From positions 62,001 to 126,000 of the forward strand of contig JAGBEO010000018.1 in NCBI GenBank assembly GCA_017936885.1: a DNA stretch of 64,000 nt. Reading direction: 5' to 3'. The translations under genes were made by a program, and so were the position numbers. Position 1 is the stretch's first letter. Each line of letters opens with the position of its first letter. The notes under the pieces were generated by a model, which worked only from the letters and a program-made list of their open reading frames with translations, was not told the DNA's origin and ran no database searches. This stretch comes from Lachnospiraceae bacterium (GTDB lineage: Bacteria > Bacillota > Clostridia > Lachnospirales > Lachnospiraceae). This document shows positions 1-64,000 of this stretch, piece by piece.

Positions 1-1
1 G

Positions 2-2464
2 AGACGGGGTATGGATTTGATGGAAGAAGAGTTCGTCACTTACGGAACTGCCAAGTTTATGGTCTCTAACATTACCTATGAAGAGGCGGAGGAGCTGGCA
101 GAGAAAATAGAAGAGATGGATACGGTCGGTATGCTGACCTTTGAGAATACGACAGACCATTATAACAATTTTTCGGCTTTGTATGATGTGACCTTTGCCT
201 ATAGTGAGACGGATGATAAATGTCTGACGGCGTTAGAGGATCTGAAAGCGTATCTGTCGGATTATGATATCTATGTGTCAACCTCATTGGGTGATCAGTC
301 TTCCGAGACCATCGCATCGGAGATGAGCATAATTATTGTTTTGGTAGCGATTATCGTTGTGGCCGTGCTTCTTCTGACATCCCAGACGTGGGCAGAGGTG
401 CCGGTACTGCTTCTGACCTTTGTATCGGCGGCTGTTTTGAGTATGGGGACGAATTTCGTATTCGGCACGATTTCCTTTGTATCCAATTCGGTTACGGTAG
501 TGCTGCAGCTTGCTTTGTCCATAGACTATGCCATTATTTTATGCAACAGATATAAAGAAGAACATGCATCACTGCCGATCAGGGATGCAGCGATCGTAGC
601 GCTCAGCAAGGCGATTCCGGAGATTTCCTCTTCCAGTCTGACCACCATCGGCGGTTTGATTGCCATGATGTTTATGCAGTACGGTATCGGCAGCGATATG
701 GCGCTTTGTCTGATCAAGGCTATTCTTTTGAGTCTGATGTCCGTATTCCTGTTGATGCCGGGGCTTTTGGTAGTGTTTGGTAAGATGATGGATAAGACTG
801 TACATAAGAATTTGATACCGAAAATACCGTTTGTCGGAAAATTTGCGTATAAGGCAAGGTTTGTCATTCCTCCGGTTTTTGTGGTGGTTTTGGTGGTTTT
901 CTATATCTTGCAGAGGAACTGCCCCTATGTGTATGGCTACAGTACGCTGACAACGCCGATCTTAAATCAATATCAGATCGCTGACAATATGATAGAAGAA
1001 AGCTTCGGGGATAGTAATTTCGTAGCGTTAATTGTTCCGGCGGGTGATTATGAGAAAGAAGGAGAAATGCTTGAGGAACTGGATGCCAGAGAGGAAGTGG
1101 ATTATTCGGTGGGACTGTCCAATACGGAAGCTATGGACGGTTATATGCTGACGGATAAGTTGACGGCGCGGCAGTTCTCGGAGCTGTTAGAGATAGATTA
1201 TGAACTGGCGGAACTGCTTTATACGGCATACGCGGTTAATGATGAGAATTATGCCAAACTGGTCAACGGTATCTCTACTTACAGCGTACCTCTGATTGAT
1301 ATGTTTATGTTCCTGTATGATGAGGTGGATGAGGGGTATGTGACTCTGGATGATGACCTGATGGAGGATTTGGAAAGTGCGCATCAGCAGATGAGCATCG
1401 CACAGGACCAGCTGCAGGGGGAAGAGTACAGCCGTATGCTTGTTTACCTGAATCTGCCGGAAGAAGGAGAGGAAACCTTTGCATTTCTGGATGAAATGCA
1501 TGAAATTGCACGGAAGTATTATGAAGAGGGCACTATTTTAGTGGTGGGTGAATCTACCAGTCAGTATGATTTGTGCAAGACCTTCTCCAGAGATAACACG
1601 GTAGTGAATGTGGTTTCCATACTGGCGGTTTTGGCGGTACTTTTATTTACCTTTAACTCTGCGGGTATGCCGGTGCTGCTGATTATCGTTATTCAGGGAA
1701 GTATCTGGATTAACTTCTCTTTCCCTGCCATTATGAAATCGAATCTTTTCTTTATGAGTTACCTGATTGTCAGCTCCATCCAGATGGGTGCCAATATCGA
1801 TTATGCGATCGTTATTTCGGGACGTTTTATGGAGTTGAAGGATAAGATGAGCAAAAAGGATGCCATTATAGAAACCATGAATTTCGCTTTCCCGACCATT
1901 GTCACTTCAGGCTCTATGCTCGCGATTGCAGGTATCCTGATCGGACAGATGACTTCGGAAGCGGCGATTGTGGGAATCGGGCAGTGCCTCGGACGGGGAA
2001 CATTGATTTCCATATTCATCGTTATGTTTATTTTGCCGGAGATTCTGCTGCTTGGTGAGAAGATTATTGATAAGACATCCTTTACCGTGTCCATGCCTGT
2101 TATGACACAGCGTTCCGTAGGACTTGTGAGCATTAACGGCAAGGTGAGAGGACAGATTAACGGTATCGTGATCGGTGAGATTCACGGTATTGTCCGCGGT
2201 GAAGTCAATGCCATCATGGAGATGGGCAATATGGAACCGATAGAAGAATCGGAGGAATATCTGTTGGCAATTGATGCCGTGGAACCTTCAGACAGTGAAC
2301 AAATGTCTGAAGAACAGGATTTGCAGGAGCAGGAGATAAAATCTGCTCATACGGAACAGTCAGATGATAGTGTGACGGAAGCCCGGAGTGCTGAACAGGC
2401 AGAGCGTATTGAGCCAGATGCTTCGGAAGCGGCAGGAAAGGAGGCTGGCCATCATGAGAAATAG
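2..2464 (+). CDS. MMPL/RND-family transporter, 5'-truncated by window edge
   Basis: This is the C-terminal part of an RND-superfamily (MMPL-type) membrane transporter; such proteins use the proton gradient to export lipids or other hydrophobic compounds. The frame is open to the first base, and the visible protein begins inside an extracellular loop, so the true start lies upstream. Two bundles of hydrophobic helices are visible, at about residues 105-265 and 535-700, separated by a soluble domain. Each bundle carries the family's charged intramembrane stretch (SIDYAIIL and ANIDYAIVI). The last 120 residues form an acidic, Glu-rich cytosolic tail. It overlaps the next gene by 11 bases, implying translational coupling to the surface protein. 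The substrate cannot be told from sequence. Confidence 0.85.
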   Translation, partial: RRGMDLMEEEFVTYGTAKFMVSNITYEEAEELAEKIEEMDTVGMLTFENTTDHYNNFSALYDVTFAYSETDDKCLTALEDLKAYLSDYDIYVSTSLGDQSSETIASEMSIIIVLVAIIVVAVLLLTSQTWAEVPVLLLTFVSAAVLSMGTNFVFGTISFVSNSVTVVLQLALSIDYAIILCNRYKEEHASLPIRDAAIVALSKAIPEISSSSLTTIGGLIAMMFMQYGIGSDMALCLIKAILLSLMSVFLLMPGLLVVFGKMMDKTVHKNLIPKIPFVGKFAYKARFVIPPVFVVVLVVFYILQRNCPYVYGYSTLTTPILNQYQIADNMIEESFGDSNFVALIVPAGDYEKEGEMLEELDAREEVDYSVGLSNTEAMDGYMLTDKLTARQFSELLEIDYELAELLYTAYAVNDENYAKLVNGISTYSVPLIDMFMFLYDEVDEGYVTLDDDLMEDLESAHQQMSIAQDQLQGEEYSRMLVYLNLPEEGEETFAFLDEMHEIARKYYEEGTILVVGESTSQYDLCKTFSRDNTVVNVVSILAVLAVLLFTFNSAGMPVLLIIVIQGSIWINFSFPAIMKSNLFFMSYLIVSSIQMGANIDYAIVISGRFMELKDKMSKKDAIIETMNFAFPTIVTSGSMLAIAGILIGQMTSEAAIVGIGQCLGRGTLISIFIVMFILPEILLLGEKIIDKTSFTVSMPVMTQRSVGLVSINGKVRGQINGIVIGEIHGIVRGEVNAIMEMGNMEPIEESEEYLLAIDAVEPSDSEQMSEEQDLQEQEIKSAHTEQSDDSVTEARSAEQAERIEPDASEAAGKEAGHHEK

Positions 2465-5400
2465 AGCAATGAGACGAAGAAACAGAAGCAGTCATGCCGT
2501 AAGCCCGGTTATCAGAATGCTCAGCATCCTGTCTGCGGCAGCTCTTTGTGTGACGGCACTTCCGGCAGAGTATCTCTATGCGGAGGAAGCAGAGCAGACG
2601 GCAGCAGATTCGGGGACAGCAGAAGAGCGGTTTACAGACCCGGAATCAGACGGTCAGGACGGCGCGGGGAATGCGCAGCAGACACCGGAGCAGGAGAAGG
2701 AAGTGATCCGGGTTGAGTCGGCGGAGGTTCTGCTGGCAGTGGCCGCCAAATGTGATGTGGATTCCTGGTCGGAGAATAAGCAGATTGAACTGCAGGCTGA
2801 TATCGCTTTAGACGGTATGGGATTTGAAGGATTTCCTGTTTTCGCAGGGACGTTCAACGGCAACGGACATACGATCTCCGGTTTCCATATCAAGGGGGAC
2901 GGTTATGCAGACGGTTTCTTCCGCTATATTACCGCCACGGGTATTGTACAGAATCTGAAACTGTCGGGAACTGTGGAGAGCGAGAATGAAGAAAAGTGCA
3001 CAGGAGGTCTGTGCGGCATTAATGCGGGCTGGATTCTGGACTGTACGTATGTGGGCAGTGTGGAAGGAAAGTCAGAAACCGGAGGAATCGTCGGAGAGAA
3101 TGAGAGTATAGGAACGATCAGTTCGTGTTACAGCTACGGAACAGTTACCGGCTATGACAGAGCCGGAGGTATCGCAGGCGCCAATTACGGGGCGGTCAGA
3201 AACTGTACGAATAAAGCCGGTATTAACAGTGACAGCAGTTGGCTGGAGGAAGAGGACGAAGCCGGGCTGGAATGGCTGTTGGAGGATGTGTCGGAGCGAA
3301 AACTGGTAAGCGGTACTGATATCGGCGGCATTGCGGGATATTCCAGAGGTATTATCATTAATTGCAGCAACAGCGGCGTAGTCGGCTACGAGCACAACGG
3401 ATATAATATCGGCGGTATCGTGGGACGCCAGTCCGGTCAGGTTCTTTTCTGCAATAACAGCGGACGCATATACGGAAGAAAAGATGTAGGCGGTATCGTT
3501 GGACAGATGGAACCGTATATCAGTGTGGAGGAAGCGGAATCCATCTCTGAGGCAGTCCAGAGACTGCATGATCTGGTAGACAAATTTCTGGATGATGCGG
3601 GGGATGCGCAGGATGCGGTGAGCGATGATTTTGACAGACTGCGGGAACATTCAGATAACGCACTGGATGAGGCGGATCTGATCGCGGATAGAACCGTGGA
3701 CTTTGTAGATGAAAATGTGAGTGCGGTCAATGAAGTTGCCAACCGTTTGGATTATTGTCTGGATCAGATTCCGGGCATAATGGATGAAGTGAAATTCGCA
3801 GTAGAGGATATGGATGAAGCAGTGGATGCGCTGGGTAAGGTGGCAGATGCACTGGATATCAGCGGAGACATTTCGGATAATCCCTATGATGAGACGGCAC
3901 ATGCAAGACTTTCCCTTGTCTCCGGCGTAGGAGGCGATGTATCTGCGGACTCGGCAGCACCTGCGGAAGGAGAAGTCGTAACGATTACCGTAACACCGGA
4001 AGAAGGATACAAGGCAGATACGATCCGGGTGGAGGATGCGTCTAAAAAAACAGTGGAGCTGATACCTGCCGGGGAAGGAAACGGTTATTATTCCTATAGC
4101 TTTGTGATGCCGAAAGATAATGTGGTGGTGAAAGTATCTTTTAAATATGATGGTTCAGGGCCATCTTCCGTAACAGGTGACGGCAGTATCAAGGTTACGG
4201 TAACCAGCCAGACATCCGATGGTGCGGACGACCACGAAGCCGGGGAAGGTACGGGCACTGATACAGGCTCTTCTTCCGGCAGTACGGATCAGGGGCAGGA
4301 CGGAACGGACAGTACGGACGAAAATGCAGGGGGCAGTTTAGGCAGCAGTACCAATACAGAGCGGGATGAAACAGATGATACAGATACAGAAGAGAGTTTG
4401 AGCAGCGATACGGATGCAGATCGGGATAAAGCAGACGATACAGACGAAGATGCAGACAGCGGCATTGACAACGATCATGCCGGAAGCGGCAGCAAGAGCG
4501 GAAATGCAGACACAGATGCAGTTTTTGTGCATTATGTGGCAAATGCCGCAGATGCAGGTCAGGATACCGGTAATGCTGCCAGAACTCCGGCATCGCATCA
4601 GATTACGGTTCGTAAGAATGGCAGCCCTGACAGCACGAACAGTAAGAGCGCTCAGACAGGAGATATTATCCTTGTCAGCGTATCGCCAGACAACGGATGT
4701 CAGGCAAACGTAGAGATTACAGCAGACGGCGATTCTGTTTCCTATAAGGAGAAGCTGGACGGCCGGGCATATCAGTTTACGATGCCCGATAAGGATGTAA
4801 ACGTGTCTGTGACGTTTGCTCGTGCGGAGTTAATCATAGAGTCTAATGCAGGCGGTAAGGCAGAGTATAATGTATCCAATAATAAAGTAACATTGACGGC
4901 AAAGCCTAACACCGGATATGCTTTAGACGGAAATCCGAGTGTAGCCTACGAGAGCGGAGAACAGATATCCGTATCCAGGAAAAACTCCGGTTCCAATGTA
5001 TATACCTTTGAAATTTCGCCGGATAAAGGTACGGTAAGAGTGAAACTGAACTTCAAAGTGAGCAGTGAATCGGCGGCGGTAAGCAATTCCCGGAATAATC
5101 TGAGCCAAAATATCAGACTGTTACAGGAGCAGATGCAGAAAGTCTCCGATTCCATGAAAAAGATAGAGGAAATCCAAAACAACGGGGGAAATCAAGACGC
5201 CCTCATTGAAGCGATGTTAGATCTGGCGGGAAATCTTTCGGATGCGGGAGAAACGCTTTCCTATGTCATGAGTGACTTAAACAGCATTGCAAATATTATG
5301 ACGCCTTATATGGAGGAAGCCCTGAAAGAAGCGGGGGTTGAGATGGATTCCGTCATTGACAGTATGGAAGATGTGTATACACACATGGATACAGCCTTTG

Positions 5401-7019
5401 GCATGATTCGCTCTACCATGATCTATATAAACGGAAAGTTTGATATCCAGTTTGCAGCGCTGGGGGATGATGTGGACAGATCGGTAGACAGTCTGTTTGA
5501 GCAGTTGGGGATTATTTCGGACTATGCAGGACAGATCGGAGATGATCTGGATGTGCATTCGGATATTCTGGAAGCGGATATGCATGCCATTAACGACCAG
5601 ATTAATTATATTTTCCAGCTTTTTGCACAGCGGATTGACGATGTGGAGGATTTGTATTTTGATGAGTCCGGTTATGAAGATATCTCCGAGGAAGATATTG
5701 ATGCAAGTACCGATGGTAAAGTAGAACGTGCGGTAAATACAGGTATCGTACAGGGAGATGTGAACGCAGGCGGTATTGCAGGCTCTATGGCAATTGACGA
5801 AGAAGACCCGGAGGGCAATGCGGCAGGCAGTGTTGACCGTTCTTTTGGCAGCCGCTATCTCACCAAGTGCGTGATTAACCGCTGTGAGAACAGCGGACAG
5901 ATTAAGTCCAAGAAAAACGGCGTAGGCGGTATCGTAGGCTATATGAATCTGGGAATCGTGGCAAACAGTGAAGCTTACGGCAGTGCAGAGAGTACGGAAG
6001 GAGAATATATCGGCGGTATTTGTGGGGAATCCCATGCGTTGATTCAGAACTGTTATTCGCTGATATCTCTGGATGGTTCTCAGTATGTAGGAGGTATCGC
6101 AGGTTCCGGTACGAAAATAAAGGACTGTTATGCAATGGTTCTGATTGGGGAAGATGCTGTTCACAAGGGTGCGGTTGCCGGATGGATCGCTACAGAAGAA
6201 GATGAGCGGATGGATTATCAGGAGAACATAAGCGGCAATTATTTTGTCAGCAGCAGTCTGAATGGTATTGATTGTGTCAGCTATGGCGGGATTGCCCAGC
6301 CGGTTACCTACGAACAACTGTTGGAAACAGTGGGACTGCCGGTAGAGTTCAGACATTTAAAGATCACCTTTGTGGCAGATGAACGGGTAGTAGATCAGAT
6401 AGAAGTAAAGTACGGAAAACCCCTCTCTCAGGTAACATTCCCGGAAGCACCGGAAGAGGCAGGCAGTTACGGAAAATGGCCTGATGTTTCAGATCAGGTG
6501 ATGGAAGCTAATCTGACATTGGAAGTGGAATACAATGATACCATTACGACGCTTCCCAGTAAAGAGACGGTGCTTGTGGCTGAGGCAGGACAGCCGAAGA
6601 AACCCTATGCCTACATAGATGGATTTTACACGGATGAGGCAGAATTGAATGTTGAGGCGGCAGAGTGGACAGCTGCACAGGCGAAGGAAGAAGGGATCAA
6701 GCCTGCAGTGGTTTCTACTGCTTATACAGTACAGCTTGGCAATGCCGGTATTGCACCGGATGAGGTTTTGAAGCTGCGGCTCTACAGACCGTATGAAGAG
6801 ATTAAGGCAGTTTATGTAAAAACAGAAGCGGAAGGCTGGCAGGAGATAGCCTATCAGGAATACGGACAGTATATACAGGTGGAGATGCAGGGAGAAAAAG
6901 CACAGTATTGTATTCTTTCCGGCGAGAGCAATTATGTGTGGGTCATCTGTGTGGCGGCAGGTGCAGTGGTGCTGTTTCTGCTGCTTTTAATCCGAGAGAA
7001 AAAGCTTCGGCATAAATGA
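2454..7019 (+). CDS. GLUG-repeat cell-surface protein with InlB-like repeats and C-terminal membrane anchor
   Basis: Large secreted protein of 1521 residues. The ATG at 2454 is chosen because an AAAGGAGG site lies 8 bases upstream; an earlier in-frame start at 2388 lies inside the MMPL gene. A basic N-terminus is followed by a hydrophobic signal segment near residues 22-45. Several GLUG-type repeats (patterns like GGIVG and GGIAG) appear before residue 370 and again after 1100. Between them are long coiled-coil segments, Divergent-InlB-B-type repeats ending in VMPKDNVVVKVSF or MPDKDVNVSVTF, and a low-complexity Asp/Ser/Thr linker around residues 600-700. One transmembrane helix and a basic tail (REKKLRHK) close the protein, without an LPXTG signal. 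It is probably displayed on the wall and works with, or is exported beside, the coupled transporter. Ligand unknown. Confidence 0.8.
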   Translation: MRNRAMRRRNRSSHAVSPVIRMLSILSAAALCVTALPAEYLYAEEAEQTAADSGTAEERFTDPESDGQDGAGNAQQTPEQEKEVIRVESAEVLLAVAAKCDVDSWSENKQIELQADIALDGMGFEGFPVFAGTFNGNGHTISGFHIKGDGYADGFFRYITATGIVQNLKLSGTVESENEEKCTGGLCGINAGWILDCTYVGSVEGKSETGGIVGENESIGTISSCYSYGTVTGYDRAGGIAGANYGAVRNCTNKAGINSDSSWLEEEDEAGLEWLLEDVSERKLVSGTDIGGIAGYSRGIIINCSNSGVVGYEHNGYNIGGIVGRQSGQVLFCNNSGRIYGRKDVGGIVGQMEPYISVEEAESISEAVQRLHDLVDKFLDDAGDAQDAVSDDFDRLREHSDNALDEADLIADRTVDFVDENVSAVNEVANRLDYCLDQIPGIMDEVKFAVEDMDEAVDALGKVADALDISGDISDNPYDETAHARLSLVSGVGGDVSADSAAPAEGEVVTITVTPEEGYKADTIRVEDASKKTVELIPAGEGNGYYSYSFVMPKDNVVVKVSFKYDGSGPSSVTGDGSIKVTVTSQTSDGADDHEAGEGTGTDTGSSSGSTDQGQDGTDSTDENAGGSLGSSTNTERDETDDTDTEESLSSDTDADRDKADDTDEDADSGIDNDHAGSGSKSGNADTDAVFVHYVANAADAGQDTGNAARTPASHQITVRKNGSPDSTNSKSAQTGDIILVSVSPDNGCQANVEITADGDSVSYKEKLDGRAYQFTMPDKDVNVSVTFARAELIIESNAGGKAEYNVSNNKVTLTAKPNTGYALDGNPSVAYESGEQISVSRKNSGSNVYTFEISPDKGTVRVKLNFKVSSESAAVSNSRNNLSQNIRLLQEQMQKVSDSMKKIEEIQNNGGNQDALIEAMLDLAGNLSDAGETLSYVMSDLNSIANIMTPYMEEALKEAGVEMDSVIDSMEDVYTHMDTAFGMIRSTMIYINGKFDIQFAALGDDVDRSVDSLFEQLGIISDYAGQIGDDLDVHSDILEADMHAINDQINYIFQLFAQRIDDVEDLYFDESGYEDISEEDIDASTDGKVERAVNTGIVQGDVNAGGIAGSMAIDEEDPEGNAAGSVDRSFGSRYLTKCVINRCENSGQIKSKKNGVGGIVGYMNLGIVANSEAYGSAESTEGEYIGGICGESHALIQNCYSLISLDGSQYVGGIAGSGTKIKDCYAMVLIGEDAVHKGAVAGWIATEEDERMDYQENISGNYFVSSSLNGIDCVSYGGIAQPVTYEQLLETVGLPVEFRHLKITFVADERVVDQIEVKYGKPLSQVTFPEAPEEAGSYGKWPDVSDQVMEANLTLEVEYNDTITTLPSKETVLVAEAGQPKKPYAYIDGFYTDEAELNVEAAEWTAAQAKEEGIKPAVVSTAYTVQLGNAGIAPDEVLKLRLYRPYEEIKAVYVKTEAEGWQEIAYQEYGQYIQVEMQGEKAQYCILSGESNYVWVICVAAGAVVLFLLLLIREKKLRHK

Positions 7020-7033
7020 TTTGCGGAAAACAA

Positions 7034-7074
7034 AATTCCCGTCTGTTTTGAGGACAGACGGGAATTCTTTTTTT
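7034..7074. terminator. Bidirectional rho-independent terminator
   Basis: A 13-bp stem (ATTCCCGTCTGT paired with ACAGACGGGAAT, loop TTTGAGG) is followed by a run of eight T on the plus strand and preceded by A-rich sequence. It sits between two convergent genes and can stop transcription of both. Confidence 0.9.
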
Positions 7075-7100
7075 AATGTAAATGTTATCTGCTGCAGTTT

Positions 7101-7751
7101 CTACGCCACATACAAATACATAAATATGAAATGGCACACACTGCCGCCCATCACAAACAGATGGAAAATTTCATGGGAGCCGAAGTTTTGATGCCTGTTA
7201 TTGAAAATCGGCAGCTTTAACGCATAGATCACACCGCCCACGGTATAGATAATACCGCCTGCCAAAAGCCACAGAAACGCGCTGTGCGGCAATGTATTCC
7301 ACAACTGTCCAAAGACACCGAGACAAACCCAGCCCATGGCAATGTAAATAATGGAAGAAAACCATTTCGGACAGGTAATCCACAGAGCTTTGATTACCAT
7401 GCCGATTATGGCAATCGCCCACACTACGGTCAGCAGAACATAGCCTAATTTACCGCCTAATACGATCAGGCAGACCGGGGTATAAGATCCGGCAATCAAT
7501 ACGAATATCATCATATGGTCTATTTTGCGGAACACTTTTAAAATATTATCCTTCACGGTAATACTGTGATAGAGGGCACTGGCTCCGTATAAGGCAATCA
7601 TGCTTGCCATGAAAATCCACATAGCGGCAAAGCAGGTGCGGTCATCGGTGCCGCCTGCTTTGATTAAAAGCGGTGTGGAAGCAAAAACCGCCAGCATCAT
7701 TGCAATAAAATGGGTAATAGCGCTTCCGGGTTCACGAATTGTTATCTGCAT
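7101..7751 (-). CDS. Hemolysin III family (PAQR-type) membrane protein
   Basis: A 216-residue seven-helix membrane protein of the hemolysin III / YqfA / progestin-AdipoQ receptor family. The family hallmarks are visible: an early His (ITHFIAMMLAVFAS), the SALYHS motif after the second helix, DHMMIFVLIAGSYTP, and a C-terminal histidine motif (SHEIFHLFVMGGSVCHF). These His and Asp residues form a metal site in PAQR proteins with hydrolase-like function. The start at 7751 is preferred over 7799 because GAAAGGTGG lies about 8 bases upstream of it. Despite the name, haemolytic activity is rarely shown; the bacterial role is poorly known. It stands alone and converges on the surface-protein gene. 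Confidence 0.88.
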   Translation of the reverse strand: MQITIREPGSAITHFIAMMLAVFASTPLLIKAGGTDDRTCFAAMWIFMASMIALYGASALYHSITVKDNILKVFRKIDHMMIFVLIAGSYTPVCLIVLGGKLGYVLLTVVWAIAIIGMVIKALWITCPKWFSSIIYIAMGWVCLGVFGQLWNTLPHSAFLWLLAGGIIYTVGGVIYALKLPIFNNRHQNFGSHEIFHLFVMGGSVCHFIFMYLYVA

Positions 7752-7975
7752 AAGATTACCACCTTTCTTATATTTCATAATCTCCTCATTCCAAGGCATC
7801 TCGTAGATAAATGCAGTCAGCTTGAAGCAAGCCGCTTGCTTTATATATATGATGCATAAAAAAACACGTGATGTAGTTTTGAAAACTACATATAATATAT
7901 TATGATACTACTACCTAAAGTATGCAAAGTCAATAAAAATTATACAAATATTTTGAAATTCAAAGAAATAGGGGA

Positions 7976-8242
7976 TTAATCTTCTTCAATGACATGGATT
8001 TCCAGATAATCAAAATCGATCGCTTCTATAAAGTTATCCCGGGTAAATCTGGCTTTGTCGTGGCGCTTGAAGTCCTGAATGGTAGAATCTAACCAGATAG
8101 GCTGCTCTAAGTCGAACTGATAGCAGACCTGTTCCAAAGCCCGGAATATTTTGTGCGTGCGGGTGTCATTGCCGGCATCTTCAATGACAGTATCCTTTAA
8201 CATGTGATTGTTTTTGAATTCTTTAGCCCATAACCGAAACAT
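7976..8242 (-). CDS. Small conserved hypothetical protein (88 aa)
   Basis: An 88-residue soluble acidic protein beginning MFRLWAKEFKNNHML. The start at 8242 is favoured over 8272 because AAAGGAG lies 7 bases upstream. The sequence resembles a small protein I recall as common in Lachnospiraceae, but I know no function for it. There are no membrane helices and no cysteine cluster, and the last residues are acidic. It is transcribed alone, away from the larger membrane-protein gene that follows. Confidence 0.65.
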   Translation of the reverse strand: MFRLWAKEFKNNHMLKDTVIEDAGNDTRTHKIFRALEQVCYQFDLEQPIWLDSTIQDFKRHDKARFTRDNFIEAIDFDYLEIHVIEED

Positions 8243-8411
8243 ATCCGTGCTCCTTTGTTCTTTTCTATTCATATAGGCAATTGCTTGCTTTTATATAATA
8301 TACAAATCTGGCGGCAAAAGTAAACACTTTTTCTTTGAGAGAATAGGTGGTACACTGATTTTAAACGGTTTTATTGGATGTTACATCAAATCATATAAAG
8401 GGATGATCGCG

Positions 8412-10298
8412 ATGAAAAAGAATTTTTCAATATTATTAAGGTCAAAATATTTTATAAGAGGAATATCTTTTTTGCTTGCTGTCATAGATATATTTTTGGC
8501 AGTGAATTTAGAGCGGGGAAATTATGCCGGAGGCAGAGGGATTGCCGTATGCCTGTGTGCGGCGGGAGCCGTGGCGTGTATCGTGTTGAATGAAAGACTG
8601 TTTCGGCAGAGGGATAAGAGACTGCTGGTACATGCAGGACTGTGGGGATTTATGATGACTGCCGCTTATGTGGTCGGTTGTCTGATGCGGCGTGACGGTA
8701 CGGTGCTTAGCGGTATCGGCAGGCTGCCCGGTCTGCTTATTATGATTCTGTGTCTTACAGTACCGGCAGCTTCCTGTATTGCACTCATACTGCAGGGATT
8801 CCCCCGTTTGCGGGCAACACTTCGCCAAGAAAGGATGGGAGAGAAAGAGCATACGGCTTTTCGGATGGGACTGTTTTATCTGGTAACCATTTTGCTGTGC
8901 TGGATTCCGGTGTTTTTGGCGTATTATCCTTCTGTTTTTGCCTATGATGCAGAAGGGCAGCTTTATCAGGTGATTGCGGGGGATTACAGTACCCACCACC
9001 CATTGCTGCATACACTGTTTTTAGGTGCTTTTTTCCGGCTGGGAGGAAGCGTATTCGGTTCCTATTCGGCGGGGATGGCGCTGCATTCGGTGGTACAGAT
9101 GCTATTGATGGCAGGTGCATTCAGCTATACCCTGACGTATTTGTATCGAATAAGAACGTCAGTGTATCTGCGTATGATTCTGCTTGTTTTCTATGGTTTG
9201 TTTCCGGTTAATTCTGTCTTGGCGCTGAGTACGACCAAGGATGTATTGTTCTCCGCCCTGGTGCTGCTCTATACGCTTTGCCTGCAGCAAATTTTTAACG
9301 AAGCAAAGGAGGAAAAACGGACGCAGAAGCAGGTGTGCGCGAAGGATTCTTCAGCTCAGGGAAAAGGGCGAGGGCTTATGGTTATGTGTCTGGCGGTAAC
9401 CGTATTGATGCTTCTTATGCGCAACAATGCAGCGTATGCCCTGATCGGCAGTGTACCGTTTGTGTGTATCGGGCTGCGAAAGAGCAGAGATTTGCGTAAA
9501 AAATATCTGCTCTTATCTTTATTGGGATTGTGTTTGTTTGGGGCAGGAAATGCGGGACTGAAAGCGGTGACTCATGCAGAGAACGGAAGCCCGAGAGAGA
9601 TGCTGAGTGTGCCCTTTCAGCAGATGGCGCGCACAAGAGTAAAGGAAGAGGAGACTTTGTCACCGCAGATGCGGCAGGCGTTAGATACTTACCTGTCATC
9701 GGACTGGGTTTTTGCAGCATATAATCCGCACCTTGCGGACCCGGTAAAGCAGCGGGCGGTGATTCACGATAACCCGGTGGGATTTCTGCGTACGTGGGTT
9801 GAATTGGGATTGGAGCATCCCCAGACTTATATAGATGCTTTTCTTGATAATTCTATCGGTTACTGGTTTCTGGAGGACAGAACCCATGCACAGATTTACG
9901 GAATCGGTACGGAGAGCGGTTTCGGCTATCTTTCTACAGATAATCGTACCATGCCGGCGGGATGCGAGATCGTGCAGCATAGCTATCTGCCGCGGTTTCG
10001 TGCGTTTATGGAGCAAATTGTATCGGACAATGCGTACCAGAAGCTGCCTGTAATCAGGATTATTTTTGCACCGGCATTTTATTGGTGGTTATTGTGTCTG
10101 TATATTGCCGTGGCGGTCTATAGGAGACAGTACCGGTTTGTGCTGCCTGTGGTTTTTCTGGTGATATATTATCTGACACTGCTTTTGTCTCCTACGGTAC
10201 TGATCCGTTATATGTATCCGTTTGTGGTGACGGTGCCTGCCGTATGTTGCTGCCTGTACAAAGATATGGATCATGAAAAAGGTAAAAATATACAATAA
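8412..10298 (+). CDS. DUF6020-like polytopic membrane protein
   Basis: A 628-residue integral membrane protein with roughly 12 hydrophobic helices. The start at 8412 has AAAGGG 9 bases upstream; the ATG at 8403 is too close to that site. The large loop after about residue 170 has YYPSVFAYDAEGQ and STHHPLLHT, charged and aromatic motifs typical of GT-C-like or DUF6020 proteins, where an early periplasmic Asp is often catalytic. A second long external loop lies at about residues 390-535. The likely role is transfer or modification of surface glycans or lipids, inferred from topology only. Confidence 0.6.
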   Translation: MKKNFSILLRSKYFIRGISFLLAVIDIFLAVNLERGNYAGGRGIAVCLCAAGAVACIVLNERLFRQRDKRLLVHAGLWGFMMTAAYVVGCLMRRDGTVLSGIGRLPGLLIMILCLTVPAASCIALILQGFPRLRATLRQERMGEKEHTAFRMGLFYLVTILLCWIPVFLAYYPSVFAYDAEGQLYQVIAGDYSTHHPLLHTLFLGAFFRLGGSVFGSYSAGMALHSVVQMLLMAGAFSYTLTYLYRIRTSVYLRMILLVFYGLFPVNSVLALSTTKDVLFSALVLLYTLCLQQIFNEAKEEKRTQKQVCAKDSSAQGKGRGLMVMCLAVTVLMLLMRNNAAYALIGSVPFVCIGLRKSRDLRKKYLLLSLLGLCLFGAGNAGLKAVTHAENGSPREMLSVPFQQMARTRVKEEETLSPQMRQALDTYLSSDWVFAAYNPHLADPVKQRAVIHDNPVGFLRTWVELGLEHPQTYIDAFLDNSIGYWFLEDRTHAQIYGIGTESGFGYLSTDNRTMPAGCEIVQHSYLPRFRAFMEQIVSDNAYQKLPVIRIIFAPAFYWWLLCLYIAVAVYRRQYRFVLPVVFLVIYYLTLLLSPTVLIRYMYPFVVTVPAVCCCLYKDMDHEKGKNIQ

Positions 10299-10355
10299 AG
10301 ATTAAAATTTTATGAAAAATTTGTGTAAAATAAACATTTCTGGGAGATTGTATGC

Positions 10356-10389
10356 TATAATAAATTCAGCGTGTTACATTTGCTGAATT
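10356..10389 (+). promoter_or_regulatory. Putative promoter -10 and downstream inverted repeat
   Basis: A perfect TATAAT lies at 10356-10361 but the -35 region is weak. An inverted repeat AATTCAGC (10363-10370) and GCTGAATT (10382-10389) follows immediately. It could be an operator or a 5'-leader stem-loop for the alarmone synthetase gene 130 bases downstream. Confidence 0.4.
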
Positions 10390-10517
10390 AGAATTAGAAG
10401 AGAAACTTTGCAGCAGCTTTGAGACATACTTTACTTTTTGAATCATAAATTCATGAACAGGTAAACATTTGTGAAAGCAGGAAATATGACAGGTAGTTTC
10501 AGGGGGAATAGAACAGA

Positions 10518-11165
10518 ATGGAAATAGGTATAGATAGAAATGGTGATATCGACAGTTGGAAAGAGGTGCAGTTGGTTTACAACTCAGCTTTAAAGCAGAT
10601 ATCCACCAAGCTGGAAATTTTAAATGATGAGTTCCAGCATGTGCACAGATACAATCCGATTGAACATATTAAGTCGCGTATTAAGACACCGGAGAGTATC
10701 GTCAAGAAATTAAAGAAGCACGGCTATGAATCTACGATTGATAATATGGTCAAGTATGTCAATGATATTGCGGGTATCCGCGTCATTTGTTCCTTTACTT
10801 CCGATATTTATCAGATCGCGGAGATGATCAGTAATCAGAGCGACATTAAAGTAATCTCCGTAAAGGATTATATCGTGAATCCTAAGGCCAGCGGCTATAA
10901 GAGTTATCATATGCTGGTGTCGGTGCCGGTGTATCTGTCGGACCGGATTGAGAATACTAAGGTGGAGATACAGATCAGGACAGTTGCTATGGATTTCTGG
11001 GCGAGTCTGGAGCACAAGATCCATTATAAATTTGAAGGTAATGCACCGGAGCATATCAGGGAACAATTGGTAGAGTGTGCCCAGATGGTGGCGGCGCTGG
11101 ATGCCAGGATGTTGTCCCTGAATGAGGAGATTTTGCATATCGGGCAGCAGGATGATAGGGAATAG
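10518..11165 (+). CDS. Small alarmone synthetase (RelQ/RelP-type (p)ppGpp synthetase)
   Basis: A 215-residue protein with only the RelA/SpoT nucleotidyltransferase domain; it would make (p)ppGpp from GTP or GDP and ATP. Typical segments are seen: RIKTPESIVKKLKKHG, YVNDIAGIRVICSF (substrate-binding Asp), NPKASGYKSYH and EIQIRTVAMDFWASLEHK. The HD hydrolase, TGS and ACT domains of long RelA/SpoT proteins are absent, so it is a synthetase-only enzyme. Length matches the RelQ family of Firmicutes. These enzymes are usually controlled by transcription under cell-wall or other stress; the preceding promoter region carries an inverted repeat that could mediate this. Confidence 0.9.
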   Translation: MEIGIDRNGDIDSWKEVQLVYNSALKQISTKLEILNDEFQHVHRYNPIEHIKSRIKTPESIVKKLKKHGYESTIDNMVKYVNDIAGIRVICSFTSDIYQIAEMISNQSDIKVISVKDYIVNPKASGYKSYHMLVSVPVYLSDRIENTKVEIQIRTVAMDFWASLEHKIHYKFEGNAPEHIREQLVECAQMVAALDARMLSLNEEILHIGQQDDRE

Positions 11166-11220
11166 AAGATAAAACGACAGACTGCAGATGCGGAATGCCT
11201 GCCAAGAACGGTTCTTTCGG

Positions 11221-11275
11221 TTGACGTCCCGTAAACATAAGGTCTATAATACGTATGTAATGATTTTTTACATAC
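11221..11275 (+). promoter_or_regulatory. Promoter with perfect inverted repeat at the start of transcription (ECF operon)
   Basis: TTGACG (11221-11226) and TATAAT (11245-11250) are separated by 18 bases. Just downstream, GTATGTAA (11253-11260) and TTACATAC (11268-11275) form a perfect 8-bp inverted repeat around the expected transcription start. This is a classical position for a repressor operator. Confidence 0.65.
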
Positions 11276-11311
11276 CATAGATTCTTATGTAGGAAAGAGA
11301 GGACAATTCTA

Positions 11312-11854
11312 ATGAAAAAACTATCTGTTAAAAGTGTGGTTGCAATCGGTATCGGTGCTGCATTATTCTTTGTGCTGGGCAAGATTTCCATTCCAACACC
11401 GGTTCCGAATACCTATATCAGCTTACAGTATGCTGTTCAGGCAGTGTTTGCTACGTTGTTTGGACCCATTGCCGGGCTGCTGATCGGATTGATCGGACAT
11501 ACGCTGATTGATGCTACCAGCTACGGTCCATGGTGGAGTTGGATCATTGCGTCTGCATTTGTAGGTCTTGTGATTGGTTTCGTGACAATGAAGCTGGATA
11601 TCAATGAGGGGATTGATACGAAGAAGATTGTGCAGTTCAATGTTGCACAGGTCATTGCGCATTTGCTGGCATGGGGACTGGTGGCTCCTTGTCTTGATAT
11701 TTTGATCTACAGTGAACCGGTTGAGAAGCTGTTTGCGCAGGGACTCATGGCAGGTGTGGCTAATATGCTCACCACGGGTATTGTGGGTACACTGCTCTTG
11801 GTAGCATACGCGAAGACAGTTGTAAAGCGCGGTTCTTTGACCAAAGAGGACTAA
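11312..11854 (+). CDS. ECF transporter S component, UPF0397 family
   Basis: A 180-residue hydrophobic protein of about six helices. It matches the UPF0397 family of substrate-binding S components of energy-coupling-factor importers, including the PTPVPNTYISLQYA start region, the FGPIAGLLIGLIGH segment and SYGPWWSWIIAS. It would bind a vitamin or other small cofactor at the membrane and dock on the EcfA-EcfT energising module, both parts of which are encoded downstream. The ligand is not predictable here. It starts after a strong promoter with an operator-like repeat and is followed by a terminator-like hairpin before the ATPase gene. Confidence 0.85.
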   Translation: MKKLSVKSVVAIGIGAALFFVLGKISIPTPVPNTYISLQYAVQAVFATLFGPIAGLLIGLIGHTLIDATSYGPWWSWIIASAFVGLVIGFVTMKLDINEGIDTKKIVQFNVAQVIAHLLAWGLVAPCLDILIYSEPVEKLFAQGLMAGVANMLTTGIVGTLLLVAYAKTVVKRGSLTKED

Positions 11855-11874
11855 TATATAATAGGTAAGGCTGA

Positions 11875-11906
11875 GAGCTGCTGCTGATATGGCGGCAGCT
11901 CTTTTT
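11875..11906 (+). terminator. Terminator-like hairpin inside the ECF operon
   Basis: GAGCTGC (11875-11881) pairs with GCAGCTC (11895-11901), followed by TTTTT. It lies between the S component and ATPase genes and could lower expression of the energising module relative to the S component. Confidence 0.65.
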
Positions 11907-11958
11907 GCGGAGGAAGAGGAAATATAAAGCAGAACGATAGATAAGAAGGAGCACAAAA

Positions 11959-13601
11959 ATGGCATCTCCCGTTATTTCTTTTCAGGATTATGGATTTCAA
12001 TATATGGCTCAGTCAGAGCCTACACTTCATCATATCAATCTCGATATTTACCCGGGTGAAAAAGTGCTGATTGCAGGCACATCGGGCAGCGGCAAGAGCA
12101 CGATCGGAAATTGTATTAACGGTTTGATTCCGTTTGCTTATCCGGGAAATAAGACCGGTCGGCTGCTTGTGGACGGCAAGGAAGTTGAGCAGAGCAGTAT
12201 CTTTGAATTAAGCCACACTGTAGGTACGGTACTGCAGGATACGGACGGGCAGTTTATCGGTCTGACGGTGGGGGAAGATATTGCCTTTGCACTGGAGAAC
12301 GACTGTGTGCCGCAGGATGAGATGAAACAGACGGTGGACAAAAGCAGCGGGTCAGCCTGGCAGGGGTTATGGTGGAAGAGGTCAAGGCTCTGCTGTTTGA
12401 TGAACCTCTGGCGAATCTGGACCCGGCAGCGGGCAGGACCACGATTGAACTGATTGATATGGTACAGAAGCGGACAGGTGCAGCGGTTATTATTATAGAA
12501 CATCGTCTGGAGGATGTTCTATGGCGCAGTATGGACCGCATTATTCTGATGAATGAGGGGAGAATTGTTGCAGATCTGCCTACGGCGAAGCTGCTTTCCG
12601 GCAGTCTGCTTAAGGAGCATGGAATACGGGAACCGCTGTATCTGACAGCCCTTCGTTACGCCGGAGTCGATATCAAGGAAGAGATGCATCCGGAGCATGT
12701 GGACAGTCTGCTTCTGACAGAAGAACAGAAAGAGACGGTTCGCAGTTGGTATCAGAGTCGGAGAAGTGTAGTAAAGAACAAAACGGAAGCGGAAGAATTA
12801 CTGCGGGTAGAGAATCTGGAGTTCGGATATACCCCTGAGAAACCAACACTTCAGGATGTAAGCTTTACGATACATAAGGGGGAAATGGTCAGTATTGTGG
12901 GCCGAAACGGCGCCGGTAAGAGTACCTTGGCGAAGCAGATCTGCGGGTTTGAACAGCCTGTATCCGGCAGCATTTATATGGACGGCAGGGATTTGGCGGG
13001 CGATACCATCAAGGAGAGAGCATCCCGGATAGGTTATGTCATGCAGAATCCCAATCAGATGATTTCCAAACCCATGATTTGGGATGAGGTAGAGATGGCC
13101 CTTATACAGAGCGGTATGCCGGCGAAAGAGCGCAAGGCAAGGGTAGAAGAGACACTTAAAATATGCGGTCTTTATCCTTTTCGTAACTGGCCTGTGTCAG
13201 CCCTGTCTTTCGGACAGAAAAAACGTGTGACTATCGCCAGTATTCTCGTGCAGCGGCCGCAGGTCATTATACTGGATGAACCAACGGCGGGACAGGATTA
13301 TCATCATTATACGGAGATTATGGAATTTCTGAAAGCCTTGAACGAGCAGGGGTACACGATCCTGATGATTACCCACGACATGCATCTGATGCTGGAATAC
13401 ACGCCCAGAGCGATCGTATTCAGTGAAGGGAGAATGCTTGCGGATACCACGGCGGCACATGTGTTGAATGATCCGAAGCTGGTACAGGCGGCGAATTTAA
13501 AGGAGACAAGTCTTTATACGCTCAGCCTGGCATGCGGCATTGATAAACCGCAGGCATTTACGGAGTGCTTTATCGGATATGAGCAGAAGGAGGGACGGTA
13601 A
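11959..13601 (+). pseudogene. ECF transporter double ATPase, frameshifted by an internal deletion
   Basis: The intact gene would encode a roughly 565-residue protein with two ABC ATPase domains that powers the ECF importer. Domain 1 has Walker A (GTSGSGKST) and runs normally to DEMKQTVD. From 12333 the reading continues in another frame as GGQKQRVS, the end of the ABC signature motif, then Walker B LLFDEPLANLD. About 25-30 residues, including most of the linker and the LS of LSGGQ, are missing and the frame is shifted. Without reading-frame repair the first frame stops at 12453 and the second can restart only at 12369. Domain 2 is complete (GRNGAGKST, LSFGQKKRV, ILDEPTAGQD). Because the junction sits at GGTGGACAAA, a short sequence that could occur twice in the parent gene, deletion between microhomologies or an assembly error is possible. 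Confidence 0.85.
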
Positions 13602-13602
13602 G

Positions 13603-14436
13603 ATGGCGAAGGTTGCAATATTAAGCTATATCAAACGTAACAGTCTTGTGCATGAACTGACAGGCACAACGAAGCTGGTTTTCTTCCTTGCATGGAGCGT
13701 GGCTTCCATGGTTACTTATGATACGAGGGTACTGGTTTGTATGCTGCTTTTAAGTATGGTGATTTTTAAAGTCAGCAAGATCAAACTTCGGGACATCAGC
13801 TTCGTGCTGGGGCTGGCAGCAGTGTTTCTTCTTATGAACAATTTGTTTGTATATCTGTTTGCACCGGAGTACGGCGTGGAAATTTACGGAAGCAGGACGG
13901 TGCTTGTTACCATAGCGGGACCTTATACGATCACGCTGCAGCAGTTATTTTATCATTTGAATATGACAATGAAGGTGATCTGCGTGGTGCCGGTGGCGCT
14001 TCTGTTCATTGCCTGTACGAACCCCAGTGAGTTTGCGGCATCTCTGGCGAATATCGGTGTCAGCTACCGGATTGGCTATTCCGTCAGCCTGGCGTTGCGC
14101 TATATACCGGATGTGCAGAGAGAATACCACAATATCAGTCAGGCGCAGCAGGCGAGGGGAATCGACTTGTCAGGGAAGGACAAGCTTTTGACCAGATTGA
14201 AAAATTCGGTGGCAATCCTGCTTCCGCTGATACTGTCCAGTCTTAACCGTATCGAGACGGTCAGCAATGCGATGGAACTGCGGGGATTTGGAAAGAATAA
14301 GAAGCGTACCTGGTACAGCCTTCGCAAAATGCGTAAGAATGACTGGATTGTACTGGCACTGGCGTTGGCGGTTTTGCTGGCGGATCTGATTGTGACTTTC
14401 TGGGATGGCAGTAGATTTTATAATCCTTTTATATAG
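13603..14436 (+). CDS. Energy-coupling factor transporter transmembrane protein EcfT
   Basis: A 277-residue membrane protein with about five helices and the two Arg-containing coupling motifs of EcfT proteins (QARGIDL and ELRGFG), which contact the ATPases. The start at 13603 follows AAGGAGGG by 9-10 bases and lies one base after the ATPase stop codon; an earlier start would overlap the ATPase. It would form the scaffold that joins the UPF0397 S component to the ATP-binding cassette. With the ATPase gene disrupted in this sequence, the module may be inactive or may borrow ATPases encoded elsewhere. Confidence 0.88.
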   Translation: MAKVAILSYIKRNSLVHELTGTTKLVFFLAWSVASMVTYDTRVLVCMLLLSMVIFKVSKIKLRDISFVLGLAAVFLLMNNLFVYLFAPEYGVEIYGSRTVLVTIAGPYTITLQQLFYHLNMTMKVICVVPVALLFIACTNPSEFAASLANIGVSYRIGYSVSLALRYIPDVQREYHNISQAQQARGIDLSGKDKLLTRLKNSVAILLPLILSSLNRIETVSNAMELRGFGKNKKRTWYSLRKMRKNDWIVLALALAVLLADLIVTFWDGSRFYNPFI

Positions 14437-14466
14437 TGCTTAAATAGATGTCATAAAATGAGGAGT

Positions 14467-14492
14467 GCCCAGACACCTTTCGGCATCTGGGC
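14467..14492 (+). terminator. Weak terminator hairpin after ecfT
   Basis: GCCCAGA and TCTGGGC form a 7-bp stem around ACACCTTTCGGCA, followed by only a short T/A-rich tail (TATTATG). It ends the ECF operon about 30 bases past ecfT. Confidence 0.5.
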
Positions 14493-14517
14493 TATTATGA
14501 AAAAATTTATCTATGTG

Positions 14518-14536
14518 TGTAATGATAAACATTACA
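14518..14536. promoter_or_regulatory. Inverted repeat, possible operator
   Basis: TGTAATG (14518-14524), five bases, then CATTACA (14530-14536): a perfect 7-bp dyad in the intergenic region. Further along, TATGAACA occurs twice 11 bases apart. No protein was recognised for it. Confidence 0.35.
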
Positions 14537-14635
14537 TGTTCTCTCGTTTGGTATGGTTAAAGTATACGATACAATTATGAACAAACTATGAACATGATGT
14601 AAAGTTACCGTTAATATTTACAAAGAGGCGGAAAA

Positions 14636-14749
14636 ATGGAACATAAAAATATTCAATGTGCACAAAAACAGACGGTTTTGCGAGAAGGGTTTTCTTTTAT
14701 TTGTTGTCATTATGCCGGAAAGATGATAAAATGCAGTAAAGCCGCTTAA
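14636..14749 (+). CDS. Possible 37-residue cysteine-containing small protein
   Basis: A short open frame of 37 codons has an ATG 5 bases after GAGGCGG. The peptide contains four cysteines (8, 23, 24, 33), which may be structural or by chance. It ends 52 bases before the next gene. No family was recognised, and the call rests on the ribosome binding site alone. A leader peptide or spurious frame are the alternatives. Confidence 0.25.
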   Translation: MEHKNIQCAQKQTVLREGFSFICCHYAGKMIKCSKAA

Positions 14750-14801
14750 GCGCTTGAGTCAGGAGAGAAGAAGAGATACAGACATGTTTGGAGGAAATAT
14801 A

Positions 14802-15320
14802 ATGGATACTTTTATTGATAAACTGGCACAGAAAAGAAATGCCCAGGAAATGATTCGTGCAAATACCGCAGCGGAGGCTTTGAAAATGGAGCAGATGCAG
14901 AAGCAGTTGGAAGCTTACGACGGATTGCTGCAGGAAATCCGTAAGGTTAATTTAAAGACTGCGGAGAATGCTGCAGAAGTACAGAATGTTCTGAAAGAAT
15001 GTATGGAGAAAATTGAGAAGATACAGTCTGTTGAAGGACAGTCAGACGGCAGCGCACAGACACTGGAAGAGATTAAGAAGCTGCTGCAGGAGCAGTTTCA
15101 GCAGTCAGATGATTTCCTGCACAAAGAGAATGTCAAGGTATACCGCAATGTACAGGCGGCATTGGTAGAAGAACTGAATAAGCAGACGGAAGAAATCAAG
15201 AACAGTCAGGCACAGAATAAGACGAGTAAGGCAATTCTGCCGATCTGCGTTTTGATTTTGATTGGTGTTATTGCAGATATTGTTCTCAGCCTGCTTCCGG
15301 GCATAATGACTTTGTTTTAA
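14802..15320 (+). CDS. Coiled-coil protein with C-terminal membrane anchor
   Basis: A 172-residue protein. The start at 14802 has GGAGG 7 bases upstream; 14784 and 14754 are weaker alternatives. Residues 10-140 are Lys/Glu/Gln-rich with heptad character, predicting a coiled coil. The final 28 residues form one hydrophobic helix (ILPICVLILIGVIADIVL). That gives a tail-anchored topology with the coiled coil in the cytoplasm. I do not recognise a family. It is monocistronic in an otherwise metabolic neighbourhood. Confidence 0.6.
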   Translation: MDTFIDKLAQKRNAQEMIRANTAAEALKMEQMQKQLEAYDGLLQEIRKVNLKTAENAAEVQNVLKECMEKIEKIQSVEGQSDGSAQTLEEIKKLLQEQFQQSDDFLHKENVKVYRNVQAALVEELNKQTEEIKNSQAQNKTSKAILPICVLILIGVIADIVLSLLPGIMTLF

Positions 15321-15427
15321 AGGGCTGTATTTAAGATTTCTGATGAGTTGTTTGGGAGACTATTTATCGGCAAGTGCAGTGATAAACTGCTCTGATATAG
15401 ATATTGAATTGAGGTATGGTTAGAAGA

Positions 15428-16099
15428 ATGGCTAGACAGACATGGAAACCGGGCAATATGCTTTATCCGCTACCGGCAGTTTTAGTCAGTGTGGCAGATA
15501 AATCAGGAAAACAGAACCTTTTTACGGTGGCATGGACAGGTACGGTTTGTTCTGACCCGCCGATGGTCTCTATCTCCGTCAGACCGGAGAGATATTCTTA
15601 TCACATGATAGAAGAGACAGGGGAATTTGTGATCAACCTGACCACAGAGAAGCTTAGCTTTGCCACGGATTATTGCGGCGTGAAAAGCGGCAGGGATGTG
15701 GATAAGTGGCGGGAGATGAAATTGACGCCGGTTGCGGGAGATCATGTGCGGGCTGCCATGATTCAGGAAAGCCCCGTGAATCTGGAGTGCCGTGTGACAC
15801 AGAAATTGGAACTGGGAACGCACCATATGTTTCTGGCGAAGGTGCTAGCTGTTCACGTGGACGAGCAGTATTTGGACGAGTCGGGCAGATTCCATCTGAA
15901 TGCATCCAAACCGTTAGTGTATTCCCACGGCAGATATCTTTCGGTAGGAAAGGAACTGGGTACCTTCGGGTATAGTGTTAAGAAGGGTGCAAACAAGGCG
16001 TCTGTGCCTGCAAAGCGAGGCAAAGCACAAACCCTTGCAAACAGGGATAATATGCCAAACGCTGCGAAATACGGTAAGAAAAAGCAGCATATGAAATGA
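15428..16099 (+). CDS. Flavin reductase-like FMN-binding protein
   Basis: A 223-residue protein of the flavin reductase domain family (RutF/HpaC-like split-barrel flavoproteins), which bind FMN and reduce flavin with NAD(P)H. Typical segments are WKPGNMLYPLPAVLVSV, the substrate loop DPPMVSISVRPERYS, the GEFVINL strand and the FATDYCGVKSGRD segment. The start at 15428 gives the usual family N-terminus; a start at 15416 is also open, but its purine-rich site is too close. The C-terminus is a basic Lys-rich tail without homology. The partner enzyme is unknown; it faces the polymerase gene tail to tail. Confidence 0.85.
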   Translation: MARQTWKPGNMLYPLPAVLVSVADKSGKQNLFTVAWTGTVCSDPPMVSISVRPERYSYHMIEETGEFVINLTTEKLSFATDYCGVKSGRDVDKWREMKLTPVAGDHVRAAMIQESPVNLECRVTQKLELGTHHMFLAKVLAVHVDEQYLDESGRFHLNASKPLVYSHGRYLSVGKELGTFGYSVKKGANKASVPAKRGKAQTLANRDNMPNAAKYGKKKQHMK

Positions 16100-16140
16100 T
16101 GACGCGAACCATTACCATTTGTATAGAAGGCTTAAGACAG

Positions 16141-17373
16141 TCAGGGCTTTTTGGGTGGCAGCAGGCTGCCGCGCATGATGGCATTTGCCCCATACCGTTT
16201 GCGGATGGAATCAAGGGCGTCGTCCAACTGTGCCTGTTTCCTGGAAGAAGGCAGAGGGGATGCGGCGGCTTTATTTGTCTGGACAGGCAGATCGAAGAGG
16301 CTTAGCTGTACCGGTGCTTCGCAGGAAGAGAGTTTGGAGGAGCGGATGCCTAAGAGACGCACAGGCGTACCGTCCCAAATCTCATCAAAAAGAGCGCAGG
16401 CAGTCTGATAGATCGTGTCTGTGTGGTTGGTAGGTGTCAGCAGTGTGGTCTGGTGAGAGACTTTTTTAAAGGTGTTATACTTGATTTCCGTACTGATCAT
16501 GCCTGCCATCTGGTCAGAGGCGCGCAGTCTGCGGGAGACGGATTCTGCCAGAGACAGCAGGACCCGGTAAACTGTTTCTTTATCGACAGCATCCTGACTG
16601 AGCGTGGTAGAGTTGCCGATTCCCTTGGCATCCGCCTGTACGGTAGTAACCTCGGAGTCGTCGATGCCGTTGGCATATTCCCAGAGAAGGATGCCGTGAC
16701 TTTTTAAATGGGCTGCCAGAATGTCCCGGTCTGCACGTGCCAAGTCACCGATCGTGATGATCTCTAACTTGCGCAATGCCTCGACGCTGGAATGACCGCA
16801 CATAAAGAGAGAGGAGACGGGCAGAGGCCACATTTTCTCCTGAATTTCATAAGAATATAAAGTATGTACCAGATTGGGCTTCTTGAAGTCGGAAGCCATT
16901 TTCGCTAAGACCTTTCGGTCGGATATTCCCACATTTACAGTAAAACCTAATTGACGCAGCACCTGTTCCCGGATCAGTTCGGCGGCATCCCGGGCAGAAG
17001 GATACCGGCTGCTGATGGGGGTGTAGTCCATATAACATTCGTCCACACTGACCTGTTCAATGTCCGGACAGATGTCAGAGAGAAGCGCCATCAGTTCCTG
17101 GCTTCTGCGGTGGTATAACTGGTGATTTGGCGGTTCCAGCGTCAGGTTGGGGCATTTGCGCATGGCATTGACAATCGGTTCCCCCGTGACGATACCGTAC
17201 GCTTTGGCGGGAATTGATTTTGCCAGTACCACACCGTGGCGCTTTGCCATGTCACCGCCGATAATGGCAGGGATAGTGCGCAGGTCTATGTCGGAACCAT
17301 TATGCAGTTTTTCTAAAGCGCTCCAGCTTAAGTAAGCGGAGTTGACATCGATGTGCATTATTATTTTATCCAT
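16141..17373 (-). CDS. dinB: DNA polymerase IV (Y-family translesion polymerase)
   Basis: A 410-residue Y-family DNA polymerase for error-prone synthesis past lesions. The catalytic carboxylates are seen in MHIDVNSAYLSW near the N-terminus and in VSVDECYMDY near residue 105. Palm, thumb (helix-hairpin-helix with ITIGDLARAD) and little-finger domains follow. Near the C-terminus QLSLF is a canonical sliding-clamp-binding motif. The Firmicute-type N-terminus (MDKIIMHIDV) fixes the start at 17373 rather than the upstream start at 17427. It is convergent with the flavin reductase gene. Regulation by LexA cannot be confirmed, as no clear box was seen. Confidence 0.93.
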   Translation of the reverse strand: MDKIIMHIDVNSAYLSWSALEKLHNGSDIDLRTIPAIIGGDMAKRHGVVLAKSIPAKAYGIVTGEPIVNAMRKCPNLTLEPPNHQLYHRRSQELMALLSDICPDIEQVSVDECYMDYTPISSRYPSARDAAELIREQVLRQLGFTVNVGISDRKVLAKMASDFKKPNLVHTLYSYEIQEKMWPLPVSSLFMCGHSSVEALRKLEIITIGDLARADRDILAAHLKSHGILLWEYANGIDDSEVTTVQADAKGIGNSTTLSQDAVDKETVYRVLLSLAESVSRRLRASDQMAGMISTEIKYNTFKKVSHQTTLLTPTNHTDTIYQTACALFDEIWDGTPVRLLGIRSSKLSSCEAPVQLSLFDLPVQTNKAAASPLPSSRKQAQLDDALDSIRKRYGANAIMRGSLLPPKKP

Positions 17374-17654
17374 GTTTCCAGTATAGCATATCCGATCCGT
17401 ATCTTCCATGCGCAGATCCGTGCACAAACCATCGCTGCCCGGTACTTGTTACAGTTCACTCTTAATGTCGACAGATGCAGTCTGAACAGTAACCGATACT
17501 TTACTTTTCAGGGAAATACTGCTAGAATATAAAATGTTACGTTTTTGTTACAAATATAAATACAGATATTACGAAAATATCAGTGGTACAAGTTCCCGAG
17601 GAATACGACTTTTAGAATAGAAAATGTAAAATAGAAACTTAGGATAGAAAATAT

Positions 17655-19238
17655 ATGAAAAAGATCAGCAGACATTATAAAAAGATGAAAATTGCATATA
17701 TTAAGGTTGCGGTACTTGCAATTGTCGTCAGTGCATTCTTTTTTCCGAGTATGGAGAAATTGGAGAGCACCGGGGACAATATTTTTACAATCTACCTTAA
17801 CGGTATGCAGGTGGGAGTTACCGGCGATTTGGATCAGGTAGAAAGCTGTCTGATCGCAGCCAGAAAGAAACTGGCGGGCAGCAGCGATGAGATGGTGCTG
17901 GCAGAGAGTGAGCTTACTTATGAAGGAGAGGAAGTGCTCTGGGGTACTATAGATGACACGAAGGACATAACTGCCAATATGGTCACAGCACTGCGCGGCA
18001 GTGTGAAAGAGACTCTGAATCGTTCTTATACAGTGAAGATTAATAATTATACTGTAAATCTTGCCAGTACACAGGAAGTTTTGGCACTGCTGCAGGCGTC
18101 TATTGATAAATATGACAGTGAAAATGAATATTATGTGGATCTGGTTCTGGACGCCAACAGGGAATTAAATGTATTAACGACCCAGATTTGCTCTGCCAGG
18201 GAGCAGGAGGAAGAGGAGGAAGCTGCACAGGAGATCATGACCAGTGCAGGAGTTGATGCCGCGTTAGACGAGATGTTTGCGGATGTGGAGCCTGCTGTCG
18301 AGAAAGATTTCTCGGATTATGAGCTGGGATTATTGTCTCTCGGATTCGGTGATACGGTTGAGGTGGTAGAATCCTATTTGCAGGATTATGAATTGACATC
18401 GTTAGCGCAGGCTATTGAGGAAGTGACCAAGGATCAGGAGAAAGAACAGATTTATGAAGTGGTATCCGGCGATACTTTGTCACAGATTGCGGAGAAAAAT
18501 GAGATTCCGCTGGCAGATCTGATTGCCATGAACGAGACGATTGAGAATGAGAATTCTATGATCCGTGTGGGGGATGAGCTGATCGTTACCGTGCCGGAAC
18601 CGGAACTGTCCGTCGTGCGCACGGAAGAGATGTATTATGAGGAGGACTACGAGGCAGAGGTAATCTACGTGGACAATGATGACTGGTATACCACACAGAC
18701 ACAGACATTGCAGGAGCCCTCTGCGGGTCACCGTAAAGTGGTGGCTGATGTATCCTACCGCAATAACGAGGAAGTAAGCAGAGAAATTTTGAAAGAAGAA
18801 ATTACCTATGAGGCGGTACCGAAGATCGTGGAACGCGGTACGAAGATTCCGCCGACTTATATTAAGCCGATTTCCGGCGGACGTCAGACTTCCGGTTTCG
18901 GAAGACGTAAGTCACCGACCAGAGGAGCCAGCAGCTATCATAAAGGTGTCGACTGGGCTACACCGGTAGGTACTGCGGTTATGGCATCTTCAGCAGGTAC
19001 TGTTGTGAAGGCAGGATGGGGAAGCGGCTATGGTTATGTAGTCTATATCAATCATGCAGACGGAAGGCAGACGAGGTACGGACATTTGAGTAAGGTGCTG
19101 GTCAGCCCGGGGCAGACGGTAAGCCAGGGACAGAAGATTGCACTGAGCGGAAATACAGGCGTAAGTACGGGGCCTCACGTACATTTTGAGATCCTGATTA
19201 ACGGCTCTCAGGTGAACCCGCTTCAATACCTAAATTAA
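17655..19238 (+). CDS. LysM-G5-M23 peptidoglycan endopeptidase
   Basis: A 527-residue exported wall hydrolase. A transmembrane segment lies at about residues 14-32. A long helical region follows, then a LysM domain (VVSGDTLSQIAEKNEIPL, residues 265-312) that binds glycan, a G5-like domain (332-400) and a C-terminal M23 metallopeptidase (about 418-525). The zinc ligands are visible as HKGVDW (H 431, D 435) and HVHFE near 507, with RYGHLSKV between them. It probably cleaves cross-linked peptides in the wall during growth or sporulation and remains membrane-tethered by its uncleaved N-terminal helix. It lies just upstream of murA, another wall gene. Confidence 0.9.
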   Translation: MKKISRHYKKMKIAYIKVAVLAIVVSAFFFPSMEKLESTGDNIFTIYLNGMQVGVTGDLDQVESCLIAARKKLAGSSDEMVLAESELTYEGEEVLWGTIDDTKDITANMVTALRGSVKETLNRSYTVKINNYTVNLASTQEVLALLQASIDKYDSENEYYVDLVLDANRELNVLTTQICSAREQEEEEEAAQEIMTSAGVDAALDEMFADVEPAVEKDFSDYELGLLSLGFGDTVEVVESYLQDYELTSLAQAIEEVTKDQEKEQIYEVVSGDTLSQIAEKNEIPLADLIAMNETIENENSMIRVGDELIVTVPEPELSVVRTEEMYYEEDYEAEVIYVDNDDWYTTQTQTLQEPSAGHRKVVADVSYRNNEEVSREILKEEITYEAVPKIVERGTKIPPTYIKPISGGRQTSGFGRRKSPTRGASSYHKGVDWATPVGTAVMASSAGTVVKAGWGSGYGYVVYINHADGRQTRYGHLSKVLVSPGQTVSQGQKIALSGNTGVSTGPHVHFEILINGSQVNPLQYLN

Positions 19239-19370
19239 TCTTTTCATTTACAAATGCGGAAAATATGGTATACTGATAGATAATTGTTTGGTATTTTTTT
19301 GCGAATAAGAATATGAGTTGACTGCGCCCGCGTGTTTATCGGCGGGTTTGAGAAAGGCAATGTTAATAGA

Positions 19371-20663
19371 ATGGAACAGTATGCGATTAAAGGTGGGAAT
19401 CCGTTAGTCGGTGAGGTGGAGATCGGCGGCGCGAAGAATGCCGCGCTGGCTATTCTGGCTGCTGCAATCATGACGGATGAGACCGTATTTATAGAGAATG
19501 TACCGGATGTCAGGGATACGAATGTATTGATGCAGGCAATGGAAAGTATCGGTGTAGTGATCAACCGAATCGACAGACATACAGTGAAAATCAATGCATC
19601 CCAGATTCATGATCTGGTGATCGAAGATGATTATATTAAGAAAATCAGAGCTTCCTATTACCTGTTGGGAGCGTTATTAGGCAAGTATAAGAAAGCGGAA
19701 GTGGCGCTTCCGGGAGGCTGCAATATCGGACTTCGCCCGATTGACCAGCATATTAAAGGGTTTAGGGCATTAGGAGCCAATGTCAGAATTGAACATGGTC
19801 TTATTATTACGGAGGCTGAGAGGCTGATCGGTAATCACGTCTATATGGATGTGGTGTCTGTCGGTGCTACCATGAATGTGATGATGGCTGCCGTGATGGC
19901 GGAAGGCCAGACCGTGATTGAAAATGCGGCAAAGGAGCCTCATGTGGTAGATTTGGCGAACTTTTTGAACAGTATGGGAGCCAATATCAAGGGCGCCGGT
20001 ACGGATGTAATCCGTATTAAAGGCGTGTCCAGACTGCACGGCACGGAATACGGCATCATTCCGGATCAGATTGAGGCAGGGACATTTATGTTTGCGGCAG
20101 CGGTGACTAAGGGCGATGTGACGGTTAAGAATGTCATACCCAAGCATCTTGAGTCTATCAGTGCGAAGCTGTTGGAGATTGGCTGTGAGGTAGAAGAATC
20201 GGATGATGCGGTTCGTGTGGTGGCATCGAAACCTTTGGGACATACTCATGTCAAGACGCTGCCCTATCCGGGATTCCCTACAGATATGCAGCCGCAGATT
20301 ACGGTGACGCTGGGATTGTCCGGGGGAACCAGCATTGTGACGGAGAGTATTTTCGAGAACCGTTTTAAGTATGTGGATGAGCTTACCCGTATGGGAGCCA
20401 ATATCAAGGTAGAGAGCAATACTGCGATTATTGACGGTGTGGCGAAATATACCGGTGCGAGTATTACGGCACCCGATTTGAGGGCAGGTGCGGCACTTGT
20501 TATTGCAGGGCTGGCAGCGGACGGTATCACGACGATTGACGATATCAAATACATCGAGCGCGGTTATGAAGATTTTCATCTGAAACTGCAGGGACTGGGG
20601 GCCCAGATTGATAAAGTTACGACTGAGAGGGATTTGCAGAAATTCAGGCTCAAAGTAGGCTGA
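19371..20663 (+). CDS. murA: UDP-N-acetylglucosamine 1-carboxyvinyltransferase
   Basis: A 430-residue MurA enzyme that transfers enolpyruvate from PEP to UDP-GlcNAc in the first committed step of peptidoglycan synthesis in the cytoplasm. Visible markers are IGGAKNAALAILAA, the active-site loop GGCNIGLRPIDQH with the catalytic cysteine at about residue 117, and PDQIEAGTFMFAAA. The fosfomycin-target Cys is present (not the resistant Asp). The start at 19371 gives the standard N-terminus MEQYAIKGG; an upstream in-frame start at 19332 would add 13 atypical residues. Length matches the family. Confidence 0.95.
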   Translation: MEQYAIKGGNPLVGEVEIGGAKNAALAILAAAIMTDETVFIENVPDVRDTNVLMQAMESIGVVINRIDRHTVKINASQIHDLVIEDDYIKKIRASYYLLGALLGKYKKAEVALPGGCNIGLRPIDQHIKGFRALGANVRIEHGLIITEAERLIGNHVYMDVVSVGATMNVMMAAVMAEGQTVIENAAKEPHVVDLANFLNSMGANIKGAGTDVIRIKGVSRLHGTEYGIIPDQIEAGTFMFAAAVTKGDVTVKNVIPKHLESISAKLLEIGCEVEESDDAVRVVASKPLGHTHVKTLPYPGFPTDMQPQITVTLGLSGGTSIVTESIFENRFKYVDELTRMGANIKVESNTAIIDGVAKYTGASITAPDLRAGAALVIAGLAADGITTIDDIKYIERGYEDFHLKLQGLGAQIDKVTTERDLQKFRLKVG

Positions 20664-20720
20664 GTGCAGAGCCGATAAAGGTCAAACCGTATATTTAATA
20701 AAATAATGCAATAAGATGTG

Positions 20721-20749
20721 TTGACAGAACAGATAACAGGGTGTAAGGT
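20721..20749 (+). promoter_or_regulatory. Promoter of the SAM riboswitch-metK unit
   Basis: TTGACA at 20721-20726 matches the -35 consensus exactly, and TAAGGT at 20744-20749 after 17 bases is a weak -10. It lies 35 bases before the riboswitch aptamer. Confidence 0.6.
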
Positions 20750-20783
20750 ATCTACAGATATGAAAATTCCATATTGTGATTTT

Positions 20784-20895
20784 CTCTTATTCAGAGTGGT
20801 GGAGATACATAGGATCTATGAAGCCACGGCAACCCCTTTAAGGAAGGTGCCAACCTGAGCGAAAAGCTGCCGTAAGGCAGATCGAACAATAAGAG
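20784..20895 (+). promoter_or_regulatory. SAM-I (S-box) riboswitch aptamer
   Basis: The aptamer shows its conserved blocks in order: P1 strand CTCTTAT, AGAGTGGTGGAG with the kink-turn, CTATGAAGCCACGGCAACC, AAGGTGCCAACCTGAGC, GCTGCCG and closing AACAATAAGAG, which re-pairs with the start. With SAM bound, the aptamer is stable and the terminator downstream forms, shutting off metK when SAM is plentiful. Confidence 0.96.
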
Positions 20896-20917
20896 GATTT
20901 GATTATCGACTATCGGG

Positions 20918-20953
20918 TCCGCTTATTTCGTAAGAGAGTAAGCGGATTTTTGT
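20918..20953 (+). terminator. SAM riboswitch expression-platform terminator
   Basis: TCCGCTTA (20918-20925) pairs with TAAGCGGA (20939-20946), then a TTTTTGTT tail. This is the off-state terminator of the S-box. The 140 bases between it and metK show no gene. Confidence 0.88.
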
Positions 20954-21093
20954 TGCATTTGGCCCATGATAAATGACATGGTCAGACCGTAACGGTTTTT
21001 GTACCCGGCAGAAGAAAAATACGGAGCAAATATATTGTGGCTTGCTTCTGTCAAAAGAGAAACTCATAATACATATAGGAAAGGAAGAAAAAC

Positions 21094-22302
21094 ATGGAAA
21101 AAAGATTATTTACCTCTGAATCCGTAACCGAAGGACATCCTGACAAGGTCTGTGATGCGATTTCCGACGCTATCTTAGATGCGTGCATGGAGAAAGACCC
21201 TATGAGCCGTGTGGCTTGCGAAACGGCAACTTGTACAGGTTTCGTACTGGTAACGGGAGAAATTACCACAAATGCTTATGTGGATATTCAGAAAATTGTA
21301 AGGGATACCGTAAAGGAAATCGGTTACACCAAATCTGAATATGGCTTCGACGGCAACACATGTGCTGTTATGGTTGCAATCGATGAACAGTCTGCCGATA
21401 TTGCTATGGGCGTTGACAAAGCACTGGAAGCAAAACAGCAGGAAAGCGCTGCTGCCGAAAATAAAATGTCCGATGAAGAGATCGAGGCCATCGGTGCGGG
21501 CGATCAGGGTATGATGTTCGGTTATGCCACCAACGAGACGGAAGAGTATATGCCTTACCCTATCCATCTTGCACATAAGCTGGCATTGCAGCTTACCAAG
21601 GTTCGTAAAGACGGTACTTTGAAGTATTTAAGACCGGACGGCAAGAGCCAGGTATCCGTAGAGTATGATGAGAATGGCAAGCCGGTCAGATTAGAGGCGG
21701 TAGTATTGTCCACCCAGCACGATGACGATGTGACACAGGAACAGATTCATGCGGATATCAAGAAGTATGTATTTGATCCGGTGCTTCCGGCAGAACTTGT
21801 AGATGACAATACCAAGTTCTTTATCAATCCGACAGGACGTTTCGTAATCGGCGGACCTCACGGTGATGCAGGTCTGACAGGACGTAAGATCATCGTAGAT
21901 ACATACGGTGGTTATGCACGTCACGGCGGCGGCGCTTTCTCCGGTAAGGACTGCACCAAGGTAGACCGTTCCGCAGCTTATGCGGCCCGTTATGTAGCTA
22001 AGAATATCGTGGCAGCAGGACTTGCTGACAAGTGTGAGATTCAGTTGTCTTACGCTATCGGTGTGGCACAGCCTACTTCGATCATGGTAGATACTTTCGG
22101 AACCGGTAAGATTACTGATGAGAAGCTGGTGGACATCGTTCGCGAGAACTTCGATCTGCGCCCGGCAGGCATTATCAAGATGCTTGATCTGCGCCGTCCG
22201 ATTTATAAGCAGACAGCGGCTTACGGTCATTTCGGACGTAATGATCTGGATCTGCCTTGGGAGAAGCTGGACAAGGTGGATGTGCTGAAGAAGTATTTAT
22301 AA
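21094..22302 (+). CDS. metK: S-adenosylmethionine synthetase
   Basis: A 402-residue methionine adenosyltransferase that makes SAM from methionine and ATP. Family signatures are [20 protein letters not shown] at the N-terminus, [12 protein letters not shown], and [19 protein letters not shown] (P-loop-like ATP and metal-binding segment). Length is usual. An AGGAAAGGAAG site precedes the ATG. It is controlled by the SAM-I riboswitch that ends 200 bases upstream, so product feeds back on its own synthesis. Confidence 0.97.
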
Positions 22303-22412
22303 GATACGTGAAAGATACGTGTTCTATTTGAAATGGAAATTATCTTGAAATAAAAATGATCCGGCGGGTGAGGCTTTATCCGTAGGATAGGTACAAGCGA
22401 ATATGCAGCAAG

Positions 22413-22452
22413 AAACTCTGTGCAAACGGTAAATTGTTTGTGCAGAGTTTTT
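22413..22452 (+). terminator. Terminator after metK
   Basis: AAACTCTGTGCAAAC pairs with GTTTGTGCAGAGTTT around an 8-base loop, followed by T residues. It is a strong rho-independent terminator 110 bases past the metK stop. Confidence 0.88.
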
Positions 22453-22779
22453 GCGTTATGTACGTTATGTAATTGGAAAGTGTTCGGATGGTGAGCCTGG
22501 GTTTTTAACAATGGATGGATGTTGTTAATGGTACGGTTATTTTGTATGAGAAGTCTTTGATGGGGGCAATAGAGAATTGGGGAAATGGGAAATTGAACAT
22601 TTGCTGATTATGAAAATATGTATTGCGAAACGTTATTTTGTATGATATCATTTCATTAAAGCATACAATTATTCTATTTTTTCAGGCGTTTTGCCTTCTT
22701 AATACCGGTATCGTTTCGGTCACGGTATATCAGAGAATCTTTAGAAGTCTATGCTTTTGTTTACCCAATGATCATGAAA
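22453..22779. other. Intergenic region without recognised gene
   Basis: A 327-base stretch between the metK terminator and the Rpn leader. It is AT-rich with several in-frame stops in all plus frames. No family, RNA or clear promoter was seen. An open frame beginning at 22623 runs into the nuclease gene but its first part looks non-coding. Confidence 0.5.
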
Positions 22780-22817
22780 GCAGGAGACTTCGAAGACCTC
22801 CTGCACAGTACAGGAGG
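22780..22817 (+). promoter_or_regulatory. Competing hairpins that can mask the Rpn ribosome binding site
   Basis: CCTCCTG (22797-22803) is perfectly complementary to CAGGAGG (22811-22817), which is the ribosome binding site, with a 7-base loop. The same stretch can instead pair through CTCCTGC (22798-22804) with GCAGGAG (22780-22786), leaving the site free. This mutually exclusive pairing suggests translational control of the downstream gene. Confidence 0.45.
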
Positions 22818-22823
22818 AAGAAG

Positions 22824-23789
22824 ATGGAGAAGGATTTTTACAGTAACCTTTTCTTTTCCGACAATGAGCGGTATGCAGATATCATCAATGGTATTGGCTG
22901 TGATGGCATTCCGTTTGTGAAGGGAAAGGATCTACAGGAACTTGACACCAGAGTTTATCACAACAGCATCTATCACAAGGGCATGAGAAGTCTGGGACGG
23001 CGATACAGGCGCAGGAAGACATTGTATCGGGATTTGGTACGAAAGACACCCTTTGGCATTAACTTTGCCATTGTAGGGATAGAAAATCAGGAAGAGATCG
23101 ATTATGCGCTACCGCTGCGCACCATGTGCTATGACGCGGGAACATACGAGAAGCAGGCTGCAAGAATACGCAGGCAGGTCAGAAGAAATGCGAAGGGGCT
23201 CTCAGCCGGAGAGTATCTGTATGGCTTTCAGAAAAGCAGCAGGCTTTTTCCAACGGTTACGCTGGTTCTATATTACGGAGCTAAGGAATGGGACGGGGCA
23301 AAAGACTTGCACGGGCTGATCGATTTTACGGATATACCGGACAGTCTCAGGGAAAAGGTCTCCAACTACCGTATCCATGTCATAGAGGTGAGAAAACTTA
23401 AAAATACAGATGTGTTTCGGACGGATGTAAAGCAGGTATTTGATTTTATCCGTTTCTCGAAGGATAAAAGGAAACTGAAGGAATTGATAGAGCATGACCC
23501 GGCATATGCGCTTCTGGAGGAAGACGCCTATGATATGGTAGCGGGTTACGCGGGGGAAGAAGAGATGTTTAAGATCAAGGACAGACATAAGAAAGGCGGG
23601 AAGGTAGATATGTGTCAGGGGTTAAGAGAATGGATGGAAGATGAGAGAAATGAAGGCAAGGCGGAAGAACGCGAGAGAATGAACCAACTGATCGTTATGT
23701 TGACGGCGCAGTCGAGAGTGGACGATCTGGTGCGGGCTGCGAAGGATGCTGATTATCTGGAGAATCTTTTCAGGGAACTTGGGTTATAA
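22824..23789 (+). CDS. Rpn-family recombination-promoting nuclease / putative transposase
   Basis: A 321-residue protein resembling the Rpn (YhgA-like) PD-(D/E)XK nucleases, which nick DNA and promote recA-independent recombination. Recognisable segments are the FGINFAIVGIENQ core strand, the RxxxYD-like region TMCYDAGTYEKQ, FPTVTLVLYYGAKEW and a Lys/Glu-rich C-terminal tail with EGKAEERERMNQL. The start at 22824 is set by AGGAGG 6 bases before it. The upstream frame extending to 22623 is not protein-like. Rpn genes are usually mobile or duplicated in gut bacteria. Translation may be controlled by the competing hairpins overlapping its ribosome binding site. Confidence 0.75.
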   Translation: MEKDFYSNLFFSDNERYADIINGIGCDGIPFVKGKDLQELDTRVYHNSIYHKGMRSLGRRYRRRKTLYRDLVRKTPFGINFAIVGIENQEEIDYALPLRTMCYDAGTYEKQAARIRRQVRRNAKGLSAGEYLYGFQKSSRLFPTVTLVLYYGAKEWDGAKDLHGLIDFTDIPDSLREKVSNYRIHVIEVRKLKNTDVFRTDVKQVFDFIRFSKDKRKLKELIEHDPAYALLEEDAYDMVAGYAGEEEMFKIKDRHKKGGKVDMCQGLREWMEDERNEGKAEERERMNQLIVMLTAQSRVDDLVRAAKDADYLENLFRELGL

Positions 23790-23836
23790 TGACCCATATT
23801 TGATTTATAAATGATGTGATTGTAGTGGTTTTTAGA

Positions 23837-23866
23837 AAGGGATATGCCGAAAGGCATATCCTTTTT
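23837..23866 (+). terminator. Terminator after the Rpn gene
   Basis: GATATGCC-GAAA-GGCATATC forms a GNRA-capped stem, extended by G-C and A-T pairs and followed by CTTTTTT. Confidence 0.9.
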
Positions 23867-24001
23867 TGTGATGATAAGTTATAATAAGGTTAAAGTTGCC
23901 TGCATCAGAGCAAAATATAAGTGAAATGTCAATGCAGGATGAAAACACAAAGGTATATACACTAAGAAATACATAAGAAAAATAAGAAACGAGGTCCCTT
24001 C

Positions 24002-27000
24002 ATGGCATTTGTACATCTCCACGTCCACACAGAATACAGTCTTCTGGACGGTTCCAACAAGATAAAAGAATATGTGAAGCGTGTCAAAGAATTAGGCATG
24101 GACAGCGCGGCGATCACCGACCACGGTGTGATGTACGGTGCCATTGATTTCTATAAAGCGGCGAAAGAAGCAGGGATCAATCCCATCATCGGCTGTGAAG
24201 TCTACGTGGCACCCCGTTCCCGGTTTGACAGAGAGTTGACTGGCGGCGAAGACAGATATTATCACTTGGTACTTCTGGCGGAGAACAATACCGGCTATTC
24301 TAATCTGATGAAGATTGTCAGCAAGGGCTTTACGGAAGGCTATTATTACAGACCCCGTGTGGACTTTGAAGTATTGCAGGAATACCACGAAGGTGTCATT
24401 GCGCTGTCCGCATGTCTGGCGGGCGAAGTGCCGAGACTGATCCAGAAAGGATTGGTTGACGAGGCGAAGAAAACCGCGAAGAAGTTTGAAGCGTGTTTCG
24501 GAAAAGGCAATTATTTTCTGGAATTACAGGATCATGGTATCCCGGCGCAGCAGATGGTTAATTCCACTTTGCTTAGTATGAGTAAAGAGTTGGATATTCC
24601 GCTGGTCGCCACCAATGATGTTCATTACACCTACGCGGAGGATGCCCAGCCCCATGATATTCTGCTCTGTTTACAGACCGGTAAGAAGCTGGCGGACGAA
24701 GACCGTATGCGTTACGAGGGCGGTCAGTATTATGTAAAGAGCGAAGAGGAGATGAAGGGGCTTTTCCCTTATGCATGGGAAGCAGTGGAGAATACCCAGC
24801 GCATTGCTGACCGTTGTCATGTGGAAATAGAATTCGGTCATTATAAGGTTCCTCATTATGAAGTGCCGGAGGGCTACGATTCCTGGACCTATCTGAATAA
24901 ATTATGTCAGGACGGTATGACAGAGCGTTATCCGAATGATGATGGTACCTTGCAGAAGCGGCTGGAATATGAATTAGACATTATCAAAACCATGGGATTT
25001 GTGGATTATTTCCTGATCGTGTGGGATTATATCAATTATTGCAGGGAGAATGATATTGCAGTAGGGCCGGGACGTGGTTCCGCGGCGGGCAGTATTGTAT
25101 CCTACTGTTTGAAAATTACCAATATCGACCCGATCAAGTACAATCTGCTGTTTGAGCGGTTCTTAAATCCCGAGCGTGTATCTATGCCGGATATTGACGT
25201 GGATTTCTGTTTCGAGAGACGTCAGGAAGTGATTGACTATGTTGGTCGAAAATATGGTGCGGATAAAGTCGTTCAGATCGTCACCTTCGGTACGATGGCA
25301 GCCAAGGGTGTCATACGTGACGTGGGACGCGTGATGGATCTGCCCTATGCCTATGTGGACGGCATCGCCAAAATGGTTCCCAATGAGTTAAACATTACCA
25401 TCGACAGGGCATTGGAATTAAACCCGGAATTTAAGAAGCTGTATCGGGAAGATGAGCAGGTGCACACGCTGATCGATATGTGTAAAAGGCTGGAAGGTCT
25501 GCCGCGGCATACTTCCATGCATGCGGCGGGTGTGGTAATCTGTCCGGAGGCGGCTGATAATTTCGTACCGCTTTCCCGCGGCTCCGATGGTTCCATTACC
25601 ACGCAGTTTCCGATGACTACCATTGAGGAACTGGGACTTCTGAAAATGGACTTCTTAGGGCTTCGTACCCTGACCGTAATTCAGAATGCGGTGCGTATGG
25701 TGGAGAAAAGTACGGGCATCTTTATCGATATTGACAACATTGATTATAATGATCCGGCTGTTCTTGCCTCCATCGGAACGGGCAGGACGGACGGTGTGTT
25801 CCAGTTGGAAAGCGGTGGGATGAAAAGCTTCATGAAGGAACTGAAACCCCAGAGCTTAGAGGATATTATTGCGGGTATTTCCCTGTACCGTCCGGGTCCC
25901 ATGGATTTTATTCCCAAATATATTAAGGGTAAGAACAATCCCGATTCCGTAACCTATGACTGCCCCCAGTTGGAGCCGATTCTGGCGCCGACCTACGGCT
26001 GTATCGTCTATCAGGAGCAGGTTATGCAGATTGTGCGGGATCTGGGCGGCTACACCATGGGACGAAGCGATCTGGTGCGCCGTGCCATGAGTAAGAAGAA
26101 GCAGTATGTCATGGAACAGGAACGCAAGAACTTTACCTACGGCAACCTGGAGGAAGGGGTACCGGGCTGTGAGGCTAATGGTATCAGCGCCGAGGTGGCG
26201 AATCATATTTACGATACGATGATGGATTTCGCGAAGTATGCGTTCAATAAATCCCATGCGGCATGTTATGCGGTGGTGGCATACCAGACAGCGTATCTGA
26301 AATATTATCATCCGGTGGAATTTATGGCAGCACTCATGACTTCTGTCATAGATAATCCCCGCAAAGTATCTGAGTATATTATGACCTGCCGCAGTATGGG
26401 AATCCAGATACTGCCGCCGGATATCAATGAAGGAGAGAGCGGTTTCTCGGTATCGGGCAATCAGATCCGTTATGCTCTGACAGCCATCAAGAGCGTGGGC
26501 AGGCCGGTCATTGAAGCGGTGGTAACGGAACGGCAGGAACGGGGACCGTATACAAACCTGAAAGACTTCATTACCCGCGTGGCGGACAAGGAAGTCAATA
26601 AGCGCGCCATCGAACATTTTATCAAGGCGGGAGCCATGGACAGTCTGGGCGGAACACGCAAGCAGTTTATGAGCGTGTATATCCAGATTATGGACAATAT
26701 CCAGCAGGATAAGAAAAATAATATGGCAGGGCAGATTTCCCTGTTTGATATTGTTTCCGATGAGGAAAAAGAGGAGTTTGAAGTAAAGCTTCCCGATGTA
26801 GGGGAATACTCTAAGGAGATGAAGCTTGCTTTTGAAAAAGAAGTGCTGGGTATTTATATCAGCGGACATCCGTTGGAGGAATATCAGGATATTTGGCGTA
26901 AAAACATTACAAATACGACTGCAGATTTTGCCATGGATGAAGAGACGAATACAACCGTCGTTGAGGATGGCAAATCCGCCACGATCGGCGGCATGATTGC

Positions 27001-27451
27001 GGAGAAGAAGATCAAGTATACAAAGAATGAGAAAGTGATGGCGTTTCTGCAGGTGGAAGATTTGGTTGGTTCCATTGAAGTGATTGTCTTTCCGAGGGAT
27101 TATGAGAGGTACGGCACTTTCCTTTCCGAGGATAATAAGGTTTTTATCAAGGGCAGGGTGGCAGTGGAAGAAGAGCGGGACGGCAAGCTGATCTGTGAGA
27201 AGATCACGCCTTTTACAGATATTCCGAAGAAACTGTGGATCAAATTTGCTACGAAGGAAGCGTATGAGGCACAACGGGAAACCCTGTTCGGCATACTGAA
27301 GGAGTCAGAAGGAAATGACAGTGTTGTCATATATGTGGAGAATCCGAAATCCATGAATCCTTTGCCGAAAAACTGGAATGTCAGTGCGGACACTTCCCTG
27401 ATAGAGCGGCTGGAAGGCGTGTTCGGCAAAGAGAATGTAAAGGTAGTGTGA
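24002..27451 (+). CDS. dnaE: DNA polymerase III subunit alpha (DnaE)
   Basis: A 1149-residue replicative polymerase of the DnaE type, used in Firmicutes beside PolC. The PHP domain starts at once with HLHVHTEYSLLDG and ITDHGVMYGA. The catalytic palm residues are in MPDIDVDFCFERR near residue 397, with GPGRGSAAGS upstream. A helix-hairpin-helix region (SVGRPVIEAV) and a C-terminal OB fold (residues about 985-1060) complete it. Length is usual for low-GC Gram-positive DnaE1. An ATG right after GAGGTCCCTTC marks the start. Its likely role is primer extension at the lagging strand. Confidence 0.95.
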   Translation: MAFVHLHVHTEYSLLDGSNKIKEYVKRVKELGMDSAAITDHGVMYGAIDFYKAAKEAGINPIIGCEVYVAPRSRFDRELTGGEDRYYHLVLLAENNTGYSNLMKIVSKGFTEGYYYRPRVDFEVLQEYHEGVIALSACLAGEVPRLIQKGLVDEAKKTAKKFEACFGKGNYFLELQDHGIPAQQMVNSTLLSMSKELDIPLVATNDVHYTYAEDAQPHDILLCLQTGKKLADEDRMRYEGGQYYVKSEEEMKGLFPYAWEAVENTQRIADRCHVEIEFGHYKVPHYEVPEGYDSWTYLNKLCQDGMTERYPNDDGTLQKRLEYELDIIKTMGFVDYFLIVWDYINYCRENDIAVGPGRGSAAGSIVSYCLKITNIDPIKYNLLFERFLNPERVSMPDIDVDFCFERRQEVIDYVGRKYGADKVVQIVTFGTMAAKGVIRDVGRVMDLPYAYVDGIAKMVPNELNITIDRALELNPEFKKLYREDEQVHTLIDMCKRLEGLPRHTSMHAAGVVICPEAADNFVPLSRGSDGSITTQFPMTTIEELGLLKMDFLGLRTLTVIQNAVRMVEKSTGIFIDIDNIDYNDPAVLASIGTGRTDGVFQLESGGMKSFMKELKPQSLEDIIAGISLYRPGPMDFIPKYIKGKNNPDSVTYDCPQLEPILAPTYGCIVYQEQVMQIVRDLGGYTMGRSDLVRRAMSKKKQYVMEQERKNFTYGNLEEGVPGCEANGISAEVANHIYDTMMDFAKYAFNKSHAACYAVVAYQTAYLKYYHPVEFMAALMTSVIDNPRKVSEYIMTCRSMGIQILPPDINEGESGFSVSGNQIRYALTAIKSVGRPVIEAVVTERQERGPYTNLKDFITRVADKEVNKRAIEHFIKAGAMDSLGGTRKQFMSVYIQIMDNIQQDKKNNMAGQISLFDIVSDEEKEEFEVKLPDVGEYSKEMKLAFEKEVLGIYISGHPLEEYQDIWRKNITNTTADFAMDEETNTTVVEDGKSATIGGMIAEKKIKYTKNEKVMAFLQVEDLVGSIEVIVFPRDYERYGTFLSEDNKVFIKGRVAVEEERDGKLICEKITPFTDIPKKLWIKFATKEAYEAQRETLFGILKESEGNDSVVIYVENPKSMNPLPKNWNVSADTSLIERLEGVFGKENVKVV

Positions 27452-27508
27452 TTTTCGTATTGTTTTTATTTGCTGTTTTGTCATACCATGGTATATGCAA
27501 TATTTTCG

Positions 27509-27600
27509 CGGAACATGAATCGGACAGCACAATGGATCTTGATGGAACGTGAATAGAACAGTACGATGTTTTTGGCGGAATGTGAACGGAATGCACCAAG
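27509..27600 (+). repeat. Three degenerate ~33-bp tandem repeats
   Basis: Units beginning GGAACATGAATCGGACAGC (27510), GGAACGTGAATAGAACAGT (27544) and GGAATGTGAACGGAATGC (27577) follow each other at 34 and 33 bases. They fill part of the 290-base gap between dnaE and pfkA. No gene was seen there. Function is unknown. Confidence 0.6.
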
Positions 27601-27741
27601 GCTTATGGTGCAGATACATTGGATATAGAAGAAATATATTGAAAACTGGGCATGTTTAGAGTAGAATACAGTTAGAAATACAGCATTTTCGGCAGTTGTA
27701 AAGAAGTATATAAAATCCGGCAGAAAGGCATGGTTAAAGAT

Positions 27742-28716
27742 ATGGCAAAAGAAATCAAAACAATTGGCGTATTAACAAGCGGCGGCGATGCTCCGGGTAT
27801 GAATGCAGCCATTCGTGCGGTCGTCAGAAAAGGAATTGCCAACGGCGTTAAAGTCAAAGGGATTAAGAAGGGCTATCAGGGACTTCTGAATGAAGAAATC
27901 ATTGATATGGAGAAGTGGTCTGTATCCGATACGATTCAGAAGGGCGGTACTATCTTAGGTACGGCGCGTTGTCACGAGTTCCGTACGGAGGAAGGACAGC
28001 AGAAGGGTGCCGATATCTGTCATAAATATGGGATTGACGGTCTGATCGTCATCGGCGGAGACGGTTCTTATCGCGGCGCGCAGGCATTGGCGAAGCATGG
28101 AATCAACACGATCGGTATTCCGGGAACGATTGATTTGGACATTGCCTGTACGGAATACACGATTGGGTTTGATACGGCGATCAATACAGCGATGCAGGCT
28201 ATCGATAAGGTAAGAGACACCTCATCATCCCATGAACGATGCAGTATCATTGAGGTTATGGGAAGAAATGCCGGGTATATCGCATTGTGGTGCGGTATCT
28301 CCAACGGTGCTGAGGATATTCTGCTTCCCGAGAAATATGATTATAATGAGCAGCAGATCATCAACAATATTATTTCCAACAGAAAGCGCGGTAAGACCCA
28401 TCATATCATTATCAATGCGGAAGGGATCGGACATTCTACCTCTATGGCAAGACGTATCGAGGCTGCTACCGGTATTGAGACAAGAGCGACGATCTTAGGG
28501 TACATGCAGCGAGGCGGTTCTCCTACCTGTAAAGACCGTTACTATGCATCTATTATGGGTGCTTATGCGGCGGATATTCTCTGCGAGGGCAAGAGCAACA
28601 GAGTAGTTGGCTACCAGCATGGTGAGTTCCTTGATTTCGATATTGAGGAAGCACTGAATATGCAGAAAGATATTCCGGAATACGCTTATGAGGTATCGAA
28701 GATTCTGTCTATGTAA
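27742..28716 (+). CDS. pfkA: 6-phosphofructokinase
   Basis: A 324-residue ATP-dependent phosphofructokinase, which phosphorylates fructose 6-phosphate to fructose 1,6-bisphosphate in glycolysis. GVLTSGGDAPGMNAAIR binds ATP, and IGGDGSYRGA near residue 103 has the Gly of ATP-using enzymes. The catalytic loop reads PGTIDLDI near 127-134; the two Asp are conserved, and the usual Asn between them is Leu, a variant I recall in clostridial PfkA. MGRNAGYIAL and the effector/substrate Arg and His residues are present. The start at 27742 gives the normal N-terminus; 27730 is an alternative very close to GAAAGG. Confidence 0.93.
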   Translation: MAKEIKTIGVLTSGGDAPGMNAAIRAVVRKGIANGVKVKGIKKGYQGLLNEEIIDMEKWSVSDTIQKGGTILGTARCHEFRTEEGQQKGADICHKYGIDGLIVIGGDGSYRGAQALAKHGINTIGIPGTIDLDIACTEYTIGFDTAINTAMQAIDKVRDTSSSHERCSIIEVMGRNAGYIALWCGISNGAEDILLPEKYDYNEQQIINNIISNRKRGKTHHIIINAEGIGHSTSMARRIEAATGIETRATILGYMQRGGSPTCKDRYYASIMGAYAADILCEGKSNRVVGYQHGEFLDFDIEEALNMQKDIPEYAYEVSKILSM

Positions 28717-28849
28717 CAAAGGCATACTCGGCAGTACGGCATGCAAGATTTTCACTTGTTAAATCTTGTTTATATTTTCATATATTATAATATATGTTTA
28801 ATATGTATATATGGAATTGACAGGTTCAATGTGCTGACATATAACAAAG

Positions 28850-28877
28850 TCCCCGCAGGCGGTGCGTTTGCGGGGGC
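28850..28877 (+). terminator. GC-rich hairpin after pfkA
   Basis: CCCCGCA pairs with TGCGGGG around a loop of about 11 bases. The tail is poor in T, so it may be a weak terminator. The remaining sequence before the methyltransferase gene shows no convincing gene. Confidence 0.5.
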
Positions 28878-28987
28878 TTATCAAGTTTTGGGAGCTTTCC
28901 GTAAGGCGTTTAGCTGCGAAACCCGCCACAATGTTTCAATAATTGAATTTCGCAATCGACCAAGACATAACAGAATGAGAGGAAGAA

Positions 28988-29791
28988 ATGATTACAAGTC
29001 TTAATAATAAATCCGTAAAAGAAGTGGTGCAGTTATCCCAAAAAGCCAAAGAGCGTAACAAACAGGATCTTTTTGTAGTGGAAGGAGTCAAGATGTTTCG
29101 GGAGGCGCCTGCTGAACGGATCAGGAAAGTATACATATCCCAAAGGGCAGAGAAAGAGTTATACGGCAGATATAAAGATAAGCTTTCCACGCTTCCGTGT
29201 GAGATCGTGGCTGATGAGGTGTTTGCTAAAATGTCCGACACGAAGACCCCTCAGGGAATCTTGTGCCTGCTCGGACAATATCATTATCAGATCGAACATC
29301 TATTAACTGAAAAAGAAAAGAAACAGCTGTTATTTATTCTGCTGGAGGACATTCAGGACCCGGGGAATCTGGGGACTATTGTTCGGACGGGAGAGGGGGC
29401 CGGTGTGGACGGTATTATCATGAGCAGTCAGACTGCGGATATCTATAATCCGAAGACCATCCGTTCTACGATGGGGTCTGTCTACCGTGTGCCTTTTATC
29501 TACACACAGGACATCCGGGAGACGATGAAAACCCTGCAAAATCAAGGGGTTAACATATATGCGGCGCATCTTGGCGGGAATCAGTATTATGATGAATTTG
29601 ACTATAAGAAGCATACTGCCTTTTTGATCGGAAATGAAGGGAACGGGCTGAAAGAAGATACCGCAAGATGTGCGGATGCCTATTTGAAAATACCGATGGA
29701 AGGCAATGTGGAGTCATTGAATGCGGCGGTGGCATCATCCGTATTGATGTATGAAGCATACAGGCAGAGACGGAATGGTTTAATAGTCTGA
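28988..29791 (+). CDS. TrmH/SpoU-family RNA 2'-O-methyltransferase
   Basis: A 267-residue SPOUT methyltransferase. The N-terminal substrate-binding domain contains LFVVEGVKMFREAP. The knotted SAM-binding domain has the three class motifs: EDIQDPGNLGTIVRT, FLIGNEGNGLKED and IPMEGNVESLNAAVASSVLMYEAYR. It would methylate a ribose in rRNA or tRNA, but the exact nucleotide cannot be assigned. AGAGGAAGAA provides the ribosome binding site. It stands between pfkA and proC in apparently separate transcription units. Confidence 0.92.
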   Translation: MITSLNNKSVKEVVQLSQKAKERNKQDLFVVEGVKMFREAPAERIRKVYISQRAEKELYGRYKDKLSTLPCEIVADEVFAKMSDTKTPQGILCLLGQYHYQIEHLLTEKEKKQLLFILLEDIQDPGNLGTIVRTGEGAGVDGIIMSSQTADIYNPKTIRSTMGSVYRVPFIYTQDIRETMKTLQNQGVNIYAAHLGGNQYYDEFDYKKHTAFLIGNEGNGLKEDTARCADAYLKIPMEGNVESLNAAVASSVLMYEAYRQRRNGLIV

Positions 29792-29933
29792 GACTTTATT
29801 GCAATGTATTTATATTTTGTTGCAATACATTTATCCGTAGGTATATTTATAGAAGAAACAGGAAGTTAAATCAGGATTTAAAGGCTGTGCCTGCGCCCAA
29901 AACAGCAGGCGAAGAAAGGAGCAGGGATTATAT

Positions 29934-30728
29934 ATGAAAATCGGATTTATAGGACTGGGAAACATGGCAAAAGCGATTATCGGAGGTATGCTGCAAAATG
30001 AAATGCTGAAACCGTCAGACATCATTGGCTCCGCTAAGACAGGAAAGACACTGGAAGACGTGCGGACACAGTTCGGCATAGAGGTCAGAGAGTCGAATCT
30101 TGCGGTGGCAAAAGAGGCAGAGGTACTTGTGCTTGCCGTGAAGCCGCAGTTTCTGCAGGAAGTGATCGAAGAGATCAAAGACACCGTGAAGCCGGATACA
30201 TTGATTATCAGCATTGCCGCAGGAAAGAGCCTTGAGTGGATCGGGCAGGCTTTCGGCAGAGAGATGAAAATAGTCCGCTGTATGCCTAATACGCCCGCAC
30301 TGGTAGGAGCAGGATGCACGGGAGTCTGCGTGAATCATGCAGTGTCAAAAGAAGAAGCGGACTACAGCATCAGACTGATGGAGAGCTTCGGCAAGGCAAG
30401 CTTAGTGCCGGAGAGACTGATGGATGCGGTAGGAGCGGTCAGCGGGAGCTCCCCGGCATATGTTTTCATGTTTATTGAAGCCATGGCAGATGCGGCGGTG
30501 GCAGCGGGAATGCCCAGAACACAGGCATACGACTTTGCAGCGCAGGCAGTCTACGGCTCAGCGAAGCTGGTGCTGGAGAGCGGCAAACATCCGGGAGAAT
30601 TGAAGGATATGGTGTGTTCGCCGGGGGGCACGACGATTGAAGGCGTACGTGTTCTGGAGGAAAAAGGAATGCGCGGGGCGGTCATGGATGCCCTTATTGC
30701 AACGGTTGAAAAATCCGGGAAATTATAA
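29934..30728 (+). CDS. proC: Pyrroline-5-carboxylate reductase
   Basis: A 264-residue ProC catalysing the NAD(P)H-dependent reduction of pyrroline-5-carboxylate to proline, the last step of proline synthesis. The Rossmann motif is at the very N-terminus (IGFIGLGNMAKAIIGG). VRCMPNTPALVG, the GAVSGSSPAYVFMFIEA loop and the C-terminal signature PGELKDMVCSPGGTTIEG are all present. Length matches the family. AAAGGAG precedes the ATG. Confidence 0.96.
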   Translation: MKIGFIGLGNMAKAIIGGMLQNEMLKPSDIIGSAKTGKTLEDVRTQFGIEVRESNLAVAKEAEVLVLAVKPQFLQEVIEEIKDTVKPDTLIISIAAGKSLEWIGQAFGREMKIVRCMPNTPALVGAGCTGVCVNHAVSKEEADYSIRLMESFGKASLVPERLMDAVGAVSGSSPAYVFMFIEAMADAAVAAGMPRTQAYDFAAQAVYGSAKLVLESGKHPGELKDMVCSPGGTTIEGVRVLEEKGMRGAVMDALIATVEKSGKL

Positions 30729-30846
30729 TGACAGCAGCAGGAGAGTTGAACGCATCTTTCATAAGCTGATATGATTTATGGTTCCGCTAAAAATCCATAT
30801 AATTAAGACAAGCAGTATGCATAAAATCGAGACAAGCCGCATAAAC

Positions 30847-30875
30847 TTGACAAAGGATAGGCGTTTTGCTAAAAT
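30847..30875 (+). promoter_or_regulatory. Near-consensus promoter before the SH3-SleB gene
   Basis: TTGACA (30847-30852) is followed after exactly 17 bases by TAAAAT (30870-30875). Upstream, AGACAAGC with nearby GCATAAA occurs twice about 25 bases apart, a possible regulator site. Confidence 0.7.
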
Positions 30876-30951
30876 TATCCAAAATTTAGATGTAACAATT
30901 TTGTAACAATCTATTAAAATCTATTCATAAGTATTATGCGGAGGAACAAAT

Positions 30952-32031
30952 ATGCTGAAAGGCAGAAGAAATGATATTCTGATGATCAGCCTTATTCTGA
31001 GTCTTGTGATACTCGGCATGTCCCATATGGATGTCCGGGCATCTTCCAGAAAGGATTATCTTGACTCTCTTAATACGGGAATCACACAGATTGTCGATCC
31101 CACTGCCGGATCTTCCAATGAGAAGGCAATTGAAGAACTGACACAAATGTCGGAGGCGGGCAGCGAGAAGGAGAATGATGAATCCGATCTGGTTATGGTC
31201 AATGTTCAGGTGGCAATGAATGTAAGATCGGAGGCTACGGAGGACTCGGAAAAGGTAGGCGTACTGTATAAGGACTGCGGCGGCAGGATTCTGGAGCGTA
31301 AGGATGGCTGGACCAGACTGAAAAGCGGTGATCTTGTGGGCTGGGCAAGCGATGAGTATCTTCTTTTCGGGGAAGATGCCACAGCAATGGCTAATGATGT
31401 AGGAAATCTGATTGTGACCATCGAAACCGAGACACTGTGTGTGCGCAGGGAACCGGATACCGATGCGGAAGTATTAGGGCTGATGGCACAGGATGATGAG
31501 CTGGAGATTATAGAAGAACTGAATGAGGACTGGATCAGTGTAGAGTATGGCGACGAAGTAGGCTATGTCTCTGCAGAATATGTAGATTTGGATTTCCATA
31601 TTGACGAAGGAGAGACACTGGTTGCCATCAAGAAGAGAGAAGAGGCAGAGCGGCAGGCTAAGCTGACAGCGAATCAGGGTGCTGTTGTAGTAGGCGGCGA
31701 TGACAACAGACTTCTGGCGGCATTGATCTATTGTGAGGCAGGGAATGAAACCTATAACGGACAGTTGGCGGTAGGAGCTGTTGTTATGAACCGTGTCAGA
31801 AGCGGGGCGTATCCGAATACCATTTCGGGTGTTATTTTTGCATCGGGACAGTTTACTCCGGCACTGAACGGTAAAGTGGCAAGAGTTTACACCAATGGCA
31901 ATATTCCCGACAGTTGTTATCAGGCAGCGGATGCGGCCATTAACGGAGAGACCAATGTAGGCAGCGCAACGCACTTTAGACGGGCCGGCAACCATGAAGG
32001 AATCCTGATTGACCATCAGGTTTTCTGGTGA
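30952..32031 (+). CDS. SH3-domain cell-wall hydrolase (SleB-like)
   Basis: A 359-residue exported protein. An N-terminal hydrophobic segment (residues 8-24) is a signal or anchor. Two bacterial SH3 domains follow (about 80-135 and 145-205), each starting with an NVRSE or CVRREPDTDAE-like motif. The C-terminal hydrolase-2 domain (about 250-359) has LLAALIYCEAGNETYNGQLAVGA with the catalytic Glu. This fold cleaves peptidoglycan in spore cortex hydrolases such as SleB. It may act in spore germination or vegetative wall turnover; its own promoter supports independent regulation. Confidence 0.88.
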   Translation: MLKGRRNDILMISLILSLVILGMSHMDVRASSRKDYLDSLNTGITQIVDPTAGSSNEKAIEELTQMSEAGSEKENDESDLVMVNVQVAMNVRSEATEDSEKVGVLYKDCGGRILERKDGWTRLKSGDLVGWASDEYLLFGEDATAMANDVGNLIVTIETETLCVRREPDTDAEVLGLMAQDDELEIIEELNEDWISVEYGDEVGYVSAEYVDLDFHIDEGETLVAIKKREEAERQAKLTANQGAVVVGGDDNRLLAALIYCEAGNETYNGQLAVGAVVMNRVRSGAYPNTISGVIFASGQFTPALNGKVARVYTNGNIPDSCYQAADAAINGETNVGSATHFRRAGNHEGILIDHQVFW

Positions 32032-32137
32032 TTTAAGGAAAGATTAAGACACGGGGCGAGATTTTTGTTGTCAGTAAGTGGATAATATAGTAGAATGATT
32101 GTGTTATAAGAGATTGACAGCGGAAGGAGTGAAGAGT

Positions 32138-32587
32138 GTGCTGAATTTGAGTATGACAGTTGTCTGGCTGGTGATTCTTGTGGTGCTGGTCATTATTGAA
32201 CTGTTGACGATGGGGCTTACTACGATCTGGTTTGCAGGCGGAGCACTTGTTGCGGCACTTGCATCTTTGTTCCATGCACCGTTTTCAGTACAGATCATCC
32301 TGTTTCTTATAGTATCTGCTGTGTTATTGTTTTTTACAAGACCGCTGGCAGTTAAATATTTCAATAAGGATCGGATCAGAACCAATGCGGAGAGTCTGGT
32401 AGGACGTCAGGCAATCGTAATCAGTGAGATTGATAATCTGCAGGGGATCGGTCAGGTCAATGTAGGCGGCATGGAGTGGTCTGCCAGAACCAAAGAAGAC
32501 GGCGTGAAACTGCCGGTGGGTACTGTGACTACCGTGTTGGCCATCAATGGCGTTAAACTTGTTGTAGAAGAGAGAAAAGAGGTATAA
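32138..32587 (+). CDS. NfeD-family membrane protein
   Basis: A 149-residue short NfeD protein: two to three transmembrane helices (about 5-80) and a C-terminal OB-fold (about 90-147, VGRQAIVISEIDN to KLVVEERKE). The GTG at 32138 is chosen because GGAAGGAG lies 8 bases upstream and the frame is conserved from there; the ATG at 32153 is the alternative. NfeD partners with SPFH proteins in membrane microdomains, and the next gene starts two bases on, supporting a functional pair. Confidence 0.85.
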   Translation: MLNLSMTVVWLVILVVLVIIELLTMGLTTIWFAGGALVAALASLFHAPFSVQIILFLIVSAVLLFFTRPLAVKYFNKDRIRTNAESLVGRQAIVISEIDNLQGIGQVNVGGMEWSARTKEDGVKLPVGTVTTVLAINGVKLVVEERKEV

Positions 32588-32588
32588 A

Positions 32589-33509
32589 ATGGGTGGACTT
32601 TTAGCGTTAGTAATACTTTTGATTTTAATTGTTCTGATCTTGTTATCCTGTATCAAGATCGTGCCTCAGGCACATGCTTACGTTGTAGAGAGACTGGGTG
32701 CTTATCAGCAGACATGGTCTGTCGGTCTTCATCTTAAAGTGCCTTTTATCGATAAGGTAGCTAAGAGAGTGATTTTAAAAGAGCAGGTTGTAGATTTCGC
32801 TCCCCAGCCGGTTATCACGAAGGATAACGTAACCATGAGAATCGATACGGTTGTATTTTTCCAGATTACAGATCCTAAGTTATTTGCATACGGTGTTGAG
32901 AATCCGATTATGGCGATTGAGAATCTGACGGCTACCACTCTTAGAAATATCATCGGTGAGATGGAGCTGGATCAGACACTGACCTCCAGAGAAGTAATCA
33001 ATACGAAGATGAGAGCATCCCTTGACATCGCAACAGACCCGTGGGGTATCAAAGTAAACCGTGTAGAGCTTAAGAATATTATTCCTCCGGCAGCCATTCA
33101 GGATGCCATGGAGAAACAGATGAAGGCAGAGCGTGAACGCCGTGAGGCAATCCTTCGTGCGGAAGGTGAGAAGAAATCCACTGTCTTAGTTGCGGAAGGT
33201 AAGAAAGAATCCGCAATCTTAGAGGCTGAGGCCGAGAAACAGTCCGCAATCCTTCGTGCAGAGGCTCAGAAAGAGAAGATGATTCGTGAGTCAGAAGGTG
33301 AGGCGGCAGCTATCCTTAAGGTACAGCAGGCTACGGCAGACGGTATCAGAATGATCCGTGAGGCAGGCGCAGATGAAGCGGTTCTTAAGATTAAGAGCCT
33401 GGAAGCATTCGAGAAGGCGGCTGACGGTCAGGCTACTAAGATTATTATTCCTTCCGAGATTCAGGGGCTGGCAGGACTTGCTGCTTCTGTGAAAGAAGTA
33501 TTGAAATAG
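32589..33509 (+). CDS. SPFH/stomatin-like protein (QmcA/YbbK type)
   Basis: A 306-residue membrane-anchored SPFH protein. One N-terminal helix (residues 1-22) is followed by the band-7 domain (VPQAHAYVVERLGAYQQTWS) to about 190 and a long Ala/Glu-rich coiled coil with repeating AEGEKKSAIL-like units. The stomatin family scaffolds lipid microdomains and often regulates membrane proteases. It forms a two-gene unit with the NfeD partner just upstream. Confidence 0.92.
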   Translation: MGGLLALVILLILIVLILLSCIKIVPQAHAYVVERLGAYQQTWSVGLHLKVPFIDKVAKRVILKEQVVDFAPQPVITKDNVTMRIDTVVFFQITDPKLFAYGVENPIMAIENLTATTLRNIIGEMELDQTLTSREVINTKMRASLDIATDPWGIKVNRVELKNIIPPAAIQDAMEKQMKAERERREAILRAEGEKKSTVLVAEGKKESAILEAEAEKQSAILRAEAQKEKMIRESEGEAAAILKVQQATADGIRMIREAGADEAVLKIKSLEAFEKAADGQATKIIIPSEIQGLAGLAASVKEVLK

Positions 33510-33596
33510 GGATTATTTCAGCAGATTTGTTTGCTGGTATAGTGCCTGGAGCAGACTGATAAGTCTGAATATTTCATAAGATTTAGAAGGTGATGT

Positions 33597-33620
33597 AGGG
33601 CGGTTCTCAGGAACCGTCCT
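33597..33620 (+). terminator. GC-rich hairpin between the SPFH gene and argF
   Basis: AGGGCGGTT pairs with AACCGTCCT around CTCAGG. It lacks a long T tail, so it is a weak terminator or leader hairpin ahead of argF. Confidence 0.5.
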
Positions 33621-33662
33621 ATTGTGGAATATGTAGAATAAACCTATGAGGAGGATCAGAAT

Positions 33663-34661
33663 ATGAACTTGAAAGGACGTCATTTTTTAAAACTTCTGGA
33701 TTTTACACCGGAAGAGATTACCTATATGCTGGATGTGGCAGCAGATTTGAAGGATAAGAAGAAAAAGGGTATTCCGACGGATATCCACCGCGGCAAGAAT
33801 GTGGCGCTGATCTTTGAGAAGACCAGTACAAGAACCCGTTGTTCCTTCGAAGTGGCAGCCCATGATCTGGGAATGGGAACAACGTATCTTGATCCCACAG
33901 GCTCCCAGATCGGTAAAAAGGAAAGTATCGCGGATACTGCCCGTGTTTTGGGACGTATGTATGAAGGAATCGAATACCGCGGCTTCGAGCAGGAGATCGT
34001 GGATGAACTGGCGCGCCATGCAGGAGTACCGGTATGGAATGGTTTGACCAATGAGTTTCATCCCACACAGATGTTAGCGGATCTTCTGACCATTCGGGAG
34101 CATTTCGGACATTTGAAGGGAATCAAGCTTACATACATGGGAGATGCCCGTTACAATATGGGTAATTCCCTGATGGTTGCCTGCGCGAAGATGGGGATGC
34201 ACTTTACCGCCTGCACCACGAAGAAATATTTTCCTTCGGAAGAGCTTGTGAAGACTTGCAGGGAGATCGCGGCACAGACCGGAGGCAGTGTGACACTGAC
34301 TGAGGATGTGAAAGAAGGCGCAGGCGGTGTAGATGTCGTCTATACGGACGTATGGGTGTCCATGGGCGAACCGGCAGAGGTTTGGCAGGAACGTCTCCAT
34401 GATCTGATGCCTTATCAGGTCAATAAACAGGTGATGGATTACGCAGGCGGGAATGCAGTGTTTATGCATTGTCTTCCGGCATTCCATGATCTGAATACGA
34501 AGATCGGCAGGGAAATCAGCGAACAGTACGGCATTAACGAGATGGAAGTGACGGATGAGGTCTTTGAATCTCCCCAGTCCATTGTTTTCGACGAAGCAGA
34601 GAACCGTATGCATACGATTAAAGCGGTTATGGCTGTGACACTGGGAGAGTATACATTGTAA
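33663..34661 (+). CDS. argF: Ornithine carbamoyltransferase
   Basis: A 332-residue OTCase joining carbamoyl phosphate and ornithine to citrulline in arginine synthesis. [15 protein letters not shown] is the carbamoyl-phosphate site, [15 protein letters not shown] and [11 protein letters not shown] are conserved substrate segments, and MHCLPAFHD contains the catalytic Cys loop. [11 protein letters not shown] separates it from aspartate carbamoyltransferases. An anabolic (argF) or catabolic (arcB) role cannot be settled from sequence; no arcA or arcC is adjacent. Confidence 0.95.
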
Positions 34662-34807
34662 GCCCACAAGTATTGACTGCATTGGTATGTCGCAGCGTTG
34701 CTGATGCTCCGGAATGCCGGGTTTTATGTGAGGGAAGATTTGGTGTGAATTGTAATACCGGATCAGCTAAGTCTGCAGAACGGAATTGAGAAACGGAATC
34801 GACAGGT

Positions 34808-35815
34808 ATGAAAACAGATAAATCAGATATTTTGACATTATTAAGAAATAGCGCAGACTACGTCTCGGGGCAGCAGTTGTGCGACCAGTTCGGAGTCTCC
34901 CGCACGGCAGTCTGGAAAGTTATGAATCAATTAAAAGAAGAAGGATATCAGATCGAATCCGTTCCCCGCAAGGGATACCGTCTGCTGGAAAGTCCGGCAG
35001 ACATCCTCTCTCAGAGTGAGATTGCCAGCAGACTGCACACGAAATGGGCGGGGAAGAAATTGTATTATGTGGATTCCACCGGGTCTACCAATACGGATGC
35101 GAAGCGGTATGCGGAAGCAGGTGATCCCCACGGAACTACGGTAGTTGCAGATATGCAGACAGCCGGAAAAGGACGCCGCGGCAGGAAGTGGCAGTCTCCT
35201 TCCGGAATCAATACCTATTTTACGATTCTCTTAAAACCTTCCTTTGTGCCGGATAAAGCATCTATGCTGACATTGGTTATGGCGCTTAGTGTGGCGGAAG
35301 CAATTGAGGAGATCACGGATCTTAAGGCTGATATTAAGTGGCCCAATGACATCGTTGTGAACAAGAAGAAAGTAGTCGGTATGCTGACCGAGATGAGCAC
35401 GACCCCGGAAATGGATGAGATTCAATATGTGGTGGTGGGAGTCGGTGTGAATGTCAATATCGGCAGTGTTGATGAATTTCCTGAGGAGATCAGACAGACA
35501 GCCACTTCGCTGAGGCTGGAAACCGGACGGCAGATTAACCGGGCTGTTTTGGTAGAGCATATACTGACACGGTTTGAGCATAATTATGAGAAATTTGTGC
35601 AGACATTGGATTTATCAGGTGTGATTGATGCTTATCAGAGACATTTGGTCAATGTGGATGCACAGGTCAGGGTTTTGGACCCGGCAGGGGAATATACCGG
35701 TATTTCCCATGGAATCAATCAGACAGGAGAACTGATCGTAGAGAAAGAAGACGGCAGCATAGTGAATGTCTATGCGGGAGAAGTGTCAGTGCGGGGTTTA
35801 TATGGATATGTGTAA
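34808..35815 (+). CDS. birA: Bifunctional biotin ligase / biotin operon repressor
   Basis: A 335-residue BirA. The N-terminal winged-helix (residues 1-65, DQFGVSRTAVWKVMNQLKEEG) gives repressor potential. The catalytic domain has STGSTNTDAKRYA, the biotinyl-AMP-binding GKGRRGRKW motif and IKWPNDIVVNKKKVVGML. The small C-terminal SH3-like domain is present. It attaches biotin to carboxylase carrier domains and can repress biotin genes with biotinyl-AMP. Its end overlaps the next gene by 14 bases. Confidence 0.95.
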   Translation: MKTDKSDILTLLRNSADYVSGQQLCDQFGVSRTAVWKVMNQLKEEGYQIESVPRKGYRLLESPADILSQSEIASRLHTKWAGKKLYYVDSTGSTNTDAKRYAEAGDPHGTTVVADMQTAGKGRRGRKWQSPSGINTYFTILLKPSFVPDKASMLTLVMALSVAEAIEEITDLKADIKWPNDIVVNKKKVVGMLTEMSTTPEMDEIQYVVVGVGVNVNIGSVDEFPEEIRQTATSLRLETGRQINRAVLVEHILTRFEHNYEKFVQTLDLSGVIDAYQRHLVNVDAQVRVLDPAGEYTGISHGINQTGELIVEKEDGSIVNVYAGEVSVRGLYGYV

Positions 35816-36152
35816 AGAGAAAAGAATTGTGCTCTGCGGTGCCAATGCCTATGAGCAGAAATATTATTTTAATGAGCAGTTTGCGGGCATTCCCGAGTTT
35901 ATCAAGGAAGAACTGCATGTCATCTGTGTTCTTTTTACGGAAGAGGTGGGCGGCATCTTTACCATTGTATTTGAAGAGGACGGCAGTATTACCTTAGAGA
36001 CCAATGCGGAGGACGACGATCTGCTCTATGATGAGATCAGCAGCGGTCTGCTGGTGGGCGAGATCCGAAGGAACAGACAGGAGATGTTAGAAGCTCTGCA
36101 GTTGTATTACAGAGTCTTTATCCTTCACGAGAAGTTTGAAGATATTTCGTAA
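35802..36152 (+). CDS. DUF6145-like conserved protein
   Basis: A 116-residue soluble acidic protein of a small family I recall in Lachnospiraceae as DUF6145. The ATG at 35802 (or 35808) overlaps the birA end, which favours translational coupling; an earlier start at 35766 lies further inside birA. There is no recognised active site. Conserved segments are CGANAYEQKYYFN and IPEFIKEELHVICV. Function unknown. Confidence 0.7.
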   Translation: MDMCKEKRIVLCGANAYEQKYYFNEQFAGIPEFIKEELHVICVLFTEEVGGIFTIVFEEDGSITLETNAEDDDLLYDEISSGLLVGEIRRNRQEMLEALQLYYRVFILHEKFEDIS

Positions 36153-36345
36153 AATTCAGCGGATGCCGCCTGAGGAAAACTCAGGCAAACGCAGTATGTT
36201 AAAGAGTGCGGAGATATTAAGGAAATCCGGGCAGTTATTTGGAGTATGAACTTGTTTGTGTTACCCAGCAAGTTGTGCCTTGCGCAGGGTAATGTATGTA
36301 CGACATACGTAAAGTTCTCAGACTGAGCAGGAAAAGGATGTTAAG

Positions 36346-37317
36346 ATGAGTGAATATCTTAGAAAACTGACAATCGGTAATGTCACATTAGATAACAATA
36401 TCATACTGGCTCCCATGGCAGGTGTAACCGACCTGCCTTTTCGTTTGTTGTGCAGTGAACAGGGGGCCGGACTTACGGGCATGGAAATGGTCAGTGCCAA
36501 GGCGATCATGTATCAGAATAAAAATACCGAGAGTCTCCTGGAGATTCACCCGCAGGAAGGTCCTGCTTCTTTGCAGTTGTTTGGTTCTGATCCTGAGATT
36601 TTAAGTGAGATGGCGAAGCGGATAGAGGACCGCCCCTTTTCCATTCTGGATATCAACATGGGATGTCCGGTGCCTAAAGTGGTCAATAACGGGGAAGGAT
36701 CTGCCCTGATGAAGCAGCCGAAGCTGGTGTATGAGATTGTCTCGGCGGTGGTGAAAGCCATAGACAAGCCTGTCACGGTTAAGATCCGCAAAGGCTTCGA
36801 TGAGGAACACGTCAATGCATTGGAAATCGCTAAGATTGCGGAGGCGGCAGGAGCCGCTGCGGTGGCAGTGCACGGCAGGACAAGAGAGCAGTATTATGCG
36901 GGCGAGGCAGACTGGGAGATCATAGCCCGTGTGAAAGAGGCGGTGTCGATTCCGGTGATCGGCAACGGTGATATTACGGATGGCATCAGCGCACAGAAGA
37001 TGATGGAGCTAACCGGCTGTGATGGTGTCATGGTCGGCAGGGCTGCCAGAGGAAATCCGTGGCTGTTTCGCCAGATCATAGCATATCTTCAGGATGGGAC
37101 GGTGCTTCACAGACCCGATATGGAAGCAGTCAAAGGGATGATTCTGCGCCATGCAGATCTGCAGCTTAAGACGAAGGGAGAATATACCGGGATCAGGGAG
37201 ATGCGCAAGCATGTCTCATGGTATACCGCAGGCTATCCCAATTCGGCCAGACTCAGACAGCATGTGAATTTGGTGGAGAACTTTGAAGAATTGAAGCAAT
37301 TGGTTGCGTCCATGTAG
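36346..37317 (+). CDS. dusB: tRNA dihydrouridine synthase (DusB-type)
   Basis: A 323-residue FMN-dependent tRNA-uridine reductase. The TIM-barrel FMN site is in ILAPMAGVTDLPFRLL and NMGCPVPKVVNNGEGSALM; the catalytic Cys is in MGCPVPK. AVHGRTREQYYAG and MVGRAARGNPWLF bind phosphate. RBS AAAAGGATG precedes the ATG. The 193-base gap before it contains a short CCTGAG/CTCAGG hairpin but no gene. Confidence 0.93.
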   Translation: MSEYLRKLTIGNVTLDNNIILAPMAGVTDLPFRLLCSEQGAGLTGMEMVSAKAIMYQNKNTESLLEIHPQEGPASLQLFGSDPEILSEMAKRIEDRPFSILDINMGCPVPKVVNNGEGSALMKQPKLVYEIVSAVVKAIDKPVTVKIRKGFDEEHVNALEIAKIAEAAGAAAVAVHGRTREQYYAGEADWEIIARVKEAVSIPVIGNGDITDGISAQKMMELTGCDGVMVGRAARGNPWLFRQIIAYLQDGTVLHRPDMEAVKGMILRHADLQLKTKGEYTGIREMRKHVSWYTAGYPNSARLRQHVNLVENFEELKQLVASM

Positions 37318-37569
37318 AGAAGCACCCCTCAGATCTTTGAGCCGGAGTTTAAAATGCTTATAGCTGCAGATGCCAAACGGAAATGTCTCGTGCAGGTCTG
37401 TGCATATGCCGGCCGGCAAACACAGCAAGAAACGCGCTGACAGACAGGCGAGATCGAAAAATCACGCTGCCATGCAGGGTTAGACTGACCATAAACGGCA
37501 TATATTGTTTCATAGGCTGGAGATTTGAAAGAAGCGGCAGATAACCCGCAGGCCGGAACGGGAGCGCAT

Positions 37570-38349
37570 ATGGAGCTTGAAACAATCATTTATTATTATC
37601 CGTTGAAAGAAAATACAGGGCAGAATACTGCCGTGGCGAAAAAACACTGGTGGCAGGAAGCCAAACTGACCTCTTTTAGCATACCGATAAGCGACACATT
37701 ATGGGTATCATCACCCGGACAGCAGGGGCAAGACGGCAGCGAATATGATTTTCAGATATATGCCTGTCCGGTGCCTGTATTTTATTACGGAAAAAAGGAA
37801 TGGCACCCGCAGACGCTGAGTGAAGCGATGGAAGCGGTGCTCTATCGGGCGGAAGGCATGACAGACACGTTTCTTGCCCCGGGAATGGAGAAGCTTCTGC
37901 CTGAAGAAATGCGGAGAAGATGGCACCCGCGTATCGAAACCATGAAGAGACTGATGGCACTGCAGCTGGCACAGAAGACAGAAGCGCAGGGCGGATATCT
38001 GCAAAAGGCAGTTGTGAGGCTTGGAAATATACAGGATGCGGACTGGCAGATGGAAATGACATGGGAGCTTCTGCAGCCTTATCTGCCCAAAATTAATCAG
38101 TGCGTCATATGGTATGATGCGGCACCGGGTATGGATATTCGGGAGGAATTGAGCGCTTTTCTTGATGACTATTATTACGAGTATGGTCTGGTCGTGCAGA
38201 CTGAGAAGTACGGTGCAGGAAATATTAGTGCTGCAGTCCGCCGGGAACAGACGGAACCTTCCGGTCTGTGTCTGGACTTCCGTAAGGATAATCTGTACCG
38301 TTCCACGTTGAAATACCTTGACACTATGGTAAAAAATAGTTATTATTAA
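37570..38349 (+). CDS. Conserved hypothetical protein (259 aa)
   Basis: A soluble protein of 259 residues with no recognised domain. The ATG at 37570 is preferred to a TTG at 37525 because GGGAG lies 5 bases upstream. Tyr- and Trp-rich segments are visible (TIIYYYPLKEN, DDYYYEYGLVV). It sits between dusB and greA, an arrangement I recall from related genomes. Function unknown. Confidence 0.6.
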   Translation: MELETIIYYYPLKENTGQNTAVAKKHWWQEAKLTSFSIPISDTLWVSSPGQQGQDGSEYDFQIYACPVPVFYYGKKEWHPQTLSEAMEAVLYRAEGMTDTFLAPGMEKLLPEEMRRRWHPRIETMKRLMALQLAQKTEAQGGYLQKAVVRLGNIQDADWQMEMTWELLQPYLPKINQCVIWYDAAPGMDIREELSAFLDDYYYEYGLVVQTEKYGAGNISAAVRREQTEPSGLCLDFRKDNLYRSTLKYLDTMVKNSYY

Positions 38350-38431
38350 TTAGTTAAATAGGCGGATTGTGTTATTGTACGGGCTATATACGGCATGATG
38401 CCGCTTAGAATATAGTAAGGGAGAATTTGCC

Positions 38432-38914
38432 ATGCAGGAGAAGAAAAATATATTAACCTATGAGGGACTTAGAAAATATGAGGATGAGTTGCATGATTTA
38501 AAGGTTGTAAAACGTAAAGAGGTAGCTCAGAAGATTAAAGAGGCAAGAGAGCAGGGTGACTTATCCGAAAACGCAGAGTACGATGCAGCGAAAGATGAAC
38601 AGCGTGACATCGAGGCTCGAATCGAAGAACTGGAGAAAATCCTTAAGAATGCGGAAGTAGTCGTAGAGGATGAAGTAGACTTAGATAAAATCAACATCGG
38701 ATGCCAGGTTAAGATCCTGGACGTAGAGTTTAATGAAGAGTTAGAATACAAAATCGTAGGTTCTACAGAGGCTAACAGCTTAAAGGGCAAAATCTCCAAC
38801 GAGTCTCCGGTAGGGAAAGCGCTGATCGGCTGCAAAGTGGGCGACACGGTAGACGTGGAGACACAGGCAGGCATGATCCAGTATAAAGTATTAGAGATTC
38901 AGAGATCTAATTAG
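38432..38914 (+). CDS. greA: Transcription elongation factor GreA
   Basis: A 160-residue GreA with the N-terminal coiled coil (about 1-75; [21 protein letters not shown]) that enters the RNA polymerase secondary channel and stimulates RNA cleavage in backtracked complexes. The acidic coil tip [12 protein letters not shown] is conserved. The C-terminal FKBP-like domain follows. AAGGGAG precedes the ATG. It lies directly upstream of lysS, probably in one operon. Confidence 0.96.
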
Positions 38915-39048
38915 TGATAGAGTGAGCAGTATGATGTGTTCGGAACCGGAAAGTTCCGATGCGGAAGCAGGAAGTCGTGTTAATGCGTGTATCCGCAGAC
39001 AAATTTAAGACAGGCACAGCAGTTAACTGTTCTGACATGGAGGGAAAA

Positions 39049-40551
39049 ATGGCAGAAGCACAAAATCAGGAAAAAGGACAGCAGGTTCAGGATATTAACC
39101 AGCTTTTAAAAGTAAGAAGAGAAAAACTGGCAGCCTTGCAGGAAGCCGGAAAAGATCCTTTTCAGATTACCAAATATGATGTGACACATCACAGTCAGGA
39201 AATCAAAGACAATTTCGATGCACTGGAAGGGAAAATGGTATCCATAGCAGGGCGTGTGATGAGCAAACGTGTTATGGGTAAGGCATCTTTCTGCAATGTG
39301 CAGGATCTACAGGGCAATATCCAGTCTTATGTGGCAAGAGACAGCATCGGGGAAGAATCCTATGCCGATTTCAAGAAATATGATGTGGGTGATATCGTAG
39401 GTATTGAGGGCGAAGTGTTCAAGACCAAGACCGGCGAGATCTCCGTCCATGCTTCAAAAGTAACGCTTTTATCCAAGAGCTTACAGATTCTGCCGGAGAA
39501 ATATCATGGTTTGGTGAATACCGATATCCGTTACCGCCAGAGATATACCGATCTGATCATGAACGAAGAGGTTAAGAAGACCTTTGTGATGCGTTCTAAG
39601 ATCATCAGCTCTATCAGACGTTATCTGGACGGACTGGGCTTCTTGGAAGTAGAGACACCTATGCTGGTTTCCAATGCAGGCGGTGCGTCGGCAAGACCTT
39701 TTGAGACCCATTACAATGCGCTGGACGAGGATGTTAAGCTACGTATCTCTCTGGAATTGTATCTGAAGAGACTGATCGTAGGTGGTCTGGAGAGAGTTTA
39801 TGAGATCGGGCGTGTATTCCGTAACGAAGGTTTGGATACAAGACACAATCCGGAATTTACTTTGATGGAATTGTATCAGGCATACACCGATTATAACGGT
39901 ATGATGGATCTGACCGAGAATATGTTCCGTCATGTGGCGCAGGAGGTGTGCGGCACGACCGTAGTACCTTATGGCGATGTAGAGATTGATTTAGGAAAGC
40001 CTTTTGAGAGAATCACTATGGTTGAGGCTGTGAAGAAGTATACAGGAATTGATTTTGACCAGGTGCCGGATACGGAGGCAGCGAAGAAACTGGCGGATGA
40101 GAAAAATGTGCACTATGAGGAACGGCATACGAAAGGGGATATTATTAACATGTTCTTCGAGGAGTTTGTAGAAGAGCATTTGGTACAACCTACTTTCGTG
40201 ATGGATCATCCGGTGGAGATTTCTCCGCTGACGAAGAGGAAGCCGGACAAGCCGGATTATGTGGAGCGTTTCGAGTTGTTTATTACGGCTAGGGAAATGT
40301 GCAATGCGTATTCTGAGCTGAATGATCCGATTGACCAGAGAGAGAGATTTAAGGCGCAGGAGGCTGCGCTTGCTGCTGGGGATGAGGAAGCCAATACGAC
40401 GGATGAAGATTTTATGAATGCGTTGGAGATCGGTATGCCGCCTACCGGAGGAATTGGGTATGGTATTGACCGGTTGGTGATGTTGTTGACGAATAGTCCG
40501 GCGATTCGGGATGTGTTGCTGTTCCCGACGATGAAGAGCTTGGAGAAATAA
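39049..40551 (+). CDS. lysS: Lysyl-tRNA synthetase, class II
   Basis: A 500-residue class II LysRS. The anticodon-binding OB fold is at about 60-170 and the catalytic core has motif 1 region, motif 2 (YEIGRVFRNEGLDTRHNPEF) and motif 3 (GIGYGIDRLVMLL). The start at 39049 has GGAGGG 5 bases before it; an earlier start at 38959 is not family-like. It is the last core gene before the AT-rich accessory region. Confidence 0.95.
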   Translation: MAEAQNQEKGQQVQDINQLLKVRREKLAALQEAGKDPFQITKYDVTHHSQEIKDNFDALEGKMVSIAGRVMSKRVMGKASFCNVQDLQGNIQSYVARDSIGEESYADFKKYDVGDIVGIEGEVFKTKTGEISVHASKVTLLSKSLQILPEKYHGLVNTDIRYRQRYTDLIMNEEVKKTFVMRSKIISSIRRYLDGLGFLEVETPMLVSNAGGASARPFETHYNALDEDVKLRISLELYLKRLIVGGLERVYEIGRVFRNEGLDTRHNPEFTLMELYQAYTDYNGMMDLTENMFRHVAQEVCGTTVVPYGDVEIDLGKPFERITMVEAVKKYTGIDFDQVPDTEAAKKLADEKNVHYEERHTKGDIINMFFEEFVEEHLVQPTFVMDHPVEISPLTKRKPDKPDYVERFELFITAREMCNAYSELNDPIDQRERFKAQEAALAAGDEEANTTDEDFMNALEIGMPPTGGIGYGIDRLVMLLTNSPAIRDVLLFPTMKSLEK

Positions 40552-40631
40552 ATGCAGTAAAATCAAGGGTTTGCGGTACTTTGAAATTGTATGGTACGGC
40601 AAAATGACCTGTCTTAAAGGGTTAAAATAAA

Positions 40632-40650
40632 CGATTTTAAATTAAAATCG
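40632..40650. repeat. 19-base palindrome downstream of lysS
   Basis: CGATTTTAA-A-TTAAAATCG is a perfect palindrome with one central base, 80 bases after the lysS stop, where base composition turns AT-rich. It may be an operator, a terminator stem or part of an insertion boundary. Confidence 0.5.
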
Positions 40651-40670
40651 AGTCAGTTCAAGTTAATATT

Positions 40671-40726
40671 TTGTACTATAAGGACATTTTTCTAAAAGAA
40701 ATTTTAGAGAGATGTCCTTTTTGCGT
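40671..40726 (+). repeat. Left copy of an imperfect direct repeat, also a terminator-like hairpin
   Basis: TTGTAC followed by AAGGACAT... and ATGTCCTT plus TTTTG forms a terminator-like stem. A related sequence is found at 44141-44200, on the other side of the three-gene operon. The 363-base lysS to sce7726 gap otherwise holds only the palindrome and promoter. Confidence 0.6.
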
Positions 40727-40838
40727 CTATAATCGCCAAGCTTGTTGTTATGGTTAGAAAATATGGTAAAAGAGCAAATGGATTGATGGAGTATGGAGAA
40801 GAGTGGTACTATGGCGGTGGCTTGATATTTTATTATCG

Positions 40839-40867
40839 TTGAAATCGCAAGATTTCTGCTTTATAAT
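40839..40867 (+). promoter_or_regulatory. Promoter of the sce7726-sce7725-RES operon with embedded dyad
   Basis: TTGAAA (40839-40844) and TATAAT (40862-40867) are separated by 17 bases. GAAATC-GCAA-GATTTC (40841-40856) is a perfect inverted repeat covering the -35 and spacer, a typical repressor site. Confidence 0.75.
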
Positions 40868-40914
40868 ATATATACTAGCTATTTATACAAATATGCGAGA
40901 AAAGGAGGCAAATT

Positions 40915-41760
40915 ATGGATAACAATTTAATTCTAAAGAGATTTTTCTCAAAGTCAATGTTGCATGATTTGCTTTCTGGTAAATCAAATGATGTTTTCGA
41001 ATGTGTTGTAAAAAGATATATTGCAGATCCTGAGGGGAAAAGCTATGGTCAATTAGTAAGTGAAATATATACGTTCCTTGACAAAAATTATAGGACGGAA
41101 TACTTTTATAAAAATACCATGCTTAATAAATTGCTTATAAAACGACATAATTATAAAAAAACAATTGTTCTTTCGGAACTTCCAGTTGGAAATTCCAAGG
41201 CAGATTTTATTATGATAAATGGTAAAGGTGTTGTTTATGAAATAAAAACGGAATTAGATAATTTGGAACGATTAGATTCACAAATAAAAGATTATTATAA
41301 AGCCTTTTCAGAAGTAGTAATTGTAACATATGAAGAAAATCTTGATAAAGTAATAAGAATAATACCTAATACAGTAGGAGTTATGTTACTTACCAAAAGA
41401 AAAGCATTAAAGATGATAAGAGAACCATTACAGGATTTATCTAATTTAGATTATGATACTATTTTTAAAATCTTACGAAAGTATGAATTTGAAAAAATTA
41501 TACAGAATAAGGGATATTCTTTGCCAAAAGTCAATCAATTTCAGTATTATAAAGAATGTTACAAGATTCTCTCTCAAATAGATATTAAAGAACTTCAAAA
41601 TGCTATGCTTGAAGAGTTAAAACAGAGAATGAAAATAGATATTGTTGAGTTTACGATGAGTATGCCGGAAGAATTACGATTTTTATCATACTTTGACGAT
41701 AATGTATTAAAGTATGAGGAGATTGCGCAACATGAGTTATCAAGAAGTTATGGAGGGTAA
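40915..41760 (+). CDS. sce7726 family protein (PD-(D/E)XK-like)
   Basis: A 281-residue protein matching my recall of the sce7726 family, named from Sorangium and found beside sce7725. A restriction-nuclease-like core is visible at residues 95-120: KADFIMINGKGVVYEIKTE has the D...E-x-K spacing of PD-(D/E)XK enzymes. N-terminal helices and a C-terminal helical domain surround it. The ribosome binding site is a strong AAAGGAGG. The next gene begins two bases after its stop. The biochemical role is unproven; nuclease activity is inferred. Base use is clearly more AT-rich than lysS upstream. Confidence 0.8.
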   Translation: MDNNLILKRFFSKSMLHDLLSGKSNDVFECVVKRYIADPEGKSYGQLVSEIYTFLDKNYRTEYFYKNTMLNKLLIKRHNYKKTIVLSELPVGNSKADFIMINGKGVVYEIKTELDNLERLDSQIKDYYKAFSEVVIVTYEENLDKVIRIIPNTVGVMLLTKRKALKMIREPLQDLSNLDYDTIFKILRKYEFEKIIQNKGYSLPKVNQFQYYKECYKILSQIDIKELQNAMLEELKQRMKIDIVEFTMSMPEELRFLSYFDDNVLKYEEIAQHELSRSYGG

Positions 41761-41762
41761 AA

Positions 41763-42695
41763 ATGTATTTTCCTTATTTGAGAGGTAGACAGTTTGAACT
41801 GATTGCGTTGAGGGAACTTATTGAAAAGGACTTGATTGGTAAAAAAATCATTCCTGTTTTGGAACCAATAAAACCCACATCTACATTAGCGAAAACACTT
41901 GCGATTTGTTCTGAGAAAAAGCATTTGCATGCTTTGGTTGTTAATCCAGCAGTGGGAGAGTTTGTATCAAAAATCAAAGAGAAAGATAGAAATTCTGATG
42001 TGGCAGTAAATGAGATTTATAATGATTTGGAATCCGAATTTTTGATTAGAGCTTACATAATTAAGCATGGGATTTCAAAATCTTTGTTGAAACGAACAGA
42101 TTTAGAAAAATTAATGATTATCAATCCTAAAAGAGACTGTATGGAAGAATATTTGAAAGTATATGATACAATAGAGCCCTCGTATACTTTGCTACCAGAT
42201 GATAGAACTTTCTCCAGAAAAGCACCTAAATCTAAAATTATGTTTGAAGATAGATTTTCTAAAGCTGCAAAGAATGCTGATTATAGTAAAAATATAGATG
42301 AATTTTTTTCGGAAGATCATTTGTATTATGCTGATGAGGGCTTCAAGGGCTTTTCGGATTATACTATTGTGGGTGCAGAATATACAGAGTCTGGATTTGC
42401 TCCGTTGGCAGTAGCTATTCATATTGTTTATTTTGATGAAAACAAGGTGCTTAGAGTACATCATTTTGTGTCTGAATCAAATGATGATTATGATGATCCT
42501 GCTGGAAAATTTGGCGAAGCACTTGCAAAACTAGTACAATGGGTAGCGAATAATGATGTGCCAAAAACAATGGGATTGCAAGCTTTTTTAGACTGTTATG
42601 AAGAAGGAAAATATCCAGGCTTAGGGACGGTTAAGAAATATTCAATTATGCATCACTTAGAGTTGATGAATATGTTCTTAGAAGGAGAGATATAG
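41763..42695 (+). CDS. sce7725 family (beta-protein-like) protein
   Basis: A 310-residue protein starting MYFPYLRGRQFELIALREL, the signature start of the sce7725 / Beta-protein family found as partner of sce7726. The family is soluble with an alternating strand-helix pattern that suggests a barrel fold; conserved IIPVLEPIKP and FSDYTIVGAEYTESG are visible. Function is unknown. It lies between the putative nuclease and a RES-domain gene and overlaps the latter by one base, so the three proteins are probably made in fixed ratio. Confidence 0.8.
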   Translation: MYFPYLRGRQFELIALRELIEKDLIGKKIIPVLEPIKPTSTLAKTLAICSEKKHLHALVVNPAVGEFVSKIKEKDRNSDVAVNEIYNDLESEFLIRAYIIKHGISKSLLKRTDLEKLMIINPKRDCMEEYLKVYDTIEPSYTLLPDDRTFSRKAPKSKIMFEDRFSKAAKNADYSKNIDEFFSEDHLYYADEGFKGFSDYTIVGAEYTESGFAPLAVAIHIVYFDENKVLRVHHFVSESNDDYDDPAGKFGEALAKLVQWVANNDVPKTMGLQAFLDCYEEGKYPGLGTVKKYSIMHHLELMNMFLEGEI

Positions 42696-43786
42696 TGTAT
42701 ATTGGGATAAATTGTTTTGAAGATGTTGAGATTCGAACAATAATATCTTCAATTGGAGAAAAGGGAACCTGTGATTTGACTGGTAAGAAAAATGTGTATA
42801 TATATGATACAGAACATGTATTGGAAGATTATGATTTAAAAGCATATTTTTTAGAAATAATTGACATATATACACCTGAATCAATGTTACCATCTGGTTT
42901 TCCAAGTGATAATTTGAAGCTAATTGAAGAAATTTTGGTGTCAGATTGGTCAATATTTTCAGTGCCAAAAGAATGTGTAAAACGTATTATTGTTGCAATT
43001 TGCAAGAGTGAATATCCTGAAGATTCTAAAATCTTTACAGAGAGGGTTGGATTGGAAAAGTTATGTGATTCGGACTTTTTGAGGAGAAATTGTCTTACAA
43101 GAGAATCGACATGGGAAAAGTTTACGAGTTCAATAAAAAGTATCAATCGATTCCATTCTAATCACATTAATTTGGATTTATTGAAAACGTTTTTTGAGAG
43201 CCCTGTAATGCAGAAGGTTATTGCAAAAGGAGATACTGAATTTTATAGAGCTAGAATCTCAGACGAGAACGGTTTAAAAAAGAGCGAGATGGGACCACCA
43301 CCGATGGGATTAATAACAGCAGGACGTGCCAATTCTCAGGGAATAAGATGTTTATATTTATCTAATGATGAGATAACGACAATACATGAGATAAGGGCGA
43401 GGGATTTTGATTACATATCTATTGGGAAATTTAAAGCAAGGCAAGAACTTCAAATAGTGGATCTGTCAAATCTCGATAAAATCAGTCCATTTTCGATGGA
43501 TGGTTTTAGTGCTGAATGGTTTTCAATTAATATGTCTATATTAAAGAAAATTAGTAGGGAAATTGCGAAACCACTTCGCCGACAAGATAGCGACTTAGAT
43601 TATTTGCCATCACAATATATTGCTGATTATATTAAAAGTTTAGGATATGATGGAATTTGCTATAGAAGTACTCTAAATAAGAAAGGGGTTAATTATGCTA
43701 TCTTTGATAGTAAAAAATTTGAATGTATAGAAGTGGATCTTGTTCATATTGATTCCGTGAAATATGAGATTACAACTAAAAATTGA
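42695..43786 (+). CDS. RES-domain protein (possible NAD+-degrading toxin)
   Basis: A 363-residue protein with a C-terminal RES domain. Visible are FYRARISDENG (about residue 184), MGPPPMG, AGRANSQGIRCLYLS, TTIHEIRAR and QYIADYIKSLGYDGICYRS. RES toxins of toxin-antitoxin systems phosphorolyse or otherwise deplete NAD+, using Arg, Tyr and Glu residues in these motifs. The first 180 residues match nothing I know and may sense or regulate. It begins with GTG, overlapping the sce7725 stop, and AAGGAGAG lies upstream. The classic Xre/MbcA antitoxin is absent, so the upstream two genes may fill that role or all three may be a defence unit. Confidence 0.8.
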   Translation: MYIGINCFEDVEIRTIISSIGEKGTCDLTGKKNVYIYDTEHVLEDYDLKAYFLEIIDIYTPESMLPSGFPSDNLKLIEEILVSDWSIFSVPKECVKRIIVAICKSEYPEDSKIFTERVGLEKLCDSDFLRRNCLTRESTWEKFTSSIKSINRFHSNHINLDLLKTFFESPVMQKVIAKGDTEFYRARISDENGLKKSEMGPPPMGLITAGRANSQGIRCLYLSNDEITTIHEIRARDFDYISIGKFKARQELQIVDLSNLDKISPFSMDGFSAEWFSINMSILKKISREIAKPLRRQDSDLDYLPSQYIADYIKSLGYDGICYRSTLNKKGVNYAIFDSKKFECIEVDLVHIDSVKYEITTKN

Positions 43787-43883
43787 TATATTGGTAGGTT
43801 AAATTAAGTAGATGAAAATATATGCATGATTTAGTATGTGAATTAGATTTATTTTGGAGAGAGTCCAGCTAGGGCTGACTAAG

Positions 43884-43923
43884 TACGACAAAATGTGTGC
43901 TATACGACAAAAGTACGACAAAT
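43884..43923 (+). repeat. Three copies of TACGACAAA
   Basis: TACGACAAAA at 43884 and 43903 and TACGACAAAT at 43914 lie in the gap after the RES gene. Spacing is 19 and 11 bases. They could be binding sites for a regulator. No promoter pair was matched with confidence. Confidence 0.5.
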
Positions 43924-44040
43924 TTTAGTGGCTTAATCAACGAAGATGTGTTATTATAGCAATGTTGATGAACCGAAAAGAGGCTTATTAAAGGGAAAAG
44001 CGTCATAATAAATTAAAGTGATGAGAAATCCCGACGATGA

Positions 44041-44151
44041 AGAGTTTGGATAAATAAATGCCCATTTTATGCGGCTTCTGAGGCTTTTGAACGGGAGAGT
44101 ATAGTAAGAGTACAGCAAGGGCAAAAAGATAAATCGAATATTTGTACCTAA
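44041..44151 (+). pseudogene. Possible C-terminal remnant of an unidentified gene
   Basis: A 36-codon frame without a start reads INKCPFYAASEAFERESIVR before its stop and looks protein-like. It has no start or ribosome binding site. It may be the tail of a deleted gene. Otherwise the 450-base gap holds only the repeats listed. Confidence 0.25.
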
Positions 44152-44200
44152 TAAGGATACTTTTCTAAGAGGAATCTTGGGGAGGTGTCCTCTTTTCGTT
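44141..44200 (+). repeat. Right copy of the imperfect direct repeat
   Basis: TTTGTACC, AAGGATAC ... GTGTCCTCTTTTCG mirrors the left copy at 40671-40726 in order and hairpin. The two copies enclose the sce7726-sce7725-RES operon, 3.5 kb apart. They may be mobile-unit ends or related terminators. Confidence 0.55.
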
Positions 44201-44238
44201 AGTGAGTCCAATCTAAGCAACTTCGATGTAAATATTTT

Positions 44239-44793
44239 ATGAATCAGAAATCTAAGAAATCAAGAAGAATGAATATGTCATTTAAAAGATTTAGAAGCAT
44301 GAAGGCGATCCGCCAGAGCGTACGCAACTACATGGATGCGCTAACCATTATTCTCAAGAGCCGGTGGCTGGAGGAATTAGGATTTTGCATCGGGGATTAT
44401 GTTTCGGTTTGCTGCGAAAAATGAAAGCTGATCATCGAACCAGATGAGGAAAAGATGAAGGCTGTGGAAGAGACAGAGGCTTATATGCAGCAGGAAGCGG
44501 AGAAATTACATCAGAGATATTTGGAGAAACAGGCAGAACTTGAGACGTTGTGTGTGGCAGAGAAAAAGGCAAGATACGGGAGGTTAGTAGATATGGGAAA
44601 GAAAGTGCTGGCTGTCCATTTTGACAGCCAAGCGAGTCTGACTACATGCTTCGGAAGCGAGAATTCTTGCGAACTGTTGTGGATGGCGAGACAGCTGATG
44701 ATGGCAGAGATAGGTAACATCTTAAACATACATAAACCTGTAATAATCAACACTAAACATGTTTATGCAAGCAAATGCAGTATTATATCATAA
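44239..44793 (+). pseudogene. SymE-like small protein gene broken by an in-frame TGA
   Basis: Residues LTIILKSRWLEELGFCIGDY resemble SymE-type toxin-like proteins (AbrB-fold). A TGA at 44422-44424 interrupts the frame after VCCEK; the same frame continues with KLIIEPDEEKMKAVEE and a coiled-coil tail to 44793. Homologues as I recall them have a Gly at this point, so GGA to TGA is a single-base change. There is no good ribosome binding site before 44239. The stretch is likely a decayed gene, unless the TGA is a sequencing error. Confidence 0.7.
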
Positions 44794-44818
44794 AACCATT
44801 TGAAACTCAATCAAAATC

Positions 44819-44847
44819 TTGATAAAATTGAAAGAAAGTGATAAAAT
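44819..44847 (+). promoter_or_regulatory. Promoter of the phosphorothioation-like gene cluster
   Basis: TTGATA (44819-44824), 17 bases, TAAAAT (44842-44847). It is the only convincing promoter pair before the nine-gene cluster, followed by a 138-base leader. Confidence 0.65.
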
Positions 44848-44890
44848 AAAACAATAATATGCAATATTTTAGTTTGATGTAGGAGAAACA

Positions 44891-44947
44891 ATGGAAAGTG
44901 TTGAAAGAACCCTTTGTAGGAGGCTAATGGTACATCATTGGTGTTAG
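44891..44947 (+). CDS. Possible 18-residue leader peptide ORF
   Basis: ATG at 44891 follows AGGAGAAACA, and 18 codons end in Trp-Cys-stop (44945-44947). The peptide contains two Cys and three Arg. It lies in the leader of the cluster, 37 bases before the DndC-like gene. It could sense Cys or Arg charging, or simply be chance. Confidence 0.25.
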   Translation: MESVERTLCRRLMVHHWC

Positions 44948-44984
44948 CGTTACAGTGATGAAAAGGAAGTAGGTGAGCGACAGA

Positions 44985-46700
44985 ATGTGGTGCAGGAATT
45001 GTAATCTAGAAACAAATGAAGAAGAGTGCCCGGTCTGTGGCGAAAAAACCATAGAGGATTTTCCGACAGAGGTTTACTGGTGCAAGAAGTGTAAGACTCC
45101 TATCATTCAGACAATAAATCAAGCAGATAAAGGCATATGCCCGATATGCGGTGGAAAAACGAAATATCTGACTACGGATTTGAGGCCGGTTTTTCCGGAG
45201 GAAAGGCTGCTGTTAGAAATACTGTTGGATAAGAAGCCACATGAATTCATTAAGAACTCAGTATGGGCAGCTAATAGCAGATATTATATTGATGGAAAAA
45301 GCGTTTTTATTCCGAGTTCTGTATTTCAACATGCAGATACGGATGCGATTGGAGAGAAACTTAAACAGAATTCAGAAGCGAATACATATGAGTATTTTAA
45401 TGAACACATTAAAACATTTATAGAGGCTAATAGGAGCAGGCTTAACTATCTCAAAGATGAAGCTTTTGAGTTTGTTAGAAAGACTGCATCCAGATTTGAT
45501 GAGGAACGTTTGGTTATTTCTTTTTCAGGGGGTAAAGATTCAACGGTGACGGCCGATGTTGTTGTAAAGGCGTTGAGTAATCCGAGTCTTGTGCATATCT
45601 TCGGAAACACAACACTGGAGTTTCCGACAACCGTAAAGTATGCAAAACGGTATAGAGAGAATCATCCGCAGGCAATTTTCCTGGTCGCTAAGAATGAAGA
45701 ACAGGTATTTTATGATGTTTGCGAGGATATTGGACCGCCAGCCAGAATGATGCGCTGGTGTTGTTCGATGTTTAAGACAGGACCTATCACGCGAGTGATA
45801 AACAGCTTGTATAGAAACCAGCAGATTCTTACATTTTACGGAATCCGTAAATCGGAATCCGTTAGTCGAAGCAAATACAACAGAGTAGAGGATGACGCTG
45901 AGTCGGTAAAGATCCAGCAGCAGACAGTGGCATCTCCAATTTTCTGCTGGAAGGACTTGGATATATGGCTGTATATGTTGGCAGAGGAGGTGGATTTTAA
46001 TGAAGCTTACAGACTGGGGTACGATCGGGTAGGATGCTGGTGCTGTCCGAACAATAATCAGAGAGCACAGTTCCTATCTAGGATATACATGCCTGAAGAA
46101 TCCCAAAAATGGCGTGAATTCCTAATCGGATTTGCTAAAAAGATTGGTAAAGAAGATGCAGAGGTATATGTAGACACTGGAAAATGGAAGGCGCGTCAGG
46201 GAGGAAATGGTCTGGCAGCAGCCGGTGATGTAAAGATTAAGTTCACTAATTGCACCACAGAAGAGTATGCGAAGATTTATCGTCTGGTAAGACCCTTTGA
46301 TGATGAGTTGGTAGGTATGTTTACCCCGTTTGGTCGCGTCGCTCCGGAACTAGGAAAAAAATTGTTGCGAGAGGTATTGGTTTTGGATTCAAGGACGAAT
46401 GTGCCGATATTGTCTATTCAACCATTCAGTCAGGGTGAATATGAACATGCGGTAAAGGTTCGAACCATGAACGTAAAAAAACACGACGATCTGCAGCGAA
46501 TGGTTGGATACCAGGTACGAAAGTTTAATGCATGCAGGAAATGTCTGAAGTGCGAATCCATTTGTAGAGCAGGCGCTATTTCGATTTCCGGGGATAGATA
46601 CTATATTGATCCGGACAAGTGCGTACATTGCAAAATGTGCATGACGGCAAAGTATCTTGATGGCGGATGTATAATGGACAAATATTTAAGAACAAAGTAA
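44985..46700 (+). CDS. DndC-like PAPS-reductase-family enzyme with zinc ribbons and ferredoxin domain
   Basis: A 571-residue protein. Two zinc ribbons are at the N-terminus (CRNCN...CPVCG and CKKCK...CPICG, residues 3-52). A PP-loop ATP pyrophosphatase domain has SFSGGKDST near 180, followed by the Cys-rich WCCSMFKTGPI and GCWCCPNNNQ. The C-terminus (about 515-565) is a 4Fe-4S ferredoxin (CRKCLKCESICR, CVHCKMC). DndC sulfurtransferases that build DNA phosphorothioate use the same PP-loop plus Fe-S logic; a sulfur carrier is encoded downstream. The start at 44985 follows AGGTGA; the GTG at 44973 is possible. The same AGGTGAGCGA element precedes the helical gene at 56778. Confidence 0.85.
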   Translation: MWCRNCNLETNEEECPVCGEKTIEDFPTEVYWCKKCKTPIIQTINQADKGICPICGGKTKYLTTDLRPVFPEERLLLEILLDKKPHEFIKNSVWAANSRYYIDGKSVFIPSSVFQHADTDAIGEKLKQNSEANTYEYFNEHIKTFIEANRSRLNYLKDEAFEFVRKTASRFDEERLVISFSGGKDSTVTADVVVKALSNPSLVHIFGNTTLEFPTTVKYAKRYRENHPQAIFLVAKNEEQVFYDVCEDIGPPARMMRWCCSMFKTGPITRVINSLYRNQQILTFYGIRKSESVSRSKYNRVEDDAESVKIQQQTVASPIFCWKDLDIWLYMLAEEVDFNEAYRLGYDRVGCWCCPNNNQRAQFLSRIYMPEESQKWREFLIGFAKKIGKEDAEVYVDTGKWKARQGGNGLAAAGDVKIKFTNCTTEEYAKIYRLVRPFDDELVGMFTPFGRVAPELGKKLLREVLVLDSRTNVPILSIQPFSQGEYEHAVKVRTMNVKKHDDLQRMVGYQVRKFNACRKCLKCESICRAGAISISGDRYYIDPDKCVHCKMCMTAKYLDGGCIMDKYLRTK

Positions 46701-46721
46701 CGACGATGGAGGTTGGGTGTT

Positions 46722-47618
46722 ATGGAAATGAAGTTTCGTGCTCATGATACTTTTTTTATAAGAAAAGGCTGGCTTAGCAAGGGTATGGAACGAATTGTGG
46801 AAAAGCCGGATCTCTTTATAGATAGAAATGAGAATCCAATGGATATTCTTGGCATTGGCTCTAACATGGTTAAGGCTCTCCGATATTGGCTGCAAGCGGT
46901 AGGACTTACAACGGAGCCTGACAGAGGCAGGAGAATACAGAGCCTGACGCCGTTAGGAGAGCAGATTTATTTAAATGATAGGTATATAGAGGAACTGGGT
47001 ACTTTATATTTGCTGCAGTATCAACTGGCAAAGCAGAATGAAGAAGCTACGGCATGGTATTTTTTCTTTAATGAGTTTTCAATGTCGGAATTTATGAGAG
47101 AAGAGTTTGTGCAGGCACTACAGAATTATATACTCATGGCAGATGATGCGAGTTCAGTTGCAATCAGATCGCTAAACGATGATTTCGCATGCATCATTAA
47201 TACCTATTTGCCTAGATACAAATCGAATCCGGGAAAGGTGTCTCCGGAGAATAATATCGATTGTCCGTTTGGTGAACTGGGATTGATTGATATTGCAAAC
47301 AGAAAACAGAAAACATATAAGAAGTCGATTCCGGCGGCAGGATCTTTAAATCCGTGGGTTGTACTCGCAGTGATTGCGGATCAGGCTGATGGAAGAGATG
47401 AAATTGGTCTTAATGAGTTGCTTACTAAACCATGCAATATAGGTAAAGTATTCAATCTTGATGCAATAACCATGTTAGATACCTTGCATGAAATAGAGAA
47501 TCTTGGGTTGATCAAGATAATAAGAACCGCTGGATTGGATGTTATTCATTTGAATCAGCAATTTGGCTTCAATGAATGTGTACAGAAATATTACGAGAAT
47601 ATTGATGAAGGAATATAG
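46722..47618 (+). CDS. DUF4007 protein
   Basis: A 298-residue DUF4007 protein; I recall this family mainly beside PAPS-reductase-like genes in modification clusters. The start MEMKFRAHDTFFIRKGWLSKG is typical. The body is helical, and the C-terminal portion (about 200-298) has a winged-helix look (GLNELLTKPCNIGKVF). It may bind DNA or partner the PP-loop enzyme. The start at 46722 follows GATGGAGG; the TTG and GTG before it have no spacing advantage. Confidence 0.8.
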   Translation: MEMKFRAHDTFFIRKGWLSKGMERIVEKPDLFIDRNENPMDILGIGSNMVKALRYWLQAVGLTTEPDRGRRIQSLTPLGEQIYLNDRYIEELGTLYLLQYQLAKQNEEATAWYFFFNEFSMSEFMREEFVQALQNYILMADDASSVAIRSLNDDFACIINTYLPRYKSNPGKVSPENNIDCPFGELGLIDIANRKQKTYKKSIPAAGSLNPWVVLAVIADQADGRDEIGLNELLTKPCNIGKVFNLDAITMLDTLHEIENLGLIKIIRTAGLDVIHLNQQFGFNECVQKYYENIDEGI

Positions 47619-47628
47619 GTGACTGTCG

Positions 47629-50600
47629 ATGAGTAAAATGATTTCTGTCGCTTCAGGATTTCAGTATTCAGTAAATATAGGATACGACCTGAACAATGAT
47701 GATAAATTGAAAAATTTTATTCCAACGAGATCGGCATTGGCGCTGCTGGAGGAAGTCCTTTTAAGTACTGCTACTTCATCAACTGAACGTGCTCGTGTGC
47801 TTATTGGTGCTTATGGTAAGGGGAAGTCTCATATTGTACTAACAATATTGGCTATGCTTATGAGAAGGGATCTGGACCTTTTCAAAAAAGCTATGCCTAA
47901 GATTAAGGATAATCCGAGACTGTATCAGTGTGTCCAGAACTATTATGAATCGAATAATAAGATTCTTCCGGTTATTATTACGGGAAGTAATACCAGCTTA
48001 CCACAGGCATTCCTTCTTGCATTGCAAAGGACTCTGTCTATGAACGGGCTTCTGGATGTGATGCCTGAAACAAATTATAAGGCGGCTGTAAAAGTTATTG
48101 AAAGATGGGAGAAGGATTTCCCTGAGACATATAAAAAGTTAAAAGATGCGATTGATATGCCGATCAAGAAATATATTGAGACATTACAGTCATATAGCAC
48201 AGAGGCATACGAACGGTTTGAAAAAATATATCCCACATTAACTGCGGGCAGTGTATTCAATCCATTCCTGGGTTTTGATGTTGTAGATCTATATGATGAA
48301 GCCGTTCGTGGACTGAAACGCAAGGGATATACTGGAATATATGTTATTTATGATGAGTTCAGTAAGTTCCTGGAAGCGAATATTACAGAGGCATCTGTAA
48401 GTGATACAAAAATGCTTCAGGATTTTGCTGAAAAGTGTAATCGTAGTGGGGAACAGCAGATGCATTTGATGTTGATTTCTCATAAGGAAATAGCAAACTA
48501 TATTGACAAGCTTCCTAAGCAGAAAGTAGATGGGTGGCGTGGAGTTTCTGAGAGATTTAAGCACATTCATCTTAATAATAATTTTACTCAGACTTATGAA
48601 ATTATTGAATCCGCAATTCAGAAGAAAGAAGCGCTTTGGAAGAACTTCTGTGCAAGCTATAGCGATAGTTTTGCGGGATTAACGCAAAGGTATGAAAAAC
48701 ACAATATATTCAGCGATGTTGCTCAAGGACAAGTAGAAAAAACTATTTATGGATGTTATCCGTTGCATCCTGTATCGACATTTATATTGCCTAGATTATC
48801 AGAACGTGTTGCTCAGAATGAAAGAACACTATTTACTTTCATTTCAGCGCCGGGTGTATCAACGCTTCCGGCTTTTTTGGAGAACTATCAGGATGATCAT
48901 TTTGAAGTTATTACACCGGATCTGATATATGACTATTTTGAGCCTTTATTAAAAAAGGAGGTATATAGCGGGAGCATACACGAAAACTATATTTTAACAG
49001 AATTGATTTTGGAGAAGCTGAATGTGGATTCTCTGGAAAGCAAGATTATAAAGACGCTATCACTGATTTATATCCTTGAGCAGTTTGAAAAATTGCAGCC
49101 TTCAAAGGATGAATTGATTAGTATTTTTTCTATAAGCTATAGTCCGGAAGAGATTAATCAGACGATTGATAATCTTATAGAGAAGGAATACGTGATCTAT
49201 TTGAAGCGAAGCAATAATTATCTTCGTTTAAAGCAGACGTCTGGAGTGGACATACGCCAGAAGATTAATGATATGGTCGAGGTTCAGAGTAGAAGGGTGA
49301 CGGTTAAGGAAACCTTGAATAACTCTAATTTTGATAATTATGTTTATCCGTCTCGATACAACAATGAGCGAGATATGATTCGCTTTTTCTCATTTGAGTT
49401 TATTGATGAGGATGAGGTGTCAGAAGATATTGATTGGACGCTCAAAAGTGAATCCATAGAAGCAGATGGCGTGATCTATGGAATTATATCGCATAGTGAA
49501 GAATCAATTGCGAGGCTAAAGAAATTATTGATTGCTACGAGTGAGAATTGCGATCGCTATATTTTTATTTTGCCAAGACATTTTTCTTCTATCGAGGAGA
49601 TTGTAAGAGAATTTAATGCAGTATCTGTCTTAAGGGACAGCGCTAATGACGATAAAGTTCTGTTTGAAGAATATGAAGTAATTTATGAAGATTTACGAGA
49701 AGTTATTGGATCCTTTATGCGTGGATATACAAGGCCGGAGGAGTATAAGTCAAGATATATCCATAATGGACAGGAAGTGCCGGTAGGTAGAAAGGCGGCA
49801 CTAACAGAACTGATGTCTAATATTTGTGATCAGGTTTATTCATGCACCCCGATTATAAATAATGAGGCCATGAATAAAAATGAGATCACTGCAACTGCTA
49901 ATAATAGTCGAAATAAAATAGTTGCAGCTTTGCTGAGAAATGAACTAGAACCTAACCTCGGGCTGACCGGATCGGGGCAGGAAGTATCCATTATGAGGAG
50001 TACACTTGTGCGCACGGGTGTATGGGAAGAAAACGGTGGATGGCCAAGACTTAATCTGCATCCGGACAAGGTGGCTCATATGGCAGAAGTTTTAGAGACC
50101 ATTGAGGATTTCATTGTAGAGACACGCCAAAATGGGACAGTCTCTTTTGCAGAGTTATACAAGCGATTGATTGCACCGGAATATCATATTGGTCTTAGAA
50201 AGGGATTAATACCTATTTACCTCTCTGCTGTTATTCATGAGTATAAGAGAGAAGTGATAATTGCAGATCAGTATGGCCAGGTACCGGTGTCAGCAGATGT
50301 AATGATGCAGATAAATTCGAAGCCGGATATGTTTACGTTATCGTATTTGGATTGGAATCCGGAAAAAGAGACTTTTGTACAGTGTTTATCGGATTATTTT
50401 GCAGACTATGTTGTGGACGCAGAGCGTGGTGCTAATTCTTACGATTACGTTGTATCGGCGATGAGACGATGGTATATGGCTCTGCCGAAATATGCAAAGG
50501 AATGCAAGGCTAAGCCGGATGGTGGTACGTTAAGAAAAGATTATCAAGAAATGCTGAGACTCTTAAAACAGAATATCAGCGGAAATGAGTTATTGTTTGA

Positions 50601-51246
50601 GAAGCTACCAAAGATATTTGGATTTGCAGAATTTCAAGATGCTTTGGCTGATAACGTGAAAATGGCAAAGGACTTTTATGACAACTATTTAGTTGAAGTA
50701 AAGAAAGTTCTAAAGAAAGAGGTAAAGGAGATCTTTGCTTTACCAAAGGATAAGGACAATGTTGATCGGATGTCGTTAGCGTCGGTTATTAAGGACTGGT
50801 GTGAAGCACTTGATTCGACGGTATTTGAGCAGCTTTTCACCGATGGAACAGAAAAATGTTTGGGACTCTTTAAAACCATTACAAACGATGATGACTTCAC
50901 GATTGTAAGACTTGCGAAGCTTGCTACGGATCTCAGAATTGAAGACTGGGATGAAAAAGTAAAGGCATTGTTTATATTTAATGTAAAAAAATACAAAGAG
51001 ACAGCAGAAGCACATCATTCTGCTAAGGAGTCTGTAAGAGAAGAACAGAGTACGAGTGCATACCAAATTAGCTTCACAGACGATAATGGCGGAGTGATTA
51101 CCAAACGGTTTGATAAGGTGGAAGGCACAGGAAAAGGCAGATTATTGCACAATCAAGTGACAGCTGCATTGGATTCAATGGGACGGTCGATATCTGATCA
51201 AGAGAAGAGGCAGATCTTGATGGAAATATTAAAAGAACTTTGCTAG
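47629..51246 (+). CDS. Large BrxC-like P-loop ATPase
   Basis: A 1205-residue ATPase. Walker A is GAYGKGKS at residues 60-67 and the Walker B-like segment IYVIYDEFSKFLEA lies near 240. The rest is a long helical scaffold with a conserved YPLHPVSTFILPRLSERVAQNERTLF-like region (about 380-410; described by its motif, not in full). BrxC/PglY ATPases of BREX defence have this architecture. The gene starts with AGGTGA 7 bases before the ATG and ends three codons before the cysteine desulfurase. No BREX methylase or PglZ occurs in the window, so it works here as part of another system. Confidence 0.8.
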   Translation: MSKMISVASGFQYSVNIGYDLNNDDKLKNFIPTRSALALLEEVLLSTATSSTERARVLIGAYGKGKSHIVLTILAMLMRRDLDLFKKAMPKIKDNPRLYQCVQNYYESNNKILPVIITGSNTSLPQAFLLALQRTLSMNGLLDVMPETNYKAAVKVIERWEKDFPETYKKLKDAIDMPIKKYIETLQSYSTEAYERFEKIYPTLTAGSVFNPFLGFDVVDLYDEAVRGLKRKGYTGIYVIYDEFSKFLEANITEASVSDTKMLQDFAEKCNRSGEQQMHLMLISHKEIANYIDKLPKQKVDGWRGVSERFKHIHLNNNFTQTYEIIESAIQKKEALWKNFCASYSDSFAGLTQRYEKHNIFSDVAQGQVEKTIYGCYPLHPVSTFILPRLSERVAQNERTLFTFISAPGVSTLPAFLENYQDDHFEVITPDLIYDYFEPLLKKEVYSGSIHENYILTELILEKLNVDSLESKIIKTLSLIYILEQFEKLQPSKDELISIFSISYSPEEINQTIDNLIEKEYVIYLKRSNNYLRLKQTSGVDIRQKINDMVEVQSRRVTVKETLNNSNFDNYVYPSRYNNERDMIRFFSFEFIDEDEVSEDIDWTLKSESIEADGVIYGIISHSEESIARLKKLLIATSENCDRYIFILPRHFSSIEEIVREFNAVSVLRDSANDDKVLFEEYEVIYEDLREVIGSFMRGYTRPEEYKSRYIHNGQEVPVGRKAALTELMSNICDQVYSCTPIINNEAMNKNEITATANNSRNKIVAALLRNELEPNLGLTGSGQEVSIMRSTLVRTGVWEENGGWPRLNLHPDKVAHMAEVLETIEDFIVETRQNGTVSFAELYKRLIAPEYHIGLRKGLIPIYLSAVIHEYKREVIIADQYGQVPVSADVMMQINSKPDMFTLSYLDWNPEKETFVQCLSDYFADYVVDAERGANSYDYVVSAMRRWYMALPKYAKECKAKPDGGTLRKDYQEMLRLLKQNISGNELLFEKLPKIFGFAEFQDALADNVKMAKDFYDNYLVEVKKVLKKEVKEIFALPKDKDNVDRMSLASVIKDWCEALDSTVFEQLFTDGTEKCLGLFKTITNDDDFTIVRLAKLATDLRIEDWDEKVKALFIFNVKKYKETAEAHHSAKESVREEQSTSAYQISFTDDNGGVITKRFDKVEGTGKGRLLHNQVTAALDSMGRSISDQEKRQILMEILKELC

Positions 51247-51263
51247 AAAAAGGAGGCGGCAGG

Positions 51264-52409
51264 ATGGCGTATTTTGATAACGCTGCGACAACATATCCGA
51301 AACCTGAAGCGGTCTACTCTTTTATGGATAACTTCTACAGACAAAGCGGTGGTAATGCTGGACGCGGAAAGTATTCGATGGCACAAACTGCTGGTAGTTT
51401 AATAGCAGATACAAGAAAAAGGTTACAAGAGTTGCTGCATTGCCCTGCTAAGCAGGTGGTTTTTACTCCGACAGCAACGATTGCCTTGAATATTATTATT
51501 CAAGGGATATTAGCAGCCGGGGTACGTAATGTTTATATAAGTCCATTTGAGCATAATGCGGTAACGAGAATATTGCATCATTTTGAAAATGAGGGTTCCG
51601 TGTCGGTTCATCAACTTGCTGTAACAAAAGGGTTTGTATATGACATGGAAAAAATAAGGTATCAATTCGATTTAGTTAAACCAGATTTTGTTATTGTCAG
51701 CCATGCAAGTAATGTAATGGGGCTAGTAGCGCCGGTGAAAGAGATTTTTTTATTGGCGAAAAAACGGGGAGCTATTACTTTGGTTGATATGGCGCAGAGT
51801 GCGGGACTGGTTGATCTAAACGTGGGACTTAGCTGCATTGATTTTGCTGTATTTGCTGGTCATAAGACTTTATACGGTCCTACAGGGATTTCTGGCTTTA
51901 TTATGGAGCCAGCAGTTAAGTTCCCGGCGGTCATTTTCGGAGGAACAGGGTATGAATCTGCTAATCAGAATATGCCAGAGAGTCTCCCAGAAAAGTATGA
52001 GATGGGAACACTTAATATAGTTGGAGTAGCAGGATTGAATGCTGCACTTAAATGGATTCAAGAAATTACTGTAGAGGAGATATGGCGTAAAGAAGAAGAA
52101 CATAGAAAGCGTCTGCTGGATATTTTAAATCAATATGACTTTATCAAGATCGTTGGTGCTTCACAAGGAGCGCGTTACGTTGGAATAGTATCTTGCTTAT
52201 TGGATGACATTAGTAGTGATAGCGCAGGTAATATTTTTGATCAACAAGGCATTGCTGTAAGAACGGGACTGCATTGTGCACCATTGGCGCATCAGTTTTT
52301 AGGAACATATCCGGCTGGAGCAGTTCGATTTAGTGTGAACTACTTTACAACGGATGATGATTTTGAGCAGCTGCAGGAGGCGCTGGATTTTATAGAGGAA
52401 AATCTATAG
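51264..52409 (+). CDS. Cysteine desulfurase (SufS/CsdA-like, DndA equivalent)
   Basis: A 381-residue PLP-dependent class V aminotransferase that removes sulfur from cysteine as a persulfide. YFDNAATTYPKPEAVY is the start motif; PLP Lys is in AGHKTLYGPTG near 200; catalytic Cys is in RTGLHCAPLAHQ near 338. In Dnd systems DndA supplies the sulfur to DndC; position inside this cluster makes that the likely use. The start at 51264 has AGGAGG 7 bases before; an earlier start at 51240 overlaps the ATPase gene and adds a Gly-rich lead. Confidence 0.9.
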   Translation: MAYFDNAATTYPKPEAVYSFMDNFYRQSGGNAGRGKYSMAQTAGSLIADTRKRLQELLHCPAKQVVFTPTATIALNIIIQGILAAGVRNVYISPFEHNAVTRILHHFENEGSVSVHQLAVTKGFVYDMEKIRYQFDLVKPDFVIVSHASNVMGLVAPVKEIFLLAKKRGAITLVDMAQSAGLVDLNVGLSCIDFAVFAGHKTLYGPTGISGFIMEPAVKFPAVIFGGTGYESANQNMPESLPEKYEMGTLNIVGVAGLNAALKWIQEITVEEIWRKEEEHRKRLLDILNQYDFIKIVGASQGARYVGIVSCLLDDISSDSAGNIFDQQGIAVRTGLHCAPLAHQFLGTYPAGAVRFSVNYFTTDDDFEQLQEALDFIEENL

Positions 52410-52419
52410 GAGGATCTAT

Positions 52420-54585
52420 ATGGGACTTAAAGAGTTGAATATTAAAAGTGAATATAGATCGTTTATTGATGATGTGGTTAAAGATTTCTATATTCCATTG
52501 CTAAGCGAGGCTGTTTTGTATCAGAGAGCGGTTGGCTTTTTCTGCTCATCAGCCCTTTCAATGATTTCAAGAGGAATAAAAGGGTTAATAGAAAATGGTG
52601 GAAAGATACAAATAGTAGCTTCACCGAGATTGACAAAAGAAGATTATGAAGAGATAGAGAAAGGTTATGAACTCAGAAAAGTAATTGAAAATTCGCTTTC
52701 TAGAGAATTAAAAGAGCCAGAAGGTGAGGAGGATAGGGAAAACCTATCATTTATAGCTCAACTTGTGGCGCAGGGCATTCTTGATATAAAAATAGCTTTT
52801 CTAACTACTCAGAATGAAGTCTCTATGTACCACGAAAAGATGGGAATAATAACTGATGCGAATGGGGATTCGGTAGCGTTTTCTGGATCCATGAATGAAA
52901 GTGAAAACGCCTTTAGAGGCAATTACGAATCATTTGATGCTTTTTGTTCCTGGACATCAGATGTAGAAAGAGTGTTCCAAAAGCAGATGGCTTTCAGAGC
53001 AATTTGGGAGGATTACGAACCTGGAATCGAGATTTATGAATTCCCAGAAGCAGTAAAGCGGCGATTATATGAATATAATCCCGAAGTGGTAGACAAACTG
53101 CATAGTATGGCGGCAAGAAAAAAGAGAGATGAAAATGTTGATGATGAGAAAACACCTATTCATCTGCCGGAAGATTTCAAAATAAGGTCATATCAGAGTC
53201 AGGCATTAGAAAAATGGGAAGAAAATGGATTCCGTGGCATATATGATATGGCAACAGGTACTGGAAAAACGCTGACGGCACTTGCAAGTATTGAATATTT
53301 GTACAGATACAATAATAACCGCCTGGCAATCGTTATTGTATGTCCTTATCAGCATTTAGTAGAGCAGTGGTGTGAAGATATCGTTCGATTCGGAATAAGA
53401 CCAATAGTTGGGTATTCAGCGTCAACACAAAAAAACTGGAGGAAGCATCTTGAACAAGCAGTCAGATCGTTTAATTTAGGCGTTTTAGATCAGTTCTGCT
53501 TTGTAACAACGAATGCGTCATTTGTGACGAAATCAGTACAACAACAGATTCAACTTTTATCAACTGATACGGTGTTTGTCGTAGATGAAGCCCATAATAT
53601 GGGAGCAGGAAATTACAGACGCTGTTTACCTAGTGGAATACCTTTTCGATTAGCATTATCTGCGACAATTGACAGACACAACGATGAAGCGGGGACGGAT
53701 GCATTAAAGTCCTTTTTTGGAGAAAAGTGTATAGAGTATTCGCTTAGAGAGGCGATAGACAATCAAATGCTCACAAGATACTACTATTATCCAGTATTAA
53801 CATACTTGGATGAAGATGAGTTGGATGAGTATTTATCTATTACGCATCAGTTGGCGAAGGCTATTACAAAGAGAAAGGGAAAAGTAGTTCTTTCAGAATA
53901 TGCGAAACAGTTGTTGATAAAAAGAGCAAGAATTGTGGCTGGAGCAAGGGGAAAATTACCGGAGTTAGAAAGACAGATACAACCATTTAAGGATGATAAA
54001 CATCTGCTGGTATATTGCGGAGCAACAACAATAAAAGCCAGAGATGCTGATGACCTATCGTTCGGGACTAGACAAATAGATCTTGTTACAGATTTGCTTG
54101 GAAATAAAATGCAAATGCGTGTAGGGAGATTTACATCGCAAGAAACGGCACAGGAACGAGCACAGATAAGGAATGCATTTGCTAAAGGAGAAATGCTGCA
54201 GGCATTAGTGGCTATTAAGTGTTTGGATGAGGGTGTTAATATTCCGAACATAAAAACAGCATTTATTCTGGCCAGTAGCACAAATCCAAAAGAGTATATT
54301 CAGCGTAGGGGAAGAGTATTGAGAAAATTTCCAGGGAAGGAGCATGTGATGATTTTTGATTTTATCACATTGCCGTTTAGTGCTGATACACTGGCAGGTC
54401 AAAGTTCAGATGTAATCAGTTCGTCTAAGGGGTTAGTAAAAAGAGAATTGATAAGAATGTTGGATTTTGCAGAGATATCAGAGAATCCATCAGAAACATA
54501 TGACTTGATTTATGAGTTGAAACATGGATTTCGAATTACTGAGGAAGAGTTGAAAGAAGAGGAGGAACATAGCGATGTTATCTGA
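52420..54585 (+). CDS. PLD-domain SF2 helicase, phosphorothioation-associated type
   Basis: A 721-residue protein. The N-terminal phospholipase-D-like nuclease region (about 30-190) has one HxK motif (MYHEKMGI near 137) and GSMNESENAFRGN. The SF2 helicase core then shows Walker A ATGTGKT near 278, DEAH box VVDEAHNMG near 388, LSATIDR and motif VI (EYIQRRGRVLRKF) near 625. This architecture resembles the restriction-enzyme class I recall with DNA phosphorothioation systems. It would translocate on DNA and could cut DNA lacking, or carrying, the modification. It overlaps the small gene at its end by 11 bases. Confidence 0.85.
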   Translation: MGLKELNIKSEYRSFIDDVVKDFYIPLLSEAVLYQRAVGFFCSSALSMISRGIKGLIENGGKIQIVASPRLTKEDYEEIEKGYELRKVIENSLSRELKEPEGEEDRENLSFIAQLVAQGILDIKIAFLTTQNEVSMYHEKMGIITDANGDSVAFSGSMNESENAFRGNYESFDAFCSWTSDVERVFQKQMAFRAIWEDYEPGIEIYEFPEAVKRRLYEYNPEVVDKLHSMAARKKRDENVDDEKTPIHLPEDFKIRSYQSQALEKWEENGFRGIYDMATGTGKTLTALASIEYLYRYNNNRLAIVIVCPYQHLVEQWCEDIVRFGIRPIVGYSASTQKNWRKHLEQAVRSFNLGVLDQFCFVTTNASFVTKSVQQQIQLLSTDTVFVVDEAHNMGAGNYRRCLPSGIPFRLALSATIDRHNDEAGTDALKSFFGEKCIEYSLREAIDNQMLTRYYYYPVLTYLDEDELDEYLSITHQLAKAITKRKGKVVLSEYAKQLLIKRARIVAGARGKLPELERQIQPFKDDKHLLVYCGATTIKARDADDLSFGTRQIDLVTDLLGNKMQMRVGRFTSQETAQERAQIRNAFAKGEMLQALVAIKCLDEGVNIPNIKTAFILASSTNPKEYIQRRGRVLRKFPGKEHVMIFDFITLPFSADTLAGQSSDVISSSKGLVKRELIRMLDFAEISENPSETYDLIYELKHGFRITEEELKEEEEHSDVI

Positions 54586-54739
54586 TGAGATCCAGAAGGT
54601 ACAGATCAATGAGCAGAAATTAACACAAATGAAAAATTTGATTATTTCGGCTGAGCGTAAGAATATTAAAACAGGCGAATTTACTACACAGGACATGGTG
54701 AAGGCGATAAAAAAAATAGTTGAAAAGAATGCCGAGTAA
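54575..54739 (+). CDS. Small modification-cluster protein (54 aa)
   Basis: A 54-residue protein between the helicase and DndD-like genes. GAGGAGG lies about 9 bases before the ATG at 54575, and the start overlaps the helicase stop by 11 bases, so it is translationally coupled. It is Lys/Glu-rich and helical (MLSDEIQKVQINEQKLTQMK at its start). I recall NCBI naming similar small proteins as DNA-modification-system-associated. It takes the position of DndE in Dnd clusters, but is about half DndE length and need not be homologous. Confidence 0.7.
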   Translation: MLSDEIQKVQINEQKLTQMKNLIISAERKNIKTGEFTTQDMVKAIKKIVEKNAE

Positions 54740-54754
54740 GGAGGAGAAGAAGAA

Positions 54755-56767
54755 ATGTTGATTAAAAGTATAATTCTAAACAATTTTCGGCAGTTCAAAG
54801 GAAATCAAAGATTAGAATTTTCAACAGATGCCGATAAGAATGTCACTGTTCTGTTAGGAGATAATACGTTTGGAAAAACAACAATCTTACAGGCGTTTAA
54901 CTGGTGCCTGTATGGTGTGGCTGATTTCCCGAAGGATAGTAATCCGGACTTTTTGCTCAATTTAGAAGTGGCAAATGAACAGGCAGGAATTCAACAAAAA
55001 TGCGAAGTTTTTGTTGAGGTACTTCTATCTCATAAAGATACAGAATATATTGTACGTCGCACTCAAGCATATGTAGATCGTGCGTATGGCAGCTGGAACG
55101 CATTAAATAGTCAATTAGCTGTATCGTATAAAGAAAATGGCATTACAAAGCAAGTTAGAGAAGGCGAAGAACGAACTATTATAAACTCGATTCTTCCACA
55201 GTCATTATCGGGTTATTTTTTCTTTGACACGGAGCGAGTTTCAGATATAAGCACAAGAAAAGATTTATCTGAAGCTGTTCGTGGTCTACTAGGATTGGCT
55301 CCGGTTAGCAATGCAAGAAAACATTTAGGATCACGCACATTAAAAAATACTGCGATTGGTCAATGGAATGACGCGCTAGATTCTGATGGAGATGAACGAG
55401 CAAAAAATGCCCAGGACACCATTGCAAGAGAAGCTGAGAAGAAAGAGTCATTGCAGAGGGAGATTGATAATGCTGACAAAGAGCTACAATCTTTGAATGT
55501 ACAGAAGGAAAAGATTGCGGAGATTCTTCGAGATAATCAGAGTACGGCTGAGTTACAGCGTCAAAAGCAACAGTACGAAAGAAAGTTGGAAGATGAAAAA
55601 GCAGAATTGATGCGATGCAATAAGTTGTTTATAGACTTTTATAACAACTCTATTGTTACATACATAGCTCTCCCAATAATGGATCAGGCGGAAGAATTTC
55701 TTGCAAATGCCAATGTGGATGACAAAGGCATTCGTGACATGACAGAGGCTTCTATTAGAGACATCATAAAGCGTGGAAGATGTATATGTGGTGCGCCTAT
55801 TGTTGTGGACGAGAATGAGGAGACAGGGAATGACGCATATAATCACATCATGCAGGAGATGAAATATCTTCCACCGGCACACATCGGTACTTCGATACGT
55901 AATCTTAAACAATTATTGGAAACGGATAGACGGAGTGTTTCTCAGTTCTATCCAATCGTGGAACAGCAATATAAGGAGATTCAAAAGCACAGAGATACCA
56001 TTGCACAATTAGAGGATGACATTAGCCGGATAGATGCAAGTATTTTTGGCAAGGAAAATATGAGCAGCTATGAAGGCGATATGAATCGTATTAAGGCTGA
56101 TATTAAGCGAATGAATGAGAAAAAAGAGCGGTGCAATAGAGATATCGGTGCATGTGAAGCGGCGATTGATGCAGCACAGAAAGTATACGATGGTTTAGTG
56201 TCTGCGTCAGAGCGTAATAGAAGACTGATAGTTTATCTAGCATATGCTGAAAAAATCTGTTCTTGGATTGATGAAACGTATGCTGAAAAAGAACAAGAGA
56301 TGCGAGTACGTCTTCAGGAGCGTGTCAATGATATTTTCTCTAGAATGTATCATGGAGAACGCCGTGTTCAAATTGATAAACAGTACCACGTCACGCTATT
56401 TGCACAGTTAAATGGAAAGGAAGTTATTACAGGAGAATCTGAAGGTCTGAAGCGTGTCAAGAATTTTGCATTTATAGCTGGACTTGTTGACTTGGCAAAA
56501 GAAAAGGCTTCATTAGGTCGAAACGCTACGGATACTATTTCATGGGAGAATGAGGCTTATCCGCTGGTAATGGATGCACCTTTCTCTAACGCAGATGAGA
56601 CGCATATTAAGAATATCTCTGGAGTGCTTCCAGAGGTGGCAAATCAGGTAATCATGTTTGTTATGGAAAAGGATTGGCAGTATGCAGAGTCAGTTATGGC
56701 AGTACGTGTTGGTAAATACTGCAAGTTGATGAAACAAACTGAATCCCATACGGAAATCGAGAATTGA
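54755..56767 (+). CDS. DndD-like SMC/Rad50-type ATPase
   Basis: A 670-residue ATPase with split nucleotide site. Walker A is LLGDNTFGKTT near 38; Walker B is LVMDAPFSNADETH near 606. A coiled coil spans about 190-330 and 380-520, joined by a zinc-hook-like CxxC (GRCICGAP near 345). SGYFFFDTERVS near 160 is typical of DndD. DndD proteins work in the DNA phosphorothioation complex, perhaps opening or nicking DNA for sulfur insertion. AAGGAGG precedes the ATG. It ends just before the next gene at 56778. Confidence 0.87.
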   Translation: MLIKSIILNNFRQFKGNQRLEFSTDADKNVTVLLGDNTFGKTTILQAFNWCLYGVADFPKDSNPDFLLNLEVANEQAGIQQKCEVFVEVLLSHKDTEYIVRRTQAYVDRAYGSWNALNSQLAVSYKENGITKQVREGEERTIINSILPQSLSGYFFFDTERVSDISTRKDLSEAVRGLLGLAPVSNARKHLGSRTLKNTAIGQWNDALDSDGDERAKNAQDTIAREAEKKESLQREIDNADKELQSLNVQKEKIAEILRDNQSTAELQRQKQQYERKLEDEKAELMRCNKLFIDFYNNSIVTYIALPIMDQAEEFLANANVDDKGIRDMTEASIRDIIKRGRCICGAPIVVDENEETGNDAYNHIMQEMKYLPPAHIGTSIRNLKQLLETDRRSVSQFYPIVEQQYKEIQKHRDTIAQLEDDISRIDASIFGKENMSSYEGDMNRIKADIKRMNEKKERCNRDIGACEAAIDAAQKVYDGLVSASERNRRLIVYLAYAEKICSWIDETYAEKEQEMRVRLQERVNDIFSRMYHGERRVQIDKQYHVTLFAQLNGKEVITGESEGLKRVKNFAFIAGLVDLAKEKASLGRNATDTISWENEAYPLVMDAPFSNADETHIKNISGVLPEVANQVIMFVMEKDWQYAESVMAVRVGKYCKLMKQTESHTEIEN

Positions 56768-56777
56768 GGTGAGCGAA

Positions 56778-57329
56778 ATGTTTGAAGGTGATTACACGAT
56801 TTATGGTAAGCATGCCACATACATAAAATATCTTGTAAATGATGCAAAAGCATTTAAGCGATACATAGATGTTTATATGACAGGGGCAATGCTTGGTATA
56901 CTAAACGATAAAAGATCCGTAGCAGGAGACTCTACAGATCGAGCAAGAATCTATTCGGAGGCATTTAATACGGAACATATAAAATGCAATGAGTTATTTA
57001 AATTAGTGATTCTTAATGACACATCTAAAGCATGGTCGGATGAGGAACGGGTAAATATTTGCTTTCGTTATCGCGACAAAATGGATGAAAACGCTGTACC
57101 TCCGGTTCGGCCCGAAGAGATAAGCGCGATGAAAGAAGCGTTGGATTTGTTTAACAGTTATGTTCTTGGCGGAATTGAACTTTTATATGAAAGCTTTTCA
57201 AGCAGTGCAACCGTAGGAATAGATGAAACAGTGGATTATGCTTATAAGGCAATCTTTGATCAGAGAACACTGATCGAAAGCAGACAGGAAGGGACAGATG
57301 TAGATCAGTTGCTTCGTCCGGAATATTAA
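56778..57329 (+). CDS. Helical protein of unknown function in the modification cluster
   Basis: A 183-residue soluble, mostly helical protein that I do not recognise. Conserved-looking segments are MFEGDYTIYGKHATYIKYL, DSTDRARIYSEAFNTEHIK and NSYVLGGIELLYESF. The ATG at 56778 follows AGGTGA, the same ribosome-binding element as the first gene; a GTG at 56769 is the alternative. It directly follows the DndD-like gene and may be a structural partner. Function unknown. Confidence 0.7.
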   Translation: MFEGDYTIYGKHATYIKYLVNDAKAFKRYIDVYMTGAMLGILNDKRSVAGDSTDRARIYSEAFNTEHIKCNELFKLVILNDTSKAWSDEERVNICFRYRDKMDENAVPPVRPEEISAMKEALDLFNSYVLGGIELLYESFSSSATVGIDETVDYAYKAIFDQRTLIESRQEGTDVDQLLRPEY

Positions 57330-57341
57330 TTGGTGGGAAAG

Positions 57342-60068
57342 ATGGAAGTAATACCTATTGAAAAACTGGCTATGTCAACACGTGCAAATCATGTGTTGCA
57401 TAGAATGGCAATAGAAACGGTGGATGAGCTAATGGCTACACCGATTACAATAATTGCTGAACAGAGAAATGTAGGGGCAAAGACCGTTGCAGAAATTGAG
57501 GATACCTTAGACAAACTTAATACAGGTGAAATCTGCCTTGCGGAGTTGGAAACGGAGAATATGGATTCTTCAGCGGAAGTGAGCTTTTCTGAGAATCAAT
57601 TATTAGAATTATCGCGACATTCAATTGCCGAATTAGGGCTGTCAGTAAGAGCCTATAATGTATTGATGAGAGCAGAATGCATGACTTTAGATAAAGTGGC
57701 GATTCTTAGCGAAGAAGATCTAGCTGATTTAAAAAACTCCGGGAAAAAGACAGTTGTAGATATTCGACAATCCATAGGAAACTGGCTTGCTGAAAATATG
57801 ATTTCATCGATGAACGTAGAAGATAATGAAGAAATGGCAATTGATCGGGAAGTGCAGGAGTATTATCAACGCCTAGCGTCGATGATATCCCCATTGGGGC
57901 AGATTTGCTGGCGTAAACTTTATCAGTATGCAGAAAGTGTCGGACTAATGGAACGGATTATATCCGGGGGAGTGGATCAGATATTCCCAGACAATATAAT
58001 AGCTGTATTGGAGATTCCCAATTTGCAGGAAAGCTTGAAGACATTTTTCTTGAAAGTTGCGCCGGATGGGATTATAAGGACGGAAGAGCTGGAAAAAAAC
58101 ATTTTGCTTCAGAACCTGGAAATTAATAAGGACATTTTGCTTGAAAAACTCTGCGATGGAACAATATGTTTGGAAAAAGATGGGTATATCTTGCTTAAGC
58201 GTAGAAAAATTGTAGAGCTCATATCCGACAAATGCAGTAATGAACAGAGAGAGTATGGTATTCTTGAAAAACGATTAGCGGGAGAAAGTCTACAGAGTAT
58301 AGCTGATGAGTTCGAGTTAACTAGAGAGAGAATACGCCAAATTGCAAGGAAAACGGTATGTAAGTTTCCACTGCTGTGGGAAGACTATTTTAAAGAACCG
58401 TTTGAACGCTTTAGATTTTCAAAGCAAGAATTTAGTTATGCGTTTCCTTTATGTGGAGAAGAAGGATATGAATACCTGTTGCTTAGATATTCAAAAGGAA
58501 AAGAAGAGTTAACAGAAGAGACTTTGAAAGAGTATGATGGTATATTTGCAAATCGACTGAAGATCTATTTGAAGGAAGCGGCAATACGGCGCGACAAACA
58601 GACAGTGTCTCGGACAGATATGGTATATCGTGTTTTGATTAGTAATAGTGATCGAGCACTGTCGATGGATGATTTTGAGACCGCTTATTATGAGTATATA
58701 GATTTGAAAGGTTATCCAAGAGATCGGTTAGAACTTAATGTAAGAACGGTTGCAAATCATTTACGTAATGCCAAGAATATAGTATTTAATGAGCAGAATT
58801 GCGTAAGATATTGTGATGTGGATTATTATCAGATATGGGAGAATATAGACTTTAACCGCTACAAGAATTTGGTGATATCATCGGATCGCATTTTTCAGGA
58901 TTACAGTGAACTGATGGAAGACCTCGATATTAGAGATGGTTATGAATTATTTTATGTAATAAAATCTTCTCTTGAAAATTGGATCAACAGAGAGTTTGAT
59001 ATTAGTTGTCGTCGTGTACCGGTTATTATTTTTGGGAAAGGGGATGAGGCTGTTCAAGCAGTGCATTTCCTGAGAGAAATATCTCCGGTGGATTACTTTG
59101 ACTACTATCAAGCCTATGAGGAACGATATGGGTTACATAAGGAGTCGGCGCAGGGGAACCCGACTATAAGCAACGCGCTGAGTCAATATTATATTGATGG
59201 CAAATATGTAATTGATGTGCCGACAATTGACGAGAGAGATGCAAGTGAATTTAAACAAATGCTTGCGAAAAGAAAAATTTGGTTCATCGATGATTTGGAA
59301 AAGATTTTTAAGGAAATCTGTGTGCATTCATCGGAGGATGCATTAAATGCTGCTGCTTTTAAAAGAATCGGATATTCTTTAAATGCAGGATATGCGTATG
59401 ATGACAAGTATGGCTCAGTATCTAACCTTTTCGATACGGAAATATTCAACGGGAACATTGTTGATATGACTCAATTTGATCGACGCTTAACAACATTATC
59501 TGCTTTTGGGTCTGCTTTAGACAAGACAAAGAAGTCATTGGAGTATATTGAGACGGCACCTAAAATATTGATGTCATTGGAATGCGTGGAACAGCATTAC
59601 GGTATTACATCTGAGGAAATCAAAACGTTGCAACATTGGGTGTTAGATTCCTGTGAGGAAAAGTATTTTAATGCCCATAGTTTGTGGAATATAATCAAGG
59701 AAAATTCTATAGTTCAAAAACTCCAAAATAACGAGTGGATGTGTACATGCGTGTTTAGACAACAGGAAGAAGTATATTCGCTCTCTGTTGCAGGTGGAAT
59801 TATTTTGGCTAAGGACAGTACTGTTTTGAACTTAAGTAAAATATGTGAATGGATAGTTGAAAAAGAGGGTAAGATGTCTATTCAGAATCTCACTGGTGCT
59901 TTTAATGATACGTTTAATACAAACATTCCATATCATAAGATTGCCGAGAAATTGAAAGCGAGCGGAAGTTGGGATGTTTGTGTGACGGATTCGTTTGATG
60001 ATTATTTGGATACATTAATGATTGGTGTAGAGGAAGAAACAGATTTGTTCCAAGAGGAATTCTTCTGA
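57342..60068 (+). CDS. Large protein with two alpha-CTD-like HhH domains and sigma-region-4-like HTH
   Basis: A 908-residue protein, last of the cluster. Residues 5-60 and about 82-147 each resemble the C-terminal domain of the RNA polymerase alpha subunit (ELGLSVRAYNVLMRA...; GKKTVVDIRQSIGNWL), a helix-hairpin-helix fold that binds UP-element DNA. Near 310-345, ESLQSIADEFELTRERIRQI is like sigma factor region 4.2 (-35 recognition). The remaining 550 residues match no domain I know. The start at 57342 is set by GGTGGGAAAG; TTG and GTG starts at 57330 and 57333 are alternatives. It might read DNA sites, block transcription or sense polymerase in infected cells; this is inference. Confidence 0.75.
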   Translation: MEVIPIEKLAMSTRANHVLHRMAIETVDELMATPITIIAEQRNVGAKTVAEIEDTLDKLNTGEICLAELETENMDSSAEVSFSENQLLELSRHSIAELGLSVRAYNVLMRAECMTLDKVAILSEEDLADLKNSGKKTVVDIRQSIGNWLAENMISSMNVEDNEEMAIDREVQEYYQRLASMISPLGQICWRKLYQYAESVGLMERIISGGVDQIFPDNIIAVLEIPNLQESLKTFFLKVAPDGIIRTEELEKNILLQNLEINKDILLEKLCDGTICLEKDGYILLKRRKIVELISDKCSNEQREYGILEKRLAGESLQSIADEFELTRERIRQIARKTVCKFPLLWEDYFKEPFERFRFSKQEFSYAFPLCGEEGYEYLLLRYSKGKEELTEETLKEYDGIFANRLKIYLKEAAIRRDKQTVSRTDMVYRVLISNSDRALSMDDFETAYYEYIDLKGYPRDRLELNVRTVANHLRNAKNIVFNEQNCVRYCDVDYYQIWENIDFNRYKNLVISSDRIFQDYSELMEDLDIRDGYELFYVIKSSLENWINREFDISCRRVPVIIFGKGDEAVQAVHFLREISPVDYFDYYQAYEERYGLHKESAQGNPTISNALSQYYIDGKYVIDVPTIDERDASEFKQMLAKRKIWFIDDLEKIFKEICVHSSEDALNAAAFKRIGYSLNAGYAYDDKYGSVSNLFDTEIFNGNIVDMTQFDRRLTTLSAFGSALDKTKKSLEYIETAPKILMSLECVEQHYGITSEEIKTLQHWVLDSCEEKYFNAHSLWNIIKENSIVQKLQNNEWMCTCVFRQQEEVYSLSVAGGIILAKDSTVLNLSKICEWIVEKEGKMSIQNLTGAFNDTFNTNIPYHKIAEKLKASGSWDVCVTDSFDDYLDTLMIGVEEETDLFQEEFF

Positions 60069-60089
60069 CACTGAAAGTACAGTAAATAG

Positions 60090-60338
60090 TTGCCCGAAGT
60101 ACAGCATTTAAAGTGCTTGAACAAGTTCTTAAACCAATTAGCCCCCAAAGCTTCAATCTTAGACTTCGATGGCAGTTCAGGTCGAGATACCAAATACTTC
60201 CTTGAACATAATTATTCAGTAGAAGTAATCGACGGTTCCAAAGAACTACGTAACTTGGTCAGCGAATACATCGGCATTAAAGTAAAAAACATACTCTTCC
60301 AAGACCTACATGAAATCGAAAAATACGATGCCCTAGCA
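60090..60338 (+). pseudogene. Truncated class I SAM-dependent methyltransferase
   Basis: About 80 residues match the SAM-binding half of a class I methyltransferase: ILDFDGSSGRDTKYFL stands for the usual motif ILDFGCGSGRDT with degraded Gly-Cys, followed by VIDGSKELRNL and FQDLHEIEKYD. Both ends are missing: there is no family N-terminus and the reading ends near 60329, where the next gene fragment begins. Codon use is C-rich at third positions compared with neighbours. Clearly a dead fragment. Confidence 0.75.
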
Positions 60339-60352
60339 TTTTTCAGAATGCG

Positions 60353-61099
60353 ATGTATGTTCCGTTTGGAAATATTGCATGCCGAAACTATTCTGTCGGA
60401 GATATGATTGAAATAGATGGTTTTCAAGAACGAGTGGAACGCATCGTAGAGATTGATGTCAGTAGTTTTGAAGATAAGTACGGTGATTACCTGAGCCAAG
60501 AGCAGTTAGCGCGAGAATATTATGTCAGTACAGGAACCATCACAAGCTGGATTAAGAAAGGGAAAATTAAGCCGACAGTTACCTATCCGTTTGGCAGTAA
60601 GCAGATTTATTTGTTTAGCCCGGAGGATGCCAAAAGAATAAGGCAGGAATTAGATATCCCTGAGCATACCGAAGAAACCATTAAGCAGGACTTCTTTGAC
60701 TTTTTGGAGGAAAGGGATTATTCCCTGTCTTATAAAATGCCCTTCTTACTTTCTTTTCTGAAAAATATGAATTCGATTGGCGATGCCGATATTGAAGATG
60801 TGCTGAGTGATCACATTGCATTTTATGAGGAAAGAATAAAGCGTGGGCTGCCGGTGGACAGACCATCGTGTCCTTATAACGCGAAGACCTTGAAGGATAG
60901 AAAACTGATAAAAGCCAATATGCTCACAAATCCCTTTGAAAAGTTTGAGAGAAAGAGATTTCTATATCACTCTAAGGATTTAGGTGTGATTTCCATGAAT
61001 CATGCACTTTTTTCAAGGATGGAAGAAGCGGATTTTCAAAGAGTGCAAGATCAGATGGCGGAGGATATCAAACATTACTATCAGGATATGGGGATATAG
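60353..61099 (+). CDS. 5'-truncated gene with MerR-like HTH and helicase-associated-like tail
   Basis: A 248-residue frame that appears to be the C-terminal part of a longer gene: the family-like sequence continues in frame upstream of the first ATG (FQNAMYVPFGNIACRN), then runs into the methyltransferase fragment. Residues 45-100 (LSQEQLAREYYVSTGTITSW) form an HTH; the tail with SYKMPFLLSFLKNMNS resembles regions I recall at the C-terminus of helicase-like defence proteins. A function cannot be given. It may be expressed but is probably a remnant. Confidence 0.5.
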   Translation: MYVPFGNIACRNYSVGDMIEIDGFQERVERIVEIDVSSFEDKYGDYLSQEQLAREYYVSTGTITSWIKKGKIKPTVTYPFGSKQIYLFSPEDAKRIRQELDIPEHTEETIKQDFFDFLEERDYSLSYKMPFLLSFLKNMNSIGDADIEDVLSDHIAFYEERIKRGLPVDRPSCPYNAKTLKDRKLIKANMLTNPFEKFERKRFLYHSKDLGVISMNHALFSRMEEADFQRVQDQMAEDIKHYYQDMGI

Positions 61100-61132
61100 C
61101 AGTCATATTTTTCATGTAGAAACCAAATAATG

Positions 61133-61204
61133 ATAATTAGCGGAAAGAAACCAAAAATACTTTGATATTATGCCGAATATAAGTTATAATTAGCGGAAAG
61201 AAAC
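61133..61204 (+). promoter_or_regulatory. Promoter flanked by two direct-repeat operator candidates
   Basis: ATAATTAGCGGAAAGAAAC occurs at 61133-61151 and again, identically, at 61186-61204, 53 bases apart. TTGATA (61162-61167) and TATAAT (61185-61190) form a near-consensus promoter with a 17-base spacer. One repeat lies upstream of -35 and one covers -10 and the start of transcription. Confidence 0.75.
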
Positions 61205-61238
61205 TCATATATCAAAGAATGATTGGAGATGAGCGCGG

Positions 61239-63101
61239 ATGAAGACATGCAAAGAAATGGCACAAAAATGGAATATTTCAGAGCGCACCGTAACCACTTT
61301 CTGTAAGTCAGGCAAAATACCTGGTGCGGTAAAGCAAGGCAGAAACTGGCAGATTCCCGATGATGCCCAAAAGCCTGTTGATGGTCGAATTTCATCTGGT
61401 AAATATATTAAGAAGGATGTGTCAAAGGAGAGAAAAGCTCTTCCCATTGGCATTTCTGATTATATACGTGCACAGTCAGAGTACTACTATGTTGACAAGA
61501 CATTACTGATTAAGGAATTTCTGGATCAGAAGCCTCTGGTATCCTTATTTACAAGACCAAGACGATTTGGAAAAACTTTGAATATGGATATGATCAGAGT
61601 GTTTTTTGAGAATACTTCAGAAGATACGAGTATCTATTTTAAGGATAAGGCGATTTGGAACTGTGGTGAGGATTACACAAAGCATCAGGGAAAATATCCG
61701 GTTATTTTTCTTACGTTTAAGGATGTTAAGTTTGATTCCTGGGAAGCAACGGTAGATAAGATTAGAGCGCTTCTTCAGGCTGAATATGGAAGACATTTGG
61801 AACTTCAGGAAAGTGGGAAGATAGCAGGATACGAGAAAGAATATTTTTCGAGGATAATTGACGGAAGGGCAACGGAAGTTGAACTGACTTCAGCGCTGGA
61901 AAATCTGTCCAAGATGCTTACAGAGCATTATGGGGAAGCACCGATCATTATTATTGACGAGTATGATACACCGATCCAGGAAGGATATGCGAAAGATTTT
62001 TATGATGAGATCATAGGATTTATGCGTAATTTTTTCTCCGGCGCATTTAAGGATAACAAGAATATTTCCTATGGTTTCCTTACGGGCATTTTGCGTATTG
62101 CGCAAGAAAGCATCTTCAGTGGCTTGAACAATCTGACCGTGAATTCTGTGATGGATGAAGATTATGATAAATTCTTTGGTTTTACTTATTCAGAAGTACA
62201 TCAGATGATGGAGTACTATGGTGTTTCGGATAAAGAAGCAGAGCTGAAAGAATGGTATGATGGTTATCTCTTTGGTAGTGAGGAGATATACAATCCGTGG
62301 TCAGTGATCAATTATATTTCAAAGGGATGTATACCACAAGCCTATTGGGTAAATACAGGAAAGAATGAAGTGCTTGAGGATGTCCTTAAGATAGCAACAG
62401 ATGATATCACCGAAAGACTTTATGCTCTTTTACAGGGAGAGAAAGTAGTTGCAAGAATAGATCAGAATGTGGTTTATAGATCTCTCAGTGAGGATCCGGC
62501 GAATATTTATAGTTTGTTATTGGTTGCCGGATATCTTAAAGCACCAAGAAAGGAATTGCAGGCAGACGGTGCATATCTGTGTGAGGTATTGATTCCAAAC
62601 AGAGAGATTGCAGTTGTTTATAAGAGTGAAATATTATCTCATTTACTCCAGATCGGAGCGATTACAAGGACAACTGCAAATAAGATAGCTGAAAGTCTTT
62701 ATGCAAATGATTTGAAGAAACTTCAACAGGCCATTACAGAGTATATGGATAAATCTATCAGCTTTTATGATTCCGGTGCAGAAGGATTTTATCATGGATT
62801 GATTTTAGGACTGATTGCCTTGATGGATAATCAGTATAGAATCAAATCCAACAGAGAATCCGGTGACGGAAGATATGATATAAGTATGATCCCGAGAGAC
62901 GGAAAGCATCCGGGGATTATTATGGAGTTGAAATCTGAAACGGGCTTAAGCGAAGAAGAACTAGAGGCATTATCTTCAGAGGCACTGGATCAGATCAATG
63001 ATAAACGATATGACGCGGAAATGCGCGGTGACGGAGTAGAAAGTATTCTCAAACTTGGAATTGCTTTTTCGGGAAAGAAAGTGAAAATTAAAACAGAATA
63101 G
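61239..63101 (+). CDS. HTH-AAA-ATPase-PD-(D/E)XK fusion protein (DUF1703 type)
   Basis: A 620-residue protein of the AAA-ATPase-like family common in gut Bacteroidota and Clostridia. An N-terminal MerR/excisionase-like HTH (residues 1-45, MAQKWNISERTVTTFCKSGK) is fused to the ATPase: FTRPRRFGKTLN (Walker A-like, near 106), IIIIDEYDTPIQEG (Walker B near 238). The C-terminus has a PD-(D/E)XK nuclease signature, GRYDISM followed by IIMELK near 544-560. The class is thought to act in mobile-element or defence biology, unproven. The HTH may bind the repeated site at its own promoter. Confidence 0.85.
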   Translation: MKTCKEMAQKWNISERTVTTFCKSGKIPGAVKQGRNWQIPDDAQKPVDGRISSGKYIKKDVSKERKALPIGISDYIRAQSEYYYVDKTLLIKEFLDQKPLVSLFTRPRRFGKTLNMDMIRVFFENTSEDTSIYFKDKAIWNCGEDYTKHQGKYPVIFLTFKDVKFDSWEATVDKIRALLQAEYGRHLELQESGKIAGYEKEYFSRIIDGRATEVELTSALENLSKMLTEHYGEAPIIIIDEYDTPIQEGYAKDFYDEIIGFMRNFFSGAFKDNKNISYGFLTGILRIAQESIFSGLNNLTVNSVMDEDYDKFFGFTYSEVHQMMEYYGVSDKEAELKEWYDGYLFGSEEIYNPWSVINYISKGCIPQAYWVNTGKNEVLEDVLKIATDDITERLYALLQGEKVVARIDQNVVYRSLSEDPANIYSLLLVAGYLKAPRKELQADGAYLCEVLIPNREIAVVYKSEILSHLLQIGAITRTTANKIAESLYANDLKKLQQAITEYMDKSISFYDSGAEGFYHGLILGLIALMDNQYRIKSNRESGDGRYDISMIPRDGKHPGIIMELKSETGLSEEELEALSSEALDQINDKRYDAEMRGDGVESILKLGIAFSGKKVKIKTE

Positions 63102-63174
63102 TTTTAAGGCTTAAGTGTCTCGCAGAAAATGTATAATGCTTCAAAATTTAAAATATGAAAAATGAATTTGCGCG

Positions 63175-63229
63175 GCTAATATATTATTCCTAACTTGCCA
63201 AAATTTCATGAAAGAGCTAAAATATTAGC
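63175..63229. promoter_or_regulatory. Two operator-like sites before hipB
   Basis: GCTAATATATTA (63175-63186) and GCTAAAATATTA (63216-63227) differ at one base; the second is part of palindrome GCTAA-AATA-TTAGC, ending one base before the hipB start. Two such sites 41 bases apart suit an autoregulating HipB-type repressor. Confidence 0.5.
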
Positions 63230-63511
63230 ATGATCAATTTATATCAAAAGACTTCGACAGAAATAAATATTGAACTTGCAAAAAGAATGGTATTGTTGCG
63301 GAAAAGAAAAAAACTTACACAGAAGAACCTTTCTGCGAAAGCCGGTGTAAGTCTTGGCTCATTAAAAAGATTTGAGCAGAGTGGGGAGATTTCTCTTCAG
63401 TCATTTACAAAGCTCGCAATAGCTCTTGAGGTGGAGGGAGAGCTGGAGGCTTTGTTCAGTGACATACCATTTGAATCCATAGAGGAGGTAATCAATGGAC
63501 AGACTAAATAA
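63230..63511 (+). CDS. hipB: HipB-like XRE-family antitoxin/repressor
   Basis: A 93-residue DNA-binding protein with XRE-type HTH (RMVLLRKRKKLTQKNLSAKA, GVSLGSLKRFEQSGEIS). Its length and position before hipA indicate the antitoxin that binds HipA and represses the operon. The stop overlaps the hipA start by 17 bases. The ribosome binding site before 63230 is weak, so level may be low or set mainly by the operator sites. Confidence 0.85.
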   Translation: MINLYQKTSTEINIELAKRMVLLRKRKKLTQKNLSAKAGVSLGSLKRFEQSGEISLQSFTKLAIALEVEGELEALFSDIPFESIEEVINGQTK

Positions 63512-64000
63512 GCTGGATGTTTATTACCATAGTCTTCACGTGGGAACAATGGCTTTGTATCAGAATCGCCTGGCAGCATTTGAATATGATAGCGACTGGC
63601 TTATTGATGGCTTTTCTATCAGTCCGTTTTCTCTCCCCTTGGAAAAGAAAGTGTTTATGCCAAAGGCGGATCCACTTGAGGGGATTTTTGGCGTGTTTGC
63701 GGACAGCCTGCCTGATGGATGGGGAAGATTGCTGGTTGATCGACTGATGAGAAGAAATAGCATCAATCCTTATGAAATAGGAAGCCTGGCCAGACTTGCA
63801 ATTGTGGGTTCTTCAGGAATGGGTGCACTGACATATCGTCCGATAATTCCCATGGTGAGCAACCGGGATGAAATGACTTTGGATGAAATAGCAAAGGAAT
63901 GTGAGAGAATTTTAAATACAGAGACTTCTGATAATCTTGATTATTTGTTTGCAAAAGGAGGTTCTTCCGGTGGAGCAAGACCGAAAATCCTGACAAAAGT
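63495..64000 (+). CDS. hipA: HipA-like serine/threonine kinase toxin, cut by window end
   Basis: The first 168 residues of a HipA-type kinase; the frame stays open to the last base. AGAGGAGGT precedes the ATG at 63495. HipA-type N-terminal coupling domain features are seen: LDVYYHSLHVGTMAL, LPLEKKVFMPK, GIFGVFADSLPDGWGRLLVD and GSSGMGALTYRP. GGSSGGARPK is the Gly-rich ATP loop at the start of the kinase domain. HipA kinases phosphorylate tRNA synthetases and cause growth arrest. Catalytic residues lie outside the window. Confidence 0.9.
   Translation, partial: MDRLNKLDVYYHSLHVGTMALYQNRLAAFEYDSDWLIDGFSISPFSLPLEKKVFMPKADPLEGIFGVFADSLPDGWGRLLVDRLMRRNSINPYEIGSLARLAIVGSSGMGALTYRPIIPMVSNRDEMTLDEIAKECERILNTETSDNLDYLFAKGGSSGGARPKILTK

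Follow-up and report, generated by a model that had tools for sequence, protein, structure and literature searches.

What does a tightly packed string of nine genes at positions 44973-60068 encode in the window (the whole stretch of DNA analyzed, 64,000 nucleotides, from a Lachnospiraceae bacterium), and which part of it is new? An initial annotation had proposed a candidate new phosphorothioation-type defence system, made up of Dnd-like proteins, a BrxC-like ATPase and a protein with domains of the transcription machinery. We read the operon, with a probability of roughly 70%, as a phosphorothioate (PT)-based self/non-self restriction system in which genes 1-4 mark the DNA, genes 5-8 attack and gene 9 is an accessory (Table 1). 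A phosphorothioation-type defence operon, as first claimed, is thus what the locus looks like, since an Ssp-type module is found together with PbeABCD, and from this we infer both PT in the host DNA and a role in defence.

Table 1. Features of the operon and its 5' region, with positions in the window.
Feature	Position	Strand	Length (aa)	Basis
Cluster of sigma70-like promoter matches, 5' of the operon	44800..44855	+		consensus matches only
Gene 1: probable SspD, long BrxP-like form	44973..46700	+	575	PAPS_reduct, Fer4, profile scores, tree, motifs
Gene 2: SspB (DUF4007)	46713..47618	+	301	DUF4007 282 bits, SspB 191 bits
Gene 3: SspC ATPase	47629..51246	+	1205	SspC 464 bits vs BrxC 181
Gene 4: SspA-type cysteine desulfurase	51240..52409	+	389	Aminotran_5 256 bits, SspA 148
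Gene 5: PbeA (HKD/PLD nuclease + SF2 helicase)	52420..54585	+	721	PADLOC PbeA 807 bits
Gene 6: PbeB, small protein	54575..54739	+	54	position and size as described in PMC6459918
Gene 7: PbeC, CxC-type ABC ATPase	54755..56767	+	670	PbeC 377 bits vs DndD 124
Gene 8: PbeD, DndE-like fold	56769..57329	+	186	fold search with predicted model
Gene 9: two RNAP alpha-CTD domains + sigma region 4, long remainder	57330..60068	+	912	domains, aligned residues

According to the list of open reading frames and their translations, all nine genes lie on one strand and are spaced by -11 to +15 bp, and the tight packing is therefore real. Domain matches were far past chance, with E-values of 9.5e-31 for PAPS_reduct, 4.5e-84 for DUF4007, 5.5e-76 for Aminotran_5, 2.6e-21 for ResIII and 1.4e-20 for AAA_23. 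Against Eubacterium sp. An11, genes 1-6 gave dN/dS ratios of 0.03-0.08, i.e. purifying selection; the ratios are rough, as dS is 0.9-2.1, and could be obtained for these six genes only because recognizable An11 homology stops after gene 6, 115 bp short of the contig end. No near DNA match to the operon was found in 72,556 plasmids. Upstream, nine sigma70-like promoter matches were found on the two strands of positions 43750-45050, where 3.9 were expected from shuffled sequences, and three of them form the A/T-rich cluster listed in Table 1. Position 44819, at which the initial annotation began, lies before the first codon and inside this cluster.

Judged by their sequences, genes 1-4 are an Ssp-type PT module in the order SspD-SspB-SspC-SspA. 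Gene 1 combines N-terminal CxxC pairs, a PP-loop (SGGKDS) and, at the C-terminus, a ferredoxin-type domain that contains two sets of cysteines, and scored 276 bits with the BrxP profile and 44 bits with each of the DndC and SspD models. In the tree it belongs to a clade of long forms from 17 loci, apart from 12 short SspD and 23 DndC proteins, and the long SspD form is described from a subset of Ssp systems (PMC12839542). The DUF4007 gene recognized from the start is SspB by both profiles, and the only copy found in the genome. Gene 3 carries Walker A (GAYGKGKS) and Walker B (VIYDEF) motifs; its description as an ATPase stands, while the name BrxC gives way to SspC on the scores. The cysteine desulfurase was likewise correctly named, with the GHK lysine and the RTGLHCA cysteine in place and 446 bits with TIGR01977 (cut-off 377), although its scores with the SspA and DndA models are close (148 vs 139).

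The Dnd names given to three of the proteins do not hold, as the equivalogs were missed by wide margins: DndC by gene 1 (41 bits, cut-off 290.4), DndD by gene 7 (100.8 bits, cut-off 245.9) and DndA (114 bits, cut-off 480). Genome-wide, gene 1 was the sole match in the DndC search, and that below the cut-off. The profile searches thus place the DndC-like and DndD-like genes outside the Dnd families, and the trees agree, which refutes Dnd but not a phosphorothioation-type system. A canonical Dnd system is ruled out by the missed cut-offs together with the trees. DndB, noted as absent, had 0 matches (PF14072) in the genome, which is 93.6% complete, a figure on which all genome-wide absences given here rest; nor was a DptFGH/DndFGH-type match, also reported as lacking, seen among the best 25 listed for the nine genes.

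BREX type 4, comprising BrxP, SspB/DUF4007, BrxC, PglZ and BrxL (PMC12839542), shares with the operon a long BrxP-like PAPS reductase, DUF4007, an SspC-like ATPase and a cysteine desulfurase. Since its SspB, SspC and SspD homologues are described in that paper, and since gene 1 has its top score with BrxP, the operon might be a misread BREX type 4 or canonical Dnd locus. This is hardly credible, however, as the SspC model scores far above BrxC, the Dnd cut-offs were missed, PglZ has 0 matches in the 93.6%-complete genome and BrxL is not among the matches listed for the nine genes; the last two absences rule out BREX type 4. With SspABCD systems, which carry SspE or SspFGH, the operon shares a single gene string encoding SspA, SspB (DUF4007) and SspC along with a PAPS-reductase-like protein, probably SspD, whereas here this last protein is the long ferredoxin-bearing form and the attack module is PbeABCD. 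Domain searches gave neither an SspE-type (GmrSD/DUF262) gene among the nine nor any listed FtsK-type domain. One GmrSD_N gene is present elsewhere in the genome.

The attack module begins with gene 5, proposed as a PLD-SF2 helicase and identified here as PbeA, with its catalytic motifs in place (HxKx5D, ATGTGKT and DEAH). It scored 510 bits with NCBIfam TIGR04095, below the cut-off of 600, and a sequence search of the PDB returned mostly XPB/Rad25-type and other SF2 helicases. Scanning virus-derived contigs with PbeA turned up 79 loci; the top one matched at 32% over residues 1-699, and most of the others were short helicase matches. The 54-aa open reading frame of gene 6 is a real gene, as it has relatives in the same position and a dN/dS of ~0.05 against Eubacterium sp. 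An11. Gene 7, taken for a DndD-like SMC ATPase, is PbeC: besides Walker A (GDNTFGKTT) and Walker B (LVMDAPF) it has the hook motif CICG, and PbeC and DndD are separated on the tree with a single change (support 87). The CxCG hook occurs in 54 of 70 PbeC proteins and in 0 of 17 DndD proteins, another six PbeC having CxCP or CxxCG and ten having neither. For gene 8 the link to DndE is weak by sequence alone, the PDB sequence search giving one chance row (E 0.26), and a fold match was used instead; three DndE structures were the first matches of the predicted model, which makes PbeD a DndE cognate by predicted fold.

As far as the description in PMC6459918 extends, genes 5-8 are a complete PbeA-B-C-D set in the published order. 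The DndCDEA-PbeABCD system of Haloterrigena jeotgali A29 described there has the same Pbe genes, order and approximate sizes next to a phosphorothioation module, while here that module is Ssp instead of Dnd and a ninth gene is added. This scheme had been named as the closest one, rightly for the PbeABCD effector and wrongly for the modification half, since genes 1-4 are Ssp. The CxC ABC ATPase-DndE systems of PMC10853773 likewise share the CxC hook of PbeC, the predicted DndE-like fold of PbeD and an HKD-SF2 protein with a small protein; in passages of that paper on these systems the partners are Dnd and methylases, and neither Ssp nor an alpha-CTD/sigma-4 protein beside PbeA is described. With the genes from the helicase to the helical protein thus forming a complete PbeABCD, what was supposed to be a new system turns out to combine two known modules in a new way, with a poorly known accessory.

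Out of 90 PbeA loci among the matches listed, a biased collection, 32 had Ssp nearby, 25 Dnd, 33 neither and none both. An uninterrupted SspD-B-C-A-PbeA-B-C-D profile order on one strand was found in nine other loci (L017, L023, L026, L027, L028, L030, L032, L033 and L051), in one of which (L032) an extra 751-aa gene separates sspA from pbeA. On the PbeA tree, which takes in 70 of the 90 rows, the Ssp or Dnd partner needs at least three changes, and the PbeA of the window falls in a 20-row clade (97*), of whose rows 19 have Ssp and one has neither. This suggests that the Ssp and Pbe modules are natural partners. No description of the pairing was found in the literature searched. According to PMC8092258, 2,211 of 2,678 sspBCD sets (83.9% as printed) have neither sspFGH nor sspE, and according to PMC6459918, 320 of 553 PbeAC pairs have no dndCD beside them. 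As Ssp+Pbe operons exist, the missing partner of some of these sets may be the other module, and the pairing may hence explain part of the orphan sspBCD and pbeAC sets.

The frequency of pbeAC without dndCD (320/553, PMC6459918) could also mean that the two modules are independent, Ssp marking the DNA for another purpose and Pbe working alone or as a suicide effector, and PMC10853773, in the part concerned with this point, doubts that PbeABCD takes the place of DndFGH in a PT-dependent manner and puts forward cleavage or suicide instead. Identical gene strings and orders in several lineages, and the recurrence of the pairing on three or more branches of the PbeA tree, make such independence improbable. 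For joint action it can be added that PT marking and PbeABCD are reported to exclude a virus together (PMC6459918). In such a joint system, SspA would draw sulfur from cysteine and SspD would carry it onward, after which SspB and the SspC ATPase would find the site and insert the sulfur, probably in one strand, as in SspABCD. The pair of CxC ABC ATPase and DndE-like protein, PbeC-PbeD, would scan the DNA and, when the host carries PT, as it does in the archaeal system, direct the PbeA helicase-nuclease onto unmarked DNA, while PbeB may hold the attack complex together or restrain it.

Gene 9 directly follows pbeD without a gap, and its start is probably the ATG at 57342, behind a GGTGGG-type ribosome site, rather than the TTG at 57330. 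The transcription-machinery domains ascribed to it were found: RNA_pol_A_CTD in two stretches (E 3.1e-24) and, more weakly, Sigma70_r4 (E 6.1e-5, 22.9 bits vs a cut-off of 24.1). Both segments align with the RpoA and the principal sigma factor of the same genome, with the R, GxK and TRERIRQI positions kept. Domain and profile searches found no sigma region 2, which rules out a true sigma factor; the sigma70-like genes of L027, L028, L030 and L033, contrary to gene 9, do have this region. Neither a kinase or nuclease domain nor a HerA/FtsK domain was detected. The predicted model (mean pLDDT 59.7, pTM 0.33) falls short of the quality that a fold search needs, so that winged helices are a hint only. 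Polymerase-like domains inside anti-phage proteins are also described for PglW (alpha-CTD with wHTHs), for MzaA (sigma70; by its NCBIfam name only), and for BrxL and a DndH variant with a sigma-related HTH (PMC12839542, PMC10853773). Gene 9 is neither a full-length PglW nor a full-length MzaA, as its matches cover only the alpha-CTD (30-32 bits, best stretch residues 9-65) and the sigma-4 helix (15 bits, residues 321-345), respectively.

A sigma-4 protein was found in 15 of the 90 listed PbeA loci, nine being alpha-CTD+sigma-4 proteins, four sigma70-like and two sigma-4 only, with Pfam confirming the domain in all 15. The protein always adjoins a Pbe gene, none occurring elsewhere in these loci, and the genome background is ~1 sigma-4 match per 160 kb. 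This adjacency and the gapless junction with pbeD make it unlikely that gene 9 is an independent defence gene or mobile passenger settled at a variable end of the operon. Such a passenger would fit a slot that varies among relatives, a sigma-like label with at least nine changes on the PbeA tree (70 of 90 rows), and nearest full-length relatives that lie away from Pbe. Scanning virus-derived contigs gave five short matches to gene 9, and no match was found in phages.

More probably, though still short of even odds, gene 9 regulates the operon and does nothing else, binding its own UP/-35 region and silencing the attack genes until the marks are placed, in a DndB-like role. Its recognizable domains are promoter-binding ones, the promoter-like cluster 5' of the operon is A/T-rich, the 93.6%-complete genome lacks DndB (PF14072) and in relatives the slot holds sigma70-like proteins that have both region 2 and region 4. 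However, 912 aa with long parts outside the domains would seem to exceed the need of a repressor, and DndB coexists with an alpha-CTD/sigma-4 gene directly 5' of pbeA in six loci, all Dnd-Pbe (L013, L015, L019, L043, L055 and L060). Furthermore, relatives of gene 9 pair with SNF2-type helicases, with no Ssp, Dnd or PbeC gene called nearby. As an accessory of PT-based restriction, gene 9 would rather serve in DNA recognition or regulation. Every step of its action is inferred: it would bind promoter-like DNA, the UP element via the alpha-CTDs and the -35 element via sigma region 4, and should not begin transcription, as it is without region 2; most likely it would bring PbeA to promoter-like sites, or act as a gate on the attack module, on either its expression or its action. 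That it guides the attack, reading UP and -35 elements so as to load PbeA at the promoters of incoming DNA without marks, is a rather unlikely version of this role.

In the Ssp+Pbe operon, genes of one known sulfur-marking system stand together with the attack genes known from another, and the recurrent sigma/alpha-CTD neighbor is a possible fifth Pbe component that would link DNA-backbone defence to promoter recognition. Should gene 9 be a guide, restriction would be aimed at promoters and not at a fixed short site. The same principle, with an alpha-CTD+sigma-4 or a sigma70-like protein, would then hold for Pbe modules in several phyla, and promoter guidance would also serve the SNF2-helicase cassettes of Enterococcus plasmids.

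The nine ORFs of the operon are closely spaced, and a promoter-like cluster lies in the 179 bp between its first ORF and a preceding 112-aa ORF (stop at 44793). The 24 kb around the operon look like an island: G+C drops from 0.42-0.51 to 0.32-0.41 past about 40 kb of the window, and the match to the sole same-genus genome compared ends at 40561, immediately past lysS. Upstream in the same stretch, a sce7726/sce7725/RES gene group may form a further small cassette, of a defence or toxin-antitoxin-like kind. Beyond the operon, a 620-aa protein without a match in an NCBIfam search resembles, read by eye, AAA-ATPase-like genes.

Judged by profile scores, genes 1-4 are a predicted Ssp module. Gene 2 matches DUF4007 (282 bits) and SspB (191 bits), gene 3 scores 464 bits for SspC against 181 for BrxC, and the cysteine desulfurase of gene 4 scores 148 bits for SspA, 139 for DndA and 446 for TIGR01977 (cut-off 377). 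Gene 1, a PAPS-reductase protein with a ferredoxin-type domain at its C-terminal end, obtains 276 bits for BrxP and 44 for both the SspD model and DndC, and would be best described as a long, BrxP-like SspD. The same ferredoxin-bearing form is reported from BREX-4 and a subset of Ssp systems, according to the accessible part of PMC12839542. When 52 PAPS reductases of the collected loci were placed in a tree, 23 DndC, 17 long SspD and 12 short SspD proteins separated with no row misplaced, a test that is not independent, as the labels come from profiles built on the same loci. Conserved motifs in genes 1-4 include the PP-loop, both ferredoxin cysteine sets, the GHK lysine, the RTGLHCA cysteine, and Walker A and B.

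The pairing of Ssp with Pbe was followed in 90 PbeA loci annotated with profiles built in this analysis: 80 retained from at least 149 relatives found by scanning genome contigs with a seven-row PbeA alignment, five from a class-wide search, four from plasmids, and the window. Of these loci, 32 have Ssp genes near PbeA and 25 have Dnd genes; 33 have neither (19 with incomplete flanks) and none has both. As the loci were picked by similarity to the window's PbeA, these counts should not be taken for natural frequencies. Whole-genome draws gave PbeA relatives (E <= 1e-60) in 4 of 390 further genomes from the class. On a PbeA tree built by a quick method from 70 of the 90 rows, the Ssp or Dnd partner needs at least three changes, with Ssp in Firmicutes-dominated, Bacteroidetes and Proteobacteria groups; the window's clade of 20 rows (support 97) holds 19 Ssp loci and one with neither module. 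The one-strand order SspD-B-C-A-PbeA-B-C-D recurs in 9 of the 89 other loci; on a Rhizobium plasmid SspD-C-B-A and PbeB-C-D-A face each other. Genes 1-6 share 83-89% identity with Eubacterium sp. An11 at a dN/dS of 0.03-0.08, a rough value because dS is 0.9-2.1. This comparison is confined to genes 1-6 because the An11 contig ends 115 bp after the match, without a recognisable pbeC start.

In the accessible parts of the literature, "mix and match" of phosphorothioation modules is already published (PMC10853773) and the partners named for SspABCD are SspE and SspFGH (PMC11662687). We found no description of an Ssp-Pbe operon in papers naming both modules, as far as their text was accessible; bioRxiv as a whole and many papers behind subscription lay outside this search, so priority for the pairing cannot be claimed.

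Gene 9 carries two RNA polymerase alpha-CTD stretches (84.9 bits together) and a sigma region 4 (22.9 bits, below the cut-off of 24.1), and a profile of it and five relatives matches alpha-CTD and sigma-4 chains in PDB. Aligned with RpoA of its own genome, the only other alpha-CTD protein found there, each of the two copies retains the GxK turn as well as the arginine, and its sigma-4 retains TRERIRQI in an alignment with the same genome's principal sigma factor; from E. coli work, we take these residues to be UP-element and -35 contact positions. Sigma region 2 was not found in gene 9, which therefore should not start transcription. The remainder may contain winged helices, a hint from a structural model that is poor (pLDDT 59.7).

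Sigma-4 proteins occur in 15 of the 90 loci, always adjoining a Pbe gene (within 55 bp in 14; 442 bp in L046); eight of these are Dnd loci, five are Ssp loci and two have neither module. Nine combine alpha-CTD and sigma-4 (the window, L013, L015, L019, L043, L052, L053, L055 and L060), with alpha-CTD above cut-off in five; four, behind pbeD of Ssp-Pbe operons, resemble sigma70 and have both region 2 and region 4; in the last two, L046 and L048 (the latter gene on the opposite strand), sigma-4 stands alone. An alpha-CTD gene lies immediately 5' of pbeA in six Dnd-Pbe loci as well as in L052 and L053. The L028 protein matches RpoD at 1e-63 (216 bits, cut-off 572), and the L033 contig, titled Methanobrevibacter, is probably misbinned. 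By Pfam, each of the 15 proteins has a sigma-4 match at E <= 0.01, those of the window and L053 falling below the curated cut-off. With our own profile, made largely from proteins of these loci, no other sigma-4 protein appeared in the window or across the 89 fetched loci (1.66 Mb); the window's own genome gave 22 Pfam matches in 3.57 Mb, or about ten per 1.66 Mb anywhere, a rough control given the different profiles. No paper on a sigma or alpha-CTD gene beside Pbe was found, judged by titles and abstract starts. For sigma-HTH or alpha-CTD domains there are published precedents in BrxL and PglW (PMC12839542) and in a DndH variant (PMC10853773).

Features in the window and compared loci
Feature	Locus	Coordinates	Remarks
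Low-G+C island	Window	40562-64000	Begins right after lysS
sce7726 and sce7725 family genes, RES-domain gene	Window	40915-43786	Closely packed
Promoter-like cluster	Window	44800-44855
Nine ORFs	Window (+)	44973-60068	Spacings -11 to +15 bp
An11 DNA match	Window	44967-54740	Just 5' of gene 1 to pbeB end
An11 contig end	L022	12321-12436	After the match
620-aa protein, then HipA N-terminal-domain gene	Window	61239-63998
Sigma70-like genes	L027, L028, L030, L033	~14.9-16.5 kb	Divergent; directly after pbeD
"Sigma factor-like helix-turn-helix" gene	NZ_CP049815.1 (Pontibrevibacter plasmid)	~60-62 kb	At pbeA; outside the 90
GmrSD_N, end of Ssp-Pbe operon	L036	14947-17136	After pbeD
GmrSD_N, within Ssp-Pbe operon	L032	7728-9980	Between sspA and pbeA
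GmrSD_N, within Ssp-Pbe operon	L041	7833-9968	Between sspA and pbeA
~350-aa family	L017	1083-2132	After pbeD
~350-aa family	L024	14799-15872	After pbeD
~350-aa family	L023	14923-16164	After pbeD; cut by contig end
Gene-9-relative/SNF2 cassette	L003	17197-22892	Enterococcus plasmid
Gene-9-relative/SNF2 cassette	L004	13134-18809	Enterococcus plasmid
Gene-9-relative/SNF2 cassette	L006	13588-19249	Enterococcus plasmid
Gene-9-relative/SNF2 cassette	L191	8058-14589	Another genome of the phylum
Three consecutive ORFs matching gene-9 profile	L005	14248-23201	Exiguobacterium plasmid

The absence of a sigma-4 protein from 75 of the 90 loci and the at least nine changes that the sigma-like label needs on the PbeA tree both count against a fixed role. 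So does the presence of different genes at such positions in relatives. Other Ssp-Pbe operons carry GmrSD proteins, of the DUF262 kind that includes SspE (PMC12707154, accessible part), possibly giving two effectors on a single modification module; three loci have an unnamed family of mutually related proteins without a Pfam match.

The full-length relatives of gene 9 lie away from Pbe (18-25% identity across the nine aligned). Relatives turned up in 3 of 397 further genomes from the phylum and in none of 294 further genomes from the order; partial-length matches come from 48 plasmid records of Enterococcus and one of Exiguobacterium. On the three Enterococcus plasmids viewed and in L191, the relative is followed by a ~404-419-aa protein (no Pfam match in the two scanned) and an SNF2-type helicase, which may be an undescribed defence cassette. 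PLD is weak, below cut-off, in the L191 helicase and in an Exiguobacterium plasmid helicase about 7 kb off, and was not detected in the Enterococcus cassette helicases. Two further loci of relatives, L190 and L192, show no neighbour of this kind among the genes checked.

By analogy with established SspABCD and PbeABCD work, genes 1-4 would mark the DNA and genes 5-8 attack. In the accessible text of the cited papers, PbeABCD halts virus replication without visible cleavage (PMC6459918) and its defence requires host phosphorothioation (PMC9239217), while PMC10853773 favours cleavage and questions its role as a restriction module. The HKD motif is kept in the window's PbeA. For gene 9 we prefer the reading that it is an accessory of the attack module, since its relatives come after Pbe or helicase genes whichever modification module is present; a role as regulator of the operon is nearly as likely.
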